Shown: positions 1 through 64,000 of the stretch, piece after piece
Position numbering within the stretch: the stretch's first letter is position 1
Layout: each line of letters opens with the position of its first letter
Origin: Megaustenia siamemsis
Lineage: Eukaryota > Mollusca > Gastropoda > Stylommatophora > Ariophantidae
DNA: 64,000 nucleotides
Assembly: GCA_032433765.1 (NCBI GenBank)
Contig: JAVIAB010000046.1
Span: 60,981,388 to 61,045,387 of the forward strand
Direction: 5' to 3'
Translations under genes and position numbers: made by a program
Notes under the pieces: model-generated
What the model was told of the DNA's origin: nothing
Seen by the model: the letters and a program-made list of their open reading frames with translations, nothing else
The model's database searches: none

Positions 1-1
1 A

Positions 2-658
2 GAAAATTCTCAAGACCTACAATTAAATATCACAGTTGAGGGAATACATCTGGAGACAGTCCAGAGTTACAACTACCTTGGACATACTATAACCAATGAT
101 GGAAAATGCACAACTGAAATAAGCAAAAGAATAGGTATGGCAAAAAGCAATTTTAATGCCATGAAAAATATACTAACAACAAAACAAATATCAGCAGGGC
201 TGAAACTAAGAATGGCAAAATGTTACATCTTCTCAATATTCCTGTATGGTGCAGAAACATGGACATTAGACAAGAAAACAGAACAGAAAATTGAAGCCTT
301 TGAAATGTGGATTTATAGAAGAATAGGTAGAATTGGATGGAAAGAAAATATAACAAACGATGAAGTTTTAAAACAACTGAAAATAAAAAGAGAACTGCTG
401 AACACAATAAAGACAAGACAAATTAAATTTTTGGGGCAAGTTAAAAGACACAAAAGCCTACTAAAAGTAATATTGGAAGGAAAAATACAAGGTAAAAGAG
501 GCAGAGGCAGACCAAGACTAACATGGACGAGTAACATCAAAAGATGGACAAGTCAATCTATGACAGCCTGCACCATCAAAGCGAGAAACAGAGTAGAATG
601 GCGATCCATGGTAGCCAACCTTCGTTGCGGAGAGGGCACACGATGATGATGATGATGA
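2..658 (+). mobile_element. LINE-A 3' end (RTE-like retrotransposon, C-terminus of ORF)
   Basis: The reading frame is open from the left edge to a stop at 644-646 and continues the reverse-transcriptase thumb and C-terminal region seen in the fuller copy at 20.1-23.3 kb. Motifs include YNYLGHTITNDGKC, LYGAETWTLDKKTEQ, FEMWIYRRIGRIGW and GKRGRGRPRLTW. It ends in a GATGATGATGATGATGA tail, the short-repeat 3' tail typical of RTE elements. The 5' part is outside the window. Confidence 0.85.
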
Positions 659-1554
659 GAGGCAGAGCAATTAAACATAGATATTTTAGGCATATCAGAA
701 ACAAGATTGGAAAGAAAGTGGATACATACAAGACGATAAATATACGAGTACATTTATATATTCAGGCAACACAACAGAACATTAAAGAGGGGTTTGCATA
801 CTAATAAAACAAGAAATACAAAAATATATAAATACCCACTGGACATACAATGATAGGATTATGTTATTAAAAATGAAGGGAAAACCATTTGACATAGCAA
901 TAATACAGACATACGCACCTACCCAAGACTATAAAGATGAACAAACAGAAGCATACTATGAAGATCTAAATACAGTTATGAAGCAAGTGAAATCTTCAGA
1001 CATCTTGATTGTAATGGGTGACATGAACGCTAAAGTAGGAAAAGGTAGATATAAGACCATTATAGGAAATCATGGTTTTAGGAAAAAGAAATAATAGAGG
1101 AGAAAGATTAATTCAATTTTGAAAACAGGCTGATAATAAGTAACACCTATTTTGAGCAAGAGAAAAGGTAATTATACATATGGAAAAGCCCTGTAGATAG
1201 AAAGAGGAATGAAATAGGATACAAAATGATAAAAGACAGATTCCAGAACAGCATCAAGAAAGCCAAAACCTATCCAGGAGCAAATATTAATTCAGATCAC
1301 AATCCTGTAAGGATTAAAATGAAAATCAAATTAAAGAGAAAGAAACAAAAGACTAATTCAGCAATACCAATAGATATAACAGCTTTAAACCAGAAAGATG
1401 TAAAAGAAACTTATACAGTACAAGTAAAGAACACATATCAGAAGCGGCTAGAAGAAGGGATTGAGCAGTACAGAAGAGAAAATTTTGAAGAAAAAGTCAC
1501 AACCAAATGACAATGCATAAAAAACAGCATACAAGAATCTTGTGACACCTTACC
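659..1554 (+). mobile_element. LINE-A 5' fragment (endonuclease and linker), decayed
   Basis: This starts inside the apurinic-type endonuclease (NIDILGISET) and runs through YAPTQDYKDEQTEAYYEDLN, VMGDMNAKVGKGRY and the SDHNPV box into the linker before the reverse transcriptase. Several frameshifts and stops break it (for example after GFRKKK at 1092). It stops abruptly at about 1554, where the following piece is an inverted 3' fragment of the same family. Confidence 0.8.
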
Positions 1555-1840
1555 TGCCTCTTTTACCTTGTGTTTTCCCTTCCAATATTACTTTAAGCAG
1601 GCTGCTGCATCTTTTACCATGACCCAAAAGCTCATTTGTCTTGTTTGAATTGTGTTTAGTAGTTCTCTCTTCATTTTTAGTTGTTTTAAGACTTCATCAT
1701 TTGTTCTCTTTTCATTCCATCCAATTGTGCCTATTATTCTATAAATCCACATTTCAAAGGCTTCAGTTTTATGTTCTGTTTTCTTTCTTATTTCTATGTT
1801 TCTGCACCATACAGGAATGTTGAAAATATATAACATTTTC
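1555..1840 (-). mobile_element. LINE-A 3'-region fragment, inverted relative to its neighbour
   Basis: The minus strand encodes a degraded version of the LINE-A C-terminus (KKTEHKTEAFEMWIYRIIGT, then KQLKMKRELLNTIQTRQM). It lacks both the tail and the upstream reverse transcriptase. It abuts the plus-strand 5' fragment at 1554/1555, so two non-adjacent parts of the element are joined head to head. This arrangement arose by recombination, not by simple 5' truncation. Confidence 0.75.
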
Positions 1841-1950
1841 CTATTCTTAGTTGTATCTGTACAATAATGTTTTAATAATTTTTATCCTTCATCCATTTAT
1901 GATGTCTATTACAATACAATTATTTCTCTATGACCAAAGAATATACTAAC

Positions 1951-2135
1951 CGTAAGTTTATTAAGTGCACAGTCATTAGATTGTCCAAAATCCAAACCAT
2001 GGATAGTGAGCTGGACTCTAGTACTGACTTCCAAGCGGATAACCCATACACACAGGCCATTTTGAGTGTAAGGAGTTGGATAACCTGGAGTGGAAATGAC
2101 CCCTGTGGCCTCAGAATACAAGCCACCACAGTGAG
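1951..2135 (-). CDS. Exon: first part of CUB domain 3
   Basis: This 185-nt exon has a pyrimidine-rich acceptor ending in ATTAATTTCAG and donor CTTACG|GTTAGT. It enters in phase 1 and leaves in phase 0, like the first exon of the other two CUB domains. It encodes HCGGLYSEATGVISTPGYPT, then CVWVIRLEVSTRVQLTIHGL, ending in CALNKLT, so it carries cysteines 1-3. The second half of the domain must lie beyond the left edge of the window. Confidence 0.8.
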
Positions 2136-2231
2136 CTGAAATTAATGAGTGCAAATTAGAATGGTGTGGACAGAAGCAGAAAAGTACAACATCTCTACTG
2201 TACATTTAACATATGTTAATGTTAACAAAAA

Positions 2232-2657
2232 TTTCCAACTTCAATGTTAAGTCAGTCCAATTGTATGGTTGTGAAACATGCAGATACAGGCCATTATTGA
2301 TGGACGCTTGCGTAAAATAAAAGGATGGAAATAGCAGGACAAAATCACTAGCACAGAATTATGAAAAAGTACCAAATACCAGTGAGTAAAGAAAAAACAC
2401 TGAAGACAGTTGCGCTGGATAGGACACACTGTGGAAACAAACTGAGAGTATTACACGACAGGCCCTTTTTTGGAATCCCCAAGGCAAAAGACAAAGAGGA
2501 AGAATAAATATTTTTTGAGAAATCAGATGGAAGCAGGGATAAGAATGATGGGGAAGACATGGAATGATCTTAAAAGAATGGCAAGAAATAACATGGTTTG
2601 GAAAGTGTTTGTTGAAGACCTATGCTCCACAGGGAGTTGAAAGGAAGAAGAAGAATG
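2232..2657 (+). mobile_element. LINE-C 3' end, decayed
   Basis: Fragments in several frames match the minus-strand LINE-C 3' end at 3756-4190: LYGCETC, LDRTHCGNKLRVLHDRPFFG, and the terminal EDLCSTGS-like end (here RPMLHREL). It is followed by a GAAGAAGAAGAA tail. It lies about 1.1 kb from the second copy in opposite orientation, so the two could pair as a long imperfect hairpin. Confidence 0.7.
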
Positions 2658-2694
2658 CTAACAAACATCTGTAAGAAATTTTATTTAAATATGT

Positions 2695-2812
2695 TTATGA
2701 AAGAGAAAGTATGTAAAATATATCTGTCAATGGGAAAGTTTATAAAAAAATATCTGTCAAGGGGAAAGTTTATAAAAATATATCTGTCAAAGATAAAGCA
2801 TGTAAAATGAAA
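2695..2812. repeat. Short tandem repeat, about 30-bp unit, about 4 copies
   Basis: A unit of the form AAATATATCTGTCAA-x-GGGAAAGTTTATAAA is repeated about four times with small length changes. It lies just 3' of the LINE-C fragment and has no coding capacity. Confidence 0.6.
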
Positions 2813-2904
2813 TATTTGTTTAGTATATAGTCTGATGAAGACAATGTGTGCTAAATTAAACAATGTTGAAAAGAAATAATTTATTGCTGAAAAAGTACCT
2901 TGTT

Positions 2905-3480
2905 TCTCTTATTATTGTTCTTCTTAGTGTCTCCTTAAGTCAGTCTTTTTTTAAAATTTATTTACTGTTGTTTCCCATTTAATGACTTGCAATGAGATTC
3001 TCCTGTTATTTATTTTCATTATATGGCTGACAAATGCCAACCCATTGCCATTTCTCTTATTTTCCCACTACCCTTAAATTTTTCCATTGTATACAAAGTA
3101 TACAAGATCTATTTTCTAATGAATTTGTTGTAGAATGCATTTAGTTAATTCTCTATATATTTCATCATTTTTCATCTCTCATTTTTAAAAGGATGTATAA
3201 TGCATTTCTGATGAACATCCTAATCATTCTTTTCCTGCTCAGGATTTTTCATTTACAATTTTAACAAGATTTGTGAAAGCTATTGCTACCATTGCTAATT
3301 TGGTTCTGATTTCATTTTTTTAGATCTCCTTTTTCATCTAAGCAAATTTTGAGATAAACAAAGTAATCTACTCCTTCCTGATTTACCTTTTATTTTATTT
3401 TTATTATAAGTAATTTGATTTTCCATTACTTCCATTTTGTTTTAGTTAATCTCCAGTTCTATTCTGTTAGTCGTTGACAT
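2905..3480 (-). mobile_element. Highly decayed LINE-B-like sequence
   Basis: Patches resemble the minus-strand LINE-B 3' region at 4380-4470 (TTCTTCTTAGTGTCTCC and TTGTTTCCCAT). Further patches resemble the upstream reverse-transcriptase end. No frame survives, so this is a low-confidence assignment by patchwork similarity. Confidence 0.4.
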
Positions 3481-3481
3481 C

Positions 3482-3747
3482 ATCAATGCCCTCTGAGATG
3501 TGGAAAGGGCACAGGATTTCGACAACCATGAGGGGAAGGGCACAGGATTTTCACAACCATGAGTCCACATCATTTTTCAAAAGAAAGAGATGGGAATTAA
3601 GATGGGCACAGCTAAAAACAAGAAACTTAGTGGGCGTGTAAGAAGACTTATCAACCAACATAGAACTGGAGTCATCAGTCGCTGGACACTATGAGACTTG
3701 CTGAGGAAAGGATCTGAGCACCTATGAACATGTTCAGAGAGCAGTGA
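3482..3747 (+). mobile_element. LINE-D 3'-end fragment
   Basis: The plus strand encodes a degraded copy of the last part of LINE-D (compare minus strand 42990-42722): INALRDVERAQDF, MGTAKNKKLSGRVRRLINQH, RTGVISRW and RKGSEHL. Stops and a small internal duplication are present. It ends at a CAGTGAT remnant of the GAT tail and meets the 3' end of LINE-C tail to tail at about 3750. Confidence 0.75.
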
Positions 3748-3755
3748 TCTCTTCT

Positions 3756-4190
3756 TTTCTACCTTTCAGCTCCCTGTGGAGCATAGGTCTTCAACAAACA
3801 TTTTCCAAGCCGTTCTATTTCTTGCCATTCCTTTAAGATCGTTCCATATCTTCCCCATCACCTTCTTCTTGCTTCTATCTGATTTCTCCATGAGTTCCTT
3901 GGTCTTCTTCGTTGTCTTCTTCCCTGGGATTCCAAAAAAGGGCCTTTTGTGTAATACTCTCAGTTGATTTTCGTAGTGTGTCCTGTCCAGTGCCATCCTC
4001 TTCACTGTATCTCTTTATCCACTGGTATTTGACTAGTACATTTCCATAATTCTATGTTAGTGATTTTGTCCTGCTATTTCCATCCTTTTATTCTGCGTAA
4101 ACATTCATTAATGAAAGTCTGTATCTTCATGATTGTCATTTTAGTTGTTCTCCATGTTTCACAGCCATGTAATAATACTGACTTAACATT
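3756..4190 (-). mobile_element. LINE-C, 3' segment (segment 3 of 3)
   Basis: The minus strand encodes the C-terminal part of LINE-C: GCETW, then INECLRRIKGWK, MALDRTHYENQLRVLHKRPF, and the end WKMFVEDLCSTGS. It is preceded (5') at 4190 by the inserted LINE-B fragment. The 3' end is followed by a GAAAAGAAGA-type tail. Positions 4179-4190 are one copy of the 12-bp TSD TGACTTAACATT made by that insertion. Confidence 0.8.
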
Positions 4191-4623
4191 CTATCTATCT
4201 ATCTATTGACCTTTCGAGCCGTAACCGGCCCATAGGGCGTAGACCAAGATACACCTTCTCCTATATGAATTTTTGTTCTAGCAGTTTTCTTTTAAAGATA
4301 TTTTATCAAATCTCGCCATCTGTCTCTGTTCTGTGCAAGCAGTTCTATCTCATTGAGGGAGCCGATTCCTGCTGCTCTTGCCTCTCTCATCAATGTTCTT
4401 CTCAGTGTCTCCCTGGGTCTTCCTCTTTTTCTTTTACCTGTTGTTTCCCATATGAGGGCTTGCTTTGCTATTCGATTATTATCTCTTCTCATCACATGTC
4501 CAACGTATGACCATCGTCTTTTCTTTATTACTGAAGATATTAGTGGTTGATTTGCGATTTCTCTAATTTCCTCGTTTGTTTTGAATTCGTTCCATTCTAT
4601 ACCAAGTATTTTCCTTAGACATT
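4191..4623 (-). mobile_element. LINE-B 3' fragment nested in LINE-C, with TSD
   Basis: This is a 433-bp 5'-truncated insertion flanked by TGACTTAACATT at 4179-4190 and 4624-4635. On the minus strand it encodes WSYVGHVMRRDNNRIAKQAL, GKRKRGRPRETLRRTLMREA and LLAQNRDRWRDLIKYL. It ends in the LINE-B 3' untranslated sequence GGTCAATAGATAGATAGATA, so its tail is a TAGA repeat. Confidence 0.9.
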
Positions 4624-4635
4624 TGACTTAACATT

Positions 4636-6535
4636 GGAGTTGAAAATTTTTTTTTTAGTATTTAACCTAATTTCTTTGGACTTCTATATGTTTCCCAGTG
4701 CAACAAAAGCTTCTGTGGCTTTTGATTTTCTTTTTTGGTATCATTTTCTGTTCTTCCCTCTTTATTTATATTACTCCCAGATATATGCAAGATTGTGCGT
4801 CTAGTAGAGGTATTTATCCTATTTTAATTGGTTATTGCTAACTGCATTAATTCTCATAATGTTGGTCTTATCTCTATGAATCTTCAGTCCTAGCTGTTGT
4901 GATCTCTCATCAAGTATGCTCATGTTATCCTGCATCTGTTGATGGCTGTGTGATAGGAGAGCTATGTCATCAGCAAAGTCTAAATCATCAAGTTGTTTGG
5001 TCAGAGACCATTGGATTCAATTTCTGTTTTGAGTTATTTACATAATGCAATCTATGGCCAGTAGAAAGAGAAATGGAGATAGAAGGCATCCCTGCCTTAC
5101 TCCTGTTTTTTTTTTCAAAATGCTTCTGTAAGCTGCCCTTCGTGAACCACACTACATTTCTTTCCTTCATACATTGTTCTTATCAGTTTAACAAACTTTG
5201 TGGGGATTCCGTAATGACTCAGCAACTTCCAAAGCATTCATCTGTTGATACAATCAAATGCCTTTTTATAATCTATGAATCCAATATAAAGTGGAGACTG
5301 TAGTTCTAAACTTTGTTCAACTATTATATCTAGGGTAGTTATTTGATCAGCACATGATCTGTTCTTCCTAAAACCTGCTTGTTCATCTCTCAAATGTTTC
5401 TCTATAGCCTCTTTTAATCTCTCTAGAATGATTCTGCTTAATATTTTTCCTGGCACTGATAGTAGCATAATTCCCCTATAATTTGTGCACTCTTGTAAAC
5501 TTCTTTTCTTTGGTAGTTTGATCATATAACCTTCTTTCCAGTCTTTAGGTATTTCTTCCCTCTCCCAAATTTTATCTAATAGATTATATAACACCTTGGT
5601 AGAGGTGTTAATGTCTGCTTTGATGGCTTCTGAAGGAATTTCATCTGGTCCTGTGGCTTTACCATTTTTTAAAAGGTTGATGACTTTCATTTTATCTTCC
5701 TTGTTTGGTTTTCCACAGTTAATGTGTAACTCTTCTTCTGCTGGTAGTATATCTGGAGGGTTTTTTGAGCCAGGTCTGTTCAAAAGTTCTTCAAAGTGCT
5801 CTTTCCATCCATCCATTTGTTCCCTTATATTACTAAACAGATTTTCTTTCTTATCGTTAATGAAGGTATTGATCTGTTTGTATTTTCCACTTAATTTCTT
5901 TGTGCTGTTGTACAGTTCTTTCATATTTCCTTTATTTGCTGCTTCCTCTGTAACTTTAACTAGCTAATCTATATATTTCCTCTTATTCTTTTTAATGGAT
6001 CTTCTTACTTCTTTGTTCACCTCTGTGCAAGTTTCATGTGTCTTGGCATTATTACTTCTTGTTTTGCTTTTATTTATGTCTGCTTTCTTATTCTATCTGC
6101 CTCTAATTTTTATACAGGGTCTCAGCTGTCATCCATGCCTTATACTGGTGTTCTCTTTTCCCCAGCGTTTCTTCGAATGTCTCTTTCCTGTTTCCAATGA
6201 TCCTCTATATTTATTGTATTTTCTAGCTGTCGCAGGACTTGGTATTTGTTTGATATTGTGACTGCAAATTTGTCTTTAATTCCTTGTTCTTTAAGAAACC
6301 CTACATTTAAATACTTTCTACCCTTATTCGTTTAGTATATTTTTTTAGTTTAAGTTTGGCTAGCAGAAGACGATGATCTGATGCCACATCTGCTCCTCTA
6401 TATACTTTTACATCATGTAAGGAAGACTTAAACTTATTATTAATACATATATGGTCGATTTGATTCTTCGTTCTATGATCTGGTGACACCCATGTAGCTT
6501 TATGTATTCTTTTATGTTGGAATCTTGTTCCTCCT
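4636..6535 (-). mobile_element. LINE-C, reverse transcriptase segment (segment 2 of 3)
   Basis: Reading from 6535 downward this gives the end of the endonuclease (HRTKNQIDHICINNKFK, VASDHRLLLAKLKLK), then a linker, then an intact reverse-transcriptase stretch at 5924-5238. Visible motifs are GKATGPDEIPSEAIKA, NYRGIMLLSVPGKILSRII, DEQAGFRKNRSCADQI and GFIDYKKAFDCINR. Downstream come TGVRQGCLLSP and LDFADDIALLSHS in broken frames, the last containing the FADD catalytic box. The element encodes an RTE-type endonuclease/reverse-transcriptase polyprotein. Decay is moderate, with frameshifts after 5238. Confidence 0.85.
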
Positions 6536-7791
6536 GTTGATTGATCAAAAAAACATAAGGGAATGATGGAGAGAATACATTAAAGATCTTTATAATGATG
6601 AATGAATGGAAATAAATATTAAGGATAATGGAGAAGGACCAGAAATACTCAGAGAAGAAGTGGAAGACGCCTTGCGCAATATGAAAGCAGGAAACGATCC
6701 TGGACCAGATAATATAACTAAAGAAGAGATTGAAGCCATGGATGATTTTGGAATTGAAATAATAACAAAAATATTGAATGATATCTACAACAATGGATAT
6801 ATACCAGACGATATGCTCAAATAAATATTCATAGCCCTACCAAAAAAATCGGGTGCGATTGAATGCGATGATCATCGCACAATAAGCCTTATGAGTCATA
6901 TGACTAAGATATTACTAAGAATCATCAAGCAAAGAGTGCGAAAAAAAATCAGTCCAGAAATTAGCGATGAACAGTGTGGTTTTGTTAGAGATAAAGGAAC
7001 AAGCAATGCCATTTATATCATAAGATCTTTAGTAGAAAGAGCCATAGAGGTGAAAACAGATCTATACCTATGTTTCATAGATTACACCAAGGCATTTGAC
7101 AAAGTAAAGCACCAAGAAATAATCAAAATTTTAGAAAGCATAAATGTAGACAGCAAAGATCTAAGAATAATAAAGAACATGTACAATATTAAAACAGGTA
7201 AATGAATTTAAATATTTGGGAATTTTGTTAACCTCGGATGGAAGATGTAGAAAAGAGGTGAGATGCAGAATGGCTCAGGCAAAAGCAGCTTTCCAAAAAA
7301 TGAGGAAGATACTATGCAATCCATTTTTGACAATAGAAACAAGGAAAAGAGCTCTTAAATGTTACGTAGAGACAGTCTTAACTTATGGATGCGAATCATG
7401 GACAATAGAACAACAGACAAGAAAATCACTGGAGTCTGTAGAAATGTGGTTTTACAGAAAAATGTTGAGAGTACCTTGGACAGCTCAGTAGAGTAATGAA
7501 GATGTTCTGAGAGAGGTCAAAGCAAAAAGAGAGCTAATTTCCAATATTAGGAAGAAACAATCATCATTTTTTGGTCATGTAATGAGAAGAGAACAGCTGG
7601 AATATATTGTAACAACTGGAAAAATTGCGGGACGAAGAGATAGAGGGAAGCAAAGAGAAAAAATAACAGACAACTTAAGAGAATGGCTTGGCAGAAGGTC
7701 AACAACAGAAATGCTAAATAGCTGTCAAGATCGAAAGTTGTGGAGAGACATGATCACCTATGCCAGCAGGCCCGGTACTTGATGATGATGA
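6536..7791 (+). mobile_element. LINE-A2 copy nested in LINE-C, with TSD and internal deletion
   Basis: This 1,256-bp insertion is flanked by TTGTTCCTCCT at 6525-6535 and 7792-7802 and ends in GATGATGATGA. It encodes reverse-transcriptase fingers (KAGNDPGPDNITKEEIEAMD), SHMTKILLRIIKQRV and CFIDYTKAFDKVKH. At about 7196 it jumps straight to VNEFKYLGILLTSDGRC, so the palm with the YADD box is missing. The rest is the thumb and C-terminus (CESWTIEQQTRKSLESVEMW, LWRDMITYASRPGT). It is related to LINE-A but distinct. Confidence 0.9.
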
Positions 7792-7802
7792 TTGTTCCTC
7801 CT

Positions 7803-8360
7803 AGGCTCATTTGATTAATAGCACAGAAGTTCACGAATATCTCTCCATTCTCATTTATATCTCCAAGTCCATGTCTTCCCATTATCTCTTCAAAACCTCT
7901 GTTGTCTGATCCTACTTTTGCATTTAGATCTCCCATCAATATTATAATATCCTTGGCTCATTTTTCATCCATCTGACATCGCAACTGTTTATAGAACTCA
8001 TCTTTAACTAAATCATCCTTATCATTGGTTGGCGCATAGCATTGGATAATGTGTATTTTTATTTTGTTTTTTGTTATTTTAAATGTAGCTCTCATTAACC
8101 TTGGCCTTACTGCTTTCCATTCTATCAGTGTCTTCTGTGCATTCCTTGATAACATTATAGCTACCCCTTCACTATGTTGTGCTCCAGGTTCCTGGTGTCC
8201 TGATAATAAAATCATCTATCCTGTATTTAGTTTTATCCTTTCCATTCCTTGCCATCTTGTTTCACACATTCCCAGAATATCTATTTTGTATTTTCTCATT
8301 CCTGTGTAGCTTTTCCTTGTTCATTTAGGGTACGTACATTCCAGGTTCCAATTCTGGAGG
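7803..8360 (-). mobile_element. LINE-C, endonuclease segment (segment 1 of 3)
   Basis: Read from 8360 downward the minus strand encodes the start of the endonuclease (SSRIGTWNVRTLNEQGKAT), then GAQHSEGVAIMLSRNAQKTL, YAPTNDKDD and MMGDLNAKVGSDNRGFEEIM. It ends at INQMSLGGT, which continues at 6535 once the nested LINE-A2 is removed. GTWNVRTL and GDLNAKVG are conserved endonuclease motifs of RTE elements. Upstream, at about 8385, it meets a LINE-A fragment in the same orientation with no recognisable tail between them. Confidence 0.8.
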
Positions 8361-8384
8361 ATTTCCTATTAGACAAAAGGTGAG

Positions 8385-9220
8385 TGTTGTTAGTATATTT
8401 TTCATGGCATTAAAATTACTTTTTGCCATACCTAATCTTTTGTTTATTTCAGTTTTGCATTTTCCATCATTGGTTATAGTATGTCCCAGGTAGTTGTAAC
8501 TCTAGACTGTCTCCAGATGTATTCCCTCAACTGTGATATTTAATTGTAGGTCTTGAGAATTTTCTTTGTTTATGATCATAGTTTTAGTCTTTTTGATATT
8601 CATTTCTGGTTCATATTTTTTGCTTGTTATGTTTTATCACATTAAGCAATTGTTGTAGGTCTTTAGGATTTTCTGCTAATAGAACAGTATCATCAGCATA
8701 TCTCAGGTTATTGATTATCTTTCCATTAATGTTTAGGCCTGGTATCTCTGAGATGTTTTTAAAGATTTGCTCAGTGTATAGACTGAACAAGCTTGGTGAT
8801 AGGATACATCCCTGTCTTACTCCTCTTTTTATGTCCATGGGTGTAGAGTTCTCCTTGTTATATCTTATTATTGCTGTTTGCTCCCAGTACAAATTACATA
8901 TTAGTCGTATGTCTGCGTCGTCTAGATTTATATCCTTTAGGCAGTTTATAAGTTGGTTATGGTGTATTCTATCGAAAGCTTTGGTGTAGTCTATAAAGCA
9001 GGCATATATTGATTTGTTTACTTCTGTGTACTTTTCAATCAATGTTCTCATGCTGAATATGGCTTCTTTTGTCCCACTGTTTTTCCTGAATCCAAATTGT
9101 TGCTCATCTAATTCAGTATTGATTTTATTCTGAATCCTTCCCTGTATAACTTTTAGTAAAATGTTTGTTACCTGGCTCATTAGGCTTATTGTTCTGAAGT
9201 CACTGCATCTCTTAGACAGA
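8385..9220 (-). mobile_element. LINE-A internal fragment (reverse transcriptase palm)
   Basis: The minus strand is open over 9279-8611 and encodes SDFRTISLMSQVTNILLKVI, DEQQFGFRKNSGTKEAIFSM, CFIDYTKAFDRIHH, RQGCILSPSLFSLYTEQIFK and LRYADDTVLLAENPKDLQQL, with an intact YADD box. The 5' limit is near 9220, where unrelated sequence replaces the expected LPKKNGAVEC. The 3' limit is near 8385, inside the segment that would read ILTT. Both ends are truncated. Confidence 0.85.
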
Positions 9221-9595
9221 GAGCCTTTACCTTTTCTGGATGGCGGATTTACTTTTATTCTTTTCTTTGACTTGTCCATGTTTGTGAAGTTTTTTCAGCT
9301 TATTTTTTTATAGTACAGGATAGCCAGTCCCAGGCCCAACCCTTCTTAGTCACCTTTTACATACATGCATGGTAGGGAACAGTGCAACTATTCTTTACTC
9401 CCCTTTTAGGCCCGGCAGAGCATGGGCGAGAAAGCAGTGATGATGACTCGTATATGCCTCAATAACTCAATAAGCGCTAAGTTATCCATAAAATCAAGGT
9501 CTTCTAATTAACTATTGTCATACGTTTCCCTGCACTGTGCACCATGCCAATTTCAGTAGCGTACGTTTGCTGCATGGTATGTCACTCTCAGTTTG
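9221..9595. other. Unassigned interval
   Basis: I recognise no gene or element here. A run near 9407-9465 ends in GTGATGATGAC, which could be a LINE tail but has no body I can match. Confidence 0.4.
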
Positions 9596-9614
9596 ATTAC
9601 TGTGAACTGTCATC

Positions 9615-9815
9615 AAACCATATTCTTTTTACATGTCTTGTATCATCTTGGTATTGGTGAAATAATAATTCCTTGTTCAATTATCTAAAAATTCTTTTAT
9701 ATTATGTTACATGTTAGATAAATATAAACATGTAGATTGATTTTTAAAACCATGACAAATTTTGTCTCTGAAAGCTTTTCCGTTGCTTCGATAAAAAGCT
9801 TCTGTACAGAAAGAG
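9615..9815 (+). mobile_element. piggyBac-like element, right-end remnant
   Basis: This interval matches the right ends of the two larger piggyBac-like copies (to 13226 and to 38516), including ATGTTAGATAAATATAAA and ATTTTGTCTCTGAAA. It ends in GAAAGAG immediately before TTAA at 9816-9819, the target duplicated by piggyBac transposases. No coding part remains. Confidence 0.75.
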
Positions 9816-9954
9816 TTAAGGCATTTCTATCCAATCATTGTCTTGTACAGCATTTCTTCCTCTGTGTGAATGCACAGGAGTGGCCAACATTGACATCTCT
9901 TGTGATGATAACGATGATTTTTTTTATGGAGTAAATGAAGAAATAAGAGAAATG

Positions 9955-10240
9955 ACAAGGCATTCAAAAATGTAATCAATGGAAAAGGTGGTATTATTTT
10001 GGTCATGTGATGAGAACAGACAACAAGAGAATCTCAAAACAAGCCTTCAAACGGGAGCCAGAACGTAAAAGACCTAGAGAAACACACACAAAAAAGAACA
10101 CCGAGACAAGAGTCAGCAACAGCAGACATCAGCTTCCACACCAAGATTTAGCAACTCATCCAGAACAGGTATGGGTGACGAGATACAATACAGGTCATGT
10201 GCAAGGTCTGACAAAGAAAATAAACATCAATTGGTATTGA
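9955..10240 (+). mobile_element. LINE C-terminal fragment, family uncertain
   Basis: The plus strand encodes YFGHVMRTDNKRISKQAFKR and ERKRPRETHTKKNTETR, matching the GHVxRxDNxRIxKQA...RPRET block of LINE C-termini. A degraded tail follows. It is closest in style to LINE-B but more diverged. Confidence 0.55.
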
Positions 10241-10304
10241 GCAGCTAGACTAACAGAAAGACAAGACAAGTTACAATGTTTCAGCAGAACCCTTCATCTG
10301 GTAT

Positions 10305-10397
10305 AACAAACAGAAAGTCAGAATTAGTGATTGGTTTCAGATTGAAACAGGAGTAAAGCAGGTATGAACACTATTAGCTTTGCTATTTGGAATTACT
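10305..10397 (+). mobile_element. Tiny reverse-transcriptase relic
   Basis: About 90 bp encode SDWFQIETGVKQV, then LLALLFGI. This matches the palm region of the LINE-B copy near 63805-63865 (SDWF-IETGVK-G). It runs into a pogo-like terminus at about 10390. Confidence 0.5.
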
Positions 10398-10420
10398 TAG
10401 ACTCTCGATTATCCAGAATG
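10388..10420 (-). repeat. Possible pogo/Tigger-like terminal inverted repeat
   Basis: The segment beginning TAGACTCTCGATTATCCAGA resembles the terminal repeats of pogo/Tigger elements, whose consensus contains a GAxTCTCGATTATC-type core. It lies downstream of the Tigger-like transposase relic on the minus strand, where the 3' end is expected. A similar sequence in opposite orientation is at 18815-18850. Confidence 0.4.
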
Positions 10421-10494
10421 AATGGGAAATTAGAAATCTCAGATAACAAAAATCCAGGTTAAACCATTATATATATATGAAACTCAAAGAGTTG

Positions 10495-10741
10495 GTCATC
10501 ATCATCGAGTGCCGTTTCTCCGCATCGAGGCTTTGGCCACCATGGAGCGTAGTTCCACTCTATCTCTTGCTTTGATGGCGCAGATTGTCATAGGCTGAAT
10601 TGTCCATCTTTTGATGTTACTCGTCCATGTTAGTCTTGGTCTGCCTCTGCCACTTTTACCTTGTATTTTCCCTCCAGGATTACTTTCAGTAGGCTGTTGT
10701 GTCTTTTAACATGCCCCAAAAATTTCATTTGTCTTGTTTCT
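10495..10741 (-). mobile_element. LINE-A 3'-end fragment
   Basis: On the minus strand this about 245-bp fragment encodes the last part of LINE-A: FLGHVKRHNSLL-like sequence, GKIQGKSGRGRPRLTWTSNI and ARDRVELRSMVAK. It ends with GATGATGATGACC. It sits in the 3' region of a pogo/Tigger-like relic. Confidence 0.85.
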
Positions 10742-10744
10742 GAT

Positions 10745-12060
10745 TAAAAAGTAGGTGCAGTATTTAATAAGTTAGCGCTGACTTCATTTATTACTGCTGG
10801 AAATATGACAGTCAACTTTTCTGCTTTGTTTTTTCAATAGCCTTTCGATGAGTGGCGCTGCATAAATTTCTCAGAATTAAATTTTCCAGGCAGTTACTGT
10901 CTTCTTTGTGTTCTAAGTAATCAAAAGGAGTTTTGACATGTGTTAGCGCAGAACTGTGACTTACGCTCACCTTCAGTATAAGGTCCCCTTTTTCTTCTGT
11001 GGGAGTTGGTTCATTTTGCACAGTTTCGATAACAGATTGTATGATTTCATCATCATTCAATATTTCATGTTTGGCTAAATTATTGTCTTTGTTTAACCAG
11101 CTGAAAACTGATACTGCCAAATGAGTCTGCCCCGATCGTTTACCTCTCTCTACTGATGGTGCAGAAGATTGCTTTTTTTAGACTTGTTTTGCTATCAATG
11201 GAACTTCGTCCTTTTCTTGTGAATTTCCTATAACTAAAATATGTATAATATACAGTGCGAAGAGTAAGCTTTATTTTCCTTTTACAGCATTTAGATTGAG
11301 GTATTTATTGATTTTTGATAAATTTTTAAACTCTGATGATTTTTATTAAAACTTCTACAAACTTAAGCAGCAAATTTTGGTGATAAATTGCTTTTAGATT
11401 CTGAGTCATTCCTTGGTCCATGGGTTATATTAATTCTGTTAAACTTGTAGGTAAATACTTAACAGAAATATTCCCACTTCAAAAAGTTCCTCACTCGTGT
11501 GACTAGGTGCTGTGTCTAAAGTAATAGAGCTTTCTATGGCAAACCAAGAGATTTAAGATGTTGACATACTAGTGGAATGAAGTTAGTTTTAACCAGTCCG
11601 TAAATATTTCTCTATCCGGCCATGCTGACTTATTGTAATAATAATTAACAGGTAAATTATTAACATCTTTAACTTTAGAAAATATCAGGGTTTTCTTGCA
11701 GTTCTAATAACTAATAGTTTTAGAAAACAAGACCAGAAGTATTACCACAGCACAAAACCGTGAGACGTTATTTGTAAATCTTATGTCCTGGAGCACTTAG
11801 TTCGCATTCATGCACTACAGTTTTCCTTGGCAAACACTTCCAATACAATCCTGTTTCATCAACATTGTTTCTTCAATAAATGTTCAGGTTTTTAACCTTC
11901 CTTCTCTATGGAATTGTGATATGAAGTCTTTAGTTGTTTGCTCATCACTGCTGAGTTTTTCTTCTTGAATGGCAATCTGACAAATTCCATGTCTTTCCTT
12001 AAACCAAGTCAACCAGCCAGAGGAATTATTAAACTCCTTGGATAATTTGAGTTTGTCATT
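10745..12060 (-). pseudogene. pogo/Tigger-like (Tc1/mariner superfamily) transposase, broken
   Basis: Reading the minus strand from 12102 gives a CENP-B-type helix-turn-helix end (KEFNNSSGWLTWFKERHGIC), EEKLSSDEQTTKDFISQFH, and then in other frames NVDETGLYWKCLPRKTVV, where the D is the first catalytic aspartate. Next come NKSAWPDREIFTDWL, a YLPTSLTELI-PMDQGM segment, and a C-terminal open piece at 11120-10812. This order is that of Tigger/jerky-type DDE transposases, which cut and paste DNA in the nucleus. The relic has several stops and frameshifts. The N-terminus is missing where it meets a piggyBac-like relic at about 12060. A LINE-A fragment is inserted near its 3' end. Confidence 0.8.
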
Positions 12061-12061
12061 A

Positions 12062-12597
12062 AATTTCAGAATGCAAACAAAAGCAGTAAAAGATGTAAAC
12101 AAGCCAGAAATGATTTATTTCTACAACAGAAATATGAATGGGTGCGACAAACTAGACCAGAAGGTGGCATATTACTGTGTCTTTGAACGCAAAACTGTTA
12201 AATATGGAAAAAAATTGTCTTCTAGCTGTTGGAAGTGTCGCAGGTAAATGCGTACATTTTATTTTGTTTATGCCGAGCCACTGGCGACAAAAGAGTCTCT
12301 TTAAAAGAGTATAAGAAAATGTTGATGAGTCAATTGACACAACACGTTGTCATTCAACAAGAAATGAAACTTCCAGGAAGGCAGCCAGAGGCAAGCTGTC
12401 TCGCAAATCCAGAGGAAGCCGTCACATTGTGGATTATGCCGCAAGAGACCGTGAATGCGTATATTGTTCAACTCCAACAAAGCGTGCACGGGCTCATTTT
12501 TTCTGTTCAGGATGTCAAATTCAACCACATCTTCATCCAAATGCATGCTTCAAGGCATTTCATGGACAATAAATGGAGAAAGTGTTTTTTGTGTCAT
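12062..12597 (+). pseudogene. piggyBac-like transposase, C-terminal part, frameshifted
   Basis: Three pieces in different frames give the end of a piggyBac transposase. The first is VNKPEMIYFYNRNMNGCDKL followed by DQ-AYY and FERKTVKYGKK, the conserved end of the RNase-H-like catalytic fold. The second is SLKEYKKMLMSQLTQHVV. The third is VDYAARDRECVYCSTPTKRA followed by CSGCQIQPHLHPNACFKAFH, the cysteine/histidine-rich zinc-binding tail. In intact proteins this tail binds the element ends. The upstream domain with the other catalytic aspartates is absent, so this copy is dead. Confidence 0.85.
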
Positions 12598-12604
12598 TGA
12601 AAAA

Positions 12605-12780
12605 AAGTGTAAATATTGTGCATATAGTGATGTGTGTGTGTGTAGTCAAACAAAAGTGTCAATATTGTGTACATAGTGATGTGTGTGTGTGTAGTCAAAC
12701 AAAAGTGTCAATATTGTGTATATAGTGATGTGTGTGTGTAGTCAAACAAAAGTGTCAATATTGTGTACATAGTGATTTTT
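12605..12780 (+). repeat. Tandem repeat of about 54 bp inside the piggyBac-like element
   Basis: A unit containing CAAAAGTGTCAATATTGTGT and a GTGTGTGTGT run is repeated about 3.5 times. The other copy (35510-35555) has only one unit, so the expansion is private to this insertion. Confidence 0.8.
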
Positions 12781-13230
12781 TTCCCAAAAAAAGTGGAAAT
12801 TTCATTTTTGTCACTTGTGATTGTGGATGACAAAATATCAGTTATTGTTATGCTACATCAACCAAACTTTCATGGCTGCTTAGAGACATATGCTATATGT
12901 TTTTTTTTTCACAAAATAATTCATATTGGATTACTATGACCAGATCTACATGATGGTAAGTAGTCAGTTGTGGTTTTAATTTGATGTTTCAATTTTTTGT
13001 TGTTGGTCGTTTATCTCCAATATTTCTTTTAACATGTTTTGTATCATCTTGGTATTAATAAAATCTGATTCTTTATTCAATTATCTAAAAATTCATATAT
13101 AATATGTTAAGTGTTAGATAAATATAAAACATGTAGATTGATGTTTTAAGACCATAAGGTCCATCACAAATTTTGTCTCTGAAATCTCCTCCGTTGCATT
13201 GACAAAAGCCTTCCATACTGAAAGAGTTAA

Positions 13231-14518
13231 TGATGTTGCATACAGTTTGGTCTCCTACATTATTGTAACAGAGTGGGTAAATAATAAAGGGGAGAGTAGT
13301 CAGGAACATGATAAATAAAAATAGAAAATGAGAAAAGGAATAAAGGAGAAGTCCAAGGTAATTAGGTCAAGGGGAATGAGTGAAGTTGGACAAAGAAACA
13401 TGAGGGGGAAAACACGAAATGAACGAGGGAGGTATGAATTAACGGAAGGTTGAGTATGGAAAGGGAAACTAGACCAGCATGAATCTCATGCAAGAGAACA
13501 AAGGGGAAAAGAGAGAAACATGAGAGGGTGATGAAAAGGGTTAGGCAGTTGGAAAACAAGCGGGCGACTAGGAAAGTCGTGCCGGGGAAGGCGTCAGCTA
13601 GTAAGCTGACAGCCTCCAAAAACGTTGTAAATAGTTTAGTCTAGAACCAGCGGTCGAGGAAGGAACACGTCTGACCGTTGGTATGTTTGTGAATAGTAGT
13701 TACAGTTATAGGTTAGGCCAGCTCGAAGATGGACAGTGATTGTGTTCAAGAGGAGGCCTGTGTGCATTAGAACGAGTTAATTAGGGAATAGCTAGGTTGA
13801 TAAGGCCATGCTATGGTCCCATTATGCGAACAGTTAGTACCATGAGTCTTGGTGACTTTAAGCTATATGATTCGGCAAGACTATGGGAGAAAAGGGAAAT
13901 TGTGATTCAATGAGGGTGAGTAGAAACTCAATTATTAACAGTGCAGAAGTGCAAGCTGATCTTAGAGCCACGGTTTAGTGACGTGCACTCAAGTTAGAAG
14001 TGTATTCAAGTCGCTAATTGTATTCAAGTGTGTCACTGTACTACAGGACGGTGACACATCAATCTATGTGATTGACACAAGTATCAGTGATGTAAATGGA
14101 TCGCAAGATTCATGTTAATTATATGGGCAGCAAGATTGCTGCTCGATTAGACTTTAGCGGATAGGTTTATATACAATTGTCGAGTGGACAAGTTGTGATC
14201 ACTTTAGTACAAGTGGTGGACGTTAGAAATTTGAGAACGCATGTCAGGTGTGAGGAGGTAGATGAATTGACTGTTGCAGCACCGCAGAATTGCTGTCAAT
14301 TCTACAGGAGTGACAGACTAGGATGTAAGTACTAATGTGTTGATTGTAATTGATATTGTACACATGACTGTGAACGTTCGCTTGTAGAAGTACTCAAGCA
14401 ACGCAGTCAATCATTAATAAAGTTATGTGATTTTACATCCACGGTGTTGTCAGAGTGTGTAATTACTAATTTGTCAAAGCCTTGTGATGAACGAAATGGG
14501 TTGTCAAACTAATTACAA
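13231..14518 (+). other. Unassigned interval, possible LTR-like sequence
   Basis: No open frame or known domain is seen. From 13264 (TGTAACAGAG) to 14518 (CTAATTACA) the ends form a short TG...CA inverted repeat. A TTTATATACA box at about 14166 and a TAATAAAG signal at about 14412 are spaced as in an LTR promoter and polyadenylation region. I found no primer-binding site, no second LTR and no TSD, so this is speculation from composition and order. Confidence 0.25.
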
Positions 14519-14707
14519 CACGGGAGTACTACCCATACACGGCAGGTGAAATGAACTTAATCGTTGAGGTCAACAGCGGCCGAACTAGGCCAGTGGCAGT
14601 ATGTAAACAGAACGATTCCAGGCGAGGGCGACCACAGCAAGATGGGGTGCCCAGTTGCGGGATGCCCATCGTACTCGAGTTCTTGTTCGAGTGTTGAAGC
14701 AAGGAAT
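14519..14707 (+). other. Flank preceding the 38-bp satellite
   Basis: This contains ACAACACGGGAGTACTACCC at its start, which resembles the satellite core TTACAACACGGCTGTG, and otherwise unrelated sequence. It may be related to the ancestral seed of the array. No gene is recognised. Confidence 0.35.
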
Positions 14708-17700
14708 TTGCAACACGGCTGTGCAATACCAGACAGTCGAGAGCGTTACAACACGGCTGTGCAATACCAGACAGTCGAGGGCGTTACAACACGGCTGTGC
14801 AATACCAGACAGTTGAGGAAGTTACAACATGGCTGTGCAATACCAGACAGTCGAGAGCGTTACAACACGGCTGTGCAATACCAGACAGTCGAGAGCGTTA
14901 CAACACGGCTGTGCAATACCAGACAGTCGGGGGCGCTACAACACGGCTGTGCAATACCAGACAGTCGAGGGCGTTACAACACGGCTGTGCAATACCAGAC
15001 AGTCGAGGGCGTTACAACACGGCTGTGCAATACCAGACAGTCGAGGGCGTTACAACACGGCTGTGCAATACCAGACAGTCGAGGGCGTTACAACACGGCT
15101 GTGCAATACCAGACAGTTGAGGAAGTTACAACACGGCTGTGCAATACCAGACAGTTGAGGGCGTTACAACACGGCTGTGCAATACCAGACAGTCGAGGGC
15201 GTTACAACACGGCTGTGCAATACCAGACAGTCGAGGGCGTTACAACACGGCTGTGCAATACCAGACAGTCGAGGGCGTTACAACACGGCTGTGCAATACC
15301 AGACAGTCGAGGGCGTTACAACACGGCTGTGCAATACCAGACAGTCGAGGGCGCTACAACACGGCTGTGCAATACCAGACAGTTGAGGAAGTTACAACAC
15401 GGCTGTGCAATACCAGACAGTCGAGGGCGTTACAACACGGCTGTGCAATACCAGACAGTCGAGGGCGTTACAACACGGCTGTGCAATACCAGACAGTCGA
15501 GAGCGTTACAACACGGCTGTGCAATACCAGACAGTCGAGGGCGTTACAACACGGCTGTGCAATACCAGACAGTCGAGGGCGTTACAACACGGCTGTGCAA
15601 TACCAGACAGTCGAGGGCGTTACAACACGGCTGTGCAATACCAGACAGTCGAGGGCGTTACAACACGGCTGTGCAATACCAGACAGTCGAGGGCGTTACA
15701 ACACGGCTGTGCAATACCAGACAGTCGAGGGCGTTACAACACGGCTGTGCAATACCAGACAGTTGAGGAAGTTACAACACGGCTGTGCAATACCAGACAG
15801 TCGAGGGCGTTACAACACGGCTGTGCAATACCAGACAGTCGAGGGCGTTACAACACGGCTGTGCAATACCAGACAGTCGAGGGCGTTACAACACGGCTGT
15901 GCAATACCAGACAGTCGAGGGCGTTACAACACGGCTGTGCAATACCAGACAGTCGAGGGCGTTACAACACGGCTGTGCAATACCAGACAGTTGAGGGCGT
16001 TACAACACGGCTGTGCAATACCAGACAGTCGAGGGCGTTACAACACGGCTGTGCAATACCAGACAGTCGAGGGCGTTACAACACGGCTGTGCAATACCAG
16101 ACAGTTGAGGAAGTTACAACACGCTGTGCAATACCAGACAGTCGAGGGCGTTACAACACGGCTGTGCAATACCAGACAGTCAAGAGCGTTACAACACGGC
16201 TGTGCAATACCAGACAGTTGAGGGCGTTACAACATGGCTGTGCAATACCAGACAGTCGAGGGCGTTACAACACGGCTGTGCAATACCAGACAGTCGAGGG
16301 CGTTACAACACGGCTGTGCAATACCAGACAGTCAAGAGCGTTACAACACGGCTGTGCAATACCAGACAGTTGAGGAAGTTACAACACGGCTGTGCAATAC
16401 CAGACAGTCGAGGGCGTTACAACACGGCTGTGCAATACCAGACAGTCGAGGGCGTTACAACACGGCTGTGCAATACCAGACAGTCGAGGGCGTTACAACA
16501 CGGCTGTGCAATACCAGACAGTCGAGGGCGTTACAACACGGCTGTGCAATACCAGACAGTTGAGGAAGTTACAACACGGCTGTGCAATACCAGACAGTCG
16601 AGGGCGTTACAACACGGCTGTGCAATACCAGACAGTCGAGGGCGTTACAACACGGCTGTGCAATACCAGACAGTTGAGGAAGTTACAACACGGCTGTGCA
16701 ATACCAGACAGTCGAGGGCGTTACAACACGGCTGTGCAATACCAGACAGTCAAGGGCGTTACAACACGGCTGTGCAATACCAGACAGTCGAGGGCGTTAC
16801 AACACGGCTGTGCAATACCAGACAGTCGAGGGCGTTACAACACGGCTGTGCAATACCAGACAGTTGAGGGCGTTACAACACGGCTGTGCAATACCAGACA
16901 GTCGAGGGCGTTACAACACGGCTGTGCAATACCAGACAGTCAAGGGCGTTACAACACGGCTGTGCAATACCAGACAGTTGAGGAAGTTACAACACGGCTG
17001 TGCAATACCAGACAGTCGAGGGCGTTACAACACGGCTGTGCAATACCAGACAGTCAAGAGCGTTACAACACGGCTGTGCAATACCAGACAGTCGAGGGCG
17101 TTACAACACGGCTGTGCAATACCAGACAGTCGAGGGCGTTACAACACGGCTGTGCAATACCAGACAGTCGAGGGCGTTACAACACGGCTGTGCAATACCA
17201 GACAGTCAAGAGCGTTACAACACGGCTGTGCAATACCAGACAGTTGAGGAAGTTACAACACGGCTGTGCAATACCAGACAGTCGAGGGCGTTACAACACG
17301 GCTGTGCAATACCAGACAGTCGAGGGTGTTACAACACGGCTGTGCAATACCAGACAGTCGAGGGCGTTACAACACGGCTGTGCAATACCAGACAGTCGAG
17401 GGCGTTACAACACGGCTGTGCAATACCAGACAGTCGAGGGCGTTACAACACGGCTGTGCAATACCAGACAGTTGAGGAAGTTACAACACGGCTGTGCAAT
17501 ACCAGACAGTCGAGGGCGTTACAACACGGCTGTGCAATACCAGACAGTCGAGGGCGTTACAACACGGCTGTGCAATACCAGACAGTTGAGGAAGTTACAA
17601 CACGGCTGTGCAATACCAGACAGTCGAGGGCGTTACAACACGGCTGTGCAATACCAGACAGTCGAGGGCGTTACAACACGGCTGTGCAATACCAGACAGT

Positions 17701-17740
17701 CGAGGGCGTTACAACACGGCTGTGCAATACCAGACAGTCG
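14708..17740 (+). repeat. 38-bp satellite array, about 80 monomers
   Basis: A 38-bp monomer containing ACAACACGGCTGTGCAATAC and CAGACAGTCGAGGGC runs without a gap over 3.0 kb. Sequence variation is concentrated in the last eight bases (TCGAGGGC, TCGAGAGC, TTGAGGAA, TTGAGGGC, TCAAGAGC). Because 38 is not a multiple of three and the monomer has no stop in any plus-strand frame, long apparent reading frames arise in all three plus frames as 38-residue protein repeats. I do not treat them as genes. One monomer near 16117 has lost a base. The TTGAGGAA variant recurs at spacings that are multiples of 38, with an 8-then-7 monomer pattern seen twice. Confidence 0.95.
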
Positions 17741-17759
17741 AAAGACAACAACACCTAAC

Positions 17760-18162
17760 GATAATTTCCTAGTTTGATCAGATATAGTCTTTCAGTTTGG
17801 AAGAGTGATGTCCCCTAAAATATGTCTGCCAAAATACAGTGGTTCTACGCATTCTTGGCGTTGGGGTCATTACGCTGGCATGTAATCATTTCGGAGTATC
17901 TGTTGATTGGGCGTTGGGTCCAGGGGTTAGGTTTAGCTTTAGTGTTAAATATTTATAAATATATTATAACGCGTGACAAAAACGACGCCACTCGGCCTAA
18001 TTATGATCTTCTGATCGAAGGGAATTGTGCGGTTGATTACCAATCGCCGTAATGACCCCAACGCCAAGAATGCGTAGAACCACTGTATTTTGGCAGACAT
18101 ATTTTAGGGGACATCACTCTTCCAAACTGAAATACTATATCTGATCAAACTAGGAAATTACC
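17760..18162. mobile_element. Foldback MITE with 115-bp terminal inverted repeats and 8-bp TSD
   Basis: The arms 17760-17874 and 18048-18162 are inverted copies differing at only about two positions. They start GATAATTTCCTAGTTTGATC and GGTAATTTCCTAGTTTGATC. The 173-bp loop has no coding potential. CACCTAAC flanks the element at 17752-17759 and 18163-18170. An 8-bp duplication with long inverted repeats fits a non-autonomous DNA transposon of an 8-bp-TSD superfamily such as hAT; the ends do not match a family I can name. It lies 20 bp beyond the last satellite monomer. Confidence 0.9.
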
Positions 18163-18170
18163 CACCTAAC

Positions 18171-18889
18171 AACTAAGGGACGTATGCTGATTCGTTATCT
18201 CATACTGAGACGTATGTAAACGCGTAGCAGAAAGCACAGCGCCTATGTTAAGTTAGCGTCAAACAGTAACACAACGACGTGCTAAAAGAAAACAGAGACA
18301 AGACTTAACTAAAAATAACAAGTAACAGTTTACATTATATTCATTTAATAACGATTTCACTGTTTGCCCATTATCCTATTTATTATTTTGATTTTTTTTA
18401 GTTATCAAAGAACAACTGTTTTACGCTTTGACATTATAATCACAACACGTTTTAAATCATTATTTAAACAAAGGTCTTAAATATCAGTAAAGCAGGAGAG
18501 ATGTCCTCTTGTATCATAATCCAGAAATGCACGTCCCTTGAGGTCATGTGCAGTCATGTGAACTCATGTCATACGTAACATTGTATTTCAATGTACATGT
18601 ATACCAGAAACACGCTGTAGCCACATCAATGACTTCAGATGTAATATGTACATAAATATAACTATTTTATTTTCTGAAAAATTACACCTTTGGTTAGACA
18701 TTGATCTCGTCAATTTGCTTCATTTATTTTAAACTTATTTTAAAATGGAGGAATTTCTTTTAATTTTTTTTATTTTTTAAGTTTTTGATGAAGGCCTTCT
18801 GGATAATCCACATCCAGGATAATCCACGCCCAGATAATTGAGAGTCTCCTGTACCAGCTATTGCATAATAAATAAGCGATGCACAGGCA
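18171..18889. other. Unassigned AT-rich interval
   Basis: No gene recognised. Near 18790-18850 there is GATAATTGAGAGTCTCCTGT, which in reverse complement resembles the pogo-like terminus at 10388. It may be a solo end of such an element. Confidence 0.4.
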
Positions 18890-19500
18890 ATAACAGCATT
18901 GAATGGCACAAGAAATATCCGAAAGAACTTGATTTTGCAGAGCACAATGGTGTTCCTAAGTGACAATATCTACAAAATGCTAAATACCACAGACACTCTA
19001 TCATCCATGGCAGAAAGCATAGAACTTCTCTCTTACTGGCATTCACTTGAAGACTACTAAGGTATTTATTGACCTCTTCATCTTTACAAGGATCTTAAGT
19101 GGATGCAGATGTGTTGTAATGAAGCTTTGCAGTAGAACTGCAATATTTTCCTTTTGGTCTGACTTTACACTGGATTTTTTAGTTCCAAGTTGCCTTCATT
19201 CTTCAATTCCTACTCACATGGTCAGACTAGACTGGTTTATCTGTTATAGAGGCATCGCAAAAGAGGTGGAGCATTATCTAAATGGTTCTGGTTAACCCAT
19301 CCTAGAGAAAACATCAGCTATGAGTCACTGGCAGCTTTCAATCACTGGTTGCCCCCAATAGTATTTGAAATCAACAGAGATAAAACTAAAATAATGAAAA
19401 AGAAATACACCAGAAAGCATATATATCTAAAGAGTCAGGCATTTAAAAAAGTAGACCACCATGTTTATCTTGGTAACAATATAGATTAATATGGTTATGG
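18890..19500 (+). mobile_element. Decayed LINE reverse-transcriptase fragments (LINE-B-like)
   Basis: The interval 18935-18985 resembles the YADD-region sequence at 63950-64000 (TTTGCAGA, then TCCTAAGTGACAATATC). At 19365-19480 the plus strand reads EINRDKTKIMKKKYTRK, then FKKVDHHVYLGNNID, the block that follows the palm in LINE reverse transcriptases. The 300 bp between them is unrelated and may be an insertion. It includes a 40-bp segment (19178-19216) shared with 29778-29816. Confidence 0.5.
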
Positions 19501-20100
19501 TAATATGGTTATGGAAGGCCCTGGTATCACTGTAAACGAATTATAATCCATAATTGCTCAACCGCCCATGCCAGTGGAATCATCCAAATTAATATCTCAT
19601 CTCCCAAACAAAGAAAGGTAGCTGCAGTCCCCATCACAGCAGTCTCAGCACATAAAAGACATGAGGCAAAACCGCACAGAAAGTGAACACAGCCAACTGT
19701 TCACCGTCATACGATATCATCATTCATCGTAAGCAATCACAATATTGAAATACGCTTAATACAGATGAAACACACAGCTCACAGTGTGCACAGAGCACTT
19801 AACCCAGTAGCTCTGGCAGCAAGCCAGATTTCGGAATATGAAGAAACTGCAACAAGGAACACTTTTATGAGTTTAACATTTCTAGCCGCCTTACCACCAT
19901 ATCGACCGGAAGTTCATGTCCTACTAAAAATGTTGATTGTCATTTTTTTTGTATGTATAGCACTTGATGATGTACACTTCCGGTGTCATGGCGGCTTCGT
20001 GTAGTCGATTTTTATAATTCGGCTCTTGCTGATATATTTAAATGATTTACGCGACAGTCTAGTTGTGAAATTATGTGTTGCTATTCTCCCGTTTGGTGTA
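19501..20100. other. Unassigned interval with a dispersed repeat (19835-19985)
   Basis: No gene recognised. The stretch 19835-19985 is similar to the reverse complement of 52385-52560: both contain GAAACTGCAACA, CGACCGGAAGTTCATGTC-like sequence, AAAATGTTGAT and CTTGATGATGT. It is therefore a dispersed repeat of unknown class lying just upstream of the full-length LINE-A. Confidence 0.5.
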
Positions 20101-20115
20101 TGTTTTACTTCTAAC

Positions 20116-23100
20116 GTGGGGATGGACTGTGATTGCCGATATTTAAGTGGAATATGATTTATTCTTCTTTGTGTTGTGTGTTCGCGGTTCGATAGGCAAG
20201 CACATGGTTTGACAAAAATGTCAACGGAAAAACGGGTATGTTCAACCCTTATGTGAAAAGTCTGTGACGGTGGATGGAGGTGGAGGAATCAAGAATGATC
20301 AACGGCCCAGAAAGCGAAAACAGCAAAGTGTGTGGTACACAAGAGGCATGTTCAGAACACGAAAGACGAACATGGCTGACCACCGTGAAAGAGATTGGAG
20401 CCTCATCACGTACTAGTCCAGAGGAAGCCATGGAGAGTCGGAGAAATTCGAACTTATGTCGGAGGAAAGATCTTAAAATAAGTACTTGGAATGTTAGGAC
20501 TCTATATCAACAAGGGAAATTGGAAAATCTAATTCAAGAAGCAGAACGAATAAATATAGATATTTTAGGCATATCAGAGACTAGATGGAAGGAATGTGGG
20601 TACATTGAAGACGAAAAATATACATTTATATACTCAGGAAACACAACAGAACATCAAAGGGGGGTAGGAATACTGATAAAAAGAGAGCTACAAAAATATA
20701 TAAGTACCCACTGGACATACAGTGATAGGATTATACTACTCAAGTTGAAAGCAAAACCATTCGACATAGCAATAATACAGACATATGCACCTACTCAAGA
20801 CTACACAGATGAACAAATAGAGGCATACTATGAAGACCTAAATAAAGTTATGAAGCAAGTGAAATCTTCAGACATCTTGATTGTAATGGGTGACATAAAC
20901 GCTAAAGTAGGAAAAGGTAGATATAAGACAATTATAGGAAATCATGGTTTAGGAAAAAGAAATGACAGAGGAGAAAGATTAATACAATTCTGTGAAGAAC
21001 ACAGGCTGATAATATGCAACACCTACTTTGAGCAAGAGAAAAGGAAACTATACACATGGAAAAGCCCTGGAGATAGGAAGAGGAATCAAATAGATTACAT
21101 AATGATAAAAGAAAGGTTCCGTAACAGCGTAAAGAAAGCCAAAACCTACCCAGGAGCAGATATTAATTCTGATCACAATCCTGTATGATTAAAATGAAAA
21201 TCAAACTAAAGAGAAACAAGCAAAAATCTGATTCATCAACAAACCCACTCGACATAACAGCTTTAAATCAAAAAGATATTAAAGATACCTATACAATACA
21301 AGTAAAGAACACATACCAGAAGCTGCTAGAGGAGGAATTGAACAATACAGAAGAGAAAATCCTGATGAAAAAGTAACAACCAAATGGCAATGCATAAAGA
21401 AAAGCATACAAAAAGCCTGCGACACCTTACCCAAAAGAGAAAAGAACAAAAAACAAAAATGGATAACTAACACCATCTTAGAAAAAATGGAAGAAAGGAG
21501 ACAAGCGAAGAACACTGCCCAATACAATAAAATAGATAATGAGATACGCAAAATGTGCAAAAAGGCAAAAGAAGACTGGCTCAGCCAAAAATGTATAGAA
21601 ATAGAAACTATGGAAAGCAAACAAGACCTAAGAGGAATGCACACAGAAATAAGGAGAATGACTAATAAAAATAAAAAAGCCACAGAAGGTGGATGCATTG
21701 CAGACAAAAAAGGAAAAATGCTAACAGACAATAAGGATATCATAGATAGATGGCAGGAATATATAACAGAACTATTTCATGATCAAAGGGACAAGAAACC
21801 AGTTATAAAATGTACATCAGGCTATAAAAATCTTAAAATCTGAGGTGGAAAAAGCTATAAAAACAATGAAAAGGGGAAAAGCAGCAGGACCTGAAAGCAT
21901 ACAGATAGAGATGATACAGGCACTTGAAGATTTTGGCATTGAAGTGATTACAGACATATGCAACGACATATACCACACAGGATACATACCAAATGAACTA
22001 AAAACATCAACTTTCATTGCATTGCCTAAAAAGAATGGTGCAGTTGAATGCAGTGACTTTAGAACAATAAGCCTAATGAGCCATGTTACAAAAATCTTGC
22101 TAAAAGTTATACAAGGAAGGATTCAGAATAAAATCAATACTGAATTAGATGAGCAGCAATTTGGATTTAGGAAAAATAGCGGACAAAAGAAGCCATATTC
22201 TGCATGAGAACATTAATCGAAAAATACACAGAAGTAAACAAACCAATATATGCCTGCTTCATAGACTACACCAAAGCTTTTGATAGAGTACACCACAAAC
22301 AACTTATAGAATGCCTAAAAGAGATACATCTAGATGACATGGATATACGACTAATATGCAATCTATACTGGGAGCAAACAGCAATAATAAAATATAACAA
22401 AGAGTTCTCTACACCCATTGATATAAAAAGAGGAGTAAGACAAGGATGCATCCTATCACCAAGCTTGTTCAATCTATACACTGAGCAAATCTTTAAAAAC
22501 ATCATAGAGATGCCAGGCCTACAAATTAATGGAAAGATAATCAATAACCTAAGATATGCTGACGATACTGTACTACTAGCAGAAAATCCTAAAGACCTAC
22601 AACAATTACTTAATGAAATAAACACGACAAGCAAAAAATATGGACTAGATATGAATATCAAAAAGACTAAAACTATGATCATAAACAAAGAAAATACTCA
22701 AAACCCACAAATGGATATCAAAATTGAAGGAATAGACCTTGAGACAGTTCAGAACTACAACTACCTTGGACATACTATAACCAGTGATGGAAAATGTACA
22801 ACTGAAATAAACAAAAGAATAGGAATGGCAAAAAGTAATTTTAATGTCATGAAGGACATACTAACATCAAAACAAATAACACCAGAGCTAAAACTAAGAA
22901 TAGCAAAATGTTACATCTTCTCAATATTCCTATATGGTGCTGAAACATGGACATTAGACAAGAAAACAGAACAGAGAATTGAAGCCTTTGAAATGTGGAT
23001 ATATAGAAGAATAGGTAGAATTGGATGGAAGGAAAAGAAAACAAATGACAAAGTCTTAAAACAACTAAAAATGAAAAGAGAACTTCTGAACACAATTAGA

Positions 23101-23349
23101 ACAAGACAAATGCGATTCTTAGGCCATGTTAAAAGACACAACAGCCTACTGAAAGTGATCCTGGAGGGGAAAATACAAGGTAAAAGAGGCAGAGGCAGAC
23201 CAAGATTAACATGGACGAGTAACATCAAAAGATGGACAAATCAACCGATGACAACCTGCACCATCAAAGCAAGAGATAGAGCAAAATGGCGCTCCATGGT
23301 AGCCAACCTTCGTTGCGGAGACGGCACTCAATGATGATGATGATGATGT
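20116..23349 (+). mobile_element. LINE-A, full-length or nearly so (RTE-like, about 3.2 kb)
   Basis: This is the most complete retrotransposon in the window. A 5' region of about 160 bp is shared with the copies starting near 33255 and 47900. It is followed by a single long coding region and an ATGATGATGATGATGATG tail at 23330-23349. RTE elements have one roughly 1,000-residue protein with an N-terminal endonuclease and a C-terminal reverse transcriptase and end in short tandem repeats, as seen here. Its 3' flank (from about 23350) is repeated after the next copy. Confidence 0.9.
20274..23337 (+). pseudogene. LINE-A endonuclease/reverse transcriptase, broken by four single-base indels
   Basis: The coding region starts at the ATG at 20274 and, if read through the breaks, would give about 1,020 residues. 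Endonuclease motifs are KISTWNVRTLYQQGKLENLI, the E of GISETRW, YAPTQDYTD, VMGDINAKVG and SDHNPV. Reverse-transcriptase motifs are FIALPKKNGAVECSDFRTIS, QQFGFRKNSG, CFIDYTKAFDRVHH, RQGCILSPSLFN and YADDTVLLAEN. The C-terminus has GRGRPRLTW. Frame breaks near 21187, 21333, 21826 and 22180 are each one base gained or lost in a homopolymer, compared with the other copies. The protein would nick target DNA and copy its own RNA into it. Whether the breaks are biological or consensus errors is unresolved. Confidence 0.9.
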
Positions 23350-23624
23350 TAGAACATTGTTTTTGTCTCTAATCCGAACATATGAAAGAGTTATTCATCA
23401 GATTATCCTCATCGTACATCGTACAACAGTCCGTAAGTGCCCAGATTGGGTGTAATTATGAAAGGTGGAAGACTCGGTAGCAGAGTAGTTAATGCGCTTG
23501 CCACTGACCAGTAGAGTGCAGGTTCAATTGCCAAATGTGGCAATTTTTTTTCAGACCAACAAGTTTAGAGAATCACTCAGTCTCTCTCCAAAAATGGGTA
23601 CCAGAGATTTTTTTTCTACGAAGT
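23350..23624 (+). repeat. Intercopy flank with tRNA-like SINE (first copy)
   Basis: This about 280-bp flank is repeated at 26124-26404. It contains a tRNA-derived module: an A-box-like CGGTAGCAGAGTAGTTAATG at 23475-23494 and a B-box-like GCAGGTTCAATTGCC around 23518-23532, 44 bp apart, followed by a T-rich stretch. This looks like a SINE head, not a functional tRNA, since the acceptor arms do not pair. Confidence 0.6.
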
Positions 23625-23635
23625 AAAGATGGTTT

Positions 23636-26123
23636 TTTTATGAAGCAAGTGAAATCTTCAGACATCTTGATTGTAATGGGTGACATGAACGCTAAGGTAG
23701 ATATAAGACAATTATAGGAAATCATGGTTTAGGAAAAAGAAATGACAGAGGAGAAAGATTAATACAATTCTGTGAAGAACACAGGCTGATAATATGTAAC
23801 ACCTACTTTGAGCAAGAGAAAAGGAAACTATACACATGGAAAAGCCCTGGAGATAGGAAGAGGAATCAAATAGATTACATAATGATAAAAGAAAGGTTCC
23901 GTAACAGCGTAAAGAAAGCCAAAACCTACCCAGGAGCAGATATTAATTCTGATCACAATCCTGTAATGATTAAAATGAAAATCAAACTAAAGAGAAACAA
24001 GCAAAAATCTGATTCATCAACAAACCCACTCGACATAACAGCTTTAAATCAAAAAGATATTAAAGATACCTATACAATACAAGTAAAGAACACATACCAG
24101 AAGCTGCTAGAGGAAGGAATTGAACAATACAGAAGAGAAAATCCTGATGAAAAAGTAACAACCAAATGGCAATGCATAAAGAAAAGCATACAAAAAGCCT
24201 GCGACACCTTACCCAAAAGAGAAAAGAACAAAAAACAAAAATGGATAACTAACACCATCTTAGAAAAAATGGAAGAAAGGAGACAAGCGAAGAACACTGC
24301 CCAATACAATAAAATAGATAATGAGATACGCAAAATGTGCAAAAAGGCAAAAGAAGACTGGCTCAGCCAAAAATGTATAGAAATAGAAACTATGGAAAGC
24401 AAACAAGACCTAAGAGGAATGCACACAGAAATAAGGAGAATGACTAATAAAAATAAAAAAGCCACAGAAGGTGGATGCATTGCAGACAAAAAAGGAAAAA
24501 TGCTAACAGACAATAAGGATATCATAGATAGATGGCAGGAATATATAACAGAACTATTTCATGATCAAAGGGACAAGAAACCAGTTATAAAATGTACATC
24601 AGGCTATAAAATCTTAAAATCTGAGGTGGAAAAAGCTATAAAAACAATGAAAAGGGGAAAAGCAGCAGGACCTGAAAGCATACAGATAGAGATGATACAG
24701 GCACTTGAAGATTTTGGCATTGAAGTGATTACAGACATATGCAACGACATATACCACACAGGATACATACCAAATGAACTAAAAACATCAACTTTCATTG
24801 CATTGCCTAAAAAGAATGGTGCAGTTGAATGCAGTGACTTTAGAACAATAAGCCTAATGAGCCATGTTACAAAAATCTTGCTAAAAGTTATACAAGGAAG
24901 GATTCAGAATAAAATCAATACTGAATTAGATGAGCAGCAATTTGGATTTAGGAAAAATAGCGGGACAAAAGAAGCCATATTCTGCATGAGAACATTAATC
25001 GAAAAATACACAGAAGTAAACAAACCAATATATGCCTGCTTCATAGACTACACCAAAGCTTTTGATAGAGTACACCACAAACAACTTATAGAATGCCTAA
25101 AAGAGATACATCTAGATGACATGGATATACGACTAATATGCAATCTATACTGGGAGCAAACAGCAATAATAAAATATAACAAAGAGTTCTCTACACCCAT
25201 TGATATAAAAAGAGGAGTAAGACAAGGATGCATCCTATCACCAAGCTTGTTCAATCTATACACTGAGCAAATCTTTAAAAACATCATAGAGATGCCAGGC
25301 CTACAAATTAATGGAAAGATAATCAATAACCTAAGATATGCTGACGATACTGTACTACTAGCAGAAAATCCTAAAGACCTACAACAATTACTTAATGAAA
25401 TAAACACGACAAGCAAAAAATATGGACTAGATATGAATATCAAAAGACTAAAACTATGATCATAAACAAAGAAAATACTCAAAACCCACAAGTGGATATC
25501 AAAATTGAAGGAATAGACCTTGAGACAGTTCAGAACTATAACTACCTTGGACATACTATAACCAGTGATGGAAAATGTACAACTGAAATAAACAAAAGAA
25601 TAGGAATGGCAAAAAGTAATTTTAATGTCATGAAGGACATACTAACATCAAAACAAATAACACCAGAGCTAAAACTAAGAATAGCAAAATGTTACATCTT
25701 CTCAATATTCCTATATGGTGCTGAAACATGGACATTAGACAAGAAAACAGAACAGAGAATTGAAGCCTTTGAAATGTGGATATATAGAAGAATAGGTAGA
25801 ATTGGATGGAAGGAAAAGAAAACAAATGACAAAGTCTTAAAACAACTAAAATGAAAAGAGAACTTCTGAACACAATTAGAACAAGACAAATGCGATTCTT
25901 AGGCCATGTTAAAAGACACAACAGCCTACTGAAAGTGATCCTGGAGGGGAAAATACAAGGTAAAAGAGGCAGAGGCAGACCAAGATTAACATGGACGAGT
26001 AACATCAAAAGATGGACAAATCAACCGATGACAACCTGCACCATCAAAGCAAGAGATAGAGCAAAATGGCGCTCCATGGTAGCCAACCTTCGTTGCGGAG
26101 ACGGCACTCAATGATGATGATGA
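23636..26123 (+). mobile_element. LINE-A, 5'-truncated copy 2
   Basis: The copy starts within the endonuclease (MKQVKSSDILIVMGDMNAKV) directly after AAAGATGGTTT (23625-23635) and ends at an ATG-repeat tail. The frame from 23882 is open for 525 codons and includes the linker and most of the reverse transcriptase up to YADDTVLLAENPKDLQQLLN. It is then broken at 25446 and 25850 by single lost A residues. A 12-bp deletion after MNAKV is shared with copy 3 but not with copy 1, so copies 2 and 3 descend from one insertion. Confidence 0.9.
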
Positions 26124-26404
26124 TGATGTTAGAACATTGTTTTTGTCTCTAAATCCGAACATATGAAAGAGTTATTCATCAGATTATCCTCATCGTACAT
26201 CGTACAACAGTCCGTAAGTGCCCAGATTGGGTGTAATTATGAAAGGTGGAAGACTCGGTAGCAGAGTAGTTAATGCGCTTGCCACTGACCAGTAGAGTGC
26301 AGGTTCAATTGCAAATGTGGCAATTTTTTTTCAGACCAACAAGTTTAGAGAATCACTCAGTCTCTCTCCAAAAATGGGTACCAGAGATTTTTTTTCTACG
26401 AAGT
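26124..26404 (+). repeat. Intercopy flank with tRNA-like SINE (second copy)
   Basis: This is nearly identical to 23350-23624. Differences seen are single-base length changes in short homopolymers. It carries the same A-box-like and B-box-like pair and leads into AAAGATGGTTT at 26405-26415. Confidence 0.8.
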
Positions 26405-26415
26405 AAAGATGGTTT

Positions 26416-28897
26416 TTTATGAAGCAAGTGAAATCTTCAGACATCTTGATTGTAATGGGTGACATGAACGCTAAGGTAGATATAAGACAATTATAGGAAA
26501 TCATGGTTTAGGAAAAGAAATGACAGAGGAGAAAGATTAATACAATTCTGTGAAGAACACAGGCTGATAATATGTAACACCTACTTTGAGCAAGAGAAAA
26601 GGAAACTATACACATGGAAAAGCCCTGGAGATAGGAAGAGGAATCAAATAGATTACATAATGATAAAAGAAAGGTTCCGTAACAGCGTAAAGAAAGCCAA
26701 AACCTACCCAGGAGCAGATATTAATTCTGATCACAATCCTGTAATGATTAAAATGAAAATCAAACTAAAGAGAAACAAGCAAAAATCTGATTCATCAACA
26801 ACCCACTCGACATAACAGCTTTAAATCAAAAAGATATTAAAGATACCTATACAATACAAGTAAAGAACACATACCAGAAGCTGCTAGAGGAAGGAATTGA
26901 ACAATACAGAAGAGAAAATCCTGATGAAAAAGTAACAACCAAATGGCAATGCATAAAGAAAAGCATACAAAAAGCCTGCGACACCTTACCCAAAAGAGAA
27001 AAGAACAAAAAACAAAAATGGATAACTAACACCATCTTAGAAAAAATGGAAGAAAGGAGACAAGCGAAGAACACTGCCCAATACAATAAAATAGATAATG
27101 AGATACGCAAAATGTGCAAAAAGGCAAAAGAAGACTGGCTCAGCCAAAAATGTATAGAAATAGAAACTATGGAAAGCAAACAAGACCTAAGAGGAATGCA
27201 CACAGAAATAAGGAGAATGACTAATAAAAATAAAAAAGCCACAGAAGGTGGATGCATTGCAGACAAAAAAGGAAAAATGCTAACAGACAATAAGGATATC
27301 ATAGATAGATGGCAGGAATATATAACAGAACTATTTCATGATCAAAGGGACAAGAAACCAGTTATAAAATGTACATCAGGCTATAAAATCTTAAAATCTG
27401 AGGTGGAAAAAGCTATAAAAACAATGAAAAGGGGAAAAGCAGCAGGACCTGAAAGCATACAGATAGAGATGATACAGGCACTTGAAGATTTTGGCATTGA
27501 AGTGATTACAGACATATGCAACGACATATACCACACAGGATACATACCAAATGAACTAAAAACATCACTTTCATTGCATTGCCTAAAAAGAATGGTGCAG
27601 TTGAATGCAGTGACTTTAGAACAATAAGCCTAATGAGCCATGTTACAAAAATCTTGCTAAAAGTTATACAAGGAAGGATTCAGAATAAAATCAATACTGA
27701 ATTAGATGAGCAGCAATTTGGATTTAGGAAAATAGCGGGACAAAGAAGCCATATTCTGCATGAGAACATTAATCGAAAAATACACAGAAGTAAACAAACC
27801 AATATATGCCTGCTTCATAGACTACACCAAAGCTTTTGATAGAGTACACCACAAACAACTTATAGAATGCCTAAAAGAGATACATCTAGATGACATGGAT
27901 ATACGACTAATATGCAATCTATACTGGGAGCAAACAGCAATAATAAAATATAACAAAGAGTTCTCTACACCCATTGATATAAAAAGAGGAGTAAGACAAG
28001 GATGCATCCTATCACCAAGCTTGTTCAATCTATACACTGAGCAAATCTTTAAAAACATCATAGAGATGCCAGGCCTACAAATTAATGGAAAGATAATCAA
28101 TAACCTAAGATATGCTGACGATACTGTACTACTAGCAGAAAATCCTAAAGACCTACAACAATTACTTAATGAAATAAACACGACAAGCAAAAAATATGGA
28201 CTAGATATGAATATCAAAAAGACTAAAACTATGATCATAAACAAAGAAAATACTCAAAACCCACAAGTGGATATCAAAATTGAAGGAATAGACCTTGAGA
28301 CAGTTCAGAACTATAACTACCTTGGACATACTATAACCAGTGATGGAAAATGTACAACTGAAATAAACAAAAGAATAGGAATGGCAAAAAGTAATTTTAA
28401 TGTCATGAAGGACATACTAACATCAAAACAAATAACACCAGAGCTAAAACTAAGAATAGCAAAATGTTACATCTTCTCAATATTCCTATATGTGCTGAAA
28501 CATGGACATTAGACAAGAAAACAGAACAGAGAATTGAAGCCTTTGAAATGTGGATATATAGAAGAATAGGTAGAATTGGATGGAAGGAAAAGAAAACAAA
28601 TGACAAAGTCTTAAAACAACTAAAAATGAAAAGAGAACTTCTGAACACAATTAGAACAAGACAAATGCGATTCTTAGGCCATGTTAAAAGACACAACAAC
28701 CTACTGAAAGTGATCCTGGAGGGGAAAATACAAGGTAAAAGAGGCAGAGGCAGACCAAGATTAACATGGACGAGTAACATCAAAAGATGGACAAATCAAC
28801 CGATGACAACCTGCACCATCAAAGCAAGAGATAGAGCAAAATGGCGCTCCATGGTAACCAACCTTCGTTGCGGAGACGGCACTCAATGATGATGATG
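26416..28897 (+). mobile_element. LINE-A, 5'-truncated copy 3, with TSD
   Basis: This 2.48-kb insertion has the TSD AAAGATGGTTT at 26405-26415 and 28898-28908. Its sequence matches copy 2 almost base for base. Frame breaks near 26515, 26803, 27569, 27731, 27746 and 28492 are all one-base homopolymer losses. Only a few substitutions were noticed (for example the NNLL in place of NSLL near 28697). YADDTVLLAEN and other catalytic motifs are intact. Confidence 0.9.
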
Positions 28898-28908
28898 AAA
28901 GATGGTTT

Positions 28909-29484
28909 GTTATACCAAACACTTCACTCAAAAATGTACCGGTTATCATGGAAAAATATTGTCACCAACACCTTTCTCCATATGCCTAGCAAGGCATGGA
29001 GTAAATCTTCACCTTTTTCCTTTTAATAATGAAGGCACATCAAAACAGAATGTAAAATTATTTTAGGTCATACATTTATTTTGTCTCCCCATGGAGCTTA
29101 AGTAATAAAATTCAAGACGGAGTTAACCCAAACTCTTTGAAGCGGCAAACAAATCAAATGAGCTCTTGTGAAAATGCAGAATATAGTCACCCAATGCATG
29201 TTTAGCACTTCAAACAATAAAGCAGTTAGTAGTGATCAGGTTTATTGATTTTAAAATTTATTAAATTTAGTTTTCAATGTAAGACCTCTCTTACCATTTT
29301 GTAAGATTTTCATCAAACAATAATTGAAATAATATTTCTTCACCTAATTTGTTCTTTAGTTGAAAATAATCGTTCAAATTTCACTTGACCTTAAAATTCA
29401 TTTTCTTATCTCTTACAATATTTAGAAGGCACGGATTAACAAGAGATAAAACCCCAATTAAAAAGGCCTCATAACAACCTACAT
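28909..29484. other. Unassigned AT-rich interval
   Basis: No gene, repeat or element recognised between the LINE-A copy and the SINE. Confidence 0.5.
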
Positions 29485-29754
29485 AAAGAGTAAAAAAAAA
29501 AAAGTAAAGTACCCCCGTCACAACAAGTGGCGTATAGGGAATATGGTGTTAGTGACCATAAATTTTATAGACCTTCGGCACATGATTTTTAGGGTAATGT
29601 GGTTGGTAGTTCGCCCGTGCCGCTTTACTTTCCCAGTAAAAAATCTGGTACCCATTAAAGGCTGGGTGAACTGGAATCCGTCGGTTGGGATCGAACCCTA
29701 CCTCTTGTCCTTTGTAGTCCAGTTCACTAACCACTGAGCTATCGCGGCTCCCTT
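29485..29754 (-). mobile_element. tRNA-derived SINE, complete, with TSD
   Basis: On the minus strand the element begins GGGAGCCGCGATAGCTCAGT at 29752. It has an A box (TAGCTCAGTGGTTAG) and a B box (GGTTCGATCCC) about 37 bp apart, as in RNA polymerase III tRNA promoters. A tRNA-unrelated body containing CCTTTAATGGGTACC and GTGACGGGGGTACTTTACTT follows, with a T-rich 3' tail. The duplication ACAACCTACAT/ACAACCTATAT flanks it at 29474-29484 and 29755-29765 with one mismatch. A second copy is at 33684-33911. SINEs depend on LINE enzymes for copying. Confidence 0.9.
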
Positions 29755-29929
29755 ACAACCTATATGCTTGGCATATTTTAGTTCCAAGTTGCCTTCATTC
29801 TTCGATTTCTACTCGCAGAAAAAAAGAGATCAGAAGCAGGAAAGCAAAAGTGACAGCAAATTTTAAAAACGTCAAATTATGGAAATAAAAAAATACTAAG
29901 CAGAAAAACTAAACTTAGAATATTCAATT

Positions 29930-30820
29930 CCCGTGCACTATTAAGTCTTCCTTACGTACACTATCAACTCTTACCTATGCATATGAAAGCTGGAGAACAA
30001 CAAAGAGATTAAGAAAAAACTAAACACGTTTCTGAACATGACAATTGAAGTGAGAGATCTGGCTAGAGACAGAGATTCTTTCAGACAGGGAGTTGTGAAT
30101 GCAACATTCTGCAAAGAACACGTATCTTGATGAAAAAAGTTATGTGAATTTAATTACAGAACCTGGAAGTGTCATATAACAACGGTAATAGTCTAGAGAC
30201 ACATATAAAAAATGTTTACTAATATGATATAGCCTGATAGATGCTTAGATAGAAAAGCCAACTTCATGTGTAATGAGACTTTTATATGCAACCAAGATAT
30301 TTATTCAGATGAGTTATATGAAGTGTAACTAAAGAACTGTGTGAATAAACTTGTATACAAGATCTAAACAACATCTTGATTCAACATATGAAGTGTTGAA
30401 CACAAGTGTTATTCATAATATTTGGAATTGCAGTTCCTCTGTTGTGAATTTATCATGTTGTGTTGAGCACATGGTCAATGGTGAATTGTTGCACATGACC
30501 AGGATTATTTGGACTTACTCTCATTCCTTTGTGAATTAATCACATTGTGTTGTGCACTGGCACACATGTAAGCAATGATAGCATCTACAATTAGGAAGAG
30601 AAGATGGACATATATTGGGCATGTGTTGAGAAGTGACAACAAAAAGAATTTCAAAACAGGCTCTGTTCTGAGAAGAGACAGACCTAGAGAGACACTGAAA
30701 TAAGCACTGGTAAGAGAAGCAAAGGCATAGATTCATTTGATAAGATCGAACATCTTGGCCAGAATTAGAATGGGTGGTGAAAAACACTACTGGTTCTGTG
30801 TGACAATTAGCACAGCTGGA
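29930..30820 (+). mobile_element. Decayed LINE 3' region (LINE-B-like)
   Basis: Near 29970-30040 the plus strand reads STLTYAYESWRTTK, then KKLNTF. Near 30590-30790 it reads RKRRWTYIGHVLRSDNKKN, RDRPRETLK and ALVREAKA. These match the C-terminus of LINE-B, separated by about 550 bp of AT-rich sequence. Stops are frequent. Confidence 0.55.
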
Positions 30821-31183
30821 AGGATCAAGATCAATTATAGACAGAACTTTTAAATAATTACAAATTAGAAGTCTTGAATAATGAAAGTTTTTAACAATAA
30901 ATCTGCGGACTTTCTTCAATTTCAATGAAGTGAACATCTCATCATATCAATCAAAAAGACTGATAAATAGAAAATGACTATATATAATACTTTTAATGAA
31001 ATAAATATATGTAAAATTTAACGTGCCTATTTTTATACAGTAAATTCCAAAATAATTGGTGATGTAACATAATTAGCTGTTAACACTTATCTTATCTCTT
31101 TTATCTAGATAACTATGAGTGTTGCACATGCAATAAAAAAATACCCATAAATGCAGAACATGTAAAACAAAGTCTTATTGTAC
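30821..31183. other. Intron sequence, nothing recognised
   Basis: AT-rich sequence downstream of the CUB2 exon (31184-31346) on the minus strand. No element identified. Confidence 0.4.
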
Positions 31184-31346
31184 CTGGGAGAGCAGTATAA
31201 GTGATGAGGAAACCATAATCAGTTTCACTGGAGTCACTATGGAATCTAAAATATGCATAAGGGCCTGTTGTTTGAACTGAGGCCAGTGATGAACTGCTAC
31301 AAAATTTGTCTAGCAGTGGAGAGTCATCGGTTTCTCCATCCCTGAT
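31184..31346 (-). CDS. Exon: second part of CUB domain 2
   Basis: This 163-nt exon follows acceptor TTTTCTTCTGGTACAG and ends at CTCCCAG|GTACAA, entering in phase 0 and leaving in phase 1. It encodes IRDGETDDSPLLDKFCSSSS and then YAYFRFHSDSSETDYGFLIT followed by YTALPG. This completes the CUB domain begun in 31894-31713: the D-G of the calcium-binding loop, the fourth cysteine, and the F-x-S-D-x-S-x-x-x-x-G-F motif at the end of CUB domains. The terminal G base pairs in frame with the first bases of the exon at 2135 to give alanine. Confidence 0.85.
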
Positions 31347-31429
31347 CTGTACCAGAAGAAAAATCAATAAGGGCAATATAGATTTAAACAATAAAACATT
31401 GTATAATTTAATATCTTTAGGGTAGAGCG

Positions 31430-31655
31430 AAATGTTGGAGCAGAGAAAGCTCAGACATTAGAAGCCATTACCAAACGGTGAAGACCAGAGATAAATAAAT
31501 GTTAAAAGCTATTATCAAACAGAGGAGCCTGGGAAAGCTTAGATATTAGAAACTATTAAAGAATGGTGGAGCTAAAAAATAAGATTAGCAGATTCTCACT
31601 GACAGAAAATCAAAATTGCAGTTTGGGTGTGACTCTAAAACCTGGTGGACATGGT
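31430..31655. repeat. Imperfect intronic repeats, including a copy of the CUB exon donor edge
   Basis: The sequence around GAGAAAGCTCAGACATTAGA is repeated two to three times (31436-31575). The stretch 31588-31650 is similar to 31700-31763, the last part of the CUB2 first exon plus its donor (shared core TTGCAGTTTGGGTG). In the duplicate the donor is altered, so it is probably not spliced. Confidence 0.6.
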
Positions 31656-31712
31656 AGAAGTATAAGATTAGTTTGAGAACCACTACACAAAATATGACTA
31701 ATAGATTCTCAC

Positions 31713-31894
31713 CTCTAGGTAATCATAATTGCAGTTTGGGTGGGACCCTAAAGCCAAGTGAGCAAATTGTATTATAATGTTGTTCCCAGGGCTGACGGCA
31801 ATTGTCCACACACAATCTCTGTTGATGGGGTAGTTTCCAGGGTAGCCAGGACTTTTGATACTTCCATCGCTGGCGTTGAGGTAACCTCCACATG
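31713..31894 (-). CDS. Exon: first part of CUB domain 2
   Basis: This 182-nt exon lies between acceptor ATTCTTCTCAG and donor CTAGAG|GTGAGA. It enters in phase 1 and leaves in phase 0. It encodes CGGYLNASDGSIKSPGYPGN, then CVWTIAVSPGNNIIIQFAHL, ending in CNYDYLE. The S-P-G-Y-P motif and the C-N-Y-D-Y-L-E segment are hallmark CUB features. Two possible N-glycosylation sites are visible (NAS and NAS-like spacing near the start). The exon's 3' edge and donor region is partly duplicated in the downstream intron at about 31588-31650. Confidence 0.85.
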
Positions 31895-32271
31895 CTGAGA
31901 AGAATAGAATGTATATTTGCTCTAGAATAGAACAGTAGTTATTAATTTATCCTGAAATGTAAATAAAGTAATTCATTGAAGATTTATGATAATTTCAATA
32001 GAAATTTTGAGGTGTAAATACATTAAATATTTGTAAACCCTTTCAATGACTTTGACATGTATTCAGGATTTGTGATCTACTTGAATAAGTAAGGATAATA
32101 TAAAAGTTCACTCCAAACTTTGAGGCTAACAGTGCCCATACTTTTCAATAACTTAAGAAATATTCTATGGATGATGTGGTTAGGCTACCCTACTTTCCCA
32201 GAAAAAAAACTGAAACCTTTTGGAACCTAATATTTAATAATAGTTTACCAATGTAAACACAATGTAGGAAT
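31895..32271. other. Intron sequence, nothing recognised
   Basis: AT-rich sequence upstream of the CUB2 first exon on the minus strand. The acceptor tract lies directly next to 31894. Confidence 0.4.
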
Positions 32272-32480
32272 AAGTAGTGGGGTATAATGTACACTCTTAC
32301 AAGGTATGGTGAGAGCTATTCAAAATAAAAACACAACAAATTACTGAAGTTTTGGCCTACAAAAGGCCTTCCTCAGAAAACTAGAACAATACAAGCGAAC
32401 AATGAAATAAAGATAACTCTACTACATCTAGGAAGTTGTCCCCCATACCTTGTAGAAGTGTACATTACACCACACTACTT
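32272..32480. mobile_element. Small foldback element (MITE-like) with 38-bp inverted ends
   Basis: Arms 32272-32309 and 32443-32480 are inverted copies with about four or five mismatches, sharing AAGTAGTG, AATGTACACT and ACAAGGTATGG. The 133-bp centre contains CAAAAGGCCTTCCTCAGAAA and no reading frame. I found no clear TSD, so the class is unknown. Confidence 0.7.
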
Positions 32481-33046
32481 GCTCCTGCTACCAGCTTACC
32501 GCAGCAGTGCAATTATCTGTCTGTTGCCTAAACATATTGTACATGTGACCTCTAATATCTGTCCAGATGGAAGGAAGGTATTGTTTTGAAAAGCATCTTC
32601 TGCCAATGTTGATTTTGCTATTATTGGATTGATATGTCCAGCAGCAGAATGAACAAGGTAAACTTGTGTTGTAAGATCATTTGTTATCATTCTTTAACTT
32701 TGTCTTATTTCACCTTCAAATGTTACAAACGAACTATGTATTCAAGATTTGTTAACTATTTGAACAAACCAGACTTGAACAGTATTTTTATAACCTAGAA
32801 ACAAGTGTAAAGTCTAAACAAGTCTGAAGCATGAAAAAATTATGCATTCAACATCTGAGAACAATTTGAACAAACAAGAAATATGAACTATATGAACAAT
32901 CACTGAACACTTGAATAGGCATGAGAGGAAGGAAGAAATAACAATCCCAAATATTAATAGTATTTTTAAAAGTTTAAACAAATGATATGATATAGATTTT
33001 AGAACTATGTGAATATTCCAAATTATGAAATTTGTAAATATTTTTT
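32481..33046. other. Intron sequence, nothing recognised
   Basis: AT-rich sequence with many copies of short motifs such as TGAACAA, but no clear period and no element I can name. Confidence 0.4.
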
Positions 33047-33252
33047 TTTATCTATCTAATGACCTTTCATCTCACTGAGAGAGCCGATTCCTGCTGATCT
33101 TGCCTCTCTCATCAATGTTCTTCTCAGTGTCTCTCTGGGTGGGCCTCTTTCCTCTTACCTGTTGTTTCCCACATGAGGGCTTGCTTTGTTATTCAGTTAT
33201 TATCTCTCCTCATCACAAGTCCAACATATGACCACCGTCTTTTCTTGATTAC
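33047..33252 (-). mobile_element. LINE-B 3'-end fragment with internal deletion
   Basis: On the minus strand it encodes the GHV-RRDNN and RGPPRETLRRTLMREARSAG segment and ends in GAAAGGTCATTAGATAGATA. The part between the C-terminus and the tail is deleted compared with 4191-4623. It abuts the 5' end of a LINE-A copy at about 33254. Confidence 0.75.
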
Positions 33253-33253
33253 T

Positions 33254-34939
33254 TGAGAGTGGATGGACTGTGAACGTTACCGATATTTAAATGAAACATG
33301 GTTTATTCTTCTTTGTGTCATGTGCTCGCGTTTCGACAGGCAAACACATAGTTCAACAACAATGGCGCCCGGCAGTTATGTCCAAACCGAATGTAAAAGG
33401 TCTGTGATGGTGGATGGAGTGGAAGAATCAGAAATGATCAATTGCCCAGAAAGCAAAAACAGCAAAATGTGTGGTACACATGAGGCATATTCAGGACACG
33501 ATAGATGAATATGGCAGACCACGGTGAAAGAGATTAGAGCCTTATCACATAACATTCCAAAGAAAGCCATGGAGAGAGGAAGAATGCTAACAGATAACAA
33601 AGATATGATAGATAGATGGCAGGAATATATAACAGAATTATTTCATGACAAAAAAACATTTATAAAATTTATGTCCAGTTACAATTACAAAGGACAAGCG
33701 GTAGGGTTCGATCCCAACCGACGGCTTCCGGGTTCACCCAGCCCTTAATGGGCACCTGATTTTTTTCAGGGAAAGTGAAGCGGCACGGGAGTATTACCGA
33801 CCACATTACCCCAAAAATCATGTGTCAAAGGTCTGTAAAATATATGGTCACTAACACCATATTCCCTATGCGCCACTTGGCGTGACGGGGATACTTTACT
33901 TTTTTTTTTTACGTCCAGCTATAAAATCCTGAAATTTGAAGCAGAAAAAGCTATAAGAACAATGAAAAAGGTAAAAGCAGAAGGATCTGACAATATACAG
34001 ATCGAGATGATACAAGCACTAGAAGATTTTGGCATTGAAGTGATCACAGACATATGCAATGACATATACCATACAGGATACATACCAAATGAACTAAAAA
34101 CATCAACTTTCATTGCATTACCTAAAAAGAATGGTGCAGTTGAATGCAGTGAATTAGAACAATAAACTTAATGAGCCAGGTAAAAAAATTGTTACTAAAT
34201 TTGTATAGGGGAGGATTAAGAATAAAATCAAAACTGAATTAGATGAGCAGCAATTTGGATTCAGGAAAAATAGTGGGACAAAAGAAGTCATATTCAGCAT
34301 GAGGACATTAATTGAAAAATACATAGAAGTAAACAAACCAATATATGCCTGCTTCATAGACTACACCAAAGCTTTTGATAGAATACACCATAATCAACTT
34401 ATAGACTGCCTAAAAGATATATTTCTGGACGATACAGACATACGACTAATATGTAATTTGTACTGGGAGCAAACAGCAATAATAAAATATAACAAGGAGA
34501 ACTCTACACCCATTGATATAAAAAGAGGAGTAAGACAACGATACATCCTATCACCAAGCTTGTTCAATCTATACACTGAGCAAATCTTTAAAAACATCAC
34601 AGAGATGCCAGGCTTAAACATTAATGGAAAAATAATCAATAACCTAAGACATGCTGATGATGATACTGTACTACTAGCAGAAAATCCTAAAGATCTAAAA
34701 CAATTAATTAATGTAATAAACATGACAAGCAAAAAATATGAACTAGATATGAATATCAAAAAGACTAAAACTATGATCATAAACAAAGTAAATTCTCAAG
34801 ACCTACAATTAAATATCAAAGTTTAAGGAATACATCTGGAGACAGTTCAGAGCTACGACCTGGGACATGCTATAGCCAGTGATGGAAAATGTATAACTGA
34901 AATAAACAATAGAATAGGTATGGCAAGAAGTAATTTTAA
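33254..34939 (+). mobile_element. LINE-A copy with internal deletion, left part (hosts SINE and piggyBac-like insertions)
   Basis: The 5' region and N-terminal codons match 20116-20420 (MVDGVEESEMINCPESKNSK). At about 33577 it jumps from the AME codons to KGRMLTDNKDMIDRWQEYIT, so the endonuclease and linker (about 1.3 kb) are deleted. The reverse transcriptase follows with EMIQALEDFGIEVITDICND, CFIDYTKAFDRIHH and LRHADDDTVLLAENPKDL. The YADD box has become HADDD and RQGCILSP has become RQRYILSP, so this copy is inactive. It is interrupted at TTAA (34936-34939). Confidence 0.9.
33684..33911 (+). mobile_element. tRNA-derived SINE nested in LINE-A, 5'-truncated
   Basis: This is the same family as 29485-29754 in the opposite orientation. 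It starts just before the B box (GGTTCGATCCC), with the A box lost, and ends in a T-rich tail. The flanks ATGTCCAGTTACAA (about 33671) and ACGTCCAGCTATAAA (about 33911) look like a diverged TSD of the LINE-A sequence. Confidence 0.8.
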
Positions 34940-35218
34940 CTCTTTCCGTCCGTTCTGCCGTATGGTGCGCCAAATCCATTTCGGTTGCATACATTCAGCC
35001 GCATAGTGCGCCACGATAAATTTGTTTCATGTAAACCATCAACAAACTGTATTCCGATATTTTAGATTGACTATTTTATATAGATTCCTTCACTGGAGAG
35101 TTCCTTCCTTCTTCCCCACAAGGATCAAGTGGAAAGACGTACTCTAACATGTGATTTTTTTCATTTTGATTTAGTGTTTAACGTAAAAAAAATTGTTAAC
35201 AAAAATCAACTGATCGAA

Positions 35219-35500
35219 ATGGCTTCCAGTAGCCGTGATTATAATGCTAAAAGTCAGTTGATGATGACTGAAAAAGCTTGTCAATTAATTTTTCTTGATG
35301 ATTCCGATGATAGTTCAGACACTGTAAGTTGTAAGTGTTGATAACAACAGTGGTGATGACAGTGTTCCAGATATCGATTTGTTAGCACAAAGCATGCACA
35401 GATTTCATTTTTTTCTGTTCAGGATGTGAAATTAAACCACATCTTCATCCAAGTGCATGCTTCAAGGCATTTCGTGGAGAATACATGAAGAAAGTGTTTT
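35219..35500 (+). pseudogene. piggyBac-like transposase remnant (N-terminus joined to C-terminal tail)
   Basis: The start MASSSRDYNAKSQLMMTEKA, then FLDDSDDSSDTV, resembles the acidic N-terminus of piggyBac transposases. After stops it passes at about 35400 to CSGCEIKPHLHPSACFKAFR, the zinc-binding C-terminal tail also present at 12500-12570. The whole catalytic middle is deleted. It may have been mobilised in trans by an intact relative. Confidence 0.7.
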
Positions 35501-35774
35501 TTTTTTATGTACTCAAACAAAAGTGTCAATATTGTGTACATAGTAATTTTTTTCCCCAAAAAAGTTGAAATTTCGTTTTTGTCACTAGTTGTGATTGTGG
35601 ATGACAAAATATCAGTTATTGTTATGCTACATCAACCAAACCCTCATGGCTGCTTAGAGACATATTGCTATATGTTTTTTTTTTTCACAAAATAATTCAT
35701 ATTGGATTACTATGACCAGGTCTATATGATGGTAAGTTGTAAATTGTGGTTTGAATTTGATATTTCAATTTTTG

Positions 35775-38283
35775 TTACTTCTTCTTCTTTCTTTCTTCAT
35801 CTGCTGTTCAGTGTCGAGGGGAGATATAATTTGCGGTCTTTGCTCTTCTGTTCGCCTCTGCTGCTGTTATGTTTCCTAGTGCTTCTAATATTCCATCGAC
35901 CCATCTTTTTCGTGGTTGACCCTTGGGTCTGGTGTTCTCACAACGTTTGTTGAAGGCTCGTTGTGTTGTTTTTGTTCTTTCTGCCTTGTCATGTGGTCAA
36001 ACAATTTTATCTGTTGTTTCCTTATATATTCTATGGCAGGGGCTATTCCTAGCTTTTTTTCTCAGTTCTTCATTTCTGATCTTATCTCTCAGACTGTTTC
36101 CTGTCATTGGTCTAACACATTTCATCTCTGTAGAGGTTATTTTTCTTATTGATCTTGCATCTAGGGTCCAGGTCTGGCATTGGTAGCACAATGGTGGGAT
36201 GAAGATTGTATTGTATAGTGCTCGTTTTGCCTCCAGAGTTATTTCCTTGTTGGACAATAGTGATGATAGCTGTCCAATGATTTGACAAGCTTTGTTGCAT
36301 CTTGATTCTATCTCTGCTGTTTGAGAATTATCGTTTGTCATTAGACTTCCTAGGTATTTGAATTCCTCTACTTGTTTTAGTTGTCTGCCTTCTATAGTTA
36401 TGTTGATGTTCTGTTTATTTTTGGCGACATTCATGACTTGTTTTGTTGATTTTGATTTTCATGTTGTATTTTGTGCCTGAGATGTGGAGTTTGTTTAAGT
36501 GTTCTTGTAGGTCTTCTATTGTTTCACGTATTAGTGCCTGATCATCTGCAAATAAAAGCTCTTTGATCTCCTCTGTCTCTGATGGGTTGGTTAGCTTGCA
36601 TATATGGTCCATGTATGTAATAAACAGTAGGGGGGATAGTACACACCCCTGTCTTACACTTGATCTAACTTAGAAGTGGTCTGTGTAGCCTGCTGCTGTT
36701 CTGACCCTGCAGCTGCTGTTGACGTAGATACTTTTAATAAGGTTGGTTAGATGTTGGTTTACTCCATATGTTGTTAGTATCTCCCACAGTTGTTCTCTGT
36801 TTACTCTGTCGAATGCTTTTTCCTGGTCAATGAAGGCTAAGTATAAGTTTTCATTGTGTTCTGTCGTTTTTTTCTGCAAGCTATTTTAGTGTGAATAGTG
36901 CGTTGGTACATCCTCTGTTTTTTCGGAACCCCATTTGAGAATCGCTTAACTGTAGTTCTATTATTGGTCTCAGTCTCTTTTCCAAGATTTTGGCGTATAG
37001 CTTTCCTACATGGCTGACAAGAGATATACCTCTATATTGATTGCAGTCTCTTTTGCTACCTTTCTTTTTCCATATTGGTATGATGATTGCCTGTTGCCAG
37101 TCTTCTGGGGCTTGTTATTGGTGCCATGCTGCATGAAATATTCTGTGCAGCCATTGCATTCCTGTTTCTCCTGCTGCTGCTGTTATTTCTATTGGTATGT
37201 TATCTATCCCCAGTGCTTTATTTCTTGGTGCATATTTGATTACTTCTTAGACTTAGATTTCCTCTTTCATGATGTTGGGTTCAGTATTTGTGAGTTCTGG
37301 CGTGGTTTTAGTTGTCTTATTGGTAGTTGGTATGTTTAACAGGTTTTCAAAATATTCTTTCCATCTCTGTTGCATACATTGGTTATTTGATATTGGTTGT
37401 CCGTCTTTGTCATTTATCAGCTCAGTAGGATCATGGTTTTCTTTTCTCGCTCCTGTGGCTTTTACTGCTTTGTAGAAATCTCTTGTGGCTGTCTTGAAGT
37501 CCCTGCTCATATTTTGTCCGAATTCTGTCCAATTCTTTTGCTTAACTTTTTTGATCAACATTTTAACTCTTTTTTGAACTAAGGCATATTTTTCATATTT
37601 TTCTTGGTTCTTGTTCTCCCTCCAATTTTTAAACAGTTTCTTCTTTTCTTTAATTGCTTCTCTGATTGTTTCGTTCTCTTTTCTGTTTCTCGTGCTCTTT
37701 TTTCCCTTCTCTTGTTCTTAGCTTCATTCCACAAACTGTTTTAGAGATTACTGTTTCCTTAAATTTTGTCCACTCTTCTTCTACTGTGCATACTTCGTTA
37801 GGGAGTTTCTTGAATTCCTCTGTTAGTTTTTCTTCTAGGGTTTTCCTTGTTTCTTGATCTTTTAATTGTTTTTTTTTTATTGTTGTTCTTTTCGCTTCTT
37901 TTGTTTGTTTTCTTATATTCTTTTTATTTTTGGCTGTCTTAGTGTGATCATAACCATCTTGTGACCCATGTCATCTGTAATATGTGGGATTGCCCTGCTG
38001 TCGGTTACTCTTTTCTTGTTCTGTTTTCTTGTTAGTATAAAATCTATCTGGCTTCTGCATGTTGTGTCATTCCATTTGTACCAGGTGTATACTTGCGACT
38101 CTCTGTGTTTGAAGAATGTGTTGATGATAAATAAATCATTTTAATGGCATAGATCCAGCAGTCTGCTTCAATTTTCATTTATTTCAGCTGTTTTATCACC
38201 AAAGGGTCCTAAGATATCACTGTTCTCACTGTTGCGTTTCCCGAGCCTTCCATTTAAAATCTCCCATCACTAACATGTTGCAA
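35775..38283 (-). mobile_element. LINE-E copy inserted in the piggyBac-like element
   Basis: Read from 38283 downward, the minus strand gives the end of an endonuclease (MGDFKWKARE, YTWYKWNDTTCRSQIDFILT), a lysine-rich linker, NKDGQP-like linker text, and a reverse transcriptase with AFIDQEKAFDRVNREQLWEI and LLFADDQALIRETIEDLQEH (FADD box). The C-terminal block is FKYLGSLMTNDNSQTAEIES, CQTWTLDARSIRKITSTEMK and RKRWVDGILEALGNIT-like. It ends in a GAAGAAGAAG tail at 35775. Many frame breaks occur. The piggyBac-like copy at 12990-13010 shows the uninterrupted site. Confidence 0.85.
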
Positions 38284-38520
38284 TTTATTTGTGTTGGTTG
38301 TTTATCTCCAATTTTTCTATTTACATGTCTTGTGTCATCTTGGCATTGGTGGAATCTGATTCCTTGTTCAATTATCTAAAATTCATATATAATATGTTAT
38401 GTGCTAGATAAATATAAAGCATGTAGATTGATGTTTTAAAACTATAAGGTCCATCAAAAATTTTGTCTCTGAAATCTCTTCTGTTGCGTCGATGAAAAGC
38501 TTCCGTGTGGAAAGAGTTAA

Positions 38521-39020
38521 TGCCATGAAAAATATATTAACATCAAACAAATAAAACCATGACTAAAACTAAGAATAGCAAAATGTTACATCTTCTCAAT
38601 ATTCCTGTATGGTGCAGAAACGTGGACATTAGACAAGAAAACAAAACAGAAAATTGAAGCCTTTGAAATGTGGATGTATAGAAGAATAGGTAGAATTGGA
38701 TGGAAAGAAAAGAAAACAAACAATGAAGTTTTAAAACAACTAAAAATGAAAAGAGAACTACTAAACACAATTAGAACAAGACAAATGAAAGAAATTTTTG
38801 GGGCATGTTAAAAGACACAACAGCCTAATAAAAGTAATATTGGAAGGGAAAATACAAGGTAAAAGAGGCAGAGGTAGACCAAGATTAAAATGGATGAGTA
38901 ACATCAAAAGATGAACAGGTTAGCCTATGACAATCTGCACCATCAAAGCAAGAGACAAAGTGGAATGGCACTCTATGGTAGCCAACCTTCGATGCGGAGA
39001 TGGCACACCTTGATGATGAT
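38521..39020 (+). mobile_element. LINE-A copy, right part (continues 33254-34939)
   Basis: This continues the LINE-A frame after the piggyBac-like insertion: NAMKNILTSNK, then LYGAETWTLDKKTKQKIEAF, IGRIGWKEKKTNNEVLKQLK, GKRGRGRPRLKW and the tail GATGATGATGAAGATGAAGA. Frame breaks near 38545 and 38795. Confidence 0.9.
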
Positions 39021-39032
39021 GAAGATGAAGAT

Positions 39033-39312
39033 ATTAGTGGTTGATTTGCGATTTCTCTAATTTCCTCATTTGTTTTGAATTCGTTCCATGCTATACCAAG
39101 TATTTTCCTTAGACATTAATTTTTGAATGCTTTCAACTTTGTTTCTATGTCTCTTGTTTTCCAGCTCTCATGTGCATACGTAAGTGTTGATAGTATGTTT
39201 GATTTGAATAGTCTAAGTTTTGTGTTTGTGATGATGAAACAAAACTTAGACTACTCAAATTAAATGTACTATCAACCCTTACATATGCATGTGAAAGCTG
39301 GAAAACATAAAA
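39033..39312. repeat. LINE-B foldback: two inverted partial copies
   Basis: 39033-39228 is LINE-B in minus orientation, starting inside the coding region without a tail. 39237-39312 is the same part of LINE-B in plus orientation (AAACTTAGACTACTCAAATT through TGTGAAAGCTGGAAAACA). The arms 39160-39225 and 39240-39306 can pair as a hairpin with a loop of about 15 bp. Confidence 0.8.
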
Positions 39313-39790
39313 TATAACAATAACATAAAAATATTTTTTTTACAACGTAAACAAAATTAATAACTAGAACTATATAATTTTTAATTAATCACAAACAGGA
39401 ACATTATAATAATTTATAAACAGTGAAGAATATCTTCAACAAATCAAATACAAACAAATGATATTTGTGAACAAATTGATAATCTTTAACTGTGAACAAT
39501 GTTGATTCTACCTAGTGGTTAAACACTGTGAATTAACTTTAACAAAAAACAAGATGAATCATATTAAATATAAAACATTGTGAGTTACGATTGAAAACAA
39601 TGTGAAGTAAACAGAATAATAAACAATCTGAATTACTCCTTCCACTGTGTATATGCAGACTAAAAGATGAAATTACAAAACATATATTATAAGGTTATCT
39701 CATATTATCAAGTACCAAGCCTGCTGACAAATATCTGTCTCTCCACAACTTTCTACCTCAACTACTGTTTATCCATTTCTACTGGATACT
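39313..39790. other. Unassigned AT-rich interval
   Basis: Low-complexity A-rich sequence with recurring TGAACAA/ATTGATAAT words. At 39715-39780 there is weak similarity to the LINE-A2 3' region (CTCTCCACAACTTTC). No gene seen. Confidence 0.35.
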
Positions 39791-39794
39791 GGTA

Positions 39795-39920
39795 GCGTAC
39801 ATCAAAAGATGGACAAGTAAGCCTATGACAACCTGCACTTTAACAAGCAAGAGACAGAGTGGAATAGCTTTTGATGGTGGTCAACCTTTGATGTGGAGAC
39901 GGCACTCAATGATGATGACA
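39795..39920 (+). mobile_element. LINE-A 3'-end fragment (about 125 bp)
   Basis: Starts TACATCAAAAGATGGACAAG and ends with GGAGACGGCACTCAATGATG, followed by a short GAT tail. A short 5'-truncated copy that directly precedes the 43-bp minisatellite. Confidence 0.85.
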
Positions 39921-39924
39921 AAAG

Positions 39925-41370
39925 ACTTGATCTAGACAATGGACAAATTTATTATAAAGGGCTAAAGATTTGGTCCAGACATTGGACAAATTTATTATAA
40001 AGAGCTAAAGAGTTGGTCCAGACATTGGACAAATTTATTATATGGAACTAAAGAGTTGGTCCAGACATTGGACAAATTTATTATAAAGAGCTAATGAGTT
40101 GGTCCAGACATTGGACAAATTTATTATGTGGAACTAAAGAGTTGATCCAGACATTGGACACATTTATTATAAAGAGTTAAAGAGTTGGTCCAGACATTGG
40201 ACAAATTTATTATAAAGAGCTAATGAGTTGGTCCAGACATTGGACAAATTTATTATGTGGAACTAAAGAGTTGATCCAGACATTGGACACATTTATTATA
40301 AAGAGCTAAAGAGTTGGTCCAGACATTAGACAAATTTATTATATGGAACTAAAGAGTTGGTCCAGACATTGGACAAATTTATTATGTGTAACTAAAGAGT
40401 TGATCCAGACATTTGACAAATTTATTATAAAGAGCTAATGAGTTGGTCCAGACATTGGACAAATTTATTGTAAAGAGCTAATGAGTTGGTCCAGACATTG
40501 GACAAATTTATTATAAAGAGCTAAAGAGTTGGTCCAGACATTGGACAAATTTATTATAAAGAGCTAATGAGTTGGTCCAGACATTGGACACATTTATTGT
40601 AAAGAGCTAATGAGTTGGTCCAGACATTGGACAAATTTATTATAAAGAGCTAAAGAGTTGGTCCAGACATTGGACAAATTTATTATAAAGAGCTAATGAG
40701 TTGGTCCAGACACTGGACAAATTTATTATAAAGAGCTAATGAGTTGGTCCAGACATTGGACAAATTTATTATAAAGAGCTAAAGAGTTGGTCCAGACATT
40801 GGACAAATTTATTATATGGAACTAAAGAGTTGATCCAGACATTGGACACATTTATTATAAAGAGCTAAAGAGTTGGTCCAGACATTGGACAAATTTATTA
40901 TATGGAACTAAAGAGTTGGTCCAGACATTGGACAAATTTATTATGTGGAACTAAAGAGTTGATCCAGACATTGGACAAATTTATTATAAAGAGCTAATGA
41001 GTTGGTCCAGACATTGGACAAATTTATTATAAAGAGCTAATGAGTTGGTCCAGACATTGGACAAATTTATTAAAAAGAGCTAAAGAGTTGGTTCAGACAT
41101 TGGTCAAATTTATTATATGGAACTAAAGAGTTGGTCCAGACATTAGACAAGTTTATTATATGGAACTAAAGAGTTGATCCAGACATTAGACAAGTTTATT
41201 ATATGGAACTAAAGAGTTGGTCCAGACATTAGACAAGTTTATTATATGGGACTAAAGAGTTGGTCCAGACATTAGACAAGTTTATTATATGGGACTAAAG
41301 AGTTGGTCCAGACATTAGACAAGTTTATTATATGGAACTAAAGACTTTCTCCAGACAAAAGACAAATTGT
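39925..41370. repeat. 43-bp minisatellite, about 33 units
   Basis: The unit contains GAGTTGGTCCAGACATTGGA and CAAATTTATTATAAAGAGCT. Two variants alternate: one ends TAAAGAGCTAAA/TAATGA and one ends TATGGAACTAAA. The last five units (from 41120) share ATTAGACAAGTTTATTATAT, a local homogenised block. It lies in the intron between CUB1 and CUB2. Confidence 0.95.
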
Positions 41371-42114
41371 AAATAATGTAGACATGTGAACAAAAATTTG
41401 AAAACAGTATCACTTTGAGAATAAATATTTTTATACAGTTTTTATCTCATTTCTGGGGTCTGCCAAGGATAATTATACACCTGGAGAATAAAGGCTACAT
41501 GTCTAGTGCAACCACCACGGGGTGTTTCGGTCAAAATATTTATTTCACCCCCAATAGATACATTTTGCTACAAACAAATGTTCTCCTGATTTGATGGATA
41601 CCAAGTTAGCCATTCATCTAGAGAATTTCAAATACAAACAAGTATGAACAATCCGAATAATCAATGCTTAAGAACTTGCCAGCAAATTGTACATGGAAAC
41701 AACACAAACAATTATGTATGGACTAAGCAGGAAAACAAGAACATTTTTATTATGAAAAATAAGCATGAAGGTAACTTATTTGGATGGTTCTCTAAGTGAA
41801 TAAACAAAATATTATGGCAATATACTTGATAGAAAATAATAAAACATTTCATAAAGAAGAAGTAGACATAACAACACTAAAACATTGTTAGTGGGTGATT
41901 TAGCTTAAAAATACTGGATGTGTTTAGATTAGGTTATAGCAATTAAGAGTAGCAGCTAAAAGAGAATTACAAATAGAAAATACCTAAAACAGTAATAATA
42001 ATATATAATTGAGCATTAAATAATATATATATTTTAAAACACTTAATGAGATAACATAACATTATTTAAAGTATTAGATAAATCTGTAAAAGACAAAACA
42101 GCATTAAAACGCAC
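41371..42114. other. Intron sequence, nothing recognised
   Basis: AT-rich sequence downstream of the CUB1 second exon on the minus strand, without a recognisable element. Confidence 0.4.
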
Positions 42115-42355
42115 TTGGTGTATGAGATGTCCATTGTATTTGAAAGCCTTCATCATGATTAGACTCATCTGACTTGAACCACAGGTACAACTGATTGCCA
42201 GTACTGTTTATTGATCCCCCATTTGGTAGCCTAGTGCCACAGAATTTTCCAATCTGATGTGATGCTGGTGTTGGACCATCATGAATTTGAAGAAAGTCAA
42301 ACCCACAGCTATGATGGTCTTCAATTGAGAAATTTAGAAAGTGAATCTTGATAAT
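42115..42355 (-). CDS. Exon: second part of CUB domain 1
   Basis: This 241-nt exon follows acceptor CACATTGTTTCAG, starts in phase 0 and ends in phase 1 at CACCAA|GTGCGT. It encodes IIKIHFLNFSIEDHHSCGFD, then FLQIHDG, then KFCGTRLPNG, and ends in a stretch like DEGFQIQWTSHTPS. It carries the third and fourth CUB cysteines and the acidic D/H-D-G loop seen in calcium-binding CUB domains. Joined to 47498-47389 it gives a full-length CUB domain of about 115 residues. If the donor is not used, translation stops after three codons; the downstream phase match supports splicing. Confidence 0.8.
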
Positions 42356-42404
42356 CTGAAACAATGTGAAAGATGAATAACATCATCATAGAGAGTAGAA
42401 TCGA

Positions 42405-42700
42405 TCTGAAAAAGACGGATAACATTATTGAAATCAGAATCAATCTCAAAAGGATAACATTGTTATAGTTGGCAGAATCAATCTCAAAAGTAGGATAACA
42501 TAGTTATAGAAAGCAGGATCAATTTCAAAAGGATAACATAGTTATAGAAAGCAGGATCAATTTCAAAAGGATAACATAGTTATAGAAAGCAGGATCAATT
42601 TCAAAAGGATAACATTGTTATAGAAAGCAGGATCAATTTCAAAAGGATAAGATAGTTATAGAAAGCAAAATCTATCTCAAAAGTAGGATAACAACACCAT
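42405..42700. repeat. 38-bp minisatellite, about 7 units
   Basis: The unit contains GGATAACATAGTTATAGAAA and GCAGGATCAATTTCAAAA. The central units are nearly identical; outer ones are diverged. It starts about 50 bp upstream (minus strand) of the CUB1 second exon. Confidence 0.85.
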
Positions 42701-42737
42701 TATAGATGTACAATATTGAGTTATTTGTAGGTCATCA

Positions 42738-43640
42738 TCATTGCTCTCCGAACATGTCCATTAGGTGCTCAGATCCCCTCCTCAGCAATTCCTGCAGTAT
42801 CCAGCGACTGACAGCTCCAGTCCTGTGCCGATTGATAAGTCTTCTTACACGCCCATTAAGTTTCTCATTTCTGGCTGTGTCCATCTTAACTCCCATTTCC
42901 ATCATCTGAAGAAGTGACATGGATCTGTGTTTGTGGAAGTCCTGTGCTCTTCCCACATCTCGGAGGGCATTGATGATGTCCGCCCGATCCATTGGTTACC
43001 TGTCCTCAATAACAGCACAGCTAATCAACCTGTCCGCTCTTTCATTTCCCTGTACTCCCGCATGTCCAGGGACATAGACAAAGGTGACCTTACGTATTTT
43101 GGATTTCTGCAACGACTCTACCCATTGCATGCGTACAGAGCCCACCTCCACTTTTTTAATCATGCTCAATGAATTACTCAGTATACATGCGTGGGTGTAG
43201 TCTTGTGACTCAAACCATTTGAATGCCTTGGTCACTGCCCTCGCCTCCATTGTCATGTTACTCATGGCCATGACGTATGCACCAATGTCTTCCTTGACTA
43301 TTCTGCCTGCCGAGCATGCTGTAAATGCCCATGCACTTCTTTGGTATCGTATTACAGATCCGTCTATATAGATGACTGCATCTTCATCATTGGTGTTATC
43401 GCAGATGAGACCGTTGACCTCAGCATTAGCCACGACTGGGTTCTGTTCCCTACTTTTCCTGTTGAGTGTGACAATACACGAGAAAGTCCCCTTGAATGAT
43501 GTAGGCATCAGTATCCACTCCTCACCAACGCTGATATTGGTAAGCCCACAGACCTGTTTGATGACATCTTCTGCTCGGCCCACCCATGATTTGCCTCTTT
43601 TTAGCTTGGCACCTTTCACTGTGTTGAGCACATGGTGCAA
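42738..43640 (-). pseudogene. LINE-D RNase H domain and C-terminus
   Basis: The interval 43640-42996 is open and encodes AVIYIDGSVIRYQRSAWAFT (first catalytic D), NMTMEARAVTKAFKWFESQD (E), ACILSNSLSMIKKVEVGSVR, where a serine occupies the usual D position, and VYVPGHAGVQGNERADRLIS (H and last D). The next frame gives the C-terminal block INALRDVGRAQDFHKHRSMS and GRVRRLINRHRTGAVSRW, also found at 3482-3747. The D-to-S change would abolish RNase H catalysis if it is not a misread. Confidence 0.8.
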
Positions 43641-43782
43641 TGGATGCTCTGTATCTGTACTAATCTTCAGGTATGCTCATGCTCTCCAGATCTTGATTCT
43701 GTCATCCAAGGTTGGAAAGTCAAGAAGATACCTCATTGCTATTTTCTTATTCATTCATTTTGTATTTTCTCCAGCCTATCAA

Positions 43783-43926
43783 GCCAAGGAGAGAAATTCT
43801 AACTACTGTTTTAGGACAAGTCAATCTATGTCAGCCTGCACCATCAAAGCAAGAAACAGAGTAGAATAGCGATCCATGGTAGTCAACCTTCGTTGCGGAG
43901 AAGGCACACGATGATGATAATGATGA
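43783..43926 (+). mobile_element. LINE-A 3' fragment nested in LINE-D, with 13-bp TSD
   Basis: The duplication TCCAGCCTATCAA at 43770-43782 and 43927-43939 brackets a 144-bp insert. It holds the last about 110 bp of LINE-A (CAAGTCAATCTATG through GAAGGCACACGATG) and a GATGATAATGATGA tail. About 32 bp at its left (GCCAAGGAGAGAAATTCTAA onward) are not LINE-A and could be filler added at the 5' junction. Confidence 0.9.
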
Positions 43927-46065
43927 TCCAGCCTATCAATTTGAGTCGTACTGACAGTAAGAATTCAAGAATTGCCAGGGCATACTCGATTGGTGCGAGG
44001 ACTAATCCCTGGAACAGAAGAGTAAGTAGCCTCTGCTTGATGTTGGCAGCTGCCATGACCTTCAGGGTGGCTAATCCTTTGCGGGATTTTGTTATCACAT
44101 GGTCGACGTGGTCGCGAAAACACAGACTGCGATCAAACTTAAATCCGAGGTATGTCATCAACTTGTCCCTGGTCACCTCATCAGCTCCCATTCGTACTAC
44201 CGGTGTGGTCGTATTAACGATATGATTGCTAAGGGAGAACCATGAAACTGATGCTTTATTAGGATTAACCATGGCACCTGAAACCCCACACCAGGAAGAA
44301 ATGTGATCCAGTTCGTCTTGCATTGTGGAGGCGATTCCCCGTCTGCCTCTTCCCTGTCGATATACCAGAATATCATCAGCAAAAGTCATAGTTCTTCCCC
44401 TCCCATCCAGCTGTTGTCTGTGATCGTTATTGTGTACAGGTTAAATAGAACTGGTGACAATGGTGAGCCTTGTGCCTGGACAAATGGAAATTGGCTCAGA
44501 AGACCAACTTCCACATCTGAGTATCACCTTCCTCTGAAACAGTGCCACGGCGATCCATCTAATGAGGAAGGGGTGCACCGCCAGTTTGAGGAGCATATGC
44601 ATGAGATATTCAAATGGTAACCTGATGTATGGATCCTCCAGATCTATAGCAGCAGCACATGTCTCCTCTTGTCTGTGGAAGTCTTCAAAGACGTCATAGG
44701 CAAAGACTGCCACATTGAGCCATGTCTCTTTGTTATATCTATAACCACAGAGTGTGGGTGGGAATACGCGGATCTGTTCAAGGTGACAGGTGAGGACATG
44801 GGCAACTATTTTCTCCAGCAGCTTGCCCGCAGTGTTCTGCATTGTGATGATTCTGTAGGCACTGATCTGAGAATGGTCCTTGTTTGGCTTCGGTAGCGGT
44901 AGTAAGTAGCTGTGTAGCCACTCCTCCTTAATCTGGCCACTCCGAACACTGGCATTAAACTCATTGGCCAGTTTTGTCAAGTCGTCATCAGCTAAATCGC
45001 CTATGTCATCGTACCGAACACCATCTGGACCAGGAGCAGTGTAGCGTGACCTTTTAAATGTCGTGCAAATGGTATTAGCTGTGATTGTGAGATCTTCTTC
45101 CAACCCTACATCCTTACACAATTTTGACTGCGATCCCCGTATCCTCATTCTTACAATTAGGTGCATCATTTTTTGGTTGACCTCTACTTTCAGGCGCTTC
45201 AAGAGCTTAAGTTGTGTTCTTCCATTCCTTCTGGCTTTCTGCCATGTCTTGACCATTTGTCTCTTGCTCCGCGAAGCTTCGTCAGCATCTACATTCCACC
45301 AGGGTGGTTGCGTCCATCTCTCCTGCCTCCTACGAGGGGCGTGCTGTTTCCTATGTCTGATTTTGCTAATGACGTCCTGGTCTGTTTTCTCGTAGTTGAA
45401 TGTGTAGAGCTTTCTTTTCTGGCTTCTATTTCTGCTTTTCTCAATTAGGAGGACACATGGATAGTGATCACTTCCGTGGAACCCCAGTGCACTCAACCTG
45501 CAAACCGGTGCGAAGGTGGAAGACACCAGTGCCAGGTCAATGACACTATCAGAGTCCCCTGTTCGAGTGGCCATCCTTGATGCCCTACCATCATTCAAGC
45601 ACACTAAATCAGCCGACACCAGTGCGTTCTCTAGGTCTTCTCCCTGCTTGTTGGTTATGACGTTACCCCACTGATTTCCTCTAGCATTAAAGTCTCCGCA
45701 GAAAATGACGTTCTCTTCATCAAACTCGAAGAGATTCTGCCATTGTTGTGTGTTCGCCTTCCCATTACAGGCATACACACTAACAATCACGAAATGAACT
45801 GGGGTCTGCACCCTAGCCGCATGCACCTGCAATTCTGCATTGTCCCATGCAGACATATCAACCTCAGCTGCCACCATATTGTTGCGCACAAGGATGGCCT
45901 GCCCAAGGTGTCATCTATTGTAAAACAATGAAAGCCAGGAGTACTTACTGTCCTGTCACCAAGAAGAGTTTCTTGCAAAACCATTATATCGGCGCCACAC
46001 AGTAGCTTATCAAGAATGGGCCATTGTTGATTTATGGACCCACAATTCCAGTAAGTAACGTGCAC
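43883..46065 (-). pseudogene. LINE-D endonuclease/reverse transcriptase, frameshifted
   Basis: The endonuclease starts YWNCGSINQQWPILDKLLCG with the E of VLQETLLG and continues after a frame change at about 45888 with VSVYACNGKANTQQ, FCGDFNARGNQWGN and GFHGSDHYPC. Reverse-transcriptase motifs are RYTAPGPDGVRYDDIGDLAD, SAYRIITMQNTAGKLLEKIV, CAAAIDLEDPYIRLPFEYLM and, after another break at about 44441, MTFADDILVYRQGRGRRGIA, which holds the catalytic FADD. The D-P-Y in place of D-x-A/Y-F at motif A and the lost G-x-P-Q-G box suggest inactivity. Confidence 0.85.
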
Positions 46066-46080
46066 ATACTTTAGGCCTAG

Positions 46081-46842
46081 CCTCTCACACTTCGACAGTT
46101 TAATGCCACCATGCTTGCCATGTCGTGTTTTCCTTCTTTGATGATGTCATTTGGGCTGCATCTGAATACATACACTTACCATCGTTATAGATGATTTTGT
46201 CGCTGAACGTCGATGCTGTGGATGGTCTAGACTCATGCGCACTTACTCAGTCGCACGGTCCAGAACCCGTTTCCACGTTATAAAATGGCCAACTCCAGTA
46301 AATAGCTCTGCAGCACGCGGATACACTGTGAGTCTTTCACAAATTAAATGAATTACGCGTTGTTGACGACAGACCGGCGTAAACAAACTGCCATATTTTG
46401 ACGCGTTCAATAGTGCACTCAACAACAAGGATGAGTATAAGTGATTAAATAAGGAAATTGTAACAAAATGCAATGAATCAAAAGAAGCAACGTGATTTAC
46501 ATCAAATAGAAAGCGCGTACAATCACACGATCTCTTAAAATATCAATAAAAACAAACAAATAAACAGAAAAGTTCACTGGAAATCAGCACTTATCTGTGA
46601 GTCCTCTGAAGAAGACAACGAACAGGGTGCCATCATGTCACTTATGATCACTAGTACAGTGAGCATAAAAACATAGATCTTCATAAGATACAATTTTTAC
46701 AAAAAAGAGGTGCTCAAAAATATTCTTTCTCTTTTACTAACAGAAACTATTAAATTGTAACTTCATATAAACAAAAACAGTTGATCCATGTTAATATAAG
46801 AGATGAAACACTGTGAAATATGTAGAACTTATATAAATTATA
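46081..46842. other. LINE-D 5' flank or intron, nothing certain
   Basis: 46081-46240 may be 5' LINE-D sequence just before the endonuclease (a broken frame reads MASMVALNCRSVRG on the minus strand). From 46240 to 46842 I recognise nothing. Confidence 0.35.
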
Positions 46843-47015
46843 GCCTTCAATAAAAGTTCAAGAACACCAGACCCAAGGGCCGACCATGAAAAAGATGGAT
46901 TGATAGAATATTAGAAGCACTAGGAAACATAACAACAGCAGAGGCAAATAGAAGAGCAAAAGACCGCAAATTATATCTCCCGTCAATGCTGAAAGGCAAA
47001 TGAAGAAAAAGAATA
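46843..47015 (+). mobile_element. LINE-E 3' fragment with 12-bp TSD
   Basis: A 173-bp insert flanked by ATATAAATTATA at 46831-46842 and 47016-47027. The plus strand encodes RPRKRWIDRILEALGNITTA and EANRRAKDRKLYLPSMLKGK, the LINE-E C-terminus, and ends in GAAGAAAAAGAAT. Confidence 0.9.
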
Positions 47016-47388
47016 ATATAAATTATATATTCCCAGCATATTTTACCCGAGAATGACAAAAACTGAGATCAAACTATGTAGGAGGGGATTCCATATTTGA
47101 CATCACAATTGCTCTAAACTAAGTTAGACATTTTAAAGAGTACACATGATACTGAGCTCTCCATAGCCTCTGAACATAAACTCACAATTGATTGTGTATT
47201 CACAATATATTTGTTCAGAGAAAAACATGCTATGACTTCCATCAACAGACTAATCAATATTTCTACCTCCCACCCCATGCAGCAAGTTTGTATGAAATTC
47301 TCCTGCAACCTAGTTCTGGTTTCTGTGTTGATGATGCAGATGCTGGCATTTTTACCAACTAAATTTTCTTTTATTTGAACTGACTTGC

Positions 47389-47498
47389 CTTATTGGGAGA
47401 AGTAGTGATGCTCCAGGTACAGCTATCATGATGATTATAATGCCCTTGAGATGGATAACGTAAGGAGCCAGTCTCACCATTTAAGTCACCTCCACATT
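47389..47498 (-). CDS. Exon: first part of CUB domain 1
   Basis: This 110-nt exon has acceptor TTTTGTTTTCAG and encodes CGGDLNGETGSLRYP followed by a stretch ending in CTWSITTSPNK. It therefore carries the first two of the four conserved CUB cysteines. It enters in phase 1 and leaves in phase 0, which fits the next exon (42355-42115). The donor reads AATAAG|GCAAGT, a GC-AG intron donor with otherwise ideal consensus. A GT four bases further on would break the frame to the next CUB exon. The following intron is about 5 kb and contains LINE-D. Confidence 0.75.
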
Positions 47499-47534
47499 CT
47501 GAAAACAAAACAATTTTATTTTATGGAAAGAATA

Positions 47535-47782
47535 TATAAAGATAACACAACACCAGACTGAAAGATATGAAGAGAACACACTATCATATTAAAGAAGATA
47601 AAGATAATACAGCACTAGAATGAAAGAATATAAAGAGAACACAACACCAGACTGAAAGATATAAAGAGAACACAACATCAGATTAAAGAAGACAAAGATA
47701 ACACACCACAAGACTGAAAGATCTAAAGAGAACACAACATCAGATTAAAGAAGATAAAGATAATACAATACTAGACTGAGGG
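47535..47782. repeat. Intronic tandem repeat, about 31-bp half-units
   Basis: Two related half-units alternate: one contains ACTGAAAGATATAAAGAGAA and one contains TTAAAGAAGATAAAGATAA, each ending in a CACAACA-CAG motif. About four double units. It begins 40 bp upstream (minus strand) of the CUB1 first exon. Confidence 0.75.
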
Positions 47783-48394
47783 TGTCATGGCATCGGGATG
47801 TGACGGTGCTTTTTGATTCAACAAGTGTTGATAGTGTTAAAGTGATTTTCATAGGACAGATGTGTTGAAATAGTGTTTTTTAATATCCATTGTTGTTTCT
47901 TAACTTCTGACGGAAATGTGGACAGTGTGGTTTTTGGATGTTTAAATTGAGTTATATTTATTCTTCTTTTTACATTGTGCTTGACCTATCGTCAATAGGT
48001 TAACGAAATATGTTCACTGCTTCATTGATGAAACATATGTTTTTGACAATGACACCTCTACCAGACATGTCCATCCCAAAATATACGAAGTCTGTGACGG
48101 TGGATGAGGCAAAAGAATCAGAAGTGATTAACAGCTCAGAAAGCAAAAACAGCAAAGTGTGTGGTACATAAGAGGTGTGTTTAGGACATGAAAGACAAAT
48201 ATGGCTGACAACTGAGGAAGAGATAAGAGCCTCTCCTTGTTTTACACCAAATAAAACCATGGAGAGCAATTTGAAAAATCTTATACAACAGCAAATTAAC
48301 TTAATTAAGACTTAAAAATATGTACATAGAATGTTAAAACTCTATACAAAATTTGAAAACTAGATAATTTTTTATTAGAAGCTAAAAGAATGTT
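47783..48394 (+). mobile_element. LINE-A 5' end fragment, diverged
   Basis: The 5' region (TTATATTTATTCTTCTTT, TCTGTGACGGTGGATGAGG) and N-terminal codons (ESEVINSSESKNSKVCGT) match 20116-20420. It then degenerates through the start of the endonuclease (RTLYKI-like) to about 48394, where it joins LINE-B. Confidence 0.75.
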
Positions 48395-48690
48395 AGAATC
48401 AGAATAGTTAAAGCAGCAATGTCTTTCAGAAGACTTGAAACGTTGTGGAAAACAAAACATATCAGCACAAACACAAAACTTAGACTATTCAAATCAACCA
48501 TACAATCAACACTTACATATGCATATGTGAGACCTGGAAAACAAGAGACATAGAAATAGAAACAAAGTTGAACGCATTCGAAAATAAATGTCTAAGGAAA
48601 ATACCTGGTATAGCATGGAATGAATTCAAAACAAACGAAGAAATTAGAGAAATCATCAATCAACCACTAATATCTTCAGTAATCAAGAAA
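48395..48690 (+). mobile_element. LINE-B, left part
   Basis: Encodes IRIVKAAMSFRRLETLWKTK, KLRLFKSTIQSTLTYAYV, IETKLNAFENKCLRKIPGIA and NEEIREIINQPLISSVIKK. It is interrupted after AATCAAGAAA (48681-48690) by LINE-A2 and resumes at 49431. Confidence 0.85.
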
Positions 48691-49430
48691 TGATATGAAA
48701 TGATAGACATAATAGTAGAAGAAAGCAACAAGAAAGGTCTCAGTCTGAATAGTAAGAAAACAGAAGTAATGGTTATATCGAAGAAACAATCATCACCATC
48801 ATGCAGCATAAAAATAAACAAGACAAATCTGAAACAAGTGCAACGTTTCGAATACTTGGGCACAATAATTACATCAGATGGGAGATGCACCACAGAAATA
48901 AAAAGCAGAATAGCTCAGGCCAAAATAGCATTTCAGAAAATGAAAAATATCTTATGCAACAAATCTATGTCAATAAAAATGAGAAAGAGATTTCATCGGT
49001 GCTATATAGAACCAATTCTGACCTATGGAAGCGAATCATGTACAGTAGACAAACAAATGAAAAGACGGTTAGAGGCCACAGAGATGAGATTTCTCAGAAA
49101 AATGTTGAAAGTTCCCTGGACAGATAAAAAGACCAATGAGGAAGTTCTCAAATAGGCCAACACAAAAAGGGAGCTCTTAAAAAACATCAGAAAGAAGCAG
49201 TCAACATTTTTCTGGCACATCATGAGAAGAGGGAAGTTGGAATACTTGGTTACAACTGGCAAAATAAAAGGAAAGAGAGATCGCAGACGACAAAGAGAGA
49301 AAATACTGGATAGCTTGGTGTCATGGCATGGAAAACAGTCAACAACAGAACTGATACGATGCACTGTAGATAGAAGTTTGTGGAGGGACATGATCGTCTA
49401 CGCCAACCGGCAGGGTACATGATGATGATG
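48691..49430 (+). mobile_element. LINE-A2 nested in LINE-B, with 10-bp TSD
   Basis: A 740-bp insert between AATCAAGAAA at 48681-48690 and 49431-49440, ending in GATGATGATG. The frame is open over 48700-49155: MIDIIVEESNKKGLSLNSKK, TEVMVISKKQSS, FEYLGTIITSDGRCTTEIKS and YGSESCTVDKQMKRRLEATE. After one stop at 49153 it continues with RKKQSTFFWHIMRRGKLEYL and LWRDMIVYANRQGT. It is 5'-truncated just after the YADD region. Confidence 0.9.
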
Positions 49431-49757
49431 AATCAAGAAAAGATGATGGTCATATGTTGGACATGTGAGGAGGAGAGATGTTAACTGAATAACAAAGCAA
49501 GTCCTCATGTGGGAGATAATAGGTAAGAGGAAAAGAGGCCAACTCAGAGAGACACTGAGAAGAACATTGATCAGAGAGACAAGAGCAGCAGGAATCGGCT
49601 CCTTCAAAGAGGCAGAGTTGCTTGCACAGAACAGAGACAAATGGCGAGATTTAATAAAAGATCTTTACAAGGATTGAAAACTGCTAGAATAAAAATTTAG
49701 ATAAGAGAAAGAGTATCTGGGTCTATGCCTTTGGGGCCGGCTATGGCTTGAAAGGTC
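49431..49757 (+). mobile_element. LINE-B, right part and TAGA tail
   Basis: Continues the C-terminus after the nested LINE-A2 (SYVGHVRRRDVN, QLRETLRRTLIRETRAAGIG, LLAQNRDKWRDLIKDLYKD). It ends in the conserved 3' untranslated segment GGCTTGAAAGGTCAATAGAT followed by AG. The tail is shorter here than at 4191 or 55530. Confidence 0.85.
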
Positions 49758-49764
49758 AATAGAT

Positions 49765-50945
49765 AGTTGGTCCTGTGTAAACTCTGATAGAGGTGACCTT
49801 GCGTAAACTCTGATAGAGGTGACCTTGCATAAACTGTCATAAAGTGGTCATGTGCAAACTCTCATAAAGGTGGCCTTGTGTAAACTCTCATAAAGGTGGC
49901 CTTGTGTAAACTCTCATAAAGGTGACCTTGTGTAAACTCTCATAAAGGTGGTCTTGTATAAACTCTCATAAAGGTGGCCTTGTGTAAACTCTCATAAAGG
50001 TGGCCTTGTGTAAATTCTCATAAAGGTGGCCTAGTGTAAACACTCATAAAGGTGACCTTGTGCAAACTCTCACATAGGTGTTCTTGTGTAAACTCTCATT
50101 AAGGTGACCTTGTGTCAGCTCTCATAAAGGTCGTCTTGGCAAACTTCCATAAATCTCCTTATAATTGCAAACTTTCATAAAGGTGGTCTTGTGTAAGATC
50201 TCATAAAGGAGACCTAGTGAAAACTCTCATAAAGGTGGCCTTTTGTAAACTCTCACAATGGTGGCCTTGTGTAAACTCTCATAATGGTGGCCTTGTGAAA
50301 ACTCTCATAATGGTGGCCTTGTGTAAATTCTCACAATGGGGGCCTTGTGTAAACTCTCATAATGGTGGCCTTGATTAAGCTCTCATAATGGTGGCCTTGT
50401 GTAAACTCTTATAAAGGTGGCCTTGTGTAAGCTCTCATAATGATGGCCTTGAGTAAGCTCTCATAATGGTGGCCTTGTGTAAACTCTTATAAAGGTGGCC
50501 TTGTGTAAACTCACATAAAGGTGACCTTGTGTAAACTCTCATTAAGGTGGCCTTGTGTAAACTCACATAAAGGTGACCTTGTGTAAACTCTTATAAAGAT
50601 GACCTTGTGTAAACTCTTATAAAGGAGGTATTGTATAAACTCTCACAAAGGTGGCCTTGTGTAAACTTTCACTAAGATGTGGCCTTGTGTAAACACTCAC
50701 TAAGTACCCTTGTGTAAACTCTCACAAAGGTGGTCTTGTGTAAACCCTCCTAAAGGTGGCCTTGTGTAAACTCACATAAAGGTGACCTTGTGTAAACTCT
50801 CATTAAGGTGGCCTTGTGTAAACCCTCATCAAGGTGGCCTTGTGTAAACCCTCCTAAAATGTGACCTTGTGTCAGCTCTCATAAAAGTGGTCTTGGCAAA
50901 CTTCCATAAAGCTCCTTATAATTGCAAACTTTCATAGCGACACCT
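49765..50945. repeat. 26-bp minisatellite, about 45 units
   Basis: The unit is of the form AAACTCTCATAAAGGTGGCC plus TTGTGT with many variants (GTGACC, AATGGTGG, CACATAAAG). A distinctive interruption, GTCTTGGCAAACTTCCATAA then CTCCTTATAATTGCAAACTT, occurs at about 50131 and again at about 50890, marking a longer-range duplication of roughly 760 bp. Confidence 0.9.
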
Positions 50946-51098
50946 TTGTGTACATTCTTGTCATGGAGTTTATGTGTAAACTGCTTATTCCTTCTTACTT
51001 GAGAGAACTGACACAGGCACCTTTTATTCCTTAATATAATAGAAACATTTCAAAACAAGATGCTGTAAAATACTAGACTCAGACGTGGACAGACTTAC

Positions 51099-51300
51099 CT
51101 TCCTGCTGTCGCTCACAGTTGGCACCTGTAAAGGCGCTGGAACACTGACACATGTAAAAGGGATCCTCGGTTTGTGTTAAGCAGGATCCACTATTCAGAC
51201 AAGGTGTGCTTGCACATGCATCAACTGTTTCACTGCAAGTTGGTCCTGTGTAACCAGGAGTGCATGAACATGTAAAGGCTGTGACTCCATTGGGCTGAGG
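51099..51300 (-). CDS. Exon: EGF-like domains of the CUB/EGF gene
   Basis: This 202-nt exon begins after a T-rich tract ending in AAAG and ends at a strong donor (GGAAG|GTAAGT). It starts in phase 0 and ends in phase 1. It encodes the second half of one EGF-like domain (FTCSCTPGYTGPTCSE) and one complete EGF-like domain with six cysteines (from DACASTPCLNSGSC to CQCSSAFTGANCE). The next exon downstream begins with the two bases that complete a glutamate codon, followed by the CGG that opens a CUB domain, so the protein passes from EGF to CUB here. An upstream exon carrying the first half of the first EGF was not found between 51.3 and 64 kb. Confidence 0.75.
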
Positions 51301-52384
51301 CTTTAAAAAAAAACATAATTTAACCCTATCTCACAATAGTTTCATAAAAATTATGATATCAAATATAAAATTCTTAGAATTTTACAGTGAGCCAAGTACG
51401 ATTGCTTTCTCTCCCATGTACTTTCCCGATGGTTCATGGCAGTGACACATCATGTGTCATTGCAACCAGGCATTTATTTTTGTGATTTTTTTTAATACAA
51501 CAGTATGTAACAGTAAGAGGAAGATATATTTTTGTGTTTTGGTGTTTTTCAACAAATTGTTTTTTTCCCCTTGATCAGGGAAATTTCCTTGGTCGTCTGA
51601 GACATCAAATAACCCTTTGTGACTTGGGAAGCTCTGCTAATAACGCTTTGAGATGGCCAAACATAGTGATGACATTATGGCATCCGTCTGAATAGACAAA
51701 AAGATACATCCAGTCCAAACAGTCAATTTTGGGTCATAAATCAACCTGAGACAGGAAATCTGAGTTCCCTGTGTGTCTAATTGGTAAATACACAGTTCTG
51801 TGTCAAATGTTCAAAGAAAATACTATTTTTAGTGCTCCTAATGTTACAATCAAGTGGTACTATTTTGTACTATGGAATATATTGTTAACAATAAATGTTA
51901 ACACTATATATTGGTTCTAAGGCCATTGCTGGAATTGTTTGACGTCATTTATTTACAAGTTACAACTTATTAATACGGACTGCTCTGCCAAATCAATCGA
52001 AGGTTTCACTTTAGGGATTTTGCACCATCGTTACTATGTTTTGTATGTTGTTGGCTGCATTCACTACATTAATCAGTTGTTTGTGGGTGCATCCATTGTT
52101 GTGCGTGGTACATCATCGTAATGGCTGATCATTTAACCCTAAACTGGCCGTATGCTTATAATGAAGAGCAAAATGACGGAGTTTTGTTCATGACTTTGCA
52201 GCCCCATTGTGACTCACAGAGTTTTATGTTGGTCAGGAGGGATGCTGTCTAGATTCAAGACTGTGAGATTGTGGGTAGACTTGTGGACTGGTTTCTCATT
52301 TCAGAGATTCACATTGCAGGGGAGACTAATGGACTATTTGATGTCCAATGTGGATAATCCAATGAATAATTGTGTTTCATATGT
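51301..52384. other. Intron sequence, nothing recognised
   Basis: No element or further EGF exon was recognised on the minus strand, although the cubilin-like gene must continue upstream. Confidence 0.4.
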
Positions 52385-52560
52385 TTGAATTTCAAGACAA
52401 AAATAATGTGTCTAACATCATCAAGCGCTATAAATTTTTTTTTTATTGGACGATCAACATTTTTGGGAAGACATGAACTTCCGGTCAATATGGCAGATAC
52501 GTGACAGAACCATTTTAGGCTGTGTCTGAAAAGTGTTTCCTGTTGCAGTTTCCTCATATT
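52385..52560 (-). repeat. Dispersed repeat, copy of 19835-19985
   Basis: The reverse complement contains GAGGAAACTGCAACAGGAAA, GACCGGAAGTTCATGTCTTC, AAAATGTTGATCGTC and GCGCTTGATGATGT, in the same order as on the plus strand at 19835-19985. The class is unknown. Confidence 0.6.
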
Positions 52561-52689
52561 ACAAGTCCAGTTTGCTGCAGGAGCTACTGAGTTAAGTGCT
52601 CTGTCAGTGAGCTGTGCATTTCATTCATTTTGATCATGTTTCAATAATCCGATTGCTTGTGAAGAATGATATCATATGACAGGGAACAG

Positions 52690-52965
52690 ATGGCTGTGTG
52701 GGGGACTGGTCGAGGCAAGATGCAGGCATAAAGACAGAGAAGTTGTAGGTTTAAATCCCGGCTGCACCAGTTCGGATCTTTATTTATGATTTCTCTCTGC
52801 AGCAATCACCCATGGTCTTAGCAGCGAGGCCTGGCTTGAAACGTCAATTACTCATCGACGGAAAAAATATGAGTACCTCCAAAGATGGAGTTATCAGCCT
52901 GTGCGGCGAGGGACCCCTGTGCACATGGCTGCCAGGAAAAAAATGGATTAACATGCAAAATTTAG
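52690..52965 (+). repeat. Possible tRNA-derived SINE
   Basis: GGGGGACTGGTCGAGGCAAG resembles an A box and, 46 bp later, GTAGGTTTAAATCCCGGCTG resembles a B box. An unrelated body of about 200 bp follows. No TSD or second copy was found in the window. Confidence 0.4.
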
Positions 52966-54018
52966 TTCCTAGTCTCTAGGGACTTTGTGAGAGAAGTCAA
53001 AGCTGGTGAACGCCAACAGAAAAAAAAAAAAAAAAAAGATGGCTGCGTTCACTTTCTGTGCGGTTTCGCCTTATGTCTTTTGGAGTGCGCTGAGACTGCT
53101 ATGATGGGGACTGCAGCTACCTTTCTTTGTTCGGAAGATGAAATATTAATTTGGATGATTCTACTGGCACGGGTGACTGAGTAATTATGGATTCTAATTC
53201 GTTTGCAGTGATACCGGGCCCACCATAAACATAACCATAACTATGGAATGTAATGAAGCGTGCCACAGGTAGGTATCATAAATAAAAGAATTAACAAAAC
53301 AAAATCTAATTAAATCATCAAATAATTAGGATTTGTAGATTTGATAAATACATTTCAACTCTTAGAAGTCTTGAGATTTTTTAAAGTATTTGTTTAATAT
53401 TTCCGGTTCTTTATTTGTGGACAACCACAGAAGTCAATCTTTGGTTTGAACCTAGGCTTATTGCTGAATAGGGGATGAGTTCTTGTTAAATGTTATTGTT
53501 TTAAGAATTATAATGTGTTTGTTTACTTAATAACGTGACCTAATTGTTTGTTACTAAAAATAAACATTGACCTAACACACAGCATAAAAATAAAAATTTA
53601 CCAAGAAGGTTAAAAAAAAAGTATGAAGATTGTTATGAAAACCTTTAATACGGTCATTTACAACATTAATTGTTACATTAATTAAACCTGTGCTGAAGTC
53701 GAATGTGTTGGGCCAAAAGGCGTATCACAGTTATACTGCAAACCACAACACAAGGTATATATGCCCACTTAACGTCCTTTTAAGGGAGGATGATGAAGAT
53801 GTGTACTTCTTTAGTTTTCGGGCAAACACAAACAAATAAACATTAATTAAAACACTTTTTAAAAAAAATTAAAAATAAATTACTAGTACAAATTATAAAA
53901 AAGTATATAAAAGTGACAAATAATAGTCAAATTGCTCCCTATGTTACAGTGACACTTATATAACAACACAATGTTAGAATACCATGCTTCATTTGAAAAG
54001 AAATCATATTATGTGTTA
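52966..54018. other. Unassigned interval
   Basis: Contains an A18-like run at about 53021-53038. Otherwise AT-rich sequence without a recognisable gene or repeat. Confidence 0.4.
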
Positions 54019-54093
54019 TATATATATATATATATAGTGTGTGTGTGTGTGTGTGTGCGTGTGTGTGCAAGCGTGCATGCGTGCGTGCGTGTG
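54019..54093. repeat. AT/GT dinucleotide microsatellite
   Basis: An (AT)n run followed by (GT)n with GCGTGCAT interruptions. It lies directly at the 5' junction of a LINE-B copy. Confidence 0.9.
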
Positions 54094-55555
54094 GGAAAAA
54101 GGAATCGTTAAGATCCCAAAGAAGGGTATTCTCAGAAATTGTAACAACTGGAGAGGCATAAAACTTTTGTCAGTTGCCTCAAAGTTATTCTGTGAAATCA
54201 TCATAAATAGAATAAAAGATTCAATAGATACAAGAATGCGTGAAGAACAGGCTGGGTTTAGAAAAGTGAGAAGCTGCCTTGACCACATTTTTACTCTACG
54301 ACTTATATTGGAGGAACACATTGAAAAGCAAAAACATTTTGTATTTAACTTCATTGACTTCAAAAAGCATTCGACAGCATTCATAGAGATTCTTTGTGGA
54401 AAATTCTGAAGCAAATATGGCTTACCATAAAACAATCATAAATATTATCAAAGACATGTATGATGGATACACATATGCCGTTCGAACAGAGGAAGGAATG
54501 AGCGAATGTTTTCCAATAGAAACTGGAGTTAAACAAGGATGTATTTTGGAGACAAATAATAATAAATGAATATTATTAAGGATGTATTTTATCGCTCTTG
54601 TTATTTGAAATTGTTATGGACTTCTTAATGAAGAAATGCTGCACTGGTAATAAAGGCATCGAATGGATACAAGGAGACCATTTGGAAGACCTGGACTTTG
54701 CTGATGACAGTCCTCATCAGCAGTCAGATAAAACACAAACAGGATAACACAAATGAACTATCATCAACAGCCAGCAAAATTGGGCTTGAGATAAAACATA
54801 AAAAGTCTAAAGTCATGAAAATATTAATTCCAACAGATGACAGAATATACATGGAAAATAAACCAGTGGAATAGATCAACCACTTTATCTATCTTGAACG
54901 TCACATTGATCGGGAAGGGGATAAAAGTAAAGAAATTAGAATCAGAATAGCTAAAGCAGCAATGTCTTTCAAAAGCCTTGGAAGATTGTGGAAATCAAAA
55001 CTCATCAGCACAGGCACAAAACTTAGACTATTCAAATCAAACAAACTATCTACCCTTATATATACGTATGAGAGCTGGAAAACCACAAAAGATATAGAAA
55101 CAAAGTTGAATGCATTCGAAAATAAATGTCTAAGGAAAATACTTGGTATAGAGTGGACTGAATTTAAAACAAATGAAGAAATTAGAGAAATCGCCAATAA
55201 ACCACTAATATCTTCAGTAATCAAGAAAAGACAATGGTCATATGTTGGACATGTGATGAGATAATAACCAAATAACAAAGTAAGCCCTCATGTGGGAAAC
55301 AACACATAAGAGGAAAAGAGGCCGATCCAGAGAGACACTGAGAAGAACATTGACCAGAGAGGCAAGAACAACAGGAATCGTCCTCAATGAGATAGAGTTG
55401 CTTGCACAGAACAGAGACAAATGGCGAGATTTGATAAAATATCTTTACAAGATTTGAAAACTGCTAGAGTAAAAATTTAGACAAGAGAAAGAGTATTTGG
55501 GTCTATGCGCTATGGGTCGGCTATGGCTTGAAAGGTCAATAGATAGAAAGATAGA
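54094..55555 (+). mobile_element. LINE-B, longest copy (reverse transcriptase to tail)
   Basis: The open stretch to 54409 encodes GIVKIPKKGILRNCNNWRGI, LLSVASKLFCEIIINRIKDS, EEQAGFRKVRSCLDHIFTLR and FNFIDFKK. Then, in broken frames, come the palm (TEEGMSECFPIETGVKQGCI and a TTTGCTGATGAC FADD box), YESWKTTKDIETKLNAFENK and the C-terminus. It ends with GAAAGGTCAATAGATAGAAA and a TAGA-rich tail. A 40-bp insertion at about 54550 duplicates AGGATGTATTTT. This is another RTE-type reverse transcriptase, inactive here. Confidence 0.85.
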
Positions 55556-55573
55556 TATATTTATATACATATA

Positions 55574-56030
55574 CTATCATCATCAAGTTCCGGGCCTGCT
55601 GGCATAGGTGATCATGTCTCTCCACAATTTTCAATCTCGACAGTTATTGATCATTTCTGTTGTTGACCTTCTGCTAAGCCATTCTCTTAAGCTGTCTGAT
55701 ATCTTTTCTCTTTCTCTTTGCTTCCCTCTATCTCTTCGTCCCTCAATTTTCCCAGTTGTTACAATATATTCCAGCTGTTCTCTTCTCATTACATGGCCAA
55801 AAAAATGATGATTGTTTTTTCCTAATATTGGAAATTAGCTCTCTTTTTGCTTCGGCCTTTTTCAGAACATTTTCAGTACTCTTCTTAACTGTCCATGGTA
55901 TTCTCAACATTCTTCTGTTAAACCACATTTCTACAGACTCCAGTTATTTTTTTGTCTGTTGTCCTATTGTCCATGATTCACATCCATATGTTAAGACAGG
56001 CTCTACATAACATTTAAGAACTCTTTTTTT
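55574..56030 (-). mobile_element. LINE-A2 3' fragment
   Basis: On the minus strand it encodes the C-terminus (MWFNRRMLRIPWTVKKSTEN, VLKKAEAKRELISNIRKKQS) and ends in ACTTGATGATGATAG at 55574. It starts at the RALKCYVE-like region near 56010. It lies tail to tail with the preceding plus-strand LINE-B. Confidence 0.85.
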
Positions 56031-56375
56031 TTAATTCTATTGTTAAAAACAGTACAACCTGTGGCTGTCCTGCTGCCTTGCAGTATCCTCAGGAGAGTAA
56101 AAGAGAGGGTATCCTGAAGTAAAACAATGCCACTGCCTTGCGGGTGAGACTTTTTAGTCAAAGGCTAGCAGAGCCAACCACAAAAAGACCGACGGAAGGC
56201 AACAGAAAACCACCATCGTAGTTTCTTTGTACAATCATGTATATATATATATATATATAGATATATATTCACAATGGCTATAAAAAATAATTGTTATTTA
56301 AATAAGATATATACTTGATTGACGTCATGGGACGCACCAAGATGGACGCTACCTGCGTCCAAGCCATGTAAACAA
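56031..56375. other. Unassigned interval with an AT microsatellite
   Basis: 56060-56215 shares words with 59240-59310 (CTGCTGCCTTGCAG, TCAAAGGCTAG, AGCCAACC/AGCAAACC), suggesting an unclassified dispersed repeat. An (AT)n run is at 56239-56258. Confidence 0.4.
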
Positions 56376-56499
56376 TGTTGACTTTCCTTGTCTCCATCGA
56401 TTTATCTCATTCTATTAGAGAATTTCGTGCTGTCTGTTACCACAGTGAGTTGGCAGATTTTTATAAATGTAAATGGCGGGTTGATAATAAATGTTTGTA

Positions 56500-58010
56500 C
56501 ACAGTTCGTCAACCATCGCTGTAGATCAAGTCTTTATTCGCTGGCTCTGCTCGCGACCTTGGAAGCTAATGACCTTACTTGTGCAGACGGTTGATTTGGG
56601 GCAAATTGTACGTTACAATATCACTGCTATAATGACTCAGTTTGTGACAAAACTACAGGGACATGCCCAAACAATGACAGTTGTCAGCACGGAATTTTCG
56701 GACCCCAGTGTCAGTACTTCGATTTTGTTTACAAATATGCCCAAAAATCTGAATCTACTTTCCTGTTTGATAACAACACCTCATATAATCCGGACACAGT
56801 TTCTACATCAGTTGAGGCAACTCTCAATCAATCTTTGCCGCACTCCTGGTTTAGAATTTATGTGAATGACTTAACAGATACGGACAGTTTCTCGGTAAAT
56901 CTGAATGGTTCTGCCTCATGTAACAATGTATCAAGGTTTGTAGTTAGTCCGCACGAGATTGATGTCTTTTGCTCTGGGGCGGTCTGATCAACAAGTTACG
57001 GATTGAAGGGGCGATAGTTGCAAATATCTGCTCTATCTATCTACATTGGCGGGGGTTGGAATGTGGCTCTCAAACAGATCACAAACCAGATAGACACATT
57101 TGATGCTTGTTATACAGGAGACGGATGTGGACCAGAGGCCGCAGTTAATGGGAAAACAAAGACCAATCTCTATGACAATGACTGCACACACACACAATGG
57201 AGAAGTGGAACCAATTCTGTTTACTGGTATCTGAACTTTGCCACGCCCCAGAAGACTCACACCATTCGAATCTATCATCGAGCTAGCAATATGATTCGGG
57301 TAAAGAATGCCACTCTAAAGGCTTTCTCTGACAGTGGCAGCGTAGTGTTTCAGTATAATGATATATCATACCCTAATATTTCTGTGAACACTATTGTGGT
57401 CAACACACAAACGCCAATGGCGCACATTAAGATTGAGTTCTCATCGACCATTTCGCAGGCCGACAGTGCACTGATGGTATGTGAGGTGCAAACATATACA
57501 GACACCTATTGTCTGGATGAGCATTCTTGGTCGTTTTGTGCAATGTCTAGTGGGTGTAGTAAAGGCTGCAATGCCATCATCTGTATGTGTCATGGCAACT
57601 GTTCATATGGGATCTATGGACACGACTGTTCCGGGTCTTGTCTTAGTGTCTGTCCTTTATTTGAGGAAAAATCCGGAAAATGCATACAATGTAAACCTCC
57701 TGGCTATACCTGTAATGACACTTGTCCCAATGGTAATTTTGGGATACAGTGTGAACAGACGTGTTCTGATGGCTGTGACATCATATGTGACCCGGAAAGT
57801 GCAGACTGTACGTGCAAGGAAACGTACTACGAGTCAGATTGCACTCTTAAATGTCCGGACAACTGTTTCAATGACACCTGTGAACAGTCAATCGGGAACT
57901 GTACATGGTAGAGAACGTTCTAAGGGCCAGACTGCACTCTCAAATCTCCGGACAACTGTTTGAACGAAACCTGTGATTCCCACGTTCAGAAGAGTCTGCC
58001 TACTACAACA
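56500..58010 (+). pseudogene. EGF-like / galactose-binding (fucolectin-type) extracellular protein, broken
   Basis: A leader-like stretch (SLYSLALLATLEANDLTCAD) is followed by an EGF-like domain (NCTLQYHCYNDSVCDK, CPNNDSCQHGIFGPQC). Next is the end of a galactose-binding-like domain, and then a complete one (GGGWNVALKQ, NGKTKTNLYDNDCTHTQWRS, YWYLNFATPQKTHTIRIYHR, ending CEVQTY). Cysteine-rich EGF/laminin-like repeats follow (CHGNCSYGIYGHDC, CPNGNFGIQCEQTCSDGCD). A stop replaces W at 56592 in DG*FG. A base appears lost near 56982, and a CTAT repeat near 57031 shifts the frame. The longest open part is 57018-57911. Past 57911 a decayed extra EGF (DNCLNETCD) remains. The absence of introns and the lesions suggest a pseudogene, possibly a retrocopy. 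Confidence 0.75.
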
Positions 58011-58029
58011 AGCCCAAGCATATGGACAC

Positions 58030-59180
58030 TTTAATGTGTTTCTGTGCTAGACATGGTTCATTTCTTGGTGTTTTTCTGTGAAGCCATGGTTCATATCTTG
58101 ATGTGTTTCTGTGCTAGCCATGGCTCATATCTTGGCTTGTGTGTGTTGGCCATGGCTCATATCTTGGTGTGTGTCATGTTAGTCATATCTCATATCTTGG
58201 TGCGTCTGTGTTAATCATGTCTCATATCTTTATGTGTGTCTGTGTTTAGTCATATCTCATATCTTAGTGTGCACCAGTGTTAGTCATATGTCATATCTTT
58301 GTGTGTGCATCCTGGGTTAGTGATATCTCATATCTTTGTGTATGCATGTCTGTGTTTATTACATCTCATATCCTTGTGTGTGCATGGCTATGTTAGTCCC
58401 ATCTCATGTCTTTGTGTGAGCATATCTATGTTAGTCATATCTCTTATCTTTGTGTGCATGTCTATGTCAGTTATATCTCATATCTTTATGTGCATGTTTA
58501 TGTTAGTCATGTATCTTGATGTGTGTCAGTGTTAATCATGCCTCGTATCGCTGTGTGCATGTCTGGGCTAGTCACATCTCACATCTTTGTGCGTGCGTGT
58601 CAGTGTTAGTCACATCTCACATCTTTGTGCGTGCGTGTCAGTGTTAGCCACATCTCACATCTTTGTGCGTGCGTGTCAGTGTTAGTCACATCTCACATCT
58701 TTGTGCGTGCGTGTCAGTGTTAGTCACATCTCACATCTTTGTGCGTGCGTGTCAGTGTTAGTCACATCTCACATCTTTGTGCGTGCGTGTCTGTGTTAGT
58801 CATATCTCATATCTTGGTGTGTGTCAGTGTTAATCATGCCTCGTATCGCTGTGTGCATGTCTGGGTTAGTCACATCTCACATCTTTGTGCGTGCGTGTCA
58901 GTGTTAGTCACATCTCACATCTTTGTGCGTGCGTGTCAGTGTTAGTCACATCTCACATCTTTGTGTGTGTATGTCTGTGTTAGTCACATCTCATATCTTT
59001 GTGTGTGTATGTCTGTGTTAGTCACATCTCACATCATTGTGTGTGTATGTCTGTGTTAGTCACATCTCACATCTTTGTGCGTGCGTGTCAGTGTTAGTCA
59101 CATATCATATCTTTGTGCGTGCGTGTCAGTGTTAGTCGCATCTCACATCTTTGTGTGTGCATGTCTGTGTTAGTCACCTC
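58030..59180. repeat. 38-bp minisatellite, about 30 units, at the pseudogene's 3' end
   Basis: The unit contains GTGTTAGTCACATCTCACAT and CTTTGTGCGTGCGTGTCA. Units between about 58570 and 58960 are almost identical; outer units are increasingly diverged (for example CATGGTTCATATCTTGGTG), the pattern expected of expansion from the centre. The plus strand has chance open frames from the repeat. Confidence 0.95.
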
Positions 59181-59681
59181 TAGTGACTTGGGCAGATGGT
59201 GCTCGTAAACCTGGGAGGGCTGACCATCTAAGGGCAGAATCCCCCTACAGAAAAGTCAACCTGCTGCCTTGCAGGAAGATTGGGGACAATCAAAGGCTAG
59301 GGAAAGCAAACCCGAATAAAATGCTGGCTGAAATCGGATGCACTGGGCCACTGGCGCAGAAAACAGTGCAACGTATTAACAGGTGTTCAATCAGAGTGGA
59401 TATGGCGAACTCTACTTGTGATGTTCTGTCTGTGGGGGCGACCAACACACTTAGCCTGACAGATGACTTCATGTGGGAGTCTGGAATCCTACTCCGATTG
59501 AGTCCTGATCGCAGAGAGAGAGAGAGAGATATATACTTGCTGGCGCATAAGCAAACATGCACACTTTCTTACACAAACTCTAATATGCAATGAATGAAAG
59601 AAGTCTGCTGGTTTGGAAAACATTTGCATCAGTTATCAGTCATATTATGACTTGCAGGAAGACTATCTGCTGCTGAAGTAG
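59181..59681 (+). other. Unassigned interval with a 136-codon open frame
   Basis: The plus strand is open from 59183 to 59593, but the predicted protein resembles nothing I know. Part of it (59240-59310) shares words with 56060-56215, so it is more likely dispersed-repeat DNA than a gene. An (AG)n run lies at 59515-59529. Confidence 0.4.
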
Positions 59682-59692
59682 AAATGTTTATT

Positions 59693-60167
59693 CTATCTAT
59701 CTATTGACCTTTCGAGCTGTAGTCGGCCCATAGGGCAAAGAGCCAGATACTTTCTCTTATCTACATTTTTATTTTAGCAATTTTCAATCCTTGTAAAGAT
59801 ATTTTATAAAATCTCACCATTTGTCTCTGTTCTGTGCAAGCAACTCTATCTCATTGAGGTAGTCTATTCCTGCTGCTCTTGCCTCTCTGATCAATGTTCT
59901 TTTCAGTGTCTCTTTGGGTCAGCCTCTTTTCCTCTTACCTGTTGTTTCCCACATGAGGGCTTACTTTGTTATTTTGTTATTATCTCTCCTCATCACATGT
60001 CCAACATATGACCATCATCATTTCTTGATTACTGAAGATATTAGTGATGGATTGGCGATTTCTCTAATTTCCTCTTTTGTTTTGAATTTGTTCCATACTA
60101 TACCAAGTATTTTCCTTAGACATTTATTTTTGAATGAGTTCAACTTTGTTTCTATATGCCTATTTCT
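59693..60167 (-). mobile_element. LINE-B 3' fragment with TSD
   Basis: A 475-bp 5'-truncated insert flanked by AAATGTTTATT (59682-59692) and AAATGCTTATT (60168-60178), one mismatch. On the minus strand it encodes the GHVMRRDNN and QIRAAGIDYLNEIELLAQNR segments and ends in GAAAGGTCAATAGATAGATA. Confidence 0.9.
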
Positions 60168-60459
60168 AAATGCTTATTGCATGTCTGATATATAATTTCA
60201 CTTCTCATTTCTATTTGTTTGGTTTGGTAACAGAGAAAACAATCAACAATTTAGTGACAAATCAGATATAGCTGGAACAACATGATGTCAGTTGTTTATT
60301 TTCTTTACAATCTCAAACAATAGATACAGTAATAGCTTTATCTATACCAGAAAGTTTCTATATGAGCTCTTTGGTGATGTGAAGGTGGTAGTACTTCTTA
60401 AGCTGAGCCGAGGCTGTATATCTGGATGCTGATTTTTAATATAATATAACAGATTTAAC

Positions 60460-61700
60460 CCTAGCTATGTCCATAAAATTATAGTTTTCAGTATGTATTG
60501 GTTTTCTTAAAGGATTTGTATTTAGAAATTACTTAATCAGACTTATCTTCTCATCCCATATACTTATTATAATTAGTGACAACTGCCAGGTCAACATTTA
60601 TTTTTTACAAAGATGCTATTACATTTAGTTCTACATATGCAAGATATTTTTAGAGTTTAAAAATTTGAGCATAGTGGTAGTCATATTAACAATTTTATTA
60701 TCCTTCCACTGAATAATCCCTATATTGTCCCTTCTAACCCATCTCATCGAACACCTTACACTTTTTTCTGGTATCACATAACTACTGGAGAATCCTTTTG
60801 ATTTGGTAAAATGGTGCCACAAGCTTATGCTCTTTCCTTTTAATAAATTTCTAAATAAATGAAAAGAAAAAGTATAATAATTATCAATAAATATTTGATA
60901 TCCTTGATAGAAGCTTTTACATAACTGCATAACAATGTCAGATATCGAACCATATGTTTCTGAATCGTTTCCTGTATACATTTCAAAGTTATATCCTGTT
61001 ACTGTATCTATGAGCTTCTACTACCCACAATTTAATTTCCCATTTTCTTGGTTTATCCTTGATGTTCTGTCTAAATGTCCATCAGTATAAGAGTGAAACT
61101 TCTGAGTCACATCAACAGGTGGTTGAATATTGAGAGCTCTGTTGTAAACAAACAAACAAGCATTTTTATTCATGACTAGTTTAATAGTTACTAACAAAAG
61201 TTATAAATTGTATTCTATTAACACAAGCATTACTGGACAAAATATACATAAATTAACTTTTCTAAGAATGTATTATAACTATAAATTGTCTGGTTTACTA
61301 TTATGGTTGGTAAAAAAAAACACTTTCCTATTTAGTAGTGAACTAATACAAAACATTTACATAGCAACTGTTGCTAGGGAAGAAAATAATTAAATGAAGT
61401 ACAAATATTAAGTTTTATTATTGTCTCAATTATTAAATACTATTTTTATATCCATAAAAACACATAAAAATGTCACAAACTGCTTTCAGAAACCTAACAA
61501 GCCAAAAAACATACTAGCAATTGAGACACATATCAGAGTATATATTAAGTTTATTCAATCAAATTCAATATCTTCATCATCCTCAGTTAACAATTCCTCA
61601 TCTGTGACATCATCACTATCATTTCTTATATCCAAAATAGAGATATAGTCAGAATCATTACATTACATTTTATTAGTAAAACAATAAATTTTTGACACTC
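60460..61700 (-). pseudogene. Second piggyBac-like transposase family, decayed
   Basis: The minus strand at 61690-61550 encodes an acidic stretch (DIRNDSDDVTDEELLTEDDE), as at piggyBac N-termini. At 61100-61050 it reads IKDKPRKWEIKLWVVEA, and 60981-60631 is open: MYTGNDSETYGSISDIVMQL, YQGYQIFIDNYYTFSFHLFR, KGFSSSYVIPEKSVR and IGIIQWKDNKIVNM. The D of IFIDNYYT is the second catalytic aspartate of the family. The order and spacing fit a piggyBac transposase with about 400 bp of AT-rich decay between the N-terminal and catalytic parts. It is not obviously the same family as 34940-38516. No terminal repeats were found. Confidence 0.7.
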
Positions 61701-61879
61701 AGATGAAAAATACCTGAACTGTCAACTTCCAAATTGGTGTCATGCTGGATAAAAATTTTGCGTTCTTTCAAATTAAACTTATATAAAATAAAATAATACA
61801 TTTTTTTTTACATTTTATTAGTCTTACATATTAATTTTGATATGTGATTTCTTATAATTTTTTCCACAAAAAATATTTT

Positions 61880-62848
61880 GTAAAGGCTTGGCTAACATCA
61901 AGGACCCCAATGTAAAGGATTATAAGATGGCTATATACCTCAGTGAATTAAGTGCTGGATTTAAAGGAACTGAATGAAAAGCATGGATATCAGACATCAA
62001 ATGGAAGAATACCCAAAATAGGCATGAAGCAAAACTAGCCTTGTTAAATGTTAAGACTGATTTAGGTAAAATACTAGCCAAAGCAGCATATAAAGACATT
62101 GATAATAGGGTGAAAAAATCTGTAAGATGTGATAAAACTTATATAGATAATCTGGCAGTTGAAAGTGAATTAACCTCCAAAACAGGAAATAGCAAGGTGT
62201 TATATAATATACAGAAACAACTAACAGGCTCCTTTACATCAAATAACCGACCTGTTCTGAGTTAAGATGGCACTTTACTAACTTGTAGTGCTAACAAAAA
62301 AGCCCAATTGGCTAACAATTTCCAAGATATTCTTAACCGTCACAGTATCCCAGTCATCTGATGCAATTTGAAACAGATGCACCAACTCCGCATCTAGACA
62401 TCAATATAAATAAAATCACTGTAACAGAAATTGAATTAGCTGTGAAGCACATGGCTAATAATAAAGCCACTGGTGTCAATAAAATAACTGCAGAGATGCT
62501 GGAAGCATTTAATAATCAAAATGTATTCCACCTAAAAAAGTTATTTAATAAAAATTTGGGATGAAGAAAAAGTTCCTACAAACTAGAAGAAAGAGATCAT
62601 TATCCAATTACCTAAAAAAGGCAATCTTAAAGATTGCAATAACTGGAGAGAAATTAAGCTTTTACCAGTTGCCTCCAAGGTTTTCTGTAGAATCATGCTG
62701 AACAAAATAAAAGATGCTGTAGATAATATTATGTGCGAAGAACAGGCAGGATTTAGAAAGGTGAAAAGCTGTCTTGACCAAATATTTACTACAAGGATAA
62801 CTCTAGACAAACATACAGAAAAAACAACATCCATTAATCTGCAATTTC
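61880..62848 (+). mobile_element. LINE-B-like reverse transcriptase, left part
   Basis: A linker region (KVLYNIQKQLTGSFTSNNRP) is followed by AVKHMANNKATGVNKITAEM, IQLPKKGNLKDCNNWREIKL, LPVASKVFCRIMLNKIKDAV, EEQAGFRKVKSCLDQIFTTR and HTEKTTSINLQF. It is then interrupted by an inverted LINE-E fragment and resumes at about 63650. The upstream endonuclease is not seen. Confidence 0.8.
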
Positions 62849-63648
62849 GTTCTTCTTCCTTTTCTTTCCTTTTTATTTGCCTTTCAGCATCAAAGGGAGA
62901 TATAATTTGTGGCCTTTTGCTCTTCTCTTCACCTCTACTGCTGTTATTTTTCCTAGCATTTCTAATATTCCGTCAATCCATCTTTTTCATGGTTGACTCT
63001 GGGACTTGGTGTTCTTGCAATGTTTATTGAAGGCTCGTTGTGTTATGTTTTGATCTTTCTGCCTTGTCACATGGCCGAACCATTTTATCTGTTGTTTCTT
63101 TATATATTCTATGACGGGAGTTATTCCTAGCTTTTTTTCTCAGTTCTTCATTTCTGACCTTATCTCTCAGACTGTTTCCCATCATTTGTCTAACACATTT
63201 CATCTCAGTAGAGGTTGTTTTTCGTATTGTTCTTGCATCTAGGGTCCAAGACTGGCATTGGTAGCACAACGTTGGGACGAAGATTCTATTCTGAGTGCCC
63301 ATTTTGCCTCTTGAGTTGTTTCCTTGTTGGACCATAGTAGTGATAGCTGTCCAATGATTTGACAGGCTTTGTTGCATCTTGAGTCAATTTCTGCTGTTTG
63401 TGAATTGTCATTTGTTACTAGACTTCCTAGGTATTTAAAGACCTCTACTTGTTTTAGTTATCTGCCGTCTATAGTTATGTTATGTTCTGTTTCTCTTTTT
63501 TAACATTTATGACTTCTGTTTTATTGATGTTGATTTTCATGTTTCATTTTGTGCCTGTGCTGTTGAATCTATTTAAATGTTCTTGTAGGTCTTCTATTTT
63601 TCCATGTATTAGTGTCTGATCATCTCCAAATAGAAACTCATTGATCTC
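62849..63648 (-). mobile_element. LINE-E 3' fragment nested in the LINE-B-like element
   Basis: On the minus strand, from 63648: FGDDQTLIHGKIEDLQEHLN (the FADD box changed to FGDD), CQSWTLDARTIRKTTSTEMK, RQMMGNSLRDKVRNEELRKK and EYIKKQQIKWFGHVTRQKDQ. It ends with a GGAAGAAGAAC tail at 62849. Flanks CTGCAATTT and TTGCACTTT may be a diverged TSD. Confidence 0.85.
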
Positions 63649-64000
63649 TCTGATTGCACTTTAATTGATTTTAAAAAAGCATTTGACAGCGTACATAGAT
63701 TGTCCTTGTGAAACATTATGGAATGCCACCAAAAATTATCAACATTAAAAAAGACATATGTGATGACCATACTTGCGCAGTTTACACAGAGAAGGGAATG
63801 AGTGATTGGTTTTGAATTGAAACAGGAGTCAAACTGGGATGTATACTCTCTCCATTACTATTTGGAACTACCATTGATTACATAATGAGTAAATGTTGCA
63901 AATTATGGCATTAAATGGTATGACCAGAATTACTCTGAAGACCTACATTTTGCAGACAATATAGTGCTCTTAAGTGGCAATATCAACAAGCTGCAAAATA
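63649..64000 (+). mobile_element. LINE-B-like reverse transcriptase, right part
   Basis: Continues the interrupted domain with LIDFKKAFDSVHR, then broken frames for the SDW-IETGVK-GCILSP region and LHFADNIVLLSGNINKLQN, where the FADD box reads FADN. It runs off the right edge of the window. Confidence 0.8.

What the first reader, a model, noticed from the sequence alone, without database searches (positions are those of the whole stretch)
20274..28889. LINE-A reading frames are broken almost only by single-base homopolymer indels
In the three near-identical copies I counted about a dozen frame breaks. Each is a gain or loss of one base in a short A, G or C run, and each is private to one copy, while substitutions are very few. 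Neutral decay would give many substitutions and mixed indels. The pattern fits uncorrected long-read consensus error, so the real LINE-A may be intact and recently active.
Basis: partly seen in the sequence, partly recalled or inferred. Interest (0 to 1): 0.75.

Follow-up and report, generated by a model that had tools for sequence, protein, structure and literature searches.

The report
Snail LINE array with assembly errors
Three near-identical copies of a jumping gene in a land-snail genome look broken mainly because of small leftover sequencing errors, but only one of the three could ever be a working copy, and the middle one was made by a chromosome mispairing event rather than by jumping.

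Summary
In detail: the three LINE-A copies carry 12 single-base frame breaks (4, 2, 6), all in runs of two or more equal bases, each private within the array, beside six substitution sites.

The consensus-error reading is well supported. The array is a full-length LINE (c1), a 300-bp flank and a second, 5'-truncated LINE; the middle copy and a second flank fit unequal crossing-over. Segments identical at that duplication now differ by 0 substitutions and 10-11 single-base indels in 2,791 columns, non-coding flank included. Eleven young copies elsewhere show 64 private substitutions and 15 private indels. The genome matches Megaustenia siamensis: PacBio subreads, Canu, Pilon with 150-bp reads.

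Two corrections. c2 and c3 start inside the endonuclease domain and share a 10-bp deletion, so polishing cannot make them intact; only c1 could be. And c2 is recombination-born. Recent family activity is supported by 6,000 matches to one site pattern and many copies at least 98% identical, but none of five near-full-length young copies checked is fully open in this assembly.

Mostly an artefact laid over an ordinary, young, RTE-like LINE.

The parts
19975..23349 (+). c1: full-length LINE-A copy (LINE1): short 5' leader, one EN+RT reading frame, (TGA)n tail
   Evidence: 5' end ACTTCCGG shared with 2 of 3 copies compared (L043, L022; L019 begins a few bases further in); possible 9-bp TSD that cannot be told from the tail repeat; EN and RT domains
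20268..23334 (+). c1 reading frame, lying in five frame pieces (four single-base breaks); no in-frame stop attributable to a substitution seen
   Evidence: open frames; tblastn with P0001
23345..23639 (.). X1: non-coding 3' flank of LINE1, first copy
   Evidence: pairwise alignment with X2: 0 substitutions, 3 single-base indels
23625..23635 (+). left copy of the 11-bp target-site duplication AAAGATGGTTT, before c2
23640..26128 (+). c2: chimeric LINE-A copy: LINE2 sequence to 25539, LINE1 sequence from 25924, switch in between
   Evidence: c2=c3 at 4 of 4 left substitutions and the 10-bp deletion; c2=c1 at 2 of 2 right substitutions and the flank
25539..25924 (.). interval of the unequal crossing-over in c2
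26125..26418 (.). X2: second copy of the non-coding flank
26405..26415 (+). left target-site duplication AAAGATGGTTT, before c3
26419..28897 (+). c3: LINE2, 5'-truncated copy with a 10-bp deletion and six single-base breaks
28898..28908 (+). right target-site duplication AAAGATGGTTT, after c3

Best explanation
LINE-A is a young RTE-like non-LTR retrotransposon of the land snail Megaustenia siamensis. At this locus a full-length copy (LINE1, c1) sits about 300 bp upstream of a 5'-truncated copy (LINE2) that inserted by target-primed reverse transcription. Unequal crossing-over between the two LINEs made a chimeric middle copy and a second flank. Most of the single-base indels that break the frames are residual errors of the Canu consensus from PacBio subreads; Pilon left them because 150-bp reads cannot be placed among near-identical copies. 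Shown here: the array anatomy, the switch, the indel and substitution counts, the genome match. Inferred: that the indels are absent from the animal's DNA, that ambiguous short-read mapping is why they stayed, and the insertion and crossing-over mechanisms from their traces.
For: Segments that were identical at the duplication (c2/c3 left of the switch, c1/c2 right of it and in the flank) differ by 0 substitutions and 10-11 single-base indels in 2,791 columns (columns 1338-1340 there are one indel spread by the aligner). Flank copies alone: 0 substitutions, 3 indels in about 300 bp of non-coding DNA, so neither loss of coding constraint nor reverse transcription explains them. Eleven young copies elsewhere: 64 private substitutions, 15 private indels (10 of them in L036), 7 of 11 with no private indel in the 1.3-1.8 kb aligned; array 3 and 6; Fisher P=0.005, or 0.0002 without L036. 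At the young copies' indel share, 10 indels and no substitution has P about 6e-8. Assembly: scaffold N50 84,301,762 in the paper equals the length of contig C41; subreads, Canu defaults, Pilon with short reads (150-bp pairs). In a benchmark of bacterial nanopore assemblies 87% of Pilon's errors lay in homopolymers, and short-read polishers as a group left disproportionately many errors in multi-mapped regions (PMC11232133, passages; Pilon's own share there not seen).
Against: No reads could be inspected. The paper's abstract calls the long reads HiFi, which would make short-run errors unlikely; its methods describe subreads with a 0.80 quality cut. Four of the 12 frame breaks are in runs of only two bases. 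Most young copies elsewhere should be just as ambiguous for short reads, yet 7 of 11 carry no private indel in the aligned segment, so ambiguity alone is not sufficient; three of those seven do have frame breaks further upstream. The Fisher test leans towards my reading, because substitutions shared by the three related array copies do not count as private. In two satellites of the window TRF gives 0% indels where the array rate predicts 2.7 and 2.3 events, though one window of the 38-bp satellite is out of register: weak evidence that errors are local.
Confidence: 0.88

Rival explanations
1. The indels are real mutations: replication slippage in short runs after the duplication, making three true pseudogenes.
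For: Indels do accumulate in LINE copies; at one site 5 of the 100 listed family members differ in spacing.
Against: 0 substitutions beside 10-11 indels since the duplication, while young copies elsewhere have about four private substitutions per private indel. Runs of 2-5 bases are not known slippage hotspots (recalled).
Confidence: 0.08
2. The middle unit (c2 plus X2) is itself an assembly artefact, a false duplication with split read coverage and so a poorer consensus.
For: 0 substitutions between duplicated segments; the draft shrank from 3.07 to 2.6 Gb during polishing and clean-up, which included purge_dups, so redundant sequence was present.
Against: The array (under 9 kb) is shorter than the read N50 of 27 kb, and a single clean switch is what real unequal crossing-over gives.
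Confidence: 0.15
3. The indels were made by an error-prone reverse transcriptase when each copy was inserted.
For: Most of them lie in LINE sequence.
Against: The non-LINE flank copies carry the same kind of indel at a higher density, and c2 was not made by reverse transcription.
Confidence: 0.03

Closest known systems
RTE-like non-LTR retrotransposons (RTE/BovB group; clade name recalled, not tested by tree)
   Same: One frame with APE-type endonuclease and reverse transcriptase, no room for an upstream ORF1, short tandem-repeat tail, 5' truncation, TSD
   Different: Clade placement by phylogeny not done; the 120 best database proteins listed are 44-57% identical to the c2 piece
Predicted reverse-transcriptase-domain protein of Elysia chlorotica (P0012) and unnamed proteins of about 1,000 aa such as P0001
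   Same: 51% and 57% identity over 97% and 100% of the 587-aa query
   Different: Other hosts; P0001 comes from a 3.5-kb JGI contig of unnamed origin
Residual homopolymer indels in short-read-polished long-read assemblies (PMC11232133, passages)
   Same: Run-associated errors, over-represented where short reads multi-map
   Different: That benchmark is on bacterial nanopore assemblies, not PacBio Canu assemblies of animals

Membership tests
RTE-like non-LTR retrotransposon | APE-type endonuclease domain before the reverse transcriptase | tested here: met
   PF03372/PF14529 in the c1 5' piece; RVT_1 in c1 and c2 pieces
RTE-like non-LTR retrotransposon | Single ORF, no ORF1 | tested here: met
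   5' end at 19975 and frame open from 20268 leave under 300 bp upstream
RTE-like non-LTR retrotransposon | Short tandem-repeat 3' tail rather than poly(A) | tested here: met
   (TGA)n tail in c1-c3 and in 6 of 7 young copies checked; the motif used was not found in the seventh, L049
RTE-like non-LTR retrotransposon | Target-site duplication and 5' truncation | tested here: met
   11-bp TSD around LINE2, 5' truncated; for c1 the 9-bp repeat cannot be told from the tail
RTE-like non-LTR retrotransposon | RT phylogeny inside the RTE clade | not tested
   no tree built
Long-read consensus error | Indels without substitutions between recent duplicates, in coding and non-coding DNA | tested here: met
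   0 substitutions, 10-11 indels
Long-read consensus error | Indels absent from accurate reads | not testable with these tools
   no reads held
Unequal crossing-over product | Middle copy takes one parent's variants on the left and the other's on the right, with one switch | tested here: met
   left 4 of 4 substitutions plus deletion and 5' end; right 2 of 2 plus flank

The most novel reading that the evidence does not exclude
LINE2 is a direct daughter of LINE1, inserted about 300 bp downstream of its own parent, so c1 was functional when it jumped; the pair then mispaired and amplified. Two substitutions are shared by c1, c2 and c3 and absent from the other held copies in which the sites could be scored (0 of 25 and 0 of 14). 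If so, c1 is a recent source copy and the array may still vary in copy number between animals.
Probability: 0.3. Interest if true: 0.45.

Novelty: new member of a known kind. Interest (0 to 1): 0.3.

Why it matters
Young high-copy LINEs in short-read-polished long-read assemblies can look like pseudogenes when they are not, so counts of intact or active elements from such genomes may be too low. Recent tandem duplicates, non-coding flank included, give a read-free way to gauge this error. The locus also warns against counting tandem copies as separate insertions.

Tried and rejected
Rejected when a COX1 fragment in the genome matched Megaustenia imperator at 98%, next best 89%.

An inherited G-run frameshift: 14 of 20 fetched copies shared c1's state at that site, but the search that found them was evidently seeded on that stretch and missed c2 and c3. 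In a pattern search that leaves the site open, c1's state is in 0 of the 100 listed places (of 6,000), 95 of which have the in-frame spacing (counted by eye). Rejected as sampling bias. A first pattern had too narrow a gap for the in-frame spacing; its 39 places are all shorter forms.

Array-only variants across the whole genome: the searches did not complete (one pattern; a second alone). Only held copies were compared.

A fully open near-full-length copy: none of five young copies reaching to 20.6 kb or further upstream (L031, L034, L038, L043, L049) is open throughout. Three of 11 young copies, all 5'-truncated, are open over their whole matched length. A literature search for unequal crossing-over between RTE copies found 0 papers holding all six terms.

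Sample limits: of the first 27 places listed, all on C1, I fetched 20 and skipped 7 whose core had older-subfamily letters, so the sample leans young. Of the 20, 11 passed 98% identity to c2 over at least 1 kb; the other 9 were dropped. The private count there is strict: states shared with any other row are not counted, so it gives 6 array indels in that segment where a direct comparison gives 8.

Full report
What is there. The window lies at G000:C46:60981388-61045387 of a 2.59-Gb genome in 155 contigs. Between 19975 and 28908 it holds a LINE array. Copy c1 is full length: it starts at 19975 with a 5' end shared by 2 of 3 other copies compared (L043, L022; L019 begins a few bases further in) and ends in a (TGA)n tail. 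Its frame carries endonuclease and reverse transcriptase domains; sequence relatives with solved structures are LINE-1 ORF2 and R2 proteins. A non-coding flank of about 300 bp follows (X1, 23345-23639), then c2 (23640-26128), a second flank copy (X2), and c3 (26419-28897). c2 and c3 start at the same base, inside the endonuclease domain, and share a 10-bp deletion. The 11-bp word AAAGATGGTTT lies before c2, before c3 and after c3, as expected of the target-site duplication of a single truncated insertion.

How the array arose. At six substitution sites c2 agrees with c3 on the left (4 of 4) and with c1 on the right (2 of 2), with one switch between 25539 and 25924; the 5' junction and the deletion go with c3, the flank with c1. 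This is the product expected from unequal crossing-over between a full-length LINE1 and a truncated LINE2 about 300 bp downstream. c2 is therefore a recombination product, not an insertion. LINE1 and LINE2 share two substitutions seen in none of the other held copies in which the sites could be scored (0 of 25 and 0 of 14), so they probably have a close common source; gene conversion is not excluded.

The frame breaks. There are 12 single-base breaks in frame, c1 4, c2 2, c3 6, 11 losses and 1 gain, all in runs of two or more bases. The two flank copies add three indels and no substitution. Counting only segments that were identical when the duplication formed, there are 0 substitutions and 10-11 indels in 2,791 columns; the range reflects the stretch whose parent is undetermined (columns 1338-1340 there are one indel spread over several columns, as the raw letters show). 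In 11 young copies elsewhere the private counts are 64 substitutions and 15 indels, 10 of the indels in one copy, L036; 7 of 11 have none in the 1.3-1.8 kb aligned, though three of those seven have frame breaks further upstream. If the array's changes were drawn from that mixture, ten indels and no substitution would have P about 6e-8.

Where the errors come from. A COX1 fragment in the genome is 98% identical to Megaustenia imperator (taxonomy). The published Megaustenia siamensis assembly has a scaffold N50 of 84,301,762, exactly the length of contig C41 here, and 2,593,626,580 bases in 161 scaffolds against 2,591,239,911 in 155 here (PMC11178922; abstract, passages, sections 5 and 13 read). 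It was built from PacBio Sequel subreads with Canu, polished by Pilon with short reads (150-bp pairs), then purge_dups and HiRise. The abstract says HiFi, the methods say subreads with a 0.80 quality cut; I take them to be ordinary continuous long reads. In a benchmark of bacterial nanopore assemblies, 87% of Pilon's errors lay in homopolymers, and errors were disproportionate where short reads multi-map (PMC11232133, passages). I infer the same here. It is not a full account: 7 of 11 other young copies, which should be just as ambiguous for short reads, carry no private indel in the segment compared, so errors are patchy.

Is LINE-A intact and active? c2 and c3 cannot be intact whatever the polishing. 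c1's frame lies in five pieces, with no in-frame stop attributable to a substitution (the one stop counted there lies where two frame pieces overlap), so it may be intact in the animal. The family is young and large: one site pattern with 18 fixed bases occurs 6,000 times (3,009 + 2,991), older relatives and truncated copies included, and 11 of 20 fetched copies (at least 11 of the first 27 listed, 7 skipped) are at least 98% identical to c2 over 1 kb or more. Three of these 11 are open over their whole truncated length; none of five near-full-length ones is open throughout. Recent activity is thus supported genome-wide; present activity is not shown.

Verdict. The element is an ordinary RTE-like LINE (clade name recalled, no tree built); the frame breaks are mostly an assembly artefact.

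Noticed in passing
14711-17741: 38-bp satellite, about 80 monomers, TRF 0% indels (one window out of register), with several open frames of over 150 codons on the + strand.
   Followed up: partly
39921-41368: 43-bp satellite, about 34 monomers, TRF 0% indels; further arrays at 49774-50911 and 58034-59181.
   Followed up: partly
42996-45910 (- strand): A different LINE: a 489-aa EN+RT open frame and a separate RNase H open frame (Pfam).
   Followed up: no
1-1852, 8385-9208, 10496-10745, 33918-34939, 38517-39027: Older, about 85-90% identical relatives of LINE-A on both strands, with many substitutions and few gaps.
   Followed up: partly
L036 with L053 (G000:C1:5382666-5386799): A young LINE-A copy with 10 private indels and 6 private substitutions in 1.7 kb, a second indel-rich spot like the array.
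   Followed up: partly
L060 (G000:C151, near 10323780): A COX1 fragment of about 290 codons, open under the invertebrate mitochondrial code, inside a nuclear scaffold beside a repetitive tract: a recent mitochondrial insertion or a misassembly.
   Followed up: no
window:23461-23549: A short stretch in X1, repeated in X2, that looks like a tRNA-derived SINE head by eye; ARAGORN and Rfam found nothing in the window.
   Followed up: no
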